From Lytechinus variegatus (Eukaryota > Echinodermata > Echinoidea > Temnopleuroida > Toxopneustidae): a stretch of DNA of 64,000 nucleotides. The stretch spans positions 57,235,195-57,299,194 of the forward strand of contig NC_054742.1 of assembly GCF_018143015.1 (NCBI RefSeq), given 5' to 3'. Numbering within the stretch: position 1 is the first letter of the stretch; the number at the start of each line of letters is the position of its first letter. Below are positions 1-64,000 of this stretch, one piece after another. The notes under the pieces were generated by a model that worked only from the letters and a program-made list of their open reading frames with translations, was not told the DNA's origin and ran no database searches. The position numbers and the translations under genes were made by a program.

Positions 1-59
1 ATAGCAGACAATGCTATAGACGCTTTCCAGATTGTACATTACTGTAACCTGCAACTTGT

Positions 60-190
60 GTCATGGGGGAGCTTTTCATCGACATTATGTCCAACAAGTT
101 GTCAGACCGGACAGCTTTCCTTGATTCTGATTGGCTGATAAGCACTGTTACTATGGTAACTGTCGGATAAGATGGGACGTCGGATCGTAA
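60..190. mobile_element. Worn copy of the GAGCGTTTCAT MITE
   Basis: GGGGGAGCTTTTCATCGACAT, TCCAACAAGTTGTCAGACC, ATTGGCTGATAAGCACTGTT and ACTGTCGGATAAGAT match the 53.98-kb copy in order. Confidence 0.65.
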
Positions 191-199
191 AATAAAACA

Positions 200-205
200 T
201 TTATT
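200..205 (-). terminator. Candidate polyadenylation signal (AATAAA) for the PXK-like gene
   Basis: TTTATT on the plus strand reads AATAAA on the minus strand, about 290 bases past the stop codon at 491. No other canonical hexamer was confirmed closer. It sits at the edge of a decayed MITE, so it may or may not be the functional signal. Confidence 0.35.
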
Positions 206-490
206 CATGTAAATTCATATAAACACTCATTGGTCATGCTTTCTTTCCATTGCACATTGGTATACATTGTACCAGGTTACATATCTCCTTTTTAATCAAA
301 TATCTAATTATACTAAAAAAAATATGAAAAAAATTCAAAAAATTGCCCAAATGGGTCATACAAAAACCCCATCATAAAGAGAAACTTGATGAAAAATTGT
401 GAACAGGATAGCATGATTTTTTTTTTTTAGATGATATCATATCACCATTATAAGGCATAAACATCCCCTAAACAACATCCCCTAAAAGCA

Positions 491-1451
491 TCACACTTTT
501 GGAGCACTTTTATCTCTGGTGACCGTTTTCTTCAAGCTCATACCCTTCCTTATGTCACTCAAGAGGGCGCCCCTGCCTTCCACATTTGGAACATCCCTTG
601 CAGCATTACTGTTACTGGAAGCTGGGGCAAATCCAATTGCTGGCGGGGGTGCTGGCACTGACGGTGGAGGAGGGATAGCAGATTGGACTGGAGGAGGAGG
701 GGGAGGGGGTGCTATCGTGACAGCAGGCGCTGATGAAGATTGTTGTCTGTTCTGACTTGAATTAGCCACGTCTCCATTTGTTGCCGTCGATGCTCGCTTG
801 GATGAACTCTTGTTCTTATTTCTGTTCCATGCATAATAAAAAGTACACAATAATCAATATAAAAAAAAGGTGAGAGGGAATAATATCAAACAGATAAAAA
901 CAAATTTAAGGATAATAAATGACAATGATACATGTAGAAAAATAAGGAAAGAGAAAAAAAACATAACAAAGAGAAAGAGATATGAGAAAGAGAAAGCGGC
1001 AACAATGAAATGAAAGGAACAAAGGAAACAAAATTTAAATCTGAATATAAAGAGATCGATATAAAATATGAAATGCAAACACAACTCATTCAGAGATAAA
1101 TCTAACTACCTAACTGAGAAAAAAAATGAAGCAATCACTAACTAATGGTTGAATTTATAGTATTTAAAAAATTGATAAATAAACAACTCAATGAATTAAG
1201 AAATTAATATAAAAATGGATAAGTAAATAAAAAAACAAGAAAGTAGAATAAGAAGACTGAAATACATGTGTGATGGCGGCAATTTGGTGTAATGTCAAAA
1301 TACGGCACTTGTCAAAATATTGCTGTTGTCAACATATGACACTGCGGCACTGTTTTCACAACTACATGTGAATGAATGACATATGAACATGTTGATGTTT
1401 GATACTCACCTGAAAGATGACCTTGCATTTGCATTTGACCTTGAGCGAGAT
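491..1451 (-). other. PXK-like: Exons 14-15 of the PXK-like gene: Ser/Arg linker, poly-Pro and WH2 tail
   Basis: Exon 14 (1451-1410) encodes SRSRSNANARSSF. The terminal exon (821-491) encodes a basic Ser-rich linker, two Pro runs (seven and four prolines) and a C-terminal WH2 motif: GRGALLSDIRKG, then LKKT and SAPKV just before the stop. The same order (basic linker, poly-Pro, WH2 at the very C-terminus) is seen in vertebrate PXK, where the WH2 binds actin. This is the strongest evidence tying the gene to PXK. Confidence 0.88.
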
Positions 1452-4400
1452 CTAGAGTATTGCAATAAAGATATGACGAGAAGCATTCTTTTTTAATGAA
1501 TGAGATGGGTTGACAGTTGACACACTATGATTCTTGAGTTTCTAATGATATGATATATTATCATCTATATATAGTGTTCTAATGATGCATTAAAAACGCG
1601 TATTTTGGTCTGCATCAATTGCCTGTGCAGTATCAGAGCGTATCCCAAAAGAGGACCTAAATCTGACGAATATCCCATAGGCTCCTGTACAAAATTTGTA
1701 ACTGAATATGAGAGCTTATTCAACAGTTTAGGGTGTGTGCATGAATGTGTGAAATATACGTGTTCAACAATGAAAGCAATGCGATGCGCAGCATAGAGCA
1801 CAACTATGCTCCATGACGTCATCATGAACTACACGCAAGTCGCATGTCAACGACCAAAATTGATCCTATGAAGTGATAATGGCATAATGTGATAAGTGAT
1901 ATGACTTGTTATATCAAATTTTCCGTCCCTTTTTTTATGGGGGGGGGGGGGTGGGATAGATGACAATACAGTAATTATATTGGATGGCGTTATTTCATGA
2001 AATACCAGAAATATTCCACTCGTTAGGGCCAATATTCCACTCATCAGCGATTCGTGGAATATTTTCCTGAACTCTTGGAATATTTCTTGTATTCCATTCT
2101 GAGCCATCCAATATAATATGTTGCACTGCTTCTTTGCATGGTTGCAGAGATTATAGCAGATGATGATGATGATGATGATGATGATAATGCAGGGTCATCA
2201 GTCGTTTGTTATCCCTAACAGGATGGGGAATGGGGCATGATGGGTCTTCCCTTGATGCTTCGCTCGTTTTTTCTGGAACACCATCAGATACCACCGCAAA
2301 ATTTCATGGCTTTTTTCTTTGGAGTCTTTTGCAACTTTTGAGACCACAATGGCATTGTCACATCCTGTGACTTTTCATGATACATGTTATGCCAAAAAGG
2401 GCTCACTTTTATACTTTGTGTTCATAGTCTATAGGAAATGAAATTCATAAAATGGTGCTTATTTTGCATTCTAGTTGGTCTGCTTAATTAGTTTAGGGTT
2501 TAATTTAGTTCTGTTCAATTTAGGTCTGTATAATTCCAATAAAAAAACACAATGAAAAACAAGATGAAAAAAATGAAGAAAACATAAGGAAAAATTTGGA
2601 TATTGCAATTTTTCTTTGTGAAAACCTTTAAATAAGACTGCAAAGATGACAACTTGAAAAACAATACAAAGGTGAAGTGAAATTTGGTGTTAAGTATGCA
2701 AATAATGTTTTTCATGAATAAAGTTTGATATTTTATTCATAGTCAACAAAAGTTGCATTACTAATGTACAATGAATATCTGACAGAAGGGAAAGCAGACA
2801 GTGTGGATTGTTAAGATTTTTCTGATTTACTGCTGATCCACAACAATTTGCAATTTTGGAGAGCAGACAGGCCAATCAAATGAACTGATTTATTCCGGGA
2901 TGTGAATGCAGACAATACTTGAAGAAATTTATTGACATTTTAAAAATAGAAATAACAGATGATACTCCATTAACCAGACTGAGAACAGCAAAAAAAATTA
3001 TTCTGAAAAATAGAAACTTTTCATTCCTCCATAAGATTCAGGTATTCACAAAATCATATGTGGAGAAAAAGACAAGCTTAAAGGGGAAGTTCACCCTGAA
3101 GAAAACTTTGTTGTAAAAATAGTAAAAAATATTGGTGAAGGTTTGAGGAAAAATCCGCTAAAGGGTAAGAAAGTTATCAGAGTTCAAAGTTTTGAATTTG
3201 TGACGTCATAAACGAGCAGCTGCCTCATGTGTTATGTAATATAAAATGCATGAATTTTAAATTTTGCATGGTTCCTGATGACTTAATTTTGTTTTCTATT
3301 CATCATCGGGGGTGAAATGATTTGTCTATTGATACACAAAAGTTACAGTGACAACTATTTTCAATTTTCTGAGAAAATGACATTTCATTGATTTTTTACC
3401 ATTCGCTATGTAGGAATGCTGCTCGCATATGAAGTCACAAATCAAATAATTGAAATTCTAATAACTTTTTAATTATTTAATGAAATTTTCTCAAACCTTC
3501 GGCAATATTTTTTATTATTTTTTCTGCTATTTTTACAATAAACTTTTTGTCAGGGTGAACTTCCCTTTAATAATTGGCTTTCCCGATAGTCTAAACACAT
3601 TTAAATTCGCAAAGATTTATCTTTGGCTGGTGGCTTCAGTGTTTATCAAATGTCAATTTTATCAACTGAGCACTTTCCCTAATCAATACTCTCTGCCCAT
3701 AGAGACTAAATATTAAATAACTCTGAGGAAAAAAAATGGAGAAAACACTCATGGCTAAATTATTAGTGGGTTTTAAAAAAAAATATATTTTTTTCATTTT
3801 GAGGACAATGTCCTCTGACAACCCATCCTATTTCTGAATTTTACAGACACTGAATGTTTGCAAACAAGGTGTAGGAAATAGTCCTTTTCTTCAAAATTCA
3901 GAACGACAGGGCCCTGGGAACAATCTTTTTGACTGCGGGTACTGATGTCAATTTGACGTGCAAAAATAAAAAAAAAATTTTTCAGTCCAAATTGAAAGTC
4001 AATTTTCGTCCCAAGATACATTTATTTTGAAAAGGGTTTCGGTAAAAAAAGTAGGTAATTTTAGATACATTTCTCCATCTTTGTCACACGATCCAGAGTT
4101 CCTGGGGGTGCTGCCTATGGAAAATAACACACACAGCACACCCAAGGAAAATCTTAGGGGTGCTTCAGCACCCCCGCTTCCAAGTAGTCTGCAGGCACAG
4201 ACCCTGATTGAAACTTTGATCACAGAGTGTGTCTCCACGCAAAGACTAGCACATACAAAACTTGCTGTGACTTCAGTACACAAGGCATGAGTAGGCTGCA
4301 ATTCAGACCCTTTACTCGAGTGAAGGGTTTGCCCAGCAGACTAGCTTCTAAGGGCCATGGAACGAGAATGTGTGTACGTTTGCAACGACATGTGACCGCA

Positions 4401-7400
4401 CAGGGCTAAAAGAGATAAATCATGGTCTGGGCCTATTTTTTTATTATTTCTGACACCACTGAAGCCAAGGAACAATGAAAATGATATATCCTTGTAGTCT
4501 CTAGTTGCCTTCTGTACAATAATAATAGAAATATACTGCTTTTGTATACATAGCACTTCATACATTAGAAGAATGTCTCTAAGTGCTTTTGAATGCTGGG
4601 TAATCTTGGCTGGTGGCTCTCTTGTGGGGAGCATAAATCATTAATGAAAAAACAGATTGCAATTTGAATATTGAAATGAATATGATGAAAGAAACTTTGT
4701 GGCTTATAATATTTGCTCTGCCTAGAAGCAGTTTGTCTCCTTCTAAGATGGTATAGTAACATAAGGGCTAACAATTTGGTTGAATATCAATTTAGTCTAA
4801 TGGCATTTTGGTAGACTCTACACTACACTTGGTCTAAAACCCTCTTAGTCTAATTTTTGTTCCATCAAATGCCAAATTGGTCCAATTTTCACTTTGTCTA
4901 CTAATTATAGCACTTGGTAGAATGAAAATTTGATTCATTAACGGTTCATTTAACCATATAGACTAAAAAGTTGTTACACCAAGCAGATATTAGATGAAAT
5001 AGGTATAGACTAACTGGAAATGGGCTAATTAATTATTAGACCAAGCAATTATTGGACGAAGTAGACCATGCGGGATGAAACAAACGGTAATCAGCAGTGT
5101 ATATTTACCAGCTCGGCTGGCTAAGAAAAATAATAAGCTCTCTATTAAAGAAAATTAGCTTGTGAAGTATTTCTGGTAAACATGGAATGATGATATCTTA
5201 GGCATTTAATGAGACCTTTCTCCCCTATTTGTACTGATACATTTAATAATGTCCTTCAGTATTCATATCATACTATGGAAATATAAATTAAATGACATGA
5301 AATGTTCTGCACATGTGTATTAATATACCGCATTCCAAAAAACTCAGAACCTTGTTGGACTTTTCATCGAAAGATGACCGTGTGAAGAGCCAGTTTTGCA
5401 CATTAAACACCCTTAGAAGAAATGTTCATGAACTAAACAGTGAAGGTAATATAATGCACCTACCTGTATCATATTTCATATATAGTCATAACAGGTCAAC
5501 ATTTGAGTGAACACAAAATGAAGGATTGTAAACTAAATGAACTCAACAATACATCCTAAAGCGCACATTAAAAATAACCATGTAACATTTACAAAACATA
5601 AAACACTCAGACCCGAATTCACAAAGCTGGGTGGGTTTGAATCTGTGGTTTGAAACCAATGTTTACGCGGATCTGATTCATTAATTATGCATAATTCAGC
5701 AAAGGGTATTAACAAAATGTCCGATAACTAATACACACTTTTATCAAAGTGCACTAATTGTACACTTGTTAAATAAATAATCAATGAATATGTTAAATTA
5801 ATTTACTCTGATCATTAATACAGAAAACGCAGTAACAAGCATGAAGTTAGCGCCCTGTGGCAAAAGCTAGGACTTATTATTAGATACTATTTCAATGTAC
5901 ACATTGACTTAATACCCCCATCTCACTAGATGGCGATTTCGCTGCGATCGTCAAAAATCGACAAAGCGTGGTATATCGTAGCTTGAACGTGGCTTGATCT
6001 TTTCAATCTTCTCCGTCGTACCTTGATCTTTTCTGAAGCGGCAAGGATCGCCACCATCTTCCTGGTCGCCACAAAATTTTGAACATGTTCAAAACTTACG
6101 TAGCGAGATCGCGGAGGTGCTAAAGCGCATCATAATCGAGTCAAGAGCGTATTACAAACGACATATTCGTAGCTGTAACGAAGCTCCAACGCACAAAGCG
6201 TAGTAGAAGCGCATTAAAAGCGGCACCGATCGTCCGTGTTTTTCAGGCCCGTTCCCAAGACAATTCTGCTACGCTGCTTCCGTTTACGAGGCGACTGCCT
6301 TGCGCTCGACACGCTTCACACCGTTTCCACCACGACGCTTTCCCTTTGGGTGGCATGTGGCACACGTTCTCAGCCCGCTGCAGGCATTCGCGTTGCGCTT
6401 TTGCTGCGCCGCTGATGACTGGCCAGCGATTGAGCAGCGACCGTCTGCGCTGCTATGAAACAACGTGCCGATGGTAGCGGATTATCACATTTTCAACAGA
6501 TTACGAGGCGACACCACGACGTTTTCAAATATACTTCCCAGAAAAAGGACCAAAAAGGGAAGCTGCCCAATCTGTTATGCCGGCGGTCCAAGAGGTTATG
6601 GTGGTGGTAGAGGAGGAGGAGGAAGAGGAGGAGGAGGAGGAGGTATAGTAGGAGGATGAAAATCTAACTGCTGAGCCAGCTTGAAAGAGAGAGAAAAAAG
6701 ACGCTCGCATGTCTTGATGACGAAATGGGTTACCTCCGCAAAAATATATAAATTGAATATGTTTTAAAAATAGAATGAATTCTAACTACAGTGACAGTAA
6801 ACAATATTAAATTTTTAATGATTCGATCACTGATGTATTGATTGGGAAAGCACACTTTATGGGGATTCTGGCATTGTGCCCCCCCCCCCCCCCCCGTTAT
6901 GAGTGCTCTCACATCAGTAGACTACTTCTTGAAAGCAAATTTGAAAGGAATTTACCTAACAATTTTGAGTGACAAACTTTTGTGGAAAAAAATAAACAAA
7001 ATATAAAACATTTTTATGCTCTTTTATGAAATTCTGGATGCATCCCTCATATTAACTATTAGGCTCATCGACATCTTTTGAGTGAAAGTTTAATATATAT
7101 TGTATATTATGACTTAAGTGACAGCCAGGATCGGACCCAGTATCTTTTTGACCTCCTCCTTCTACTGTCCTCGTATCAGGTCCTCGTATTCAACTTCTAA
7201 TTGAAGTTGTTGTATAATGCTAAGATGTATAAGTCCAACCAAATTCTGGACATCCATCTTGGTCGGAGGTTGGCAATCGACTGAAAAATGTCTCATGTGC
7301 CGCGATCAATATGCCGATTGCTTGAAATCGTTTCAAGAGCCCATCATGAACGTAACACAATCGTTCCATTCGTAGCACCACCGTACCGAGGTCCTATTTA

Positions 7401-10400
7401 GCGTATGGGCCTCGTTGTACGGTCGCTTTGATTGCAGAAGCAGCGCATCACATCTGCCTCAAATCGTGGCAAGAGAGTGGCAGCGTCGTACTACCAGCGT
7501 ATTACCATCGCCTTCAGCGCAGGTCCGTCGCAGTGAAGTTGTAGTGCAATCGCCTCGCAGGCTAAAAATAGAATTCGAGGACGATTCTGCTACGCTTTGC
7601 GGGATTTAGACAGATCGCCATGGTCGCCAAGGTCGCCATGATCGCCATCCTAGTGAGATGGGGGCCTAAGCACAATCAATGCTTGAAATCTTGATGAAAA
7701 CCACGTTAGGGGTTCTAATTTCTTCTTCCTTGTCAAATATTGAAGCCACATTCCAAACCCCTATTGAAATCCCCGATTATGGGACTGGGTTCAAAATCAC
7801 AGATTGAAAACCACCTTTGTTGACTAAATAATTGTAGTGAAATATGTTGTGCCTTTCTATAGTTTACTCAGGCTAAAATATAGAGAATGAATAGAAAATT
7901 TGTGAATCTTTAATATATGCTATTTTTAGTGAATATGTAGCGATTCTGATGACATGGAATTAAAAAGCTTAAATCCATTTCTATGTCTTTGATGTAAATA
8001 GTGCACATTAGCTCAGAAATGCAATGTCATATTGATATGTTTTGGAAGAAATTTATTGCACCAGCATTGAAAGGGTGAAGTATAAATGACAATATTACAT
8101 TCAAACTTACTTGAGAACTTTTCCTTTCTTTGCCGCCTTGATCAGAGCTTTCATTGCTGCAGTCAGATGAATCTGTAAAGTAAAGATTTTGTTAAATTTA
8201 GATTTATTCTTATTTCATTTGATCTTTTAGGCCTGATGTCACCAGTACCATCAGAATATGATCATAAGTGCCCTAGGCTATACATACCAAACTATAGACC
8301 ATAATTGAAAACACACATATTTAATCTATTTAACAATAATCTCTTGTAATGAAACCAAACTTCATTTATTAAGATTCACATTATCACTTTCACCCACAAA
8401 GGTAAATTGTGTAGTTGGATGCATATATATGTACTGGAGGAGAGACTCCAAGTAGTTGTTTCATAAAGTTGTTCATAAGTTACAAACAAATAGGAGTGAC
8501 TAGTGATCATTTCTTGAGAGCTAAATCAACAGCAATGATACTTTGGGAGTATATATGATTTAGTGCAAGATAGGGTCACCAGTCGTGCATAGTAATCTTT
8601 ACAAACAGCTTTATGAAATCAAACCAGGGGTAAAGACTCTGGAAGCCTCTCCCGTCATAAGTCAAATAAACAATATGTATTATATCAGTAGTTTCAATTT
8701 GAATATATTCTTCCATTTTTATCATTCACTGCATATTCATGATTCAGATGTTGTTTGAAGGTTTGCATGGTGGCTTGTACAATTGCTGATGAGGTTTACT
8801 GTACACCATGTGGAGTGTTATTGAAATAGTGGATAGAAGAAAAGGAAATGGATAGGCAAGAAAGTGGAGATTTGAGAGTAGAGTATTCTTTCCTTGAATG
8901 TAGTCCTAAAAAGGACTGTAAACCAGAAGAGATTGATGAGTTAAAAACAGCTTGAGTAGTAGTGTGGATGAGGAGATGCTGGCTTGTGTTGGCGAGTAGA
9001 GATGATGAGTACTGCTTCTACTCATCATCTCTACTCGCCGACTCAAGCCAGCATCTCCTCATCCACCATACTACTCAAGCTGTTTTCAACTCATCAATCT
9101 CTTTATGTTTACAGTCCTTTTTAGGACTACATTTAAGGAAAGAATACCGGTACTCTACTCTTAAATCTCCACTTTCTTGCCCATCCATTTCCTTTTCTTC
9201 TTCTATCCACTATTTCTATAACACTCCACATGGTGTACTTTAAACCTCATCAGCGATATTCATGATTGTGTTCCAAGAGAATTTCAATTTCTATAAACAT
9301 AAACATGGTCTCTTTCTTGGGATTTCCAATCGCTGGCTCCCTTTCAACCCAAATTCAAAACAACCATCTTTGTAAATGAAGTGAAGATTCAGGAATATAT
9401 TTCTTACATTGCTTGGTGAATGTTTCTTCAGCTCGGGTAATTTGACATCAGCGAAGAAATGGTGATCTGCTATCTGGAAGTTAAACAAAACATTTCTTCG
9501 TGATAAGCTCATCCACGAAGTGACACTAGCACCATCACCAGCACAAAATTTGATTTTTTTTTTTAATATTAAACATAATAAATATCATTTGTGACCAACT
9601 TAAGATCTAGTTATCAATAATCACGGTTACATTTTTTTTTCTGGGACAGCTGTTACATTTTATTGTTCATTAAACTAAATATATCAATTCAAGAAATATA
9701 TTCTTATCTATGTCATATTAATATTTTCAACCACAATACCAGTGGCAACTGTTCAACTTCCTGTTTCATTCCAATCAATCCTCTTTTCTGCAATGTGAGC
9801 ACACACAGGTGCTATATAATATTTTTCATTTCTATTTGCCTCTACAATATATCCCTGAAATTTTGTAGATTCTATGTATTAAGAGCATGTATCGCTCTTT
9901 TCCTTTTAAACAGCATACTTCTAGTAAATTCTCCACATGTCACAGAAGATTATCTATGGTTACTGGGGGTGCTGTGATAATGCCCAGCACCCCCAGTATC
10001 GCTATCCATGGGGGAATATTTAAAAGCCATCTAGATTTGCATGTGAAGCCTCATTTTTTTATGGTCACTCAGGGAAAAAAAATTGATGCACAAGGACTTG
10101 GGGTTGATTCACCCTCGAAATGACCCACAAAAAACCCTGAACAACTTAACAAAATCCCCAGAAATTCTAAGGAGGTCCAAGGAAAACTGTAATTCAATGT
10201 TGCAAATTTCGGCTGGATCACAAGTTGCCCCACAAAGTATTTTATTAATTCAAAACAAATATCACAGCCCCTGAAAGTATTCTATTAATTCAAAGCCTGT
10301 GGTGACCAGAGGCTTTGAATTAACAAAATACCTTTTGGGCCTGTGGTCACTAAAATTCAGAGAGGTATGAATATTGTTATCAAACTTGTGGCATTATTGC

Positions 10401-13400
10401 AATGCCGCTGTATTGATGACAAACGACAAAAACAAATTCTGAATTTGAAACAAATATCTAAACAACTTAAAAAAAAAACAAGAGGCATAGAGATGTAGAG
10501 AAACATTAAGCAACATCTGTATGATACAGGGAGAAAAAGTGACAGAGACAAAGAGAGATACAACACTATGACAATCTTTAAGAGACCAAGGGCTGGTTTC
10601 ATGAAAGTGGCACAACTCCAGGTCGATGCAATCTCTATGGAAAGCCAAGCTTGACAATACCTTGATTAAACAATACAGAGACCCACAGAAATTGCCCATG
10701 GGAAGGATTACAGACAATTATTGTCCAGCTTGGCTTTCCGTAGTGATGATGTTGAGCTTGATTTATGATGCTTTGAAAAGGGCCCAGTACAGCCCCCCCC
10801 CCAAAAAAAAAAATACTCACATCAGACAGAGAAGGATAATCGCCTGCTATATCAAAGATGAATTCTAGCAGCTGTAAAAAAAATGGAAAAGAATATTTTT
10901 CTTAGATTGTTCAGTAATGAGAAATTGCAACAAAGTGTAATATGAAAATTAAGGGTACACATACATTGTAACAGCTGCTCTGCTAAAGTCAGGTAAATTA
11001 TGCTGCATAATACCTGTCGAGTGCTTAAAGACTTTTGAAAAGTGTTAAGCACTATATGAGCATGTATAATTATCATTATTACTTGTGCATCAGAAAAAGA
11101 AATATAATTTTTAAGTACTGTAATGTAAAATATACAATGGGAAGCTATTGGATACTGTTAGAGCAACCTACTTCCATATTGACAAAAGGGGAAAAAAAAA
11201 TCATATGGTATATATTTCAGTGTTGCATTTGTCTGAAATTTCTCTTTTGATCCAAATAAATTTTTCTTGGGGTGGACTTAGGCACTCTCAAGTATAAATG
11301 AAATAAAATTACCTGAATAAGTTCTGAATATTTACACCTATTGAGTTGTGCTCTCGTAGGAACAGCTTCTTCTAATTCTCTACCAGCACCCATTTCATAC
11401 AGCAGATGCCCTGTAAAAAATATACAGACAATGAAAAGGGGGGCATTACACAAAGAGCTGAGAGTGACTCAATGTCTTAATTTCTCTCAAATACCAGTGT
11501 GCACATGATATCTAACACATAATCTCTTTGAGACATATGCAGTCTACATTCTCTGAACATGATATGACCAATGCTATGATGCATATTATCATGTAATTGG
11601 AAATTAAGTGTGATTTTTGTGAAACAAAAGACTTTGTGAAACAAAAGACTTAAGACTTTTGTGAAACAACTCCCAGTTATTCTTTGTTTCTCAGACTTGC
11701 TCTTAAGCTTCTTCTACACTATGAAAGGGCGCTGTTTCGCAAACCCCTTTCAATTTCAGTAAAATCGGTCAGTCAGTCATCTACATGTAAAATCCAATTT
11801 AGTCCACAACCATGGAGGTGGTCGGATTCACCTTGCACTCACAGAGATCACCTTTACCCCTTCTCTCCACTTTAACCTATTCACTGCATCCTCCTCCCTC
11901 AAACCTAACCCTCCTACACCACTTGCTTCTTCCATGTCTCCTTCAGTCGCCCTGAGATGCAATGTTGCTATGGTAACCGTCACTGAGCAACAACTCTGCA
12001 GCGATGACCATTTCGTGTAAAGACCTGGTCAAACAGGTTACAGGCATAGCTAAGATGCAACTGAGAATGTGTATGGTGGGTCAGCCGATGTCCCCTACAA
12101 TATCAGTGCGATTTGACAGTCAGAATACAGAGAAAATAGTGGTAAATTATATCAGGACTTACCCATACAAATGCTGTCGATGGCTTCTGGTTTATCCTTC
12201 AGAAGACGCCTTATGATAGGAAAGAGTTTGGACGTGTACCCGAGGAAGACGTTCTCGTAACCCGCCAATCTGGAGTCAAGACAGAATTAAACAGTAAGAG
12301 AGATATATGGAGAGAGACAGACAGAATGATAGAAAAGAGAGCGGGTTAGAGTGGAAGACAGATATCAAAAGAGAGAAACGAAAGGGAACATGGATGAAAT
12401 GGAAAGACAATCACAGAGAGACACAAAAAGATGGGGAAGAGCCAGAGAGAGAGAGTGAGGGAGATAGAAAGAGAGAAAAGCAGACAAACAGAATTGTAAA
12501 TATTAAAAGAAGTGACAATCAATATCACCATGTGTCACCATAAATACTTGCAGATGTTTCTAGTTGGTCTTAGTGGTACATGTATGACAATGAAGAAATA
12601 CCAAGTTCAACTCAGTGGGTGGTATTCCTTACTTTTAGACTATGTTTTATCATACCCCTTCCCCCAAACCCCTAAAACAATACAAAAAACAAACAAGCAG
12701 ATATTTACTTTGATCGGTCACCAGAAAGATAAAAAAATTTCTTGTAAAATCACAAAATCAATATTTGTTGTTGTTGTCCACATCATTTTGATTTCAGGTT
12801 TTACTACTTGTACTTCCATTTATCATTCAGTAATGAATTTGAATAGTGATAGATACATTTGGGGGATTTATCAAAGCTAAATAAAGACATTAATCCCAGG
12901 TACTGACTTCACAAGCAGAATATATCTGCAAAAAAAAAATCATTTGTTTATTGCAAATCCTAGAGCGCTTTCAATCTTACCTGCAAGCTCCTTTTTTCAT
13001 GATGACATTGCCTGCTTGGATGTGACAGTGTGGTGGAAACCCGTTCTCTTGCAGGTATAATGCTCCCTATCATACACAACAAATACAAACATGATGGATC
13101 CCAATTTATTATGAATCCACTGTTGGCTCAGTCGGTAACGCGTCTGCCCGTCGAACCAAAGATCGTGGGTTCGAGTCCACCCCGGGCGGATGACTGAAGC
13201 CAGTGCGTTGTGTGTAAACGTCGCTCCCCATGTTTCATAGATGCAGGCTATGTTACAATGGAAAACACTCCGTCCCTCGGATAGAACGTTAAATGGAGGC
13301 CCCGTGTAGAGGAGAGTCACCACCTTTGCACGTTAAGAACCCATTGCACTATTCGTATAAGAGTAGGGGGAAGCCCCGGTGTAGTGGTCCACCTGCATTC

Positions 13401-16400
13401 CCCCAATCAGTTATATCGGGAGGAGAGACCTGCGGGTCACAGTGATTCAGTTCGCTTTTCGCCTCCCAGGCACAGGTGACGCCAAAACAAATAATAATAA
13501 TAACCTTGTCCAAACCTAACCCAGAAAAGACCGGGGAAGGGATTAAAGGTCCCTTACAATACATAATGTGAAACAATTTTGGCGGTGACATTTCAGACAT
13601 TTTTCTTTTGAGAGTCATTTATTTTTTTTAGACCAAACGTATGATGCCAATTATGAAATTCCAAAGTTGTGTAACATTATCGCTAGAGGGTATTCATTTG
13701 TCTCGCAATCTACTATGGTCAACAAGGAAATTCGTGATCACTCTCGCAAAAAGTGTTCACTGGCTTTCTAGGAAATGCGTGATCACTCTCGCAAAAAGTG
13801 TTCACTAGCTTACAAGTATAAATAGAGTACGATATCGGACAATTTTCGTCACTTGATAAAGAGTTGCAGCGGCACTCGAAAGCTCGTGAACTTGTAAGCT
13901 AGTGAACACTTTTGCGAGAGTGATCACGCATTTCCTAGAAAGCCAGTGAATACTTTTTTGCGAGAGTGATCACGAATTTCCTTGTTGACCATAGTAGATT
14001 GCGAGACAAATGAATACCCTCTAGCGATTATTTCAATCCGCAATAATGAACCTATTTAGTATTGTGTAATATTGTTTCGAGCATGTCTACCAGTATTCAA
14101 GATAATACACAAAAATGCTCAAAGACATGATTTCATGTACAAATCCAATCCAAACTGTGTTGCTACAAGCTAGCCACAATTCATAGATATATCATTATTT
14201 TTTACTTTATATATTCTTTATTTTCATTTTTCATCATTGGAAAAGTGTCCATGAAAAATGAAAAACAAAACAATGATCAACACATAGGAAATTTGGAAAC
14301 AATACATATATGAGATGTTTAGCCGTTAAGACTTATTTAGGTCAAATTCTAATTTCATGCATTGATTAGCACAAGTACTTAATTTTGAATAATTTTGGAA
14401 CAAGCAAATGTATAATTTTGCCACCCAAAACCAATAATGGGTCACCCAAACTGTATTTTGATATATTTATTGAGCTCGAAAACATACTTTTTTTAAAGGT
14501 CTAAAATGAAATGCAACTTCATGTAAATTTATAAACAATAATCCATACAAAAAGTTATTTAAAGTAGAAGAAATTTGATGAGAGCTTGAAAGAATGAAGA
14601 CAAAATAATGTCTGACGTTCGGGGTTCATTCAAGCATGCAATGCACACACTGAGTAATCTCAGTGAAACTTCAATGACGTCCAGAAAAAAGTGGTGTCAA
14701 AGAAATTCTTGTAGTTTGTCATTTATTTAATGTTACAACTTCCAATTCTATCAGTATAAAGGAGAATATTTTTTCTTTAAAAATGTTTTTAAAAGTCCAA
14801 ATTACTATTTTGGTTATTTATAGAGTACCTTCCCTATTGAATTAGAATTAGTTTGGGTTTGGAAAGTTGCATATTAGTATGTTTACCTTAAGTATTTGTA
14901 GACCATACAATCGGATTTGTTTCAGAGCAAGACCCCTTGACTGCATAGCATATTTATTCGACCAATCATGTCTTGGTTTTACCTGTAATGAAGTATGGAG
15001 GCGTATCTTATTAGCAAACACTTTACATGAATTTAATCATATATAACACATTAAAGTGAAATTCATCAAACTTGCATACACATTGACTTGAAAATGGTAT
15101 TCTACTTCCACACGTCCTTCATTTGGGAAGAGCTGGACAATTTATGAAATCAACAGTCTGTTATTTTTACCATTTTTCATTTTGAGAAAATTAAGATTAA
15201 GGGGGGGGGGGGGCTGGCTAAAGCTAGCAAAAAAAATGCAGTACTATAAGCTAATATTGATGTTGAACCACATGGGGCAATTAATTTTCTATATTATCTC
15301 TGTATAAGTATGTGCAGTTTTATGCAACATATAAATTTGCATCATAGCACGTTTCAAAAGTGAAAATGAAACTATTATTTCTCTGTTTATATTGTTATCA
15401 CATGACTTTCAACTCAAATAACTATACATTGTATTATTATCTGTTTGATATACATTGGCTGAATAGGTAATGAGAAAAAAACCTTCATACATGTATATCA
15501 TGCAAGTTCACTTTATACTCCATGAAAAGATCTGGAAAGAATAGTACCTGCTGACAAGCAGTATGATATTCTGTATCTCCTAATCATAATAATAATAATA
15601 ATAATAGGCATTTAAATAGCGCCATCTATCTAGAAATATTCTATTCCAAGGCGCGTTGTTATTATTATTGTTACCCCGGCTTTAGCTTGAGCTGCCTTTC
15701 AGCACTCATGCATTCAAGGAATTAATCCTGCCGGGTACCCATTCACATCACCTGGGTTGAGTGCAGCACAATTTGGACAAATATTTTAACTTCTGTTTAA
15801 TTTCCTAATCCTCAGGTACTAGAGGTAGTTTTTTTATATTCAGAAGAATATGAATGGCACATGGACATTTCTTGTCACTATTTCTTGTTACAAATTCGAA
15901 GATATGCAAAATCAATATGAAATAAATTATTTTTTTACACATATTATATCAAATTGTCAGATTTGAAAACTATAGTTAAAAACTTAATCATCCTTATTAT
16001 CAGTACAATTGGTTATTGTTCACAACTATATCATTATGCAAAATTATTCTTTTTCAGAAGAATGATTTTTAAAATTTCATGTAACTTACATTGTAAATAT
16101 AATCCTTCAGTGATCCATTTGAATTGAATTCTTGTGTCAAGATTACCATCTCATGCTCCTCCCACAGATCAATATCTATGGTAGGCCAGATGTAAGGGTG
16201 CTGTCAATAATATAAAAAAAGAAGAAAAAGTCTAGTCTTCATTTGTTCCATATTTTCCTTCCTTCTCTTCAAAAAGCAGACTGAATCTATGCTATTTTTA
16301 ATAAGAAATCATTATAGTGCAATATTTCCAAAGTCATACACTAAAAATAAAAGAATCTATTTCAACAAAGTGTTGATACTACTTTAAAATATATATATAT

Positions 16401-19400
16401 TTGCATAAATATGATTTTTAAAATAGCAATACAGAGTTAATCATATATAGAGTCTGAATGAACAATTTTTTTCATAGTTTTTTATATACATGCAAAAGTA
16501 TCACCCTAATGAAACTTAAAGAAAAAAAAATTGTCATTCAGACGCTTATCAAAATGAGAATTTTATTCTACGAAGATCAGATTTAACTATAATTAATAAG
16601 AATCAAAATGACTGAGAATTTGATTAAGCACCCAAGAAAGGATCACAACTTTACAAGTTGTCCATAAACTTGTGCATAACTTTAAAAAGCTTTATGAAAC
16701 GGTTCACCTTATGAAACACCCACCTTGGGCCTGTGGCACAAAACTTTTGACTTAAAAAAACCTCTGGCAAACACTGTAATTATGTGTATTTTGATCAATA
16801 TTTGACCATGTTGTTACAATGTACACCAATAGTTTATGATCAATAAAATTACAAGAAAAAAAAAATCTGGCAAACATAATCATGCCATTGACATGTAAAA
16901 AACATTGATAAACATAGCCAGAGTTTTTCTATTACACAACAGGCCCCTGCTTTGTCGCTTTGAACAATGAAATATCATACAAATCATCCAGGATATCATG
17001 TAAACTCTACCTTTAAATCCAGCAGCATATCTCTTATTGTCTTCTGGTTTGAGAAGGAGAAAGGCAGAGGGCATACAGGGCTCTTGGAACACTGCGTTAC
17101 CACAAGATCCTTCCAATGACCATGCTCTCTGACCAAGAACCAATACTTGTCCACACGGCTACCTGAATGGTGTATCAATAAACATGAATGAAATGAAGCA
17201 ATCCATTATTATATAGTATTCATATCATCTGACAAGTTATCAGGGGCCCGTTTCATAAAGACTTACAACTGTTGTAACTTTGCCATTATGGCAACTACCA
17301 TGGTGACCTTGATTTTGATTGGCTGCTGAGCCCTGTTACCATGGTAGTTACCATAAAGGCAAAGTTACAACAGTTGTAACTCTTAATTAAAGGACAAATC
17401 CACCCCAACAAAAACTTGATTTGAATAAAAAGAGAAAAAATCAACAAGCATAACACTGAAAATTTCATCAAAATCGGATGCAAAATAAGAAAGTTATGGC
17501 ATTTTAAAGTTTCGCTTATTTTCAACAAAATAGTTATATGAACGAGCCAGTTATATCCAAATGAGAGAGTTGATGACATCACTCACTCACTATTTCTTTT
17601 GTATTTTATTATATGAAATATGAAATATTTTTATTTTCTCATCATTGTCATGTGAAATGAAGTTTCATTCCTCCCTGAACATGTGGAATTCCATTATTTT
17701 AACATTTTGTGCTTCAGGCAAGGAGGTCCTAATCGTCAAATTCGTAAAAATTGAAATATTGTATAATTCAAACAATAAAAAAAAAAGAAATAGTGAGTGA
17801 GTGATATCATCGACTCTCTCATTTGGATGTAACTGGCTCGTTCATATAACTATTTTGTTGAAAATAAGCAAAACTTTGAAATGTCATAACTTTCTTATTT
17901 TACATCCGATTTTGATGAAATTTTCAGCATTGTGCTTGTCTGATTTTTCTCTATTGATTCAAATCAACATTTTTCTGAGGTGGACTTGACCTTTAAACGG
18001 GGACCAGATCTGACAACTTTTCTAGGCTATGATTGGCTGAGAAGCACAAGGGTCAGACTACTTATGGTGGTAATTAGTGGATAAAACAAACTTTGTCAGA
18101 TAAAATAGCTTACAAGCTCTTTCATGACACAATCCCCTGAGTAACAAGTGTATAAAGTGAAACTCTGATCATTCTAGAATTAAATACATGAAAATTTGGA
18201 AGGGCATGCATAGATAAGTAAATTCTATATAATTCTATCAACTGATATAGCTCATCTGATAGCATACAAAATGTGAGTAATGAAATACAAATCAAACAGA
18301 CAGAGAGGAAGATGGGAGAAGTAAAGAAGTGGTCAGTAGGCTCTGCTCTGAAGTATTAACATATATATATATTTGAATGAACTATAAAAGGATTATAATA
18401 ATCCCAAAAGGACCAAACTTTCATGACCTCAATATTCACTTACCCATATCAGGAAGGTGTTGGCTGAAGCTGTATTTAGGGTTGTGAGATCGCATGTAAA
18501 ACTGGAAATTCAGGAGGGCACCATCTGTTGAACCAAGAATGCACAATCCATGTTTGAAAATTACTATCTGAGAGTAATTTTACATTGCAGATTAGGTCCT
18601 TGAATACGTGCATTTAAACAGTAAGACTCAAAGGATCAAATAAATTAATAAATGATTGCAAACATTATAGCAAATTCTAATTGATTTTAAAACTGAGAGC
18701 TTAGAAATTTTCTTTGCTGGTTTGATTTTGTATGCTTATTCTCCTTACTTTTTATTAACTACAAATTACAATTCCTAATACATTTTTAGTAATCTAAAAT
18801 ATGCATGCATTTTTGTGACTCTCGTGACACATTTCGAGTGTGTCTCCAACTTGACAAATTGTCAAGCTCGGTTAATAAAAGTGCAAAAAAGAAAGTGAAA
18901 AGTTAAAATGGCTATAAGATTAGACAGAATACAAAACTGATGTATTTACAAACAACAGAACATGTTTTTATTAGTGTCATTAAAAAAGACATACTTTTTT
19001 TGCAAATATAGGATTGTGTATCTCAGTCATTTGTAGGTGAAAGGGAGTGAAAAATAAGATTTAACCTTTTGGACATGCTCCTATCCAAAAATAAATATTC
19101 TTTATCGATTGGTTTAACTTAAAATATGAAGACTAGGCTGTCTAGTTACATGGAATGGCTGAAAAGCAAATTTATTCTCTGTATTATCAACAGTTACCTC
19201 AAAAGATATATTTCAAGACTACCAAGTTTTAATAAAAAAACTTACTTTCCACCTCAAAACATGTAGGCACAAATTCACAAAGGTGGTTTTAAAAACCGTC
19301 AATTGAACCCATGGTTTATGCAGATTTCCAGAATTGACACCTGTTGCCATGGTTAAGTATGCTATTTTATTCATGAGTCCACTGCTTGAAGAGTGGACTC

Positions 19401-22400
19401 ATTAATTCAAAACGGTGGACTCATGAACAAAATAGCATGGATAACCATGGCAACAGGCCTCAATTTGGTGCACAGTGACAAAAACCAGCATCAGCATTGG
19501 ACATTCTTTAATATACGTGGTAAATAAGCATAATCTATACAGGAAATCTGCACAAACCATGGGTTCGACCGATGGTTTTAAAAACCAGTTGTAAATTTGG
19601 GCCTTAGTTTCCCTGTATACTTCAAAAGCTAATTTATTCTCTTTATTTACAGTTACCTAAATAGGTAGGGTATATATTTCAAGACTACATACAGCTACAT
19701 GTAATTATAACACACAACCAATGAGGGACCACACACAGTGTTGGGAAGTTTAAATGACAAAGGAATACAATAGGCCATTAAGGATATACCTGCTATAAAC
19801 CTAAAGAAAGATTTACCTCGGACTTCATTCCGCTGGATTTGTCTGGCCTGAGAGAGTTTTTCGGGCAGAGCAAGATCTTCTTTCAATGGAGTATAATCAT
19901 AACGAGTGCAGCGTCTGTTAGAAATTACATTGGGGAAACATTGGAGGAAACAAAATGGGAGAATAAAAACAAAAACATGTGATGAAATTAGATAGATGTT
20001 GAAAAAAAAGCTGCTAACATACAATTCTTTTCATCGTCTGTCTTCCAGAATAAAGGCAAATAGCATATGATGCTAAGCATAAACTCCATGTACATATTCA
20101 AGATGTGAATATATTAGATTACATATTTTGAATTGGCTAAAACAATTTCACATGATCATTTTTATTTTTTTTGCTAATTGTACACTAACATTCAACATAA
20201 TTTATGCTATTTGTAACAAAATATTAACATACCTGTAGTACACACAACATCCCCCCTCAAAAAAAAAAGAAAATGAAAAAATAAATAAACCACCTGTTAA
20301 AGTAAAAATAGTCTAGGGCCCTGTAATCTCTCTTTGTGTTACAGGGCCCTGATTTTGTAAAATTCCCTTTTATTTTTTCCCAAACCCCTTCCATGGCATG
20401 TCAACCACTTTTGACCCCAAACATGACAGAATTGTATACATTTTGTGCTTTGAATGATAACATTTTAGTTATTTTAAATTACAAAATAAAGAAATATGTA
20501 TACACAGTATATCATTACCGAGTAAAGATAATTATTTACACCATTACATGTGTTTTCATTGGGATTTGACACCATTTGGATAGAAATCACCTAGAGTAGA
20601 TTTATGACCAGCAAACATTATGTAATGCCACTGGAAATTGCCTTATGGTTAAGTCACCATCTCACTTTCCCTTGCCTGACAGTTGCTTGAACATAGGGCT
20701 GAAGAATTTGCTTTCCCCTAAAGATGTCTCTGTTACAGGGATTTCCAATGCTTTCACAAAATCTCGGGTCAGCAAATAATTGCCGATGAAATATGATCCC
20801 TATGTGACATTAAGTTGAGATTTATAAATCACATATGTACATGAGCCAAATGTTCATCAATATTTTTTTTATATTTATAGAGATTATCAATTAAAGAAAA
20901 AGGCTGATTTTTTATCCACTGATGACATGCCTTCATCTATTACACTCTTACCTGTATAACTTGTAGAATAAGTAGATAAGGACTAGAAGTAATATGACAG
21001 ACACGACCCCAATCACTATTTGCAACTATTGGGGAAAAAAGGATAACATGAGATAAATATCAACAAAAATTCCTGTAGGGGATAAGGCAGTGCCTATATG
21101 CCAGATGAAATTTCTTCTTAAGGGGAAGTTTACCCTGACAAAAATAATTGTAAAAATATACACAGAAAAAATAATAAAAAAATATTGGCAAAGTCTGAGG
21201 AAAATCCATCAAATAAAAAGTTATTAGAGTTGGATTTGTGATGTCATATACAGGCAGCTTTCCTACATATCGTATGGTAAAAATCAATGTAATGTAATTT
21301 TCTCAGAAAATGAAGTAAAAAATGATTTTATACCTGCTCCTTACCTAACATATCAGGCAGCTGCTCATTTATGACATCACAAATCATAAACTTGAAATTA
21401 TAATAACTTTCTTAACTCTTTAATGGATTCTTCTCAAACCTTCACCAATATTTCTTATTATTTTTTTTTTGCTATTTTCACAACAAAGTTTTCGTCAGGC
21501 CATCACGGTGAACTTCCCCTTTAAGCTTAGCTTTGTCTAAAATGCAAAGACCATTAATTCGTCTGATGGACAATGATTATAAACAAGTGGAATGCCTCTG
21601 GCCGTCTCACCTGCATCACGCGGTTCAATATAGCAGCAGTGTTTACTTTGAATACTACTCTAACTTGCACAAGATGTTCAGTGATACATGGTTACTCTTA
21701 TGTCCACTTTTTATGAACTAGACCAATAAACTTACAGAGATATGATGGTTATTCAACAAAAACCCCCAACATGGCCAAAGTTCATTGACCTTACATGACC
21801 TTTGACCTTGATCATGTGACCTGAAACTCGAACAGGATGTTCAGTGATACTTGATTACTCTTATGTACAAGTTTCATGAATCAGATCCATAAACTTTCAA
21901 AGTTATGATGGTAATTCAACAGATACACCCAATTTGGCCAAAGTTCATTGACCTTTGACCTTGGTCATGTGACCTGAAACGCGCACAGGATGTTCAGTGA
22001 TACTTGATTACTTTAATGTCCAAGTTTAATGAACTAGACCAATAAACTTTCAAAGTTATGATGGTAATTCAACAGATACCCCCGATTCGGCCAAAGTTCA
22101 TTGACCCTAAATGACCTTTGACCTTAATCATGAGACCTGAAACTTGCACAAAATTTTCAGTGATGCTTGATTACTATTGTGTCCAAGTTTCATGAATCAG
22201 ATCCATAAACTTTCAAAGTTATGATGGGAATTCAACAGATATCCCCAATTCGGCCAAAGTTCATTGACCCTAAATGACCTTTGACCTTGGTCATGTGACG
22301 TGAAACTCATGTAGGATGTTCAGTGATACTTGATTAACCTAATGTCCAAGTTTCATGAACTAGGTCCATATACTTTCTAAGTTATGATGACATTTCAAAA

Positions 22401-23665
22401 ACTTAACCTCAGGTTAAGATTTCGATGTTGATTCCTCCAACATGGTCTAAGTTCATTGACCCTAAATGACCTTTGACCTTGGTCATGTGACATGAAACTC
22501 TAATAGGATGTTCAGTAATACTTGATTAACCTTATGGCCAAGTTTTATTAACTAGGTCCATATACTTTCTAAGTTATGACGTCATTTCAAAAACTTAACC
22601 TCAGGTTAAGATTTGATGTTGACGCCGCCACCATCGGAAAAGCGGCGCCTATAGTCTCACTTTGCTTCGCAGGTGAGACAAAAACTGAATACAATCAAAC
22701 ATTGTAAAGCACTGGTGTCAAAACTTTGGTAAAAATTATGCACATTTCTAAAAGTACTCTGATAACAGAAAAAACAGCCTTGTTTGGTTATGGATGGGGG
22801 GTAGGGAGGGGTAAGGTAAGAAGTGGTAACAAAATATGGACAAATATTTACCATTTTTTAGATATTAAAATTTAGACAGTGTTCAATAAAAAAACAAAAG
22901 AATCATGACAAGTCTTGAAGCTGAGATATTGCGATAACATTGTGATAAAAATGAGATCTTGAAAAAGGATCACTGTATTTGAGTGCTCAATTATACCAGC
23001 ATTTTAAAAAAAGAAGTCAATCTTACTTTTAAATTTCAACTATGAAAAAAGGCCAGAGATGATATGATGATTGTTGTTGTTGAGGTCATTTAAAATAAGA
23101 GTAAGAGGAATTGAGCAAATGAATGTCATGATCAAACATTAATATCATTTTTTACAACAGCGAAAAATAAATGAATTGTATTATTGTATCTAGTCTGATT
23201 AGATCTAGGCCCTAATGTGATTTCAATCTATTTGAAAAGAAAAATAAAGGAAAAGAAAAGAAAAGAAAGGAAATGGCCTTTATTCTTCAAATGAGAGAAC
23301 AACAAGAAAAGAAGAAATAAGACAGAAATAAAACAACAGAAAGGAAAAAGAAAAAAAAGAGAATAATATAGGATAAAATCTCAAGCGGTGGCAAAAACAA
23401 GAACTTTGAAGTTTGAGAATTCTGAATTCAGGTAATTTTTAATCTCAACTTCAACCTCGCACTCGCATTGTTGTTGTGTGCAATTAAATATTTACCTACA
23501 AAAATATACATTGACGGGACTGAACTGAATAATCAAATTGGTAGTATCGCACCACTGACATTGCCATTAAAATATCGAAAAAATACGCACCCATATGTGT
23601 TCTTGTAAGTAATTAGGGGGTTCGGATGTCCCTTCGAACGAATTCAAGTCATCCATCATGTCCAT
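491..23665 (-). CDS. PXK-like: PXK / Slowpoke-binding-protein-like membrane pseudokinase, 15 exons, 509 aa
   Basis: Exons 5'->3' on the minus strand: 23665-23591, 21025-20952, 19914-19817, 18524-18444, 17162-17011, 16200-16090, 14982-14887, 13066-12981, 12269-12163, 11410-11313, 10871-10821, 9473-9408, 8172-8111, 1451-1410, 821-491. All introns are AG/GT and all phases agree, giving 1530 nt including the stop. Recognisable PXK-family blocks are HPYI..T (aa 161), GSLKDYIYN (189-197), LQENGFPPHCHIQAGNV (catalytic-loop position, about 234-250), GHLLYEM (294-300) and a terminal WH2 (about 482-509). The PX domain of PXK is absent. Residues 26-48 form one transmembrane helix instead, followed by basic residues. 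The fly relative Slob binds the Slowpoke BK channel, and PXK binds membranes, Na/K-ATPase and actin; the role here is inferred. The catalytic HRD and DFG motifs are replaced, so it is probably a pseudokinase. The ATG at 23665 is the simplest start; in-frame upstream codons to 23842 are open, so an earlier start cannot be excluded. Confidence 0.9.
1974..2117. mobile_element. Short MITE with 15-bp TIRs
   Basis: ATTATATTGGATGGC at 1974-1988 is mirrored by GCCATCCAATATAAT at 2103-2117, with GGAATATT motifs repeated inside. Confidence 0.75.
2155..2190. repeat. (GAT)n microsatellite
   Basis: About ten GAT units at 2158-2186, in intron 13 of the PXK-like gene. Confidence 0.9.
3078..3570. mobile_element. 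TTAA-flanked MITE, AAAGGGGAAGTTCACCCTGA family
   Basis: TTAAAGGGGAAGTTCACCCTG at the left is mirrored by CAGGGTGAACTTCCCTTTAA at the right. Further-in mirrored blocks include the GTCATAAACGAGCAGCTGCC/CATATGAAGTCACAAATC region. The TTAA target site is typical of piggyBac and Kolobok superfamilies. Confidence 0.8.
4100..4185. repeat. GGGGGTGCTG/CAGCACCCCC mini-palindrome repeat
   Basis: CTGGGGGTGCTGCC and TTCAGCACCCCCGC with an ACACACAGCACAC spacer. A smaller relative is at 9963-10000. Confidence 0.45.
4780..5085. repeat. TTGGTCTAA-rich dispersed repeat
   Basis: Many spaced copies of TTGGTCTA, TAGACTAA and TAGACCA in both orientations. A relative lies at 55830-56180. Confidence 0.5.
5605..7835. 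mobile_element. Older MITE (family TTCACAAAGGTGGTTTT) split by the 1.75-kb element
   Basis: The left part at 5612-5700 (CCGAATTCACAAAGCTGG, GGTTTGAAACCAATG, GCGGATCTGATT) and the right part at 7785-7835 (GGGTTCAAAATCACAG, TGAAAACCACCTTTGTTGA) match the ends of the complete copy at 19263-19605. This suggests nesting. Confidence 0.5.
5914..7665. mobile_element. Non-autonomous DNA element, 1.75 kb, with 24-bp TIRs
   Basis: The ends are CCCCCATCTCACTAGATGGC at 5914 and its inverse GCCATCCTAGTGAGATGGGGG ending at 7664. The subterminal regions (to about 6450 and from about 7280) are GC-rich and full of short GATCGCCA, CGTAGC and GCGCAT motifs, while the centre is AT-rich. No transposase frame was found. 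A Gly-rich frame at 6465-6659 (GGG runs) is a (GGA)n simple repeat. Superfamily not assigned. Confidence 0.75.
8785..9254. repeat. Large inverted repeat (hairpin), arms about 230 bp, 7-nt loop
   Basis: Left arm 8785-9011 and right arm 9019-9254 are near-identical inverted copies (for example GAGTAGAGATGATGAGTA against TACTCATCATCTCTACTC at the tip, and GCTGATGAGGTTTA at the base). It lies in intron 12 of the PXK-like gene. A transcript of either strand would fold into a long double-stranded RNA. Confidence 0.88.
9480..10810. other. Intron 11 of the PXK-like gene; short repeats only
   Basis: Contains a small CAGCACCCCC palindrome (9963-10000), a local repeat (TATT.TATTAATTCAAA at 10238-10325) and an inverted pair GGAAAGCCAAGC (10640/10728). 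No exon seen. Confidence 0.5.
13113..13500 (+). repeat. tRNA-derived SINE (family 1), near complete
   Basis: The head carries Pol III box A (GGCTCAGTCGGTAACGCG, near 13124) and box B (GTGGGTTCGAGTCCACC, near 13165) with tRNA-like spacing. The acceptor stem does not pair well, so this is not a working tRNA gene. The body contains GAACGTTAAATGGAGG.CCCGTGT and GCACGTTAAGAACCC, which resembles a core shared by many marine-invertebrate SINEs. The 3' end is an (AAT)n tail. It lies in intron 7 of the PXK-like gene, opposite in strand. Confidence 0.8.
13681..14026. mobile_element. Fold-back element, 346 bp, long internal inverted repeats
   Basis: Arms 13681-13816 and 13891-14026 are near-perfect inverted copies, starting CGCTAGAGGGTATTC. 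Each arm holds two direct copies of a GTGATCACTCTCGC-AAGTGTTCACT module. The 74-nt loop contains TATAAATA at its left border. Flanks are ATTAT on both sides, a likely 5-bp target duplication. It is non-coding and lies in intron 7 of the PXK-like gene. Confidence 0.85.
15585..15790 (-). repeat. 5'-truncated copy of SINE family 2
   Basis: It shares the body (GGGTACCCATTCACATCACC, TGGGTTGAGTGCAGCACAAT) with the 39.2-kb SINE but lacks the tRNA head. It begins at an (ATA)n tract, the family's 3' tail. Confidence 0.65.
16728..16930. mobile_element. Worn relative of the 47.1-kb hairpin MITE
   Basis: GGCACAAAACTTTTGACTTA and CCTCTGGCAAACA at the left, and CATAGCCAGAGTTTTTCTAT at the right. Confidence 0.5.
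17243..17384. mobile_element. Palindromic MITE (GGGGCCCGTTTCATAAAG family)
   Basis: GTTACAACTGTTGTAAC-type inverted arms and TACCATGGT.A palindromes on both sides of a GATTGGCTGCTGAGC core, lying directly left of another MITE. Confidence 0.7.
17387..17996. mobile_element. TTAA-flanked MITE with long TIRs, AAAGGACAAGTCCACC family
   Basis: The ends TTAAAGGACAAATCCACCCC and GAGGTGGACTTGACCTTTAA continue as long inverted arms (AAAATCGGATG.AAAATAAGAAAGTTAT mirrored by AACTTTCTTATTTTACATCCG). It is non-coding and lies in intron 4 of the PXK-like gene. Confidence 0.85.
17997..18136. mobile_element. Worn copy of the GAGCGTTTCAT MITE
   Basis: GGGGACCAGATCTGACAACTT, GATTGGCTGAGAAGCAC and CTCTTTCATGACACAATCCCC match the family. 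It abuts the TTAA MITE ending at 17996. Confidence 0.55.
19263..19605. mobile_element. MITE (family TTCACAAAGGTGGTTTT), complete
   Basis: The TIRs read GGCACAAATTCACAAAGGTGG and AAAACCAGTTGTAAATTTGGGCC, with GGAAATCTGCA motifs inside each. An internal secondary palindrome (ATGAGTCCAC...GTGGACTCAT) lies at about 19365-19440. Confidence 0.75.
21118..21526. mobile_element. TTAA-flanked MITE, second copy of the AAAGGGGAAGTT family
   Basis: The ends TTAAGGGGAAGTTTACCCTGA and GGTGAACTTCCCCTTTAA, plus the AGGCAGCTGCTCATTTATGA core shared with the 3.1-kb copy. It sits just upstream of the transmembrane exon of the PXK-like gene. Confidence 0.78.
21640..22681. repeat. Tandem satellite array, about six units of 153-192 bp, with DR1-like sites
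   Basis: Each unit contains AAAGTTCATTGACC, TGACCTTTGACCTT, CATGTGACCTGAAACT, GATGTTCAGTGATACTTGAT and CAAAGTTATGATGG. TGACCTTTGACCT occurs exactly at 21796, 21949, 22112, 22275 and 22467. The array ends in a distinctive tail (GCGGCGCC.., CTTTGCTTCGCAGGTGAGAC). It lies in the intron after the first coding exon of the PXK-like gene. Confidence 0.85.
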
Positions 23666-24739
23666 GATCACATGTCTTCTTCGTGTAAAATAAAATAAAC
23701 ACAATAGCATCCGGTCCCTCGACTGCTTGAGCCAATTGGGTAATTTTGGGTTCGCAGGGCAGGGGGGGGGGGGGAGATTGGCTGGGGTTAGGAATCGGTC
23801 TTGTGACCAAGCTGGGGTTGGGGGGGGGGCATGCATGCACATGCAGCAGAGCTAGCTAGATGTTGCGGAAAGGCGGGGGTTAACATTGAATAATACCATC
23901 CTGATAAAGAGTTATGACTTTCTACAAAGCACTGAAACGCATAACTTAGCTCCACTTTACTGTCATCTCCCTGATGGTATTGTTTTCATGGTACACATAA
24001 ATGCAATAATACCCCCAGGCCCCATCCAAATCCAGCTGATTTCCTTATTAACAATTTTCCATTATTCAATTGATTTTCATTACCCATTGTTTTTTTTCTC
24101 AGAAATCCAACATTTATATCCAGCTTTTCTGTTGCTTTTAAAATAATTTTAAAGATCTTGATATCCAACCGAACCTATACTGCACCTTAATGCGCTACCA
24201 GATATTTTACAAGCAGGTTAGTAGGCCTAAATGAGCATTTAACATATATTTTGATCAGGTGCCCATATGTCAGGGGGGGGGGGTAATGAATTTAAATCGA
24301 ACATGAATCAAACTAAAAATACTGCATGTTTGTTTCTATAATGGGGACAAATATTTCAAAAATCACTGTATGAAGATTTTTTATATGCAACATCAATCTC
24401 TGATTTTGAAATATAATGCAAGTGTTCAAAGGGTCATTTTTAAAGACACAATCCTAGTACCCAATAGAAAAGCTCAATAACTGAGAGAATTAAGGAACAG
24501 CTGATTTCATTTATACTATAGCTTGCAGGGCATATCTCTTTCTCTCCTTTTTAGGGAGATCTATTTTTTACCACAAGTGCATGTCGCTATTCCTAGATTA
24601 TATCAATGCATGTGCACAAAAATGGTATGGTGCGAACTAAATGTGTTTTATTGGATTAATTTACTAATTACATAAAAAAAAAAAATTAATTTTGACTAGG
24701 TGCCTAATCAAACTAAAATGTATACATATTATTGTCTTG

Positions 24740-25329
24740 TTAAAGGACAAGTCCACCCCAACAAAAACTTGATTTGAATAAAAAGAGAAAAATTCAACAA
24801 GCATAACACTGAAAATTTCATCAAAATCGGATGTAAAATAAGAAAGTTATGACATTTCAAAATTTCGCTTCATTTCACTTAAAACAGTTGTATGAACGAG
24901 CCAGCTACATCCAAATGAGTCGATGATGTCATTCACTCACCATTTCTTTTGTTTTTTATTGTTTGAAAAATGAAATATTTTTATTTTCTCATCATTGTCA
25001 TGTGAAATGAAGTTTTATTCCTCCCTGAACACGTGGAATTCCATTATTTTAACATTTTGTGCTTCAGGCAAGGAGGTCCTAATCATCAAATTTGTAAAAA
25101 TTGAAATATTGTATAATTCAAACCATAAAAAACGAAAGAAATAGTGAGTGACATCGTTAACTCTCTCATTTGCATGTAACTGGCTCGTTCATATAACTAT
25201 TTTGTTAAAAATAAGCGAAACTTTGGAATGTCATAACTTTCTTATTTTACATCCGATTTTGATGAAATCAAAAAAAAATTTCTCTATTGATTCAAATCAA
25301 CATTTTTCTGAGGTGGACTTGACCTTTAA
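24740..25329. mobile_element. TTAA-flanked MITE, second AAAGGACAAGTCCACC copy
   Basis: It is nearly collinear with the 17.4-kb copy over its whole length, including the GTGTTTTATTCCTCCCTGAAC-like centre, and has the same inverted ends. Confidence 0.85.
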
Positions 25330-28177
25330 GGACCTCAAGGATGGAATGAGCTGAAAATTTTAGAATATGATCTTTTTCAATGTGTATTAAAAGCTGTTGC
25401 TCTAATAGCTATTTCAAATAAAAAATAAGAACATTACAGAGAGGGGGCACTAGATTTTAATGTTAAATACTGACAGCCAGAAAAAATACAATACTCTATT
25501 TAAATTGTAATGGGCAAGAAAATGCATTCAATAACTACTATGCTTTGTAATATCCAATGAGACTTGAGTATAGTTCACAATTCTAAATCTTATTTACCAA
25601 AACTTTAACTTTTAGGCTTTAATTAAAACGTTCTATGTTGGTCAAACAAAAGACATATAACACCATACTGTAAAGTTCATTGTGAAACACAAGTATATCA
25701 TTTATTCAAGTTAGTATTGCTAATATAAGAGTACTGCATGTTACAAAATAAATGATGATTAGTAAAACTATGTCCGTCTGTCAGTCTCTCTCCTTCATTC
25801 CAACCTCCATCATCTCAAGCCAACTTTCTTTATGCATCTCTCTCCCATATCTCCCCGAAATAGTTAACATTATAAGAAACAGTATACAGTGAACAAAAAA
25901 AGAGTGAAGCAAGTGAGAAAACTCTAAGTCACAAATTAAAAAGAATGATATTTGTTTTATGGACTATCTGTACATGATTGCCATTTAACTTGTTGACCTG
26001 GCTTTCCTGGATAAAATGTATAACTGACATAAATACAATTGTCACCACCATCTAATTCAACAAAGTTTTTTAAATTTCTTACATATAAAATATCAACCAA
26101 TATTTGATTGTTAAGTGAGATATTCAAAGAACTGATTTGATCATCATTAAAATAACTAAAAGGCGAACCATAGCTTATTTCATGAATTCCTACCTGTGAA
26201 AGGTGTATATGCACTAAATCATTGTCCATTAACATACATTTATAATCTAGCTCAAGACTGAATTCTGTTTTATATTGGTATATACTGCACTATGAAAACT
26301 CAAAACTATCTCTCAAAGAACATTTGCGCTATTTGGTGGATTCTTCATTAAAATTGCAGCATTATGATCCCTACCCCCTCCTGTCAACACCCAAATACAA
26401 ATAAATAAATCTTTTCACACTTTAGCTAGACATAAATTTCAGTTTTAAATTTGGGTATATTGCACCGTGAAAGCTTCAAATCTTTCAAAGCACCATTACA
26501 CTTTTTGGTGGATTTCATTATAAAGCTGCACAATGCAATATGACCCCTTCCCCCTCTTGTCCCTCCTGTACAAACTCAATTCTATATCTTCAAAGTAAAT
26601 AAGTTATTTACACAGCCAAATCTGTCTTAGCAGCCACCTGTCTATGGTGGAAATCCATTCTTCAGTGGCCGCAAAATTATATCCTATTTGATAGAAATGT
26701 GTGTTTTTAACTCGTCTATAAAGGCAACAAGAGGCCACTTTGGGTGGCCATAATATAGAAAGGTTTCACTGCACTTTCTAAAACCAAGAAACTTTCCAAA
26801 ATATAGACTTTCTAAATAAAAAGTGAAGCCAGTTCATCAGCAAAGACACATTCAATCAAATCAAATCAAAATCTAGAGTGATTTCATGCAAAGCACATTT
26901 CAGCTGTAAAGGAATGGTTCTAGAAAGAAAAGACAAAAAAGCTTCTTTGGTAAACCCAACACAGAAAGCAAAAAATCATTTTCACATCCAGAGAAAATAT
27001 TTACATATAAACCATAAATATACAAACAGTGGATCAACAAAAAATTTCATTTTAAAGATAAACATAATAACAAAATTCAGAGAGGAGCATTTCGAAAATA
27101 GACCAACCAACTTTATAAATAAAAGAAAGTCATTTAATTATTACATTTCAATGAAATGGATGAAAAATGGACAAGAAGTCTCAATAAATTCATAAAATAT
27201 ATATTACAGTTAAGCATATTTCATGTCAAAAGTAAATAACAAAATAATGATAAGAAATTACCTCAGGAAAGCACAAACAAATTTAAGAAAGCACCAACCT
27301 CAGTTTCTTAAACCCTACATAATACTATTTCAATAATGTTCTAACTTCCCTCCTACACTTTTCTTGTTTTAGGGTTTATTTTTCAAAACACCTTTGTAAA
27401 TGTTATGTATAAGTATGAATTGTATTGAAAACGATATCCCTTTTCACATGCAAGTAGTCATGTTCAGGAATGACTCCTATTACGAAAACAATCTCTTTAC
27501 TCCTCCCCAAAAATTGAAGTCATAATAGAGTGAGTAGTAATGCTCACTAATGTACTTTAAGTCCATGAACCAGTCAAAATAACTTCTCCTTTTTGATAAA
27601 GTAATTATCACATATTTCCGTCCTATACAATGATGATGTATTACAAAACTATAAACTATACAATATTCATCTTTTAAAATGTAAATTGAATATGAATCAC
27701 AGACATCATGCTCCAAAAAAATGTCTAGAATATACAATACAGATGAAAACTCCTCAGAAGGTGCATAAATTTATTTGTCAGATGCTTGATAGTAAAAACA
27801 TCAAAGGGTATATAAAAACTGTGAACCTTACTAAGTAACATTCAAATGAAAGTCAAGATCAGTATAAAGTGTACTTCAAAGTTCAATATTTTAATTATAG
27901 TCATTAAAAGGTAGTATAAAATCAAATATCAAGATAGCACACAGAAGTCATTAGATTATTCATTTAATAACACACTTCATATTGCTTAGGATACCAAAAC
28001 AATTCAACCAATGCACATTTCTTTTAGATTTTTATGATAGATTAATAATTCCATATATAGATGCAATAGGTAAAAATATATGTAAATCACATCTTTTAAA
28101 AATAGAACAAGCAGTTTCTAGAATAGCTTGAGCCTTTATGAGCAGAGCATTTTTATTTTTGTCTGAGGAGGTATTAC
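25330..28177. other. AT-rich spacer between the PXK-like gene and the LTR fossil; no gene seen
   Basis: No splice-supported exon, tRNA or inverted-repeat element was recognised. A repeated block near 26270-26350 and 26450-26540 (CACT.TGAAA.CTCAAA, TTTGGTGGATT, CATTATAAA) is a weak local duplication. Part of it could be 3' UTR or 5' flank. Confidence 0.5.
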
Positions 28178-29366
28178 TGTGATAGGGCATGATAGCGCCA
28201 CCTTGTGGCAGTTTCTGAATAAACCACTGGATACCGGTACTGTGAAGTTTAAACCAGGCAGCCAACGTGTCACTTGTACATTTTTGCGTGTAAAAAATTA
28301 CCCTAAGATATCACAATAGCGATTATAGGATTTCGGGTTGGATTCAAGATTGACTCCTGATGCTGCAGGTTATTCTGGTCAGAGCTAGGGACCCAGGAGT
28401 GAACTCATAGATCCAGACGATGGTTGCACAACTGCCGGGCAGAGTGAGAATTCAAGATGGCGACGCCCATGGTCGATGGGTTCATCAGCAGGCTCGGTGA
28501 GCCCTAAAAAAGTGGACACTTTGACCAACACTCAAATTAGATGAGAGCTATCGGTTCTGTAATTGGAGTCAGTCAACAAATGAGGACATCACAGACTTCT
28601 TTGTTGCCTTAAAGGAACTGGCCGAACATGGTATGTGTTAGCCTAGCCCATAATGGACAGCAGTGAAGGTAGTCGTAGCCTCTGATGACAGGGATGACGT
28701 GAACATCTTGTTCACTTTTAAAGATCACGTTAGAGAGGGCAAGACAATCAGGAGCATAGGCATGGCGGAACTGCCTGAAAAGATATTTTCAGCCTTGCCT
28801 TCATTGTCAAACCACTTCGCAAATATTAGGTTGAAGTACACAAGTGAGATGTGGGACTGACGCTGGCATGATGTGACAACAACACTCATAAAGGTGCTGC
28901 TGTTAGTGTCATTCCCCAGTCAGTGTATAAAGGGAAGTTGCAGAAATGAAACCAAGTCGAGAAGTTAATTAGGTCAAAAGATCCCAGTTATCGGATGCAT
29001 TCAGATTCCTGTGACCTACAAGCTACAAGCGGTTGAATTGCCTTTCATCCTTGTAGTGGGGAAAAACCTTTCATTGTCTGGTAGAAATTGAATGCACCAC
29101 ACAGAGCTGAATTGGAATGAAATATTCAGAGGAAACATTGACTCAACAGCAGAGGATCTAGTCAAGAAGCATTCAAAGGTGTTCAGCGAGACTGGAGACC
29201 CAATAACTGGATTCAAAGCAAGAGAGGGGTGGCAGCACAAGCTGGAATATTTTGATGCCGATGGGGGCTACTTTATCAACATCTAGGTCAGCACGTCTGT
29301 GAAATAACTGATAAACAGCTCATTCCTGACGAGTATGCAAAGTTCATGAGGTGTAGTTGGACTAAG

Positions 29367-29581
29367 GGGGTGTTGCAAGAAAATATTTACAATCAATTGC
29401 AAATATTTTGTTGCAATTTTACAATTAATAGATCAATTTTAGCAGTAGCAAATCAGATTACAGTAGTTGTTTCAAGAAGAAGATTAGCAATCAATCACAA
29501 ATTTACAATTAATTAAAAGAGATATGATTGATTCAAGCACCGAAAATAGACTTGCAATTGGTTGTTTCTTGCAATGCCCCA
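29367..29581. mobile_element. MITE inserted in the LTR fossil (family TTGCAAGAAA)
   Basis: The ends read GGGTGTTGCAAGAAA and TTTCTTGCAATGCCCC, and the interior contains mirrored CAATTGCAAAT/ACAATTAATT motifs. A relative is at 63080-63262. Confidence 0.65.
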
Positions 29582-29789
29582 CAAGAACACTATGGTGCCT
29601 TCCTATCACGAAGCAGAATGCACAGTTAAAATTGTAAAACAGGCACTAGTCAAACAAATGATGGATCAGAACCCAAAGAAACAATAGATGTCTTTGACTC
29701 ATGAAGTGGCAAACTTTCTGATCACTTATAGGAAAACATCTCATTTTACAACAAATCAAACACCTACTGAGATGTTTGTGAAGAGGAAA

Positions 29790-29911
29790 ACCAGGGTCCA
29801 GTAACGCAAAGTTTAGCGATTGATCGTACACTTGATTTTCACGATTAATTGTACTTATGGTCAATGCAATCAATCTTGAAATTGCTAGGCTTTGTGTTAC
29901 GGGCCGTAGGC
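29790..29911. mobile_element. Short palindromic MITE inserted in the LTR fossil
   Basis: Inverted ends GGTCCAGTAACGCAAAG and CTTTGTGTTACGGGCC surround a GATTGATCG...CAATCAATC core. It is non-coding. Confidence 0.6.
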
Positions 29912-30398
29912 TTCCCTTGTTGAAGCCAAACTTGGCTATCAAACCAGTGCCAGTGGAAGAAATGCAAGAAAAACAGAAAAAGTATCATGACATACATAGA
30001 TTCAAAGAAAAAATTCTGGAGATGTATCACAAGAGGTGGTCAGGAACTATCGTTCATGGTAGGGGACTATTGCAGCAAGTGAGTAAAATGGTTTCCAGGA
30101 GTAGTAGTAGACATCCATTGGACAAGAACATACTTGGTAAAAATGTTGAAGTGAAAATTAAAAAGGTACACATCAACCAAGTCAAGTGTACATCATCTTG
30201 TTTTGCACCAAGAAGTACCAATAATTCTCAAATAATGGGAACTCGGAGGAGTCTGTATCTAAATCATGGACCGCCGAAACCGAACACAAACATCTAGGTT
30301 CAAATGAAAATCAAACTGCGGGAAACAATGACCAACCACTGACAAACACAGGTGAATGTTTGGTCAAGGAAGGTACCTGATGAGAAAGAGGACACCAG

Positions 30399-30675
30399 GG
30401 CCCAGTCTTACAAAGAGTTACAATTGATCCGATCAACCACAATTATGGAAAGCCAGCAACAGCAACATCTAAAATACATGTTTGTTCAAAATATTTTCTA
30501 TGCATGTTGTGTATTCATAGATTCATTGTTTTCTTGAAAATTCAGTGTACTTCCCTTTGTTTATAATGGACGCTGTGCATAGTTCCTGTAGAAAAAAATT
30601 ATGACATTGATGGATTTCCACACAGTTGAGATTGATTGGATCAATCTTCACTCTTTGTAAGATGAGGCCCTTGTT
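30399..30675. mobile_element. Palindromic MITE (family CTTACAAAGAGT) inserted in the LTR fossil
   Basis: Inverted ends GGGCCCAGTCTTACAAAGAG and CTCTTTGTAAGATGAGGCCC, with subterminal TTGATCCGATCAA-type palindromes on both sides. Confidence 0.65.
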
Positions 30676-31704
30676 TGAATGAATTTGTAAGTTTAAAATG
30701 TTTCCTTGATTGAACTTCATGTATATTATGCAGATGTTTAAAACACACATGTTAAATTGTTAAGTATATAAAATCAATGTGTATTGTTAAATTAAGAGGC
30801 TGTAACTGGAGACAATACATGTGTCATGAATGGAATTATGATCAAAGTGACTTTTTTTTAATAAGAGAGAGTTGTGATAATGCATAGCGCCACCTTGTGT
30901 CAAATTCTGGATATACTGTGTAGTTGAAACCAGGCAGCCAATGTGTTCACTTGTAAAATTCTGATTGTTAACAATTACCCTAAGATATCACAATTTTAAG
31001 AAATCATTTGCAATCAAATGTAAATTTACAATGAATCATTAATGGAAATGCAATTGACTGCAATTAATTGCAACATTCTTATGATACCCCTGCCATAGTC
31101 CCAGTGACTTTTGCGGCTTGTTTTTTCAGTCTTATCCGATTTATCTTATTGACTGGTATTCTTGAGAGGTGGGATTATCAGTCAGTCAATACAAACCAGG
31201 TCCCGATCGGATCAAGGCTGTCGGGACCTGGTGAAGCATTGCACTAATAAAAAAATATAAATAAAATGTTTTATCTCAAACCATAAATAATGAAAACAGA
31301 ACGATGGAAAGACATTTTGAGTGAAGGAATTAGTGTAGTGCTAATGAAAATGAAGACCAACAGTGCCACTCAATGGAACGTCTTGTCCACCAACCTGTTT
31401 TAAAGGCAATGGATGTGAATCGGTTTCACTCAATTCTCAATATTAAAGTTCATTGAAGAGGGTTAAATGTGTAATTGGATGGTATAAATATTTCAGTAGG
31501 TAAGGTCATGTTCATGGGAGCTAGAAATGAGGAGTAATGCCCGGAAAAAGGGTACTAGCAGTCACGTGATAATCAAATCTGTGTTTATGTATTACAAGAC
31601 CAAGGCTCTACAGTTGTGCTTCCACATCTCACTCAATCTTACACTCAAGATTTTGGCCCCGTAAAGATTGCAATGAATTGCAAATATGAAAGAACTCTCC
31701 TGGG

Positions 31705-31862
31705 GCCCGTGATGCAAAGGTTAGCAATTAATCGCTAAATGAAATGGCCTATCAAGATCATCGTTGCATGTGCATTTCGCTCAGAAGACTGACTAGGAAC
31801 CAATCAGAAATGTTTTTTTTAAATCAGCAATCAATCATGAACCTATGTTATACAGACCCCTG
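31705..31862. mobile_element. Degenerate MITE related to the 29.8-kb palindromic family
   Basis: It starts GGGGCCCGTGATGCAAAGGTTAG and ends near GACCCCTGG, with AGCAATTAATCG mirrored by AGCAATCAATC. The inverted ends are worn. Confidence 0.4.
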
Positions 31863-31899
31863 GTCAGTGTTTTGAACAAAGTGTGCATGCAACGAGTAC

Positions 31900-32490
31900 T
31901 TGATTGGTCACTGATATCGCGATGGAGCTGTGAGCTTCAGTGATAGTCTTCCTAGTCACTTCTGTCTCCCGCATGGAGTGATACAGGTGTCTATGACTAC
32001 AGGATCTGCTCCTGGTGTCCCTTTGTGATGTGCTGCCTTTGATTCTAGATGTGTTGAGCTTCATCTTTGTACTTCTCCTTATTACATTCTTCTGATCTCA
32101 GCATACACCGAGACTGGTTCATAGAATGATGTAGGAGTCTATCTATAACTACAAACTCTGCTCCATGAGTCTCCCTCGGGATGTGCTAGCGCTGGCTACC
32201 ATGTGCAATGTACCTCATTTTTATGCCCATCCTTGGATCTGCAAACGATCATCTTAACCAGACCTTCAAGTTTCCCATTGTTATGTGGTCGCGCTGGCTT
32301 CCATGTGCAATTTTTCACTTTCACGCCCATCTTTAGACGTGCTTACAATCACCTTAAAAGGAGACCCTCAAGATCAGCAAGCACTCTCTGAGTCACTTTC
32401 TCCTGCTTCAGAGTGAGAAGCAGATGCCTGTCTATGACTACCAGCTCTGCTTCTGACGTCACCTTGGGATGTGCTGGGCATGGCTTCCAT
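31900..32490 (-). repeat. Diverged repeats of the GRAMD4 exon 17 tail in the 3' flank
   Basis: The coding tail around 32420-32490 recurs near 32113-32195 and 31970-32045, sharing GTCTATGACTACNNG.TCTGCT, GGGATGTGCT and GGCTTCCATG. A further copy of the GCGCTGGCT.CCATGTGCAAT block is at about 32290. Translated, the copies preserve STSQRDTRSRSCSHRH-like sequence but are broken. They are probably 3' UTR. Confidence 0.65.
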
Positions 32491-35400
32491 GTTTGACGCG
32501 CTACTCCGATGTTGGATGGCTCTTTGGGCTGCCTGCCATACCTCCATCAGCTGGTCATAGATGAGGTTCCTTCGGAGCATTCCGCCGAAGAGTACTGGTT
32601 TATCGGCCGATGCCATGTGGATCTCTATGGACATGCCGGAACCTGGCATGAAGTTGAATGGTTTTGCCTGGACATAAAAGGAGCAATGAATGTCCATGTC
32701 GATTTAATTTCCATTCCAATTTCTATTTTAGTGTCACTGTCAATATCAATGTCATTCAATTTTATTTTCAATTTCATTTTAAATCTAAATACTTGTCTAC
32801 AGTATATCATAATTATCTTTGTGGCAGTGTTTTACTTCATGTAAATATGTTCATGTTTTATGAATGTTAAATTACCATATTAAATGCAAATTTTCAGGGG
32901 AACTTTAAGGATGATGAATGAGTAAGCTTTTCATGATAATCCTTTTGCAAAAGGTTCTAGTTTAAATCTTAATAAGGACCCAGGGGTCGCAGAACAAATC
33001 TGAAATGGGGGGGGGTTGGGGAAAATGCACAAAATCCATATTTCATTGTAATTTTCATGTTTTTTGTACATAGTTACTGAAAAAGTTGAGCCACCCCCCC
33101 CCGACCCTCTGTATTTATAATATGAAATTTAACACTAAATGCCCCTGTGAGTAAATTACACTAGTCCCTTGAATTCTGAGTGAATTTTTTTTTCTTGCCA
33201 CTAAAATGATAGAAAATATACTAGTCTTACCTTTTCAATTCTGATTATTTCTTTCAGGGGTATCAGCATGTTTCCATCTTTGGACAAACTTGACTTCTCA
33301 AAGCATAAGAAACTATTGTATAAAAGTGAAAATATTACAAACAATATCATTCAACTATCATGCTTAATTAAGCATAAGAAACTATTGTATAAAAGTGAAA
33401 ATAATACAAACAATGTCATTCAACTATCATGCTTAATTTCATCTTTACAATCTCCAATGCCTGATGAAATGTTTGTAAAATTGAGAAACATACTCAAATG
33501 AAATAATACATTCACGTAAAAAAAACTAGATGGATTTAGAACAAACTCAGATATAAAACTGGTGATAGCCTAGTCATTATTCTTTATATACTGATAATAT
33601 ATAATAGTGCTGTAGCCGAACCGCCGAACCGAACGGTAGTTCGCCGAACATGGCACTTCCGAACCAAACCGAACCCGAACATGGCGCCTGACTTGCAGCA
33701 CTAATATATAAGTATATATGTATTAAGAAGTAAATTTTGAACTTGATCTGCCAATTCTGTTTTCAATCATTGCAAAAAAAAATAAAATAAAAGGAGGAAA
33801 GGTGGAGGAACAAAACCAATGGATACGCCAGGAATTTTTTATGGGGGGCAAGAACAAGATAACACAAAAAATGAATTTTAATGGTATTGTCGAGTTCAAC
33901 GGTCCAGTCCTCTCCTTTTTCTGCTCTTTTTCCTTCTTTCTCCCTCTTTTTTTTCTTCTTTTATTTCCACTGGGAAAAGCATTCTGAATTCAATCAAAAT
34001 TGTAATTCATAGTTCATTCACAGCAGTTCAATGATCAAGAGTGAAAAAAAAAACATGGCCATTACAATAATACACTGTATTCAATAGAATTGTGTTCCCT
34101 TTTACATTGTTTAGGCTTCAGTTATATGAGATAGAGAGCTGGGCTTAGGCCCCCAAAAATTGCTTGATCTCATCAGTAAAACAAAAAACAGTTAATGTCT
34201 CAAATATTGGAAACAATGTTATCATGCCCAATAATAATTTGCAAGTATTGAGCGATAAAACAGGGATATTGTGTATCCCTTTCATCATTCAAAAGTGTTT
34301 TGTGCAAAACTTACCTCTTTGTCAGATATAATCTACCATTTTTGAAAGCTCCTGTAACAGTGTTTTTGGTTATCAGAGTACAGCGCTTGCCCTCCTTCCA
34401 TCCTACAAAAAAATATGCAATCGATCACAATCAGATCAAAAGATAAACCACTTCTTAATGCACTATGAAATAATGAGATGCATAAGTTTTCCACACTGAA
34501 TCACTCAAGCAAGACAAATTATGTACATAGAAAGAAAACAAAGCTACACTGAAAGATCGATTCCAACAAAGTTGGAACAAAGTTCCAACAGATTGGATTT
34601 GGAATAACATGAAGTCCCTAGTTTCCCATGATACAGAAAAACTGGAAAAAATCAGACTTTACCGGAAAAATCCAGGGCAAAAAAAAAACCCCCACAAATA
34701 CAGTGATAATCAAGAAAAATCAAATAAAGCAAAACTGTGTTTTTGTGCTTATTCACAAACTATTCACAGTATTTAGGGATCGTTTGTCAAGCTTTATCTG
34801 CATGGAAACTTGTGTTTTTCTCAGATTTTCAATAAATTTCAATTGCTTTATCCTCATATCACCAAAGAAACAGAAACTGATGTTAACACCAAAGAACATG
34901 AAATAGGCATTTTAGAAAACAGAAACCAAGGTCTTTACAAATTTTCTTGATCCAACTTGTCTTTGCTCACCTGACAAAGGCTGCTCTGATTCAGGCACAT
35001 TGAACGTCTCTGCAAAGGCTTTGAACCTCTTACTTGCAGGTTCAGAGTCCTGCGTTTCTTCTCCATTGAACCGGACTGTAATACCCTCAATATCTGGGAC
35101 TAGGAACTAAGAAAGTCAGAAAGAAATATTGTAGATTCTGCATAAGTTGACCTTCTATATAAAGTATAATAATTGCCTAACTCGAAGTACAATTTCACAT
35201 CAGAATATGCAAAATATGTGTCAATATCTACATAGAAGTCAAATAGATTTATGTAGTCCTAAGAGATTTGACTTAGGCACAGTTACCTGTATGACAAATG
35301 GTTGGAGTAAGGAGAGCAATGGTATACTGTTCTATAATGAAAGAGAATTTCAAAAAATATATAGGTAGGCCTACAGTAGACTTGGCTTTAAGTCGACATT

Positions 35401-38400
35401 CCAAAAGTCAAATACCTGCCTAACTCAAGGCATTTTTTTTAGAGACCAGAAAATGCAAACATATGTCATTTACATTTTCTGAGTTGAATTTTGCCAAATT
35501 CAAACAGATTTCTGTGGTCCTAAGACGAGAGAAAGATTAACTTTATGAGTCATTGCTGATGAATGCAATACAATGCCTTGCCTAACATATCTATTAGTAG
35601 GATGAGTGTTAATGCTTAAAATTTTGGCACAATCTGGTTACAACACTCAAGGTAAATTATCAAAGTGCCCCTTTCCTCCCACCACACACTTACCCAGCCC
35701 AAACATTACCTGCTGTGTTTCTTCAATTGCACGTCTTTGTTCAAGCTGGGCAGCCGTTGGCGCTTCCCTAAATATCTTCTCCTCGAAACTATACTTGGCC
35801 TTGAGACGAGGATACTTCTTGAGTACTGGATTGATGAGAAAAACCTTCACACCAAGAAAGAGACCTAGGGACAATGATTGATACAAATAATGAGGATAAA
35901 AATAATTTTGCCATGGCTGGGATTGAAACCCAAAACGTCTGGTTTCAAAGGGAAGAGTCAAAACCACAAGCCCAACCCCCCCCCACATTATAGCCAGTCA
36001 GCAAAACCGGGTGTTCCATGCACATGGCATCAATTTTCTTCTTTAACCTTTGAAAAATTGCATCCTATTAACAATACAAAATGTTGAGAATTAAAATTCT
36101 TTATATGAACCATTTGTGTTGTTTATGAAACGCAATTCTTGGAATCAAGATGATAGGATTAAGAAAATGGCTTGCCACAGCCTACGTACATCAGCATACA
36201 TTGGTTTAAACATTCAGGCATGACAGCCCCATACATGTAAGTGGAAAATATGTAAGATATATGAAGTGCTAAAGTGTAATAATCTTTATTTTAAAAAAAA
36301 AATACTCAGAATTCTGAAGAAAAAAAGCATAGGTCAACAGGCACTTGTTTTAAGTGACAAGGGATACAAGTATGTAATAAAGTATCAGTGGGAAAATTAT
36401 TATATTCATTACTGCCACAGAGCTAAATTTCAAGCACTTTTCAATGTTAATAGTTTTTACATCATAATCATAATACATACCAATCAATGTGAGCAGCATT
36501 GATCCAGATATAAATAATGAAGCTACAAATGCAATTACTAGATTGGTATACAGGCTCTTTGTAAGATCTGGATTCGTCCAATAGAGGAAGCTAAACAAAA
36601 ACAAATAAGATTGATTTTGATCACTAATCTAATTTTAAAAACCCCACTAAATATACCATAGTGGTAAATGTTAAAAGAAAACACTTCATTCAAAGTTCTA
36701 CACTCCGCCATTGAGGTAAAACGCTATATCAAAAAAGATCTGTTTGACAAAAAATAAATTGGTTGCTGAAATTTTCAAGATTTTGCTGCAACTTATCAAT
36801 TTTTAAATCTTAACATGCCTATACATAGTTCTTTAGCATTTCAAGTGCCATGTACTTGATGAGACGGCAAGGTATTTTATCTTGCCATGTCATATCGAGA
36901 TGGTGAAATACATTATCTTGCTAAGTTGACTTATAAAAATTAAATGTTGACATGGTGAGACATATCGTCTCGCCAATTAAAAAAGTTATAAGTCATCATG
37001 GTATATTAATAAGATAACTAGCTATGATATAAGTTCACTCTGCAAGATTATGTACCTCGCCATGTTCACATACTAAGGCAAATGATGACCAACTGGGTTT
37101 TTGACTTTACATAATAACTATTAACATTTGAGGAAAATTTTATTAATGTACTCAACAACAAAAAAGAAGACACAATTCTCAACCTACTTCTGGATTTTCT
37201 CCATCTGATCAGCTAAGCTCCCAAGTATATTCTGCACTCTCCTGCTGACGTGTAGTACTAACTGAAACCTGTCCGACATTGACAGTGGGGGTCTTTCATC
37301 CTGTGTCTGCATGGAGAGTAAGAGATTGAGAGAGAGAGAAGAGAGAGAGAAGGGGGGGGGTAGCATATCATCTTTATATAGGAAATTTCAATTAATACTA
37401 TGATATCAATGGAATATAATTTTCAATCAAGTATCGAATGTACATTTATGTTGAAAATTATGAGGAATTTAGCATGATAATGATTATCATTTCAATATAA
37501 CCGAATTTTCCTTCATACATCATCCAGGAAACTCCATTATCAGCGACCCATTGCTCCAATTTCGATTGATTTTTATTTGATGTGTATTTAGGTGGGAAAT
37601 TCATGTAGAAGCTCAGCATGATTATCATTTCAGAATAATTATAAAACCTTGACATCTTATCCAGGAAACTTAAATTTTAGTAAACCATTCATTGTGATTT
37701 TAAAATAAGTAGAATCAAACCATCAAAAGGAAACAATGAAAGTGACTACTGTAGACAGGTTCTATAACATTTATTCCTATCAAATGGGAGACAATTTTGA
37801 TGGCTACTAAACACATGCTTTCACTACAGACAGTGGCTGCTAAGACAGATTTGACTGTATTCATATGTGTGGGAAATGATAAGGAAGTTTAGCATTATTA
37901 TATAATGACTATAATTTAAGAATGATCATAAACATACCACTTCCACTAGATGATACGGAAGAAATGAAAATTGAATAGTCCAGCCCCTAAAAGACAGAAA
38001 AAATAAATTTCATTTTACAAATAATACAAGTCATCGCCGCCATTAGTAAGAATTGCACACACAGAGTACCTTTGGAACAGTTCTAACAAGTTTGAGGCAA
38101 AGCTGACGGCATTTAGACTGTTTCATAGGTAACAAGTGTATGAAATTCTACATCTCCTTGCATTTAGTTGACAATTAAATGAACAAAGACACTGACATCT
38201 GCTTCTTAATCTCCATTTTTCTTTTTTATGAATACACACCCACAAAAACAATAAACTCATACATACTGGAAGCAAGCTATTCAAAAAGTATTTTAAAGGA
38301 CAAGTCCATCCCAACAAAAAGTTGAATTTGAACATAACAAGAAATCTCGAACATGTATAACACTTAATATTCATCAAAATCGGATGTGGTGGGGTAAGAA

Positions 38401-41400
38401 AGTTATGACATTTCAAAGTTTTGCTTAATTTAAAAAAACACTTATATGCACATCCTGGTTGGTATGCAAATGAGGAGACTGATGATGTCATCCACTCACT
38501 ATTTTTTTGTATTTTATTATATGAAATATGTAATATTCAAATTTTCTCCTCATTGTCAAGTGAAACAATAACTAATTCCTCCCTGAACATATGGAATTAG
38601 CATAGTTTAATACTATATGGTTCAGTCAAGTTGGTCCTTATTGTCAAATCTGTAAAAAAATGATATATTGAATTATTCAAATAATAAAATAACAAAAGAA
38701 ATAGTGAGTGAGGGACATCATCGACTGTCTCATTTGCATGTCACAGAGTTGTGAATATCACTGTTTTAAATGTCTTAACTTTCTTATTTTACATCTGATT
38801 TTGATGTAATTTTCAGTGTTATGCTTGTTTGATTTTTCTCTATTTATTCATATAAACATCTTTCTGGGGTGGACTTTCAGCTTTAAAATGTAATGCGTTT
38901 GGTTGTGGATTAAAAAAAAAGAAAGGGAGGGTCAGCCCCATTACATAGATTCAGTCAGTTGACTACAATGAAACAACTGTTTGTTTCTTTTTGTTCTTTT
39001 TTTTGTGGTGGGGGGGGAACTTACCTCGAGATAAAGTATGTTGTGGTAAGGTACCATAGCAACAGCCCAATCAGTACAGTAGCACTCCATCCTCTCCATA
39101 CAACATACATATAGATCTATGGGAAAGACAGAATACAATGATTAAAAAATGTGATATACAGAATGTTCTAGAAGAGAAGGAAACCCGCTAACAGATTTAG
39201 TAATAACAATTGTCAATAATAATAGACAGTTCTTGTATAGCGCATATCACATTATAAATAACGTCTCTTTGCGCTTCCAAAGGACTTGGATATTATTACC
39301 CTGGCTTTAGCCCCGCAGCCTTTTACAGCGCTGGGGCATTTCAAGGAATAAATTCCAGCCAGGTACCCATTCACCTCACCTGGGTTGAGTGCAGCACAAT
39401 GTGGATAAATTTCTTGCTGAAGGAAACTACGCCATGGCTGGGATTTGAACCCACGACCCTCTGTTTCAAAGTCCGGAGACTAATCCACTGGGCCACAACG
39501 CTCCACGTTGTCAGATATGCTTTCATTCCAAATGTAAAGGCCACCACACATACACCACACACCTTTGCATTAATCTAAGACCTGATTTTGGAATTAAAAT
39601 TTGATGTAAATATTGCAACATGAAACATCTTGCTGTGTAATGCTCTAAATTATCATACAAATACTTATCTTCAAATCTGTGACTATGATACCATCCTAAT
39701 TAGAATAAAAGCAAATTGAATATCTAGTTGTAATGACATCATAGCAATCGTACGACTGGCTACAATTTATAACCAGTTTGGCCTCTACTCCAAAATAAAG
39801 GCTTGCAATCATCCAAAATTGTTATATTAGTATTCTTGGAGTTAACTAGTACCTCAAATAAAACAATACTTTTCATTTACATTGTCAGAAAAGCAAATGT
39901 GATATGTTCCAAAATCAGATTGTGGACCAGTCGTAAGGTGTGCATAGACTTTAATAAGACAATGAACTATTGCAGAAATGGTGTTCTCGTGTCAGTCGTG
40001 ACCATTTCAAACCAACCAAATACCATCAGGTAGGTGACGTAGGTCTTTAATATTCCATTAAGAAAGTAAAAGAAAAATCCCTCTCTTGAGTCAGAGTGTC
40101 AATAGTATGTTAATGTAATACAAAAATTTGGAATTTTTTCTATTAGTAACACTTAATAAAGGATAAATGCAAGTACATGTAATTTCAATTGAACAAATAT
40201 TGGTAGTTCAAGCATATATTTACTTTTTTCTTCCAAAACTTTAAAATTTTGTTAAAAAGAAGAAATCGTAATGTTGGTCTCTTTTCCTCTGTCTGCATTT
40301 CAAAGATATGGCCATCCTGCAGTCTGCTTTAGATTCTCTTTGGCATACAATATTTCATATGTGTAATGAAAATGATGTATCTTGTTGGTCTTACGTTTCG
40401 TGTTATATGCTCTAAGCTATTTTTGGTAAAAGAAGTGGTAATTAGAAGAAAACACTCTCGAATGTATTCTCATAGTTGACCCTACATGTAGGTTAAGTTA
40501 ATATAGAACATGCTGTTATGAAGTGCATTTGCAACTAATTTACCAAGTACATATTCTTTTAATCCTGCAATAATAAGTGTCCCAAAAATATTTTAGCAGT
40601 GAATTGTCAAAGACTATATGAGTGTAAAATATTTTTTTTTGTGGGGGGGGGGTTAAAGTTGAATTTTTCATGAATATTAAAGGGGAATCCAACCCAAATA
40701 AAAAGTTGTTTTTAGAGGAAAAAGAAGGATCAGACAAGTTGATAGGTGAAAGTTTGAACAATATGGGTCAAACGATCAAGTTATGAATTTTCAAAAGTTG
40801 TGAAAATCGGTAATCACTATACCTATCACCTATGGAGACTTCAAATTGGCCGCACATGTGATGTTATAGTGATGTCAGGCATAGACTTCTACTCTTCCAT
40901 GTGCCCCAATACTTAAAATGACTAAAATCTAATTTTTTCAAAAGTTTTATTTCAAATTATGTTTTTCTTTCATGTGGACATAAAACAATATGCCACCTGG
41001 GATATATTTTGATTACTGCCCCAAGGGAATAGCTACTTAAGAGAAAACCACAAATCCCTGATAATTAAGTACATGGCCTATGAGGAAGTTGTCCTTGCCC
41101 CATGTCATAATTTACTTACATAGTTGCCAATTTTAAATTTACATAAATGTAAATTTCAAATTGGCAAGATCTTAATTTTAAAGGAACCATAACTTCCTTA
41201 TTGCTCAGTGTCCGATTTCTTTCAAACTTTCACCAATCTGTTTTACTTATTTTCTCCTTTCCCACACAACATGTTATGACCAAGGTTGGATTCCCCATTA
41301 AATAAGGAAAATGAAACCGCACATTCCATAGAAGTGTGGACGAAGTCATTTTTATTCTGGACTTAAACCTGTGTTTAGCATATACATGTATTTATGAGAT

Positions 41401-44400
41401 TACCATCCTCTGTGTTTTGAGAAAAATGAGTTAATCTTCTTGCATCTTGAAGCTAAGAAATCTTATAGACAGTTGAAAAGAAAATATTCCTTACTTTGTT
41501 TTATATTATGTTTCCTCTGATGTTATTTTTCACTGCAGGTGTTCATCCAAGGGATGACAGAGAAAAATACAGGCATACCCTGACGGCACAGGCAGTCCCT
41601 TCTTTGTTTCCGTGTCATCCACCCCTCAAGCAGCCTGTCATCCATCAGAGGAAGCCTCCCATTAAAAGAAGTCTGCCAGCAGAGGATACGGTACCATCTG
41701 AACCTTCACCCAAAAGGATTCACAATGACCATTCATACAATTTGAATGAGGAGTTGATGAAAGAAAAGCTGCAAGACACTCAGAAAAGGCTTGCTGAAAC
41801 AAAGGAACTAAAGTCCGCGAAAAGAAAAATCAAGACGAGAGAGAAGACCATCTCATCTCTCCTTAAAAAAGTGAGAGATCAAAGCATGATCAATAAATCT
41901 CAATTGGACATGCTAAACAAGAATTTTGATGAGAGCACACTTGTTCTCATTGAAAATGAGCTGAAGTCACTGAAACATAGCACTCAACTTCAAGGCATGC
42001 GGTATTCTGATGACTTAAAGAAATATGCTGTCACTGTACATTTTTCCAGTGCACAAGCTTATGAATATTTGAGGAAATTCCTTCACCTTCCCCACCCTTC
42101 AACAATTCGGATATGGTGTTCCAGCATTGATTGCAAGCCTGGATTCCTGACAGAGGTGATCTAACACATCAAAGAGAAGGTGGAACAGAATGAATACATG
42201 AAAGATTGCGTGCTGATGCTAGGTGGCATGGCTCTGAAGAAAGAAGTTGTTTTTGATCCAAAGTCTGGAAGCTATGCAGGTTTTGTGGATTGTGGAAACT
42301 TTCAGCCTACCTCTGGAGACGATCTGGCATCTGAGGCTTTAGTATTCATGGTTGTAGGCCTAACAGGACACTGGAAGTACCCTGTTGCTTACTATGTGAC
42401 AGACCATCTTGGTGGCGAAGCTCAGTCCGAGATTATAAAGCAACTCATCTGCATACTAACAGATGCTGGTCTGAAAGTGCGAGGAGTAGTGTGCGATGGC
42501 TCCTATGCCAACCAGTACACTTCGTCATTACTTGGATGTTCACTGATTCCTGGAAGAATGCAGACATACTTTAAGCATCCCAGCAATCCCGATGAAAATA
42601 TTCACTTTCTATTTGATGCATGCCATCTTGTGAAGCTTGTGAGGAATAACTTTGCACAGTTAGGTGTAATCTATCAAGGTGGTGACAGGATTTCATGGGA
42701 GTATATCACCAAGCTACAGAAGTTGCAGGAAAAGGACAATCTCAACCTAGCAAATAAATTACGTGTAAACATATCCAGTGGCAACAACACAAAATGAATG
42801 TAAAAACAGCAGTCCAAACTCTGAGTTCTTCTGTAGCTGATGCTATTGATTTCTGTAGAGAAGACTTAAAGTTACCAGATTTTGCAGGAAGTCAAGCAAC
42901 GACTGCGTTCATCCGCAGAATAGATCGTCTAGTCGACTACCTTAATTCGAGGTCGACTGCAGGTAAAGGATTTAAGAGTCCAATGACGCTTAACAACTTC
43001 GATGAGAGGAGACGATGGATGCTTCAAATGAAGGAGTATATAGCATCTTTGAAGGATCCTTCTGGTGCAAAGATTTGCTTTGGTCGCAGAAAAACTGCCT
43101 GGGTTGGTCTCATGATCACTATCAGTTCTGTTCTACATATCTGTGAAGATCTGTTAACTTGTGAGAAACCCTTCAAATATGTGCTCACATTCAAAATGTC
43201 TCAGGACCACTTGGAGATGTTCTTCAGTAGAATTAGACGACGCAATGGGTGGAATAACAATCCAAATTGCCTGCAGTTCAAATGGTCCCTTAGAGCCATC
43301 CTTTTGAAGAATGATGTTATGCCATCCAAGAAGGGTAATTCTGTCACAGATGAACCACTAAACACTGTCTTCCACCATTCACCATCGTCTTCTTCAATTC
43401 ATCTTGATGAACATTTGCAAAAATATGCTGAGTTACTCTCCACACCATCAGAGTACCATGATCATGTTTTCAAAGAAACTTGAAAGAGAGGGAAGAAAGC
43501 AAACGAGCTTGTCATTAGGGTGCTTTCTCATTTTCTGAAGTGAAATTGGAGGACTTCTTGCACACTTTTGGTGAATTTTGGGGAAATTTTCATTTAAACA
43601 AAATGTTAGTTAAAAGAAAATAGGAAAATCCCCCCATGTACGGCCGTGGGCGCATTTGCTATATATTTTTTGTTCAATTAAAAAAAAAATCACGGGGAAA
43701 TGCCCTCTTTGCGAAGCTACTGAAAATCAACTGGAACATTTGATTGGTGAGCTGGGTCTCGAGAGCTACTTTGAAGATTCATGTTGTACTGACATGGAAT
43801 GATTTGGAAGTTTTGGGTAGATATCTTTTACAATGCATATAAATCTAGGCTTATACATTGACAGAATAATTGGTTACAAAAAAAAATTGATTTAAAAAAT
43901 CGTATTGATATGGGAATAAGAGAGAGAGAGAGATACAGTCAGAGAGCATAAACTAATAAACGACAGAACAAGAGAAAAAAAAGTGGATGGAGATTGGAGA
44001 AAATATTTAGAGTGTAAGAGACTTCGGTGCTTCAGCTATTCGCAGTAGAAAGTATTGCTTTTATTTTCATCCATAAACTGTAAATATTGCTCTTTTTTAT
44101 TTGCTTTGTTTTTTCCACAATTACTGTCATTTCAAACTATATTTTATTGGAGTTTTACTCTTCTAAGTCATAGAGCCTGCTCTAGACCCTTGACGGTCCC
44201 AATGCCTTTACACGTTGTAGCTTACGCGACTTCCGGGTTAGTTGCCCTGATCCGCGCGTGCGAGCCCATCTTCAATTAGGGACCTTTCGTTTGTACGCGC
44301 ACTATGGGGAGCGCGCGCTCTAGTTTAGTACGTATTTAACTCTATGTCTATAACTCAACTTGTCAAACGTCTGTGGCACATTTTGTTAGCAAGGATCCTG

Positions 44401-47400
44401 TTATTAAGGTGATATATGTCTTTTTACAGCAGTTTGTCCTGCATTTCCCATTGTTTTTTTATTTAAATGTGAAAATATTTTCTTGAATGAATCAATATAT
44501 ATGACGTGCTGTGCCACTTACAACAAATGCAAGGAAGGTATTTGATGTTGATTTCCAGGATACTAGGGCAGACATTGCTTTACAAAATAAGAGTCCAGGC
44601 TCATATCCAGCTTCTGGTATACACAGAAATTAAAACAATGAAGACAAAAAAAGGAGTAATTAAAATTACATGATCATATTAATTACAGAGAATACAAATT
44701 ACAAGAACGTACATACCTATAATTATGTTGGTTTGAAATGGCTATCATTAATGATTTTAATTCCCACTCTCTGCTGAAGCCAAAGAAATGCATGCCAATA
44801 GATGATTAAAGGAGTAGTTTCCCCCACATAAAATTGAATTTGATAAAAGTATAAAAATCAGAAAATATGGCATGAAGAATGTAGGTATAGAAAAAAGGCT
44901 TACATTTGCAAAATATTTGCGACATTTGTAGATCTATTTAACATTCAAGCATTAGGATGCCATGTTAAACATGATAACCTATTAAACATGATAACAAATT
45001 CTATCTAAATTCTACCTAGTCATAACAATTCATTTTAGACCAGGCCCAATATTTACACACAACCCTCTGGCTTTCCATCATATTAGCCAGATGATTGTGA
45101 TCAATAGTCTTCCATTCATACCAAAGAAATTGATGTTATACTTACGAAATCTTTTCAAATTTTCCTTCAACCTGTAATTGGTAAAAGAAAATGCAGGCAA
45201 TGACATGTGATTAACATCTTGGTATTTTCATCAGTTCTGTTTATATTGAACCCTTTGATTATTTAATGGGGACTTTGGATCTATACCTCCCAGGAATTTT
45301 TTTTTTTTTTTTAAGTTGGGGAAGGGTACAGTGGCGGATCCAGGGGGGCACAGGGGGCGCACGCCCCCCTAATAATAAAAGAAAAGTAAAAGAAAGAAAA
45401 GGCATCGCTTAAAAAAAATATACACTGATATAATATTAGCAACAGTAAAGGAAAGACTTTACCCCTTTTTCAACATTTTCTTTAATGGTGCTGTTGAAGT
45501 GCAAAAATATGTGCGCCGCTCGGCAGTACGCCCCCCCCCCTTCCGCCAAAAGCTGGATCCGCCTATGGGGTGGGACAGAAAACTAGCCCTCAGGCCACTA
45601 TTCATTATTTTCACTTGTTATTGAACACCAAGGAAGTATGAAATAAATGAATTGTGAACAAAAACTCTGCTAACATTGTACACCCTACAAATTACAATTT
45701 TAATTCATTTTCCTTCTTTAAAATCCGGTACAAAACTACAAATATATTGTTATATTGTATAAACACATTGCATTGACCTAACAATATAAATATAATAATT
45801 GAGAGGTAACCCTGCTAAGCAAATTGCATGTAAGCAGGGATATTCACATATATCCTGGTATATTGAAACCAAAACCAGTGTCATTTGCAAACATGAAGTA
45901 TCATATGACCAGTCATGTGACCAGTCTTTGTATCTTGATATGAGAGTTTAGTGCAGGTACTGTATACTATACTCCTGCTGATAACTATTCAGAATGCAAT
46001 GTATGCTTCATGAGCCACATTAGCAAATATTATTACAAGAAAAGACTACATTTTACTCGATACATAGCAAAATATTTCATATGTTAATTAAGATGAAAAC
46101 AAAAATCTTACTTTATTTCTGTAGCGCAAATTCACAAAGTTTTAAACTTTTATGGCTAAGACGTTTATACATATATTTCATCAAAGAGTTTCCAAAAATA
46201 ACTCACTAGTACCGGTCATTAGCAATTTTTCATGACAGGTCATGTGACAGATTCCATCCAATCATTTGATTAGGATCTATATCACCATTTAGAAATTAAT
46301 TATCATTTGGAATTTGTCAGGTATAAAAAATACATAATGTAAAATATCAAGTTAACATTGAGCATGAAAATCATTCTACTAATAGAATTTCCAGGGTCCA
46401 GAAAAAAGCAAAATTGCGTGAAAAAAATCAACAAAGTTATTGACAAAATATGTCTCTGAACTCACTTCTTGACCGTAAGTTCATCCCCCTCTGTAGGAGC
46501 ATCGGTATCACTTTCCTCTCCCTCTTCTGTGAAATCAGCCATCAAGGTGAAAAATTTATCCAAAATGTTGTTCTGAAACCTCTCCCACCGAGTAGGAGGA
46601 GGTCCATCAACGTCATCTGTGTATGAAAAGAATACAATTTGTTTTGCAAGACTCGCTGTAAATATAAATGATCCATATATCCCACAGGTGAACTAATCTA
46701 TTAAAGTTAAATCATAGTTCCAAAGTGGCCTGCCTATGGAAAGCCAAATGTGACATTATATTATCTTACATCATTATTATTCATCTTTATTTCAGTACTC
46801 AAATTATTTCAAACTGTCTCTGCATGATAATAGTTATATTGACCAATAGCATGAGACCTTCCTGGAAATTCCAGTAAAAAATAAGGAACATAATGGCCAG
46901 AATTCATATAGATGGTTCTGTGACTAAAGTGCACATCAGTTTTAGACATTTTTCAATATATGTGGTAAATGAAGCATAATTTATACAGGAAATCTGCATA
47001 AACCTTGGGTTAAACCCGATGATTTTGAAAACCACCTTTGTGAATTACGGGCAATAGCATTTGTAAACAGAAATTATCGTTTGGATACCCATAGTTAAAC
47101 TACAGCCTACCATTACATAAAAACTTTTGCCATAAAAAAACTCTGGCAAATAAACAATAACACTGGAAAACAAATCATGCCATTGAAACCTACACATAAA
47201 AAACCCTGGCAGAAAAATTGCCAGAGTTTTTTATGGCAAAAGTTTTATGCAACCGGTGCCAGATGGTAAATGTTTGTGACTTCACAGCCACAGAAAACAA
47301 AAGTTTCATACATGATAATATTCTTATCGAGGTTGCCAGTATAACATCAGTGCCATGATTTGTCTGGCATATTGTCTGAATTCATCTCAAGAGAGATTAA

Positions 47401-50400
47401 CTGCATTATACAAAATTACTAAAAACATCTTTACTGTTACTGGTAAAGTGTTCTAATAGGTAACTGGAGCCAAGGTGTGATATGAATATACATGTATATA
47501 AATCAGTAATAACTGCTTGCAAAGAAGGGTTTGATTTTGGTAAGGAAATTATCATACAATGGATTGAAATAATACTTTATATATTCAAGTTTGTTTATTT
47601 TTTCTCTTTTTTGCATGCCAAAGTCTGAATCATTTTATACCAAGAAGGCCAGAGACATATAATAATGAAAATTAATTTCACACAAGGCAAACACAAAAGT
47701 GTATTGATCCAGCAAATTTTCAAGAATGCTTATTTCATAGTTTTTAAGGATGAATAAAATCATTATACTTTGCAACCTCTACAAACATTTGTCCTTCATT
47801 ACAGCGCTCATATGGCCACAATTTCAAGCCACAGAATATGACTTTTTTAAATTATTGTTTTCAATGTGATTCCAATATTTTTCATAACAATAGGTATTTA
47901 ACTTGTACTGCACAAAATAGGTTTACATTCTTTTTAAAAGGCTATGATAAGTAGAAGCTAAAGAAGGAATGGCATGATTTTTCCTTTTTTTTTACTCAAA
48001 TGAAGTGTTCAGGCCAAACAAATTCCTCTACAATTCCTATAACTGGACCTTATGCTATTTTTAAAAGGAAAAACAATTACCTGGTGGTGAAGAAAATGAT
48101 GCTGAACGAGGACTTTGTACACTCACACTACTTTCACTATCAACAGAGATTTGATGCATCGGCCTGTAAATAAATGTATATAATATGAGGGAAAACCATT
48201 ATTTGAAAGAAATTTCACTTTCTGAAGATATATCAATTGCTATACAAGACAGTGTATAGGTTTCAGACCTGTGTGAAACCACGTAGCTACCTTAAAATAA
48301 CATAAAATGACTGGTTTCACTTCATTATAAATTTTATATTCACAAAGCTATTGCAAGGGATAGATATCCTGTAATATGGAGAAAAGACAGAGACTAATAT
48401 TGTATAAATGTTGTTAACGAAAACAGGGGAATGGATACCAAGGTAGATGGAGCAATAAAACAAGATTTATAACCAGTACTTTGTCAAATCAAGGAAATGT
48501 GTCTCTCATGCGGAAATCCCGCTAGCGGCCTTTCATTACCGATTCTAACACTTAATCTAAGATATAACAATGGCGAATATCGGAAAACCACTATGAGAAA
48601 AGCATATAGTGCCTTTAAGGCGGGCTGCCTACTGGAAGACGTGGCACAGTATTTTGACAAGGTACCTTATTGCAACATGATTAATGAGCAACCACCTGGA
48701 TATAAGTTTGTAAAACTATAAGAGAGATTAATTATAATACTGTCAAGTCTATCTACATGATGGGGAAAAAATAGACACAATAAACAAAATCATAAATTGA
48801 GAGAAATGATAAACAAAAATCCAACCTATTGCGTTTCATGTGATCCTCCAACGTCTCACATCTCTTTGTCAAACTCTCATTGGCGGCTCGTTCCTCTTCC
48901 AGTTTCTTCAAAAGAGGGATGATGTCGCTATTCTCATACTTTTGGAGTTTTTGAGCTGTATGAAAGGGAAGAATTTTGAAATAATTGAAATAAATTTTGA
49001 TGGATGCTCCCAAAGTAAATTTTGCTTTTCCATTTATATTACTACGATTACTATTATGGATAAGAATGTGATGAAACTATATTTATGAAATCACACTGTG
49101 CTTTATTGGATGTATTTTCCCATTTTACATTAATATTCTTTTTGTATAGATCCTAATAACCACCCCCCCCCCCCCTAAAAATGACATTGCCAACTTTTTT
49201 AATGGAAAACAAAAAATTCTCAAGCCTGGAACATACTGAAAATTTCAGTATAAAATCATTACACTACACTTCTGTATAAAATGTTTTTCAACTTAAAATA
49301 TTCAATAATTAGAGTATTCAAATCATGATTAAACACCCCCCCCCTTCCCATGTGGAAGGCTAGTAAATAGAATTAGTCATTAGTTCCAGTGATAACCAGA
49401 TATTCCTGTTTCTGTTAGCTTGAAATAAATGACTGGTCATGCGATGGATTTCAGCAAATTTGATTAGTGTCCACATCAACTTTATCATTGCTTTTAATAC
49501 CTAGTGTTTGGTTTTGTATCGTGAAATCAATTAACTGCTTCTGGAGGATTTCAAGTTGCATTACACCCCATCCCCAACTCTAAACCAAGCAATGGATAGT
49601 TGATAGTTCCTTTTAATACCTAGTGTTTGCTTTTCTATCATGATATCAACCAACTACTGAAGGGCTTTGAGCTGCACTACACCCCTATCAACACCCTCCC
49701 CCACCCAATGGATAGTTGATAGTTCCTTTTAATACCTAGTGTTTGGTTTTCTATCATGATATCAACCAACTGCTCCTGAAGGTTTTCAAGTTGCATCTCA
49801 TATACACCCTTCTGATCATTGCTCCATTCCTTCTCTGGTTTATGATAAGGTTCCTCCTCCTGAACATTCACAGAGGCACTATCTTCCAGACTAGACTTTG
49901 AGGTTGCTTTACCCTGCATAGAAGAGAAAATGAATAGAAATGTCCCTTAACAATGCCTTTAATCAATTCATCTAATTTGCATAGAAATTAATTGAAATCC
50001 AACTGATTATAAAAATGATTATGTCCAGGTTTCAAGAATTAGATCAACAAAATTTCAGTTATAACAACATTTCAAAAACTTAACCTTGGTTTAATAAGAT
50101 GTATTCTCCCAACATGGTCTAAAGTGCATTGACCCTAAATGACCTTTGACCTTAATCATGAGACTTGATACTAAGGCAAGATCTTCAGTAATACTTGTTT
50201 ACCCAAGTATGTCCATGTTTCACGAACTAGGTTCATATAGTTTCTAAGTTATGACATTTCAAAGATTTCATATTGACGATGCGGCTACCTCCGTCGGAAA
50301 AGAAATGTCTCGCTCTGCTATGCAGGCAAGACAAAAGTCAGATCAAATTTAAGGAAAAAAGCAGTATAGACCATTAGTACTTGGTGAAAGTGAGAATGAC

Positions 50401-52862
50401 GATGTATAAAGTAATAGTATACATGCTGGTGCTTAAGAGGGGACCAACATATCACAAGACAATTCATCAAAAATCTCATAGGAAAAGTAAATGATAAAGA
50501 AAGACAATTAATTAATTTGTTTTTTCAAATAAAAAAAATTGAATCCAAAGAGTGTTGACTTACGTGAGATGATCCAGAAGCTGTCTCGTCTGTTGATGAG
50601 GATGCCATGGAAACCACATCCATAGATGGAATGTCTGCCCACTCATCATCTTCAGCAGACGAAGCTGCTTTGGCATCTATCTTGGTCCCCTGGCCACGTC
50701 TGTTCCTCAGCTGAGTAATCTGATGCCTGAAGTTCATATCCGGTTTCTCAGTTTCAACGTCTCTTCCTAACACAAGGGCACCTGTAGGCTGAATGTTTGG
50801 AGATGAAGATGTCGGAGAAGAAGCAAGGCCAGTTCTGTCCTTCAGAGATTCTTCGACAACTATGCAAGGTGATGATGACAAAGAGGAAGTAGCTGAAGTC
50901 TCACACGTGCTACCCTTCACAAAGATGTTTGCATCGCCAAGATATGAACTAGGTTTGTCAGGACTTGTGTCACAAATTTGGCCAAGAGATTCACTACTGC
51001 AAGAGCGAGGGTCAGTATCTTTTACAACACCATCTTTTGCAGAGTCAAGCGTCTTCTCATGCAAATCTACAGCATTTGAATGTTCATTCCGAAAAACAGA
51101 TGGGAGTGGAACAGCGTATTCCAAATTTGAATGACTTCTTGGTTTAGTTTCTGGCTGTCGAGAAGTTATCCTCAAGTCATCACTGCCATGAGATACTGTC
51201 TTCCCTCTTCTCACTTTCACATGAATAGACTCCTGATGTTCAAGTACGCTTACACCCTGGTCAATGCCAAAGCTAGTACCACCATACTTCTCCACTTCCT
51301 GCAGCAAAGCCTCAGCCCTCCGAGTATCCAATGCTGCTCCCGCCACGTTTGCAGGATTATTTGTAAAGATTCTTCGCTTCCATCTTCTCCACAGTTCACC
51401 AATGCCTAAACAGGAAAAGAGCATGAGGCACATTGTAGATACTTGATACAAGTTTTCAATCAATCCATCCACCACAAATAACTTTGAAAAAGCACATCAG
51501 CAACCACTGATAGTGTGCATGGATAAAGGATGTCTGCTTCTGAACTACACAGAGAACAGAATGCAAACTTGTTATAATATGATTCACGTCATATTTTTCT
51601 CTGGTACAAGTACATGTATTTGACTATATAAACTCTCTTATTTGCTCATTGAGAGGCAATGAATCAAATAATGTCAATGATGGATGCTTAAAAACAACTT
51701 AGGTAAATTCCATATTGCACGATGACACACTTTTGAATGTACATACAAAGCATTTACAAAGTACCTTTTATATTGAATCTGAGAATTCTAGTGTGCCTGC
51801 ATCTAGAGGGGGAAAAATCTTAGCATTATTGTCAATGGAGTATGTGTACATATACGTGTAATTGAATAACATCAAGGTGCTCCATATTTCATTATCAATC
51901 ATTCTTTAATGACCTAAGAAAAGCAAAAGAATAATAACCTTTTCTTTCATTTATATACATAGCAAAATGTGTATTAAAAGTAGGTTAAAATTTGTCCAAG
52001 ATTCAAAATAAATATCATTAATTCATCTGGTAATTCAATCGAAAGTGCAATAATTTAGGCCAGACAACAATGGCCATACAAGTTGCTCTTTAGCACAAAG
52101 CTTAGCAATCATTATATAGAGTTTTTATGTACAATTAATTGTATCAACTATAATGTACCTACAGGTACAATACAATTGATAAATAATAACAAACAGTTCT
52201 TGTCGCGCATATATCACATTATGAATATAACGTCTCTATGCACTTCTGAAGGATAGATATTACTCCGGCTTTTATAGCTAGGCAGCCGTAATTACTCACA
52301 GCACACATGCATTCAAAGACTCAATTCCTACTGGGTACCCTTTTACCTCACTTGAGTCAAGTGCAGCACACTTCTGTGTTACGGGGCCCAGGTGATCACT
52401 TATTTCGAAAGGTATGGTAGGTATGTCTTGTTATGAAGATATTTGTTGCCTTTCCAGGTAAGGTCTTTTGATATTTGTTACTCTTCACAACTTCTAAAAT
52501 TTCTGGAGACAATTGATATACAGTACATGTCATGTACATTTACGTATAGAAAGAGGTGAAATGTTCCTCCCACTTTCTCAAAAGCAAATTTTGACAAAGT
52601 TAATTCATCTCTTTAATACGGTAAACAAAAATACACAATGCACTTTCAATGCATCGTTAAAACACCCTATAAATGTCCATGTACAAGTCCATATTGTACA
52701 GTTGATCATGATAATCAACCATATTCATAACATTCACAAGTTCATATACAACATTAATTAATTCTGTAGATTATATACTTTTCCCTGGCTACTGAATATC
52801 CTTCCTGATACATTACCTTCCTTACTATCTGGTCTCTCAGTGATGTTCTTAGTTTCAGACAT
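32374..52862 (-). CDS. GRAMD4: GRAM domain-containing protein 4 orthologue, 17 coding exons, 890 aa
   Basis: Coding exons 5'->3': 52862-52817, 51405-50564, 49913-49736, 48955-48826, 48163-48081, 46616-46466, 45171-45146, 44613-44522, 39116-39025, 37986-37938, 37306-37188, 36590-36481, 35864-35710, 35106-34971, 34402-34315, 33312-33231, 32667-32374. All junctions are AG/GT and in phase (2673 nt with stop). Collinear matches to vertebrate GRAMD4 include SDRFQLVLHVSRRVQNILG, KIQNFLYWTNPDLTKSLY, GVKVFLINPVLKKYPRLKAKY, LCFEKSS..LIPLKEIIRIEK and MPGSGM...KPVLFGGMLRR. Layout: disordered Ser-rich N-terminus (17-296), coiled coil (about 335-398), hydrophobic segments (about 505-560 and 617-652) and GRAM domain (about 725-825). 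Vertebrate GRAMD4 (death-inducing protein) is a mitochondria/ER-associated pro-apoptotic E2F1 target. The vertebrate protein is about 580 aa, so the extra length is mostly exon 2. Confidence 0.95.
33301..33438. repeat. 69-bp tandem direct duplication across the GRAMD4 exon 16 acceptor
   Basis: 33301-33369 and 33370-33438 match at 67 of 69 bases. Each unit contains the acceptor ACAATAG|TTTCTTATGCTT as read on the minus strand. The proximal unit (33312) is the real exon start. Confidence 0.9.
33605..33706. mobile_element. hAT-like mini element with TAGTGCTG ends
   Basis: TAGTGCTGTAG at the left and CTTGCAGCACTA at the right bound a Pro-codon-like CCGAAC repeat run. It lies in GRAMD4 intron 15. 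Confidence 0.6.
35900..35980 (-). repeat. tRNA-head fragment of a SINE (family 2-like)
   Basis: TTGCCATGGCTGGGATTGAAACCC followed by TCTGGTTTCAAAG matches the box B side of the 39.2-kb SINE. It lies just upstream of GRAMD4 exon 13 in intron 12. Confidence 0.5.
37318..37357. repeat. (GA)n tract ending in a G run
   Basis: AGAGAGAGAG runs followed by AAGGGGGGGGG, only 12 bases upstream (in transcript direction) of the GRAMD4 exon 11 acceptor. It reads as the C/T tract for that splice site. Confidence 0.7.
38293..38886. mobile_element. TTAA-flanked MITE, third AAAGGACAAGTCCACC copy
   Basis: TTAAAGGACAAGTCCATCCC at the left and GGGGTGGACTTTCAGCTTTAA at the right. It is more diverged than the other two and lies in GRAMD4 intron 9. 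Confidence 0.8.
39215..39508 (-). repeat. tRNA-derived SINE (family 2), near complete
   Basis: On the minus strand the head reads GTGGCCCAGTGGATTAGTC (box A) and GTCGTGGGTTCAAATCCCAG (box B). The body, with CTCAACCCAGGTGAGGTGAA, CAGGTACC and CGCTGTAAAAGG, follows. It ends in TATTGACAATTG/ATTATTATTG-type sequence. It lies in GRAMD4 intron 8. Confidence 0.78.
40677..41301. mobile_element. TTAA-flanked MITE, AAAGGGGAATCCAACC family
   Basis: TTAAAGGGGAATCCAACCC is mirrored by GGTTGGATTCCCCATTAA. The interior has AATTTGCAACTATG-type blocks and no frame. It lies immediately upstream of the P-element relic. Confidence 0.8.
41530..43483 (+). mobile_element. P-element/THAP9-type DNA transposase relic
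   Basis: The reading frame follows an acceptor-like TTTTTCACTGCAG at 41529. It begins near the end of a THAP domain (AVPSLF, like the AVPTIF motif) and continues through a Lys/Glu-rich leucine-zipper-like helix. The RNase H-like core follows, with VDCG, VVCDGSYANQ and the C-terminal QDHLEMFFSRIRRRNGWNNN typical of P-element and THAP9 transposases. The bulk of the THAP zinc finger (C2CH) is not visible upstream. One in-frame TAA lies at 42162-42164. A one-base frame change lies near 42766-42770: the frame at LANKLRV resumes in another phase, shown by HIQWQQHKMNVKTA. The element lies antisense in GRAMD4 intron 8. The remaining frame is well preserved, so it is fairly young or recently domesticated-then-lost. 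Terminal repeats were not identified. Confidence 0.85.
44160..44335. promoter_or_regulatory. CpG-rich patch 3' of the P-element relic
   Basis: A cluster of CpG (ACGCGACTTCCGGG, CCGCGCGTGCGAG, GTACGCGCAC, GAGCGCGCGCTC) in otherwise AT-rich intron sequence. It could be a mobile-element end or a cryptic promoter. Confidence 0.3.
45329..45567. mobile_element. MITE with CAGTGGCGGATCCAG ends
   Basis: CAGTGGCGGATCCAGGGGG at the left is mirrored by CTGGATCCGCCTATG at the right, with C/G-run edges. Ends of this type occur in many animal genomes. It lies in GRAMD4 intron 6. Confidence 0.75.
46895..47052. mobile_element. Partial MITE (family TTCACAAAGGTGGTTTT)
   Basis: The right half (GGAAATCTGCATAAACC, GAAAACCACCTTTGTGAATT) is well kept; the left end is worn. 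It lies in GRAMD4 intron 5. Confidence 0.55.
47116..47249. mobile_element. Hairpin MITE, about 33-bp inverted arms
   Basis: CATAAAAACTTTTGCCATAA at 47116 is mirrored by TTATGGCAAAAGTTTTATG ending at 47249; CTCTGGCA/TGCCAGAG continues both arms. A relative is at 16728-16930. Confidence 0.75.
48497..48721 (+). other. Unassigned 74-codon open frame in GRAMD4 intron 4
   Basis: It encodes MCLSCGNPASG... with a CxxC pair, a basic centre (YRKTTMRKAYSAFKAG) and an ending with EQPPGYKFVKL. Base composition is more coding-like than the flanks. No splice sites or family could be recognised. It may be a fragment of a mobile element or chance. Confidence 0.2.
49497..49800 (-). repeat. Tandem triplication of the 3' end of GRAMD4 exon 3 with its splice donor
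   Basis: The real exon 3 end (donor at 49734-49735) is followed downstream by two copies with donors at 49618-49619 and 49499-49500, a period of about 117 bases. Each contains a CAAACACTAG|GTATTAAAAG-like donor and a diverged MQLENLQ..LVDIMIENQTL coding segment. The middle copy has a stop; the far copy is open (MQLEILQKQLIDFTIQNQTL). No good acceptor precedes the copies. Confidence 0.8.
50020..50340. repeat. Short dispersed copy of the TGACCTTTGACCT satellite
   Basis: It has the same unit motifs as the 21.6-kb array, including TGACCTTTGACCT at 50140 and the tail CTCGCTCTGCTATGCAGGCAAGAC. It lies in GRAMD4 intron 2. Confidence 0.75.
50564..51405 (-). other. GRAMD4: GRAMD4 exon 2: 281-codon Ser-rich, probably disordered extension
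   Basis: This 842-nt exon opens with the basic-aromatic block IGELWRRWKRRIFTNN. It continues as a low-complexity region rich in Ser, Thr, Asp and Glu, with many short SSS, TSS and DD runs and no recognisable fold, and ends WADIPSMDVVSMASSST...SSH. Exon 1 supplies only 15 residues (MSETKNITERPDSKE). The opening block could be an amphipathic membrane-binding helix. The acceptor at 51406-51407 follows a TTTTCCTGTTT tract. Confidence 0.85.
52184..52385 (-). repeat. 5'-truncated, diverged copy of SINE family 2
   Basis: AACAGTTCTTGTCGCGCATA, AACGTCTCTATGCACTTC, GGGTACCC and AGTGCAGCACA match the 39.2-kb copy in order; the tRNA head is missing. Confidence 0.6.
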
Positions 52863-52994
52863 GACTCAGCAGTATGCAAATGATTCGACTATCAACGAAC
52901 ATAAACACCACACAATATGTTTCCCCAGCTCTTAATATTTACTCAATGCACAAATAACAGACAAAATCAAGGGGAAAGCCATCATATGCAAAGT

Positions 52995-53345
52995 ATATAT
53001 GTGTGATTCTAGTTGAATATTTTCACTGTAGAATGAATCCACAAAAAGTCAAGTACATGTAAGTCAATATGCATCCATGTAATGTTTAACCAAGTATTGT
53101 CATCAACTTTTGAATCTTTCAGTTGAATATTTTCCACCATTAAGTGAGTCCACCATAAACAAAGTACTGTCACAATGAATCCAAATCAAGTTAACCAAAT
53201 ACATGTATGTATTGTCATCAACATTTTAATCTTTTAGTTGAAAATTTCCACCGTAAAATTAGTCCACAATAAGCTAAAAACTATCACAAATGAATCCGAA
53301 TCAAGTCAACCAAGTATTGTCATCAACTATTTTATCTTTAAAACA
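52995..53345. repeat. Three-unit tandem repeat, about 115 bp each, in GRAMD4 intron 1
   Basis: The units share AGTTGAATATTTTCCACC, GTATTGTCATCAAC and AATCAAGTTAACCAA. The array starts 130 bases upstream of the start-codon exon. Confidence 0.7.
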
Positions 53346-53976
53346 TGAAGGTGTAAAGTTCACTGATAGGAGTACACAACTATGTCTTGTGTAATCTTGT
53401 TGCAGTTGTAGGTATCACATGCATATTTGTAAACTGCATGGCATTACACAAAATCTAAATATACATGTACATGTACCAAGATTACTTTCTGGGCATAGAA
53501 TGCTTGCAGAGTTTTTTAAAGTAAACAATACATTGGATCATGGTCAAGAATATGAATTAGTGCCCTTTCAGCTTAACACAGAGGAACAAGATAAACAGTA
53601 CCAGCATATAGATGACTATGATACATCATCACAATCACACCACCTGGAGAGTATTTCATAAAATAAGAATTGATTTCTAATGACACCTGTTCTAAGCCAC
53701 TGAAATCGTAGCATCTGATTGGCTTAACAAAAAATGTCAGTGAAAATCACCGACAAGGCAAGTTATGAAACACAAGTAATCTGAAGTCAGGTTTAACTTA
53801 AAGACTGTATTAACTTTGTGAGCAGCTGATTTAAAAAATTCTCAAACCAAGATGAAACATGCGTACAAGTGCAAGTATTAGATCTAATAAACCCTGAAAA
53901 CATCCATTATTGAGAATGAAAAGCTAAAACTACAAGGCAAACCCCAATTTTGCAAATAGGCGTCTTATAGACACCT

Positions 53977-54132
53977 GGGGAGCGTTTCATCAACATTTTC
54001 GTCCGACAAGTTGTCAGATCTGACAACTTTCCTTGATGATTGGCCGAGAGTCAGTGTTACCATAGTGACTGTCGGATAAAACAGTACTTGTCGGATAAAA
54101 CGTCTGACAAGTCCTTTCATGAAACGCTCCCC
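53977..54132. mobile_element. MITE with TIRs GGGGAGCGTTTCAT
   Basis: The ends GGGGAGCGTTTCATCAAC and CATGAAACGCTCCCC surround repeated TTGTCGGATAAAA and GTCTGACAAGT motifs. It lies in GRAMD4 intron 1. Confidence 0.8.
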
Positions 54133-55219
54133 TGAATAGTACACATAAGTGTATGGGATGAAATTAAGATGGTGTTTCTAGTCACTTTATATTTCAATTT
54201 TTGAAGAACTAAATCATTATTTTCGAACGCAATTTTTTCTGGGCTTCATTTTTGTAACATATCACAGACACAGTTGACAAGTGTGACCTTCTACAGTGTA
54301 GCTCAGATTTTTTAAAAGTCAAACCAATGTTAACCAATCACTTTAAACCCAGGTTTAAAGTTGTGGTTTAAGTATGGATAGCCAATTTTTACATTGTTAT
54401 CAGTAGAGATATCATATTTCAGGTCTTTTGCCTCTCAAGTCATTCATAATTGTCTAGGAAGTAATAAAAGATGATTGTCGTCACCATCGATGAGTCAGGA
54501 AAGAGCACAGTAAACATTTTAGCACAGAGTTAGACCATGTCTAAGTTAAACCCGACTTCAGTATACGGGTCTATAGTGTTAGAAATTCAAAGAAGTAAAA
54601 TCGTTATGGTCTGGGTGGAAGTTGGTGGGTGTGGCCATGTCTAATGCACCAGTCTAAAGCCAAGTTCAGGTCATCAAGGTAGTCTGCAGGCACAGACCTT
54701 TGATTTTCGCATTGTGCATGATGCAAAGTCTGAAGTAGTAAGACTAGATTTACTCTGAGGATGCTTCTATCAATTTCATTTATTTGCCACAGACAGATAG
54801 TCTAGTCTTCCTTCTAAACATGATGTAATTCAAAAGTCCTCTATGTACACAAAACCAAATGTGATGCGTTTGTTTCATGACATTTGCTCCAGTGACAATT
54901 GCTCCGATGGAAAATATGCACGTTAAGGCAAACAAAAAACAACCAAAGTAAAAAACTAAATAAACCCCAATCCCTATCTTTACATTATTCCGAACCAAAA
55001 ACTATATTACAATCCTAACTCTAACCCTATGCCCTCTGAGATTTTAAGACCTGAGCAAATGTCACAGGAGTAAACATTGTGTCACCGATGCTTTGATGCT
55101 TTGAATATCCAATCATAAACATTTACTTTTGATGTCCACTTTCCCGATCCACCACTCTGATTATGAAAATATGATAAAACAATAGATCATGATATAGATT
55201 TGTTTCAAAGGAATTTGCA

Positions 55220-55325
55220 GAATGCAGCACACAATGTGGATCAATTTCTTGCTGAAGGAAATTATGCCATGACTAAGATTTGAAACCCAAATCCCCTATT
55301 TCAAAATCTGGAGAATAACCCATGG
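55220..55325 (-). repeat. Head-end fragment of SINE family 2
   Basis: GCAGCACACAATGTGGAT, TTGCTGAAGGAAATTATGCC and a decayed box B region match the head half of the 39.2-kb copy. It lies in GRAMD4 intron 1. Confidence 0.55.
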
Positions 55326-55436
55326 GATAAATAAAATTCCCTCCTGTAGCTAATATTCCAGGAAGCAAGACATTTATGAAGCATATTTTGACTGAATATT
55401 GCCAATTTTACCTAGACAAACGGATGGATCGAAGTT

Positions 55437-55457
55437 TGTGTGTGTGTGTGTGTGTTT
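55437..55457. repeat. (TG)n microsatellite
   Basis: Nine to ten TG units, in GRAMD4 intron 1. Confidence 0.85.
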
Positions 55458-55829
55458 GGCTTCACAGAACTATTCTCTGAAAACACAGGAAATTCTGTGG
55501 TGGCATTGTTTGTATCTAGATGGGTTGGAAGTCCTTCAGATAATAACAAAGAATACAAATTATTTGTCATCATATTCAGACTTTCTTTGATCAATTATCT
55601 TGACACTTGACAAGTATGTACTGGTTCAAATCCAACAATTTGTTGAAAAGACCAACAGCAAAAGAAAAATCACAATAACCCATGTGAAATAAATTTAAAA
55701 AGATGAATTCTTGACTGCACTTGGTCAAAATTTTGTGCCTCTGAGGCTCTGCCATTACCAGAATAGAAATACTGTATATATTTTACTTCAGATTGATTTC
55801 TGTACACTTTGTCTATTGGTACACTTCCC

Positions 55830-56180
55830 ACTCAATCACATCCCACACTGTCTCACACTAATTGGTCTACAACCAGTTCATCTACTAATCATTTTGTCTA
55901 ATTTCCATTTGGCCCATACAATATTTTGTCTAATTACCGGCTAGTTCACACCCATCTCTTCTAATATCCACTTGGTCCAACACCCCATGCTCTATATGGT
56001 TAGATGGAATGTTTATGAACCACATAGACTCTAATTTGCATTTGACTATAAAAAAAATCAAAGTAGACAAAGTGAAAATTACACCATCAGGTCATTCAAC
56101 GAAATGAGAATCATTAGACCAAGGTGGTGCTGGACAAACACAAAGAGCAGTGTAGACCAAATGGCAGTTAGATCTACACC
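55830..56180. repeat. TTGGTCTAA-rich dispersed repeat, second copy
   Basis: CTAATTGGTCTACAACCAGTT, TTTTGTCTAATTTCCATTTGG and AGTGTAGACCAAATGGCAGTT show the same motif set as the 4.8-kb copy. It lies in GRAMD4 intron 1. Confidence 0.5.
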
Positions 56181-56181
56181 T

Positions 56182-56516
56182 GGGGCCAATTGCACAAAAG
56201 GGTCTTTGCATGCAAGAACCGTCTTTCGTGTCGCCCATTTATTATGACGCACCATGTGAAATGCTTTTTAAATAAATTACCTGCAAATTTATTTTATTCA
56301 TCCGTTAAAGAAAACAAAATCTTTGTTTATTAAATGATGTGATATATCATGAAATTTTCTATTCTAAATGATTTAAAATGCTAACAAATTTTATTTGTTT
56401 ATCATATATTTCAGAAATATCCCGCTTACAAGTGCATCATAAAAGATGGGTGACACAAATCACACAAATCACACAATAGACGGTCCTTGGAAAGACCCTT
56501 TCATGCAATTGGCCCC
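56182..56516. mobile_element. MITE with GGGGCCAATTGCA ends
   Basis: GGGGCCAATTGCACAAAAGG is mirrored by TTTCATGCAATTGGCCCC, with GTCTTTC.AAGACGGTC subterminal inverse motifs. It lies in GRAMD4 intron 1. Confidence 0.8.
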
Positions 56517-57197
56517 AAATTGATAGGAGAAAAAAAAATGTTATAAAAAACTTTGTCTTTTCAAAATTTCATCAAACAGTGTCCATGGTCATTTTGACCA
56601 ACCATGGCATGGTGTCCAGATCCAGTCAGTGAAAATTGGGCACTGGTTTTCAATTTCATGATAATGCAAACTTGGCATTATCGTGATATTGGGAACCACC
56701 ATTCACTTCATACAGCAGCGCTTATTCAGTCACACGTACGGTTCCCTATTTCCACCTCCATTCACTTTGTACACAAGTGCTCGTATACAACCGACGAGTG
56801 GTTCCCAAAATTTGGCCGCCAACTTGCACTTACATCGATCCTAATCACTTATTCAATTAGTATTCAACTTTAACAACAAACACATTCAATACGTGGGACC
56901 ATTTAAAGACAACTCACAGTATGTCTCACATAACGTTATGGATGGGGGAGCCCAACTCAAGGAGGCCGAAGCCAAAGCCGAAGGCGTCCGCCGCGCCCCC
57001 GATAGCCTGGTGTGAAGTTCCTTGGCTTGGATTAAAAAAGTAAAAGTTAGACGGAGATGCATGCCGGCGCCCAGCGATGTCGGATACGATTATGAAGCAA
57101 TTTCCTTCTTTTTTTCATCCATACATTGGTACCACCCGACTCAGTCAAGTCACAAAAGTAAATTAAAAACAGAAAAATGAGTATAAGTTATACTTAC

Positions 57198-57300
57198 CGC
57201 ACAATCCAGTGACTCCAATCAGTCGATTTTCAGTGCATGCAGTGCTAGTGCGCTGGCGCTGGTTGCGCTGAGAAATTTCATTCGATGCAATTAGATATAT
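57198..57300 (-). promoter_or_regulatory. Probable GRAMD4 5' UTR exon and promoter area
   Basis: On the minus strand the sequence GCG|GTAAGTATAAC at 57200-57190 is an excellent splice donor. The ATG-bearing exon at 52862 has an acceptor-like AG two bases upstream of the ATG. The region 56950-57320 is locally GC- and CpG-rich (for example CCGCCGCGCCC near 56990 and GCGCGCGCTCG near 57318), unlike its surroundings, which suits a promoter. The upstream exon limit is a guess. Confidence 0.5.
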
Positions 57301-58423
57301 TTAGAGCAAAGGCCGAGCGCGCGCTCGATCAAGGGGTGGGGGGGGCTGTATGTGGGCTGGGGCGGTGGACTTGCAGGAGAATTACTAGTATAGGGCCTAC
57401 TGTTATACCGGTATCGAGGTTTTTGACCTGACAGAGAGGGGACAAGTAGAAGAAGAAAAAGAGTTGTCTTGTCTATACTGTGTGATGGGCGGAAATCCCA
57501 GGGGGGGGGGACAGGGGGACGCGTCTCCCCCCTATCCAAAATAATGAGGGGGTCACAATATCAAGGTATTTTGTGATTGAAAGCGATGATCAAAATAAAA
57601 CATTAATTTTTGACGAGATGACCTTACCTTTTGGGTGATAACCCATTTTTCTTCTTTATTTTTTTCTCAGTGCTTGTCAAATTTATTTTGGTCGAAATAA
57701 CCTTACATTTTTTTTTGCTTGTCAAATTTTCCAGCCCCTGGTCCCCCGAGCTTTCCGCCATTGCTATGAAAGTTTGTCTATTTCGTATACTGCATTGCTT
57801 TATCAAGAGTTCATGATCGCAGCCAACCTAAAGAGGAGACAGAATGATGGAACTGACTACACTGAGGCAGAACCGCAGAAGCAATTAGCATATTACCGGC
57901 CTACACCTATAGCTGGAGCCCACCTCCCGGCTCACCCGCTGTTTGCCTGTGGCAGCATTATTAGCAGGCCCGGCAGCAAATACAAAACATAACAAAACGC
58001 CCCCCCCCCCAAAAAAAAAGTAAAATTATTCAAATTATAGTGACACCCAGCTCTTCATCAGATCCCGGTTATTGCATGAGCCCCTATAGGCCTACTGCAA
58101 GGTTTATGGGGGGCACTAGGCGGTTCAGCCTGAAATGACTTACCCCGCCCCTTAATTTGCCATTAGAAAAGAAAATAATAAAAATAAAACGGGGTTCAGA
58201 CCTAACAAAAGCAACTACACAAACAGCTCCCCACACAAAAGTGAAAGGTCAGGGAGGGATCAGAAGTGCAGATCGACCCATTTTTTATTCAAAATGTCAT
58301 TGTGAATTTTCTTTAGGGGGGTCCCCGAGAACCCTGGTATTTCAGCGTTTTACGCTGCTGTCAATGAACTACACCTCATGCAATCCATGAGATTGCATTG
58401 ATTTTCTCAATATTTTATTTTGT

Positions 58424-58465
58424 CTGCTTGAGTGATTTCTGCCTGTTCAGAAATCACTCAAGCAG
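58424..58465. promoter_or_regulatory. Perfect 18-bp stem, 6-nt loop, upstream of the NMRAL1-like start
   Basis: CTGCTTGAGTGATTTCTG and CAGAAATCACTCAAGCAG flank CCTGTT, 146 bases upstream of the ATG. Too short for a microRNA precursor. Confidence 0.55.
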
Positions 58466-58610
58466 TCAAAAAAATTCACACGAAGAGAAATATCATCGTC
58501 AGACAAAGGGCGCAGGTTAATATCGCTCAAGTAACTCATAAAATACTCTAAACGCGTGACAGAGAAGAGTGCTGTTGTGTCCGATTTTTATGAGGATTTT
58601 TTTATGAACG

Positions 58611-58767
58611 ATGTCGACTTCGAATCAGAGGTTGATCACGGTGTTCGGGGCGACTGGAAGCCAGGGTGGGTCTCTGATAAAAGCTTTGCTCGAGGATGGG
58701 ACTTTTTCTGTTCGAGGTGTAACCAGAAATGCAGATGGCGATGCGGCTTTGAAACTAAAGAAGATGG
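58611..58767 (+). CDS. NMRAL1-like: First coding exon of an NMRAL1/HSCARG-like NAD(P)-binding protein (partial)
   Basis: The exon encodes 52 residues plus one base, with donor ATGG|GTAAGAAC. The N-terminus ITVFGATGSQGGSLIKALLE carries the Rossmann glycine motif GxxGxxG at residues 13-19. It continues DGTF.VR.VTRN, which matches the start of NmrA-like family protein 1, a redox sensor that binds NADPH and shuttles to the nucleus at low NADPH in vertebrates. No second exon was found before the window ends, so the first intron exceeds 5 kb. An upstream out-of-frame ATG at 58604 and an overlapping reading frame (58556-58771) could dampen translation. Confidence 0.85.
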
Positions 58768-58847
58768 GTAAGAACTATTGTTGCAAAGGCCTATTGATTT
58801 ATTAATTATCTCTAAATAACTCTGATATATAAATATGGTTTATTTGC

Positions 58848-60218
58848 TTCGCCAAAAAAAAAAAAAAGATTTTTAAAGTCTATGTTTCAAATTATAATGT
58901 CGATATTTTGGTGTTAATAGGTGCTCTGAAGTCGTATCTTTCAAATGCCATGAAAAAAATAGTTTCGTTCATGCTTAAGCGCGCGAACACGAAATGTTTT
59001 TGTCGGGGGTTAACAAGGAGGATTGCACCAAAATGTCATTATGATAATCGGACTTTTTCTAATCAGCAGACTTACTCTTAATCTTTTCATTATCTTTGCC
59101 ATAATTTTCGAATTATGCGGTCAAAATTAATTTTCAAAACTGTTTATTTGCTTGAACTGTTCTCTTGTTGCTTCTTTTTAATACGTTCTCTTTTAGCTTT
59201 GAATATTCTTATTTTAAGAAAAAAAATCAACCGAAGTATGAGAGAGCGTGTATTATTTTGTCAATTCTTTTCATTGTGTGCTACAAAGCTTATGGAGCCT
59301 TTGAACAGTGGCATACAGATGGGCGGGGCCCCCCCCCATAAAAAGTGGAAAGGAAATAAAGGAAAGATAGAAAGTGAAATATGATTATTTTCTGAATATT
59401 ACGTCAAAAATTATCACAAAATTTGATAGTTAAATAAAAAAAGAAAAAAAAATGCTTGCTCGCTTTGCTCACTCACAACTTTTTAATTCATTTTATAAGA
59501 TGCATTTTAACGCAACTCTTTCTGCAACAGGCCCCAGGGGCCTGTTGCAGAAAGAGTTGCGTTAAAACGCAAGTCAAAAAATCAATCGCAAGTCCAAAAT
59601 GCGCGCTGTTGATTGGCTGAAAATCAAGTTACGCATAATTTTCAGAGTTGCGATTGATTGCAACTCTTTCTGAAAATTTTGTCATTTCTCTCCGAGATGT
59701 GACACCGCTATGATTGTCACAGCTTTTCTAAACATTGTCTTTTCCCTGCCATATCTCTCAAAGTTTTTTAAAGGTACCATATTATAATTCGTTTCACATA
59801 ATAAACGGGTTTCAATAATCACAAGTTCTTCCAATTAACAATGCAAATCTTCATGCTTGGGTTGACAAAAAGTCTTCTTTTCTTACTTATGAAGGAAAAT
59901 TCAAAGGTAAAAGAAATTTGAATGAAAATCAAAATAAATAAATAAACTTGAAAATGAAATTTGACAGCATAATTCAAAAATCACGGCAGAGATAATGAAA
60001 ATTAAATGGAGGTCTGCTGATTAGCAAAAAGTCTGATAATCAAATTTCTGATTTCTGTCATTTGGGCGCAAACCTCTTTTGGACCCCGACAAAAACGTCC
60101 CGTGTTCGCTCAAGCATGAATGGCAACTCAAAGATAAGATTTCAGAGCATCTATCAATGCCAAAATATAGATATCATAATTTGAAACAATTTTTTTACTT
60201 TTAAAAACTGTCCCGTTT
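58848..60218. mobile_element. DNA element with long (about 280 bp) terminal inverted repeats
   Basis: 58860-59140 and 59945-60215 are inverted copies: TTTCAAATTATAATGTCGAT against ATCATAATTTGAAAC, GTGCTCTGAAGTCGTATCTT against AGATTTCAGAGCATC, and CTAATCAGCAGAC against GTCTGCTGATTAG. No transposase frame survives between them. A palindromic MITE sits inside. It lies in the NMRAL1-like intron. Confidence 0.75.
59503..59690. mobile_element. MITE (GCCTGTTGCAGAAAG family) with head-to-head terminal palindrome
   Basis: A 34-bp arm pair centred at 59536 (GCAACAGGCCCC against GGGGCCTGTTGC, extending to GCGTTAAAACGC) has one mismatch. The main element runs right to about 59675, ending GCAACTCTTTCTG. 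Confidence 0.7.
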
Positions 60219-60594
60219 TTTGTAATACGCACTGTAGTTCCCAGATAAAAGATCATTCGAGACACAGTTTAGACATAATGGCGTAAGATAATGTTGGACT
60301 AAAAGTGATGCAAAGTATGAGAAATTTTAAAGATGCACACCGACATCACGTGATTTAAAATCTCTTTATACCTGTGTTAGCTCTACTACTTGCATTACTT
60401 TCTTAAACATATACAACTTAAAAAGCAAGTTAGCTGAGGATGTACAATATTTTATGAATAATTTATTTTTATATTCTTATGAGCTTTGATTTGAAAAATG
60501 ATTCTGTGTTCAAATTACTCTATTCTTGTATTTCCATTTGTATCAAACGAATTTGTTTTCATGGCCTGCTTATCTGCCACAAAGCATCACGGTT

Positions 60595-60757
60595 GGGGGC
60601 ATTTCATGAAAGGACTTGTCAGACATTTTATTCGACAGGTCCCATTTTATCCGACATTTACCATAGGAACAAAGCCTCTCCGCCAATCAAAATCAGGGAA
60701 AGATGTCAGATCTGAAAACTTGTCGGAAGAAAATGTTGATGAAACGCTCATCTGAAC
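60595..60757. mobile_element. Second copy of the GAGCGTTTCAT MITE
   Basis: GGGCATTTCATGAAAGGACTTGTC at the left and GTTGATGAAACGCTCATC at the right, with the same TTGTCGG/TCCGACA motifs in inverse orientation. It lies in the NMRAL1-like first intron. Confidence 0.75.
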
Positions 60758-61479
60758 TGCTTAACGGATAAAATGTGTGTAAAGGAAAATTTAACTTTGT
60801 TGTCGATGCAGGCAATCACGACATGCCTATATCGTAAAATTGATGAAATCAGGGGCGGCAGAACGGGGGGGGGGGCATGTGGGCACTTGCTGTGATAGAA
60901 GAAAAAATTGAAGAAAAATAATCTTTTTAAAAATGGAAATGGCCTTTGTAAAAATGAAATGTGCACTTTTTAAAATGAAATACCCTTTTTGAATTAAAAC
61001 AATTCATTTCAAGTTAGAAAATCACGAAATCACAAATGACTTCAAAACGTGCCATAATACAGTGCGTCCCACAAAAAAGGAAACCCATTTTCAGAGATAT
61101 ATTTCACCATTAATAAATATATTTTTACAACAAATTTGCTACTAATCGCAAGAGTGGAATGTCATCTCTAATTTGGAACCAACAGCTTAGCAAATCGTTC
61201 ACGCATGGCAGATTACAAACAATAAATATCGAAACATATCAGAAACGATTTGCGCAGAAATTCTCACATCAGGGATCAGTGAGAGAATCTTAAAGGATAC
61301 ACACAAAGAAAATTCACGAAAGTGATGATTATAGACAAATTATATATGAATGGAAAGGTCTTGTCTTTTTATACACAAATATGTCACTAAAAAGTCTTAC
61401 AGATGTTGTGAAATGCAAGAAATGACATTAATAGAGACCCTTCTCAGCCCCCCAGCCGCCCCAGGCAGACATTCACGCG

Positions 61480-61805
61480 ATCGAAAACAGTCGAGAATAA
61501 TGACGTCACATGATCGACTACACACTATCTCTCTGTGCATAATACACTGATACACCTTCCTGGTCTCTATTTTTCTTCGAATTTACCGTTTTCTTCATGT
61601 GTTGTGATATCCGATTTCGACATCTTCAGACTATAAGAGAACCAGAACTGTGTTACTTTGTCCATTTTTATTGAATTATGAACTGGAAAGACCGATTTTG
61701 TCCACTCGACAGTCTTCGTTGTGTTGCTCTGATTCCAAGCTGTATACGGTCCCATTCACTTGCTGCCGATGCAGGTTACGCTGTTTGATCCAGTCAAAAG
61801 TCAAG
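61480..61805 (+). ncRNA. Possible noncoding first exon with CRE and splice donor
   Basis: A perfect CRE palindrome TGACGTCA is at 61501. A strong donor (GTCAAG|GTAAGC) ends at 61805. An acceptor (TTCTACACACAG) lies at 62781. Joining them gives no substantial reading frame, so a noncoding RNA or 5' UTR is the only support. Confidence 0.25.
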
Positions 61806-61809
61806 GTAA

Positions 61810-63079
61810 GCATGTTTGGAAACTGTAGTCTGTACTTGTTCTGACGATGCATTCAGCCTTTTTTCAGGTCAGATGACAGATACAGATCTGATATAATTTT
61901 AGAATTATGCATTTTGGCATGACTACTATTAAAATTAAAAAGTCTTTATTTTAGAAATAATGTTTTTGCACAATTCCAGCAGATTTTTCTTCACAAAGTC
62001 AAGACTTCAGTCAGATTTCTAAATAAACTGGTCAGGACTCAGGCGATTAAATTATTTAGGAGCACTGGCATGGACCATGGCTGAAAATATGCTGTTTCAG
62101 AGGAATGTTTGGCATTATCGTAGTTTTTGTCACCAGTCCATTCACTGCCGTTTATTTCGTCAACGGCGGTGATCCACTCCCATTGACTTTGTACACAACG
62201 AGCGCACAAACACCAAATTTCACGATAAGGCCGAATGTTTTCACGATAAGGCCAAATGTTTAAGTTTTTATTATACACAGGTCTAGTACCCAATGCGTTT
62301 ATGCTCAGGAGGGCCCTGTATCGTATACATCCAGATACACAGAATTATATCACCATAATGCCGATGTCATGAAGCAAGACAAATTTTCAGCAGTGGTTAC
62401 TCTGATCATGCTGATTCCTGGCCAAAACTAGAGTCTGGTGTTTCTTTCTGATTAGAGTGCTTCTACATATGAATGCGTAGTGCCTTCAACATAAAACAAT
62501 AAAGATAAATGCACTCTTTGTAATGACACAGAGTACCGTACCTCAAGTGATTCACTACCGCTAAGTGGTAAGTAGAGTGGGGCCTACACAAACATCACTT
62601 GAGCGTTGAGGTAGAGCACCAGTGTTCTGAGTGGAATTTTTCAGGTGTCTAAACCTACTATTATTTGTTGTTGACCGGAATTACATGCCACTGCACGTCG
62701 TCAATCATCAAGATAATGAAATTCATACTTTGATTTGATTATTTAAATTATTTCTTTATTTTTTCTCTCTTCTACACACAGATCTGCACACTTGCTGACT
62801 CTGGTGACTTCTGGTCTCTGCTCGCTACTTCAATCTGGGAGATTCCATCATGTCTTCTTACTGATTTGGATATAGCCTTTTTTTTTCACTCTTTCCAGGA
62901 GCTACGATGCAAGTTTTGGACTGATAATGATGCAACAGAAAATTTATCTTTATCGATCTTGGAAACGATTTTGAGCACAGTTTTGGAGAGAACTAAAAAA
63001 ATTGACTTGGACAGGAATACAGCTTGTCGAAAATAAGAACACACAACTTAAAACGAAAAAAACAATTTTAATGTTATTA
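61810..63079. other. Intronic sequence of the NMRAL1-like gene; no exon recognised
   Basis: Scanned for a continuation of the NmrA-like fold (VVxGD/DDxxSL, TNYWE-type motifs) without success. Contains a duplicated GGCC.AATGTTT block near 62225-62262. Confidence 0.4.
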
Positions 63080-63262
63080 GGGCGTTTTGCAAGAAATTTT
63101 CTAATCAATCACACGTCCCAAATCAAGGGTAAGTCCTTTGATTAAAGACAAACATGTACATGTAGTTGAACTGCTATTGCAACTCAACCTTATTACGCTT
63201 GAATTTGAATTTAAGACTTACGCTTGATTTGCAATGGAACATAAGTTTCTTGCAGTGCCCCA
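63080..63262. mobile_element. MITE (TTGCAAGAAA family), complete
   Basis: GGGCGTTTTGCAAGAAATTTT at the left and AAGTTTCTTGCAGTGCCCC at the right, with AATCAAGGGTAAG mirrored by CTTACGCTTGATT. Confidence 0.7.
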
Positions 63263-63606
63263 TATTTGTGTTTTGTTATCAGATATCTAACGTGCTGATT
63301 TTTCTCGAAAGGTATAATATATTTGTCCTTTTAAACGGTATTTGAATATGGGTACGCCTTTTATTTGTTTTCCACAATATTTATTGCATGTACATGTATG
63401 AACAGAAGTGAAATATTTATTGTGAAGCACTGAATGTTGTGTGCTGTTGTGTGATGGTTCATCATTTTGTTTTGTTCTAAGACTGTAAGCCTGGTGGGTG
63501 TGAGGAAGTGGCCTGATGAAAGAAAAGTGAACATGTGCCCAATTACAGATTTGCATATTTTAAGACAATTTTGTTTCTGGATAAATATTGCTATGCATTC
63601 CCTACA

Positions 63607-64000
63607 TTAAGAGTAAAGGAGAAGTCCACACAATCAAAAATTCATTTGAATTTAAAGAAAAATAAGATATTGCAGGAAATTTCATAAAACTTTGATTCAA
63701 ATTAATATAATTACTACTCTAACATTGAGAAATTTTGCCTAATTTATAAAACGATGATATGCTCATCTGTGTCGATGTGCAAATTACACTAACCGTTATG
63801 TCACACGCACTAAGTTCTTTTGTATTTTGTTGTTTGATATATTTACATGACATGTAGATTTGATATTTAATTTTCTATTTATTTTCTGAAAAATTTTCAG
63901 AGGGATTTTAATTCCTCCAAATAACATTTAGAGTTACAGTTCCGTAAATGTAACCTATTGTGTTCGGATGAAGAAATTCCTATACTCAAATCTGCAAAGA
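63607..64000. mobile_element. Left end of a further AAAGGAGAAGTCCAC-type MITE, cut by the window
   Basis: AGTAAAGGAGAAGTCCACAC, then AATTTAAAGAAAAATAAGA.. and GATGATATGCTCATCTGTG, resemble the left arm of the TTAA-flanked families. Confidence 0.5.

Follow-up and report, generated by a model that had tools for sequence, protein, structure and literature searches.

We take AAM68879 and AAN10635 to be fly proteins, and the second of them to be Slob. In the accessible text of a kinase family survey, AAM68879 is named as PX-bearing and AAN10635 is not (PMC2754085). Slob modulates BK channels, and its forms Slob57, Slob71 and Slob53 differ in their effect on the channel, according to the portion of the article available (PMC4598779). 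SLOB orthologs are termed cytoplasmic in the extract at hand of another paper (PMC1420674). Among the matches listed from the open-licence literature, no transmembrane PXK/Slob protein was recognised in animals.

The window, a 64,000-nt stretch of the Lytechinus variegatus genome, contains on its minus strand a chain of 13 exons (23656-491) that was assembled from reading frames and splice sites and encodes a 465-aa protein. All 12 junctions are phase-compatible, with AG/GT splice sites at each. The first-pass annotation had counted 15 exons; chaining by splice phase gives 13. An upstream in-frame ATG at 23665 would extend the protein to 468 aa. The window has no tRNAs and no RNA families at gathering score. 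Bindin genes in the genome agree with its origin from a sea urchin. In the encoded protein, an acidic N-terminus of 22 aa is followed by a transmembrane helix and a basic juxtamembrane stretch; after these come a degenerate kinase-like body and, at the end, poly-Pro and WH2 with LKKT. The locus is probably an intact, real gene for a second pseudokinase of the PXK/Slob family, a paralogue of canonical PXK. As an overall explanation, we favour, at a probability of roughly 70%, an anchored pseudokinase paralogue whose PX exons were replaced and which would combine a scaffold with an actin tail.

The same genome carries a separate PXK gene with PX, kinase-like and WH2 regions at C3:66.60-66.64 Mb, on the same chromosome and about 9.3 Mb from the window gene. 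Its PX domain is detected with E 3.3e-18. Such a PX-bearing PXK had been named as a point to check, and homology to the PXK family had been claimed; both were found. The window protein aligns collinearly with canonical PXK from residue 80 up to its C-terminus: 114 of 408 columns (28%) are identical, and a comparison of just these two sequences gives E 3e-26. The kinase-like regions reach a Smith-Waterman score of 227, while 300 shuffles reached at most 54. The likeness comprises the kinase-like body, the basic/Ser linker, the poly-Pro and WH2 end and two common introns. It begins with exon 4 (17011..17162), which encodes the N-lobe, and continues through the kinase-like body in exons 5 (16090..16200) and 6 (14887..14982). 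Two of the ten junctions in the aligned region, the phase 0 introns on either side of exon 6, share codon and phase with canonical PXK; the other eight differ. A genome search with 379 of the 465 residues as query did not find a third family copy. Of its 15 matches, 13 fall on exons of the window gene, one on canonical PXK (E 0.78) and one, with two stops, on C16 (E 4.85). Since canonical PXK surfaced at only E 0.78, distant copies would escape this search.

Exons 1-3 differ between the two genes: The window gene has a helix, and PX was not found. The helix (residues 23-43) is encoded by an exon of its own, the 74-nt exon 2 (21025-20952), which was picked by phase and hydropathy. With phase 0 at the end of exon 1 and phase 2 at the start of exon 3, the intervening exon must be 3n+2 long. 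Among 216 phase- and splice-matched candidates (348 kb scanned on both strands, overlapping candidates counted apart), exon 2 is the sole one with a 19-aa hydropathy of at least 2.8 (3.0; runner-up 2.23). Exon 1 (23591..23656) encodes the acidic N-terminus with a net charge of -5, predicted to be extracytoplasmic. In the basic juxtamembrane region specified by exon 3 (19817..19914), the 15 residues right after the helix have a net charge of +4, which results in a charge asymmetry of -5/+4. Past residue 50, no further strong hydrophobic stretch is present. A hydrophobic run at about 19,990-19,920, just upstream of exon 3, was considered as the helix. We interpret this run as intronic: It is rich in pyrimidines and leads to the acceptor at 19915, and exon 3, beginning at 19914, joins exon 2 in phase. 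An open frame at 19656-19405, considered as an N-lobe exon, is superfluous, since exon 3 already joins exon 4 in phase.

Among 3776 open frames from the window and 10 kb on each side, a PX HMM detected no PX domain, the strongest match being at E 1.0. By contrast, this HMM recovers the PX exon of the separate PXK locus at E 2.5e-15, although that exon had been left out of its training. PX is also absent from the seven Pfam families listed at E<=10 for the 465-aa protein. The proposal of the first-pass annotation, a built-in transmembrane anchor in place of PX, stands with the strong helix and the lack of a detectable PX in the window +/-10 kb; upstream PX exons, which would speak against it, were looked for in this region and none was found.

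The basis of exon 1 is an ATG and splice phase only, and its donor, gtgcgt, is weak. Its start codon is therefore tentative, and a different first exon is possible. Alternative 5' ends might exist, with a soluble or differently targeted isoform made also or even mainly and the transmembrane exons optional. The weak donor and the first intron of 2.6 kb would agree with this, as would the several forms of fly Slob (Slob57, Slob71 and Slob53) in the available part of the report (PMC4598779). However, the region searched lacks PX homology, and exon 3 requires an upstream phase-2 end that exon 2 fits exactly, so that we consider such isoforms rather unlikely. Still less probable is a mis-chained gene model, in which exons 1 and 2 are part of a different gene and the start of the pseudokinase lies elsewhere. 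No homologue was detected for exons 1-3, which are thus without independent conservation support in a chain predicted from sequence. Nevertheless, exons 1-2-3-4 lie on the same strand within 6.7 kb and are joined in phase, and a hydrophobic exon is unlikely to occur there by chance: The only one among the 216 candidates in 348 kb is exon 2 itself.

The kinase-like body remains below the Pfam cut-off (Pkinase E 0.006; PK_Tyr_Ser-Thr E 0.0008). HRDLKxxN is the catalytic-loop pattern of kinases, and this pattern was used to set the HRD/DFG register. Exon 7 (12981..13066) encodes the catalytic-loop equivalent, with HCH at the HRD position and the loop Asn retained, and exon 8 (12163..12269) encodes GYE at the DFG position. 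In the canonical paralogue, YGH and DIE are found instead; the DFG equivalent is, hence, more eroded in the window gene. The protein had been classified as a pseudokinase, and these motifs agree with that. Since the Asp residues of the catalytic loop and of the DFG motif are both missing, catalysis has presumably been lost. Exon 9 (11313..11410) contributes the GHLLYEM segment, exons 10 (10821..10871) and 11 (9408..9473) the C-lobe, and exon 12 (8111..8172) the end of the kinase-like body, a basic helix.

A 7.3-kb intron precedes the tail exon 13 (491..821), which encodes the basic/Ser-rich linker, the poly-Pro stretch, the WH2 motif (residues 438-462) and the stop. The WH2 tail predicted by the first-pass annotation was recovered in the 465-aa protein with a Pfam E of 5e-11 (42.3 bits) and contains LKKT. 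Compared with solved structures, the tail matches best the WIP peptide of PDB 2a41 (E 2.9e-5). The likeness to WIP/verprolin proteins is limited to the motif, RGALL..LKKT in the window protein. To our knowledge, WIP/verprolin proteins have neither a kinase-like body nor a transmembrane helix. The genome has four WH2 matches, the top one on C13 and the fourth at C3:31749222. The C13 match was considered as a further PXK and rejected; it translates to poly-Pro followed by an LKKT-type WH2, and this locus is presumably WIP/verprolin-like. The WH2 of canonical PXK is weaker (E 1.5e-5, 24.9 bits) and has a 3-residue insertion, whereas the LKKT-type WH2 of the window gene lacks it. Since canonical PXK also ends in WH2, such a tail is normal for the family, and its earlier description as a distinctive feature has to be given up. 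The unusual point is solely that PX is swapped for a transmembrane anchor. A decaying pseudogene copy of PXK, to which the more eroded DFG equivalent (GYE vs DIE) might point, is very improbable, as the CDS of 1,398 nt has neither a frameshift nor a premature stop, the splice dinucleotides of 12/12 introns are intact and the WH2 outscores that of the canonical gene (42.3 vs 24.9 bits).

For the anchored paralogue, the following mechanism can be proposed. Three exons encoding the acidic N-terminus, the helix and the basic stretch would have taken the place of the 5' PX exons. According to the positive-inside rule, the N-terminus would face outward and the body would be cytosolic. The protein would be permanently fixed in the membrane rather than recruited to membranes with PI3P. 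Its degenerate kinase-like body may provide a scaffold to which a membrane partner binds; judging by the analogy of fly Slob, which binds the Slowpoke channel, this partner could be a channel. BK-type channel exons yielded four matches in the genome, on C15 and C18. The basic, poly-Pro and WH2 tail might hold actin monomers, perhaps also profilin, beside the membrane partner.

With the window gene, the genome has a PX-less member of the family in addition to a PX-bearing PXK, as in the apparent fly pair in the available text of the survey (PMC2754085). Due to this apparent pair, the window gene is probably a Slob-type paralogue. The link to Slob, which rests on the same partial source (PMC2754085) and on a comparison by description, is more than a loose resemblance, albeit unproved. 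In contrast to the window protein with its predicted helix, Slob orthologs are described as cytoplasmic in the extract at hand (PMC1420674). Dictyostelium SLOB2, also compared by description and with a putative helix of its own, differs too: In the part of its description available, it is listed with weak predictions and carries ER-retention motifs, and a WH2 tail is unmentioned. Only tentatively can it be suggested that the PX-less (Slob) branch was ancestrally an integral-membrane pseudokinase, PX having been swapped for a transmembrane helix after duplication. If this were true, the branch would give membrane proteins a scaffold that is anchored permanently and tethers actin, and a soluble channel-binding Slob would be a derived or incomplete form.

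One genome would thus hold two membrane solutions for one scaffold, reversible lipid reading by PX vs a permanent helix, in two proteins predicted to share a like pseudokinase and an actin-binding tail. What was a loosely described relation between PXK and Slob can now be tested on a pair of genes in an animal amenable to experiments. This raises the question of how Slob-type proteins get to their channels.

The window gene, a PXK/Slob-like pseudokinase gene without PX domain on the minus strand (23656-491), was reconstructed from the reverse strand one exon at a time and set against the remainder of its own genome. Instead of the 15 exons counted in the first-pass annotation, 13 exons are chained in phase, with acceptor AG and donor GT at 12 of 12 introns. 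The coding sequence (1,398 nt including the stop codon) yields a protein of 465 aa, which an in-frame upstream ATG at 23665 would lengthen by three residues. Exon 1 (23656-23591) was selected by ATG, frame and position, and the transmembrane exon 2 (21025-20952) by phase and hydropathy; exon 3 lies at 19914-19817. Exons 4 to 13 were identified visually or in searches for PXK-like sequence and only then proved to join in phase: exon 4, starting at residue 80 (17162-17011), and exons 5 (16200-16090), 6 (14982-14887), 7 (13066-12981), 8 (12269-12163), 9 (11410-11313), 10 (10871-10821), 11 (9473-9408), 12 (8172-8111) and 13, encoding WH2 (821-491).

With phase 0 at the end of exon 1 and phase 2 at the start of exon 3, the frame requires an intervening exon of length 3n+2. 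Two candidates in the 3.6-kb interval combine acceptable splice sites with a 19-aa hydropathy >1.4, exon 2 reaching 3.0 vs. 1.42 for the other. A control scan with nearly the same exon filter covered 348,000 bases, both strands included, from the window, two 10-kb flanks and the C3:66.6 and C13 loci; it yielded 216 candidate exons, overlapping ones being counted separately. Their hydropathy was at least 1.4 in 36, at least 2.0 in four and at least 2.8 in one, and this one is exon 2 itself. Past residue 50, the highest 19-aa value of the protein is just 0.91. The positive-inside rule is an established principle of membrane-protein topology. Applied to the net charge of -5 over the N-terminal 22 residues and +4 over the 15 residues past the helix, it predicts an N-out, C-in orientation.

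The Pfam scan places WH2 at residues 438-462 (E 5e-11) and reports no PX domain; two protein kinase models match weakly and fall below their cut-offs (E 0.0008 and 0.006). The WH2 motif has PDB matches in N-WASP (E 7e-4) and in the WIP peptide of 2a41 (E 2.9e-5); erbB-3 matches of the kinase-like part are not significant (E about 0.5). The WH2 of the window gene (491-821, minus strand) belongs to the standard LKKT type, similar to a WIP-like motif on C13. A genome-wide PX search scored 50 candidates and listed 49 matches at E<=10, all of them away from the window. An HMM trained on six PX exons of this genome, the PX exon of canonical PXK being left out, had no hit across the window and its two 10-kb flanks (best E 1.0 among 3,776 open frames of at least 15 aa); it recovered the left-out exon with E 2.5e-15. 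The architecture noticed in the first-pass annotation – acidic N-terminus, transmembrane helix, degenerate kinase-like body, WH2 tail and no PX – was confirmed at the sequence level.

WH2 and PX family searches of the genome converge on one locus 9.3 Mb away on the same chromosome, C3:66.60-66.64 Mb, which reads as PX exons, kinase-like body and WH2 end. The hand-joined, partial protein of this canonical PXK (536 aa) matches PX with E 3.3e-18 and WH2 with E 1.5e-5. Therefore, the genome has a separate PX-bearing PXK in addition to the window gene, with a WH2 tail in both. The proposed PXK-family homology holds: One-against-one BLASTP (E 3e-26) aligns both proteins collinearly from residue 80 of the window protein (exon 4 start) to the final residue, with identity in 114 of 408 columns (28%). 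The kinase-like regions score 227, and 300 shuffles reach 54 at most. Exons 1 to 3 are without counterpart in canonical PXK. Two of the 10 window gene junctions in the aligned region, both phase 0 and flanking exon 6, fall at the same codon; one further junction is one codon off an uncertain canonical PXK site, and the remainder differ. With the register presumed from the kinase motif pattern, the HRD position reads HCH in the window protein and YGH in canonical PXK, the DFG position GYE and DIE, respectively. The WH2 of canonical PXK has a 3-residue insertion and reads LKRAE, in contrast to the LKKT type (24.9 vs. 42.3 bits). Judged by these motifs and bit scores, the window gene encodes the more degenerate kinase of the pair, yet the better WH2. 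The earlier interpretation as a whole is supported in part.

Elsewhere in the window, adjacent open frames at 41469-43480 (plus strand) hold a P-element-type transposase (Tnp_P_element E 4.3e-18, TNP-like RNase H E 1.3e-36, scanned parts of two frames). Open frames at 48756-51496 (minus strand) resemble exons of another minus-strand gene: one has a weak Rootletin match below cut-off (E 0.008), the second is long and Ser-rich, the third lacks a Pfam match. The coding-looking minus-strand frames 32377-32703 and 35650-35997 (75 residues of the latter scanned) have no Pfam match at E<=0.1. Sperm bindin, of which sea stars also have relatives, gave four matches in the genome (4 of 5 candidates, best E 4e-66), which mark it as very probably that of a sea urchin. 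Two bindin loci, C13:24.948 Mb and C13:18.602 Mb, lie ~6.3 Mb apart and match both halves of the Pfam profile.

We take AAM68879 and AAN10635 to be fly proteins, the latter Slob. In a survey covering the non-enzymatic kinase homologues of four species (human, mouse, rat, fly), three of four Slob-subfamily entries are named PX-bearing, among them AAM68879 (646 aa) and not AAN10635 (638 aa) (PMC2754085). For PXK, the ligand of the PX domain is given as '3', taken as PI3P (PMC8156045). Among the matches listed from the open-access literature searched, there is no recognisable description of an animal transmembrane PXK/Slob; this form may well be present already among invertebrate proteins annotated as 'slowpoke-binding proteins'. 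The different forms of Slob are reported to shift the gating of BK channels (PMC4598779), and a neuropeptide-induced KCa conductance change to be lost upon SLOB RNAi (PMC11906214). BK-type channel exons are present in the L. variegatus genome.

With anchor, PXK homology and WH2 evident at the sequence level, we infer topology and a scaffold role for the window protein. It would be constitutively anchored in the membrane by its helix, the cytosol-facing pseudokinase would hold a partner, and the basic/poly-Pro/WH2 tail would bring actin. By analogy with fly Slob, this partner could be an ion channel.
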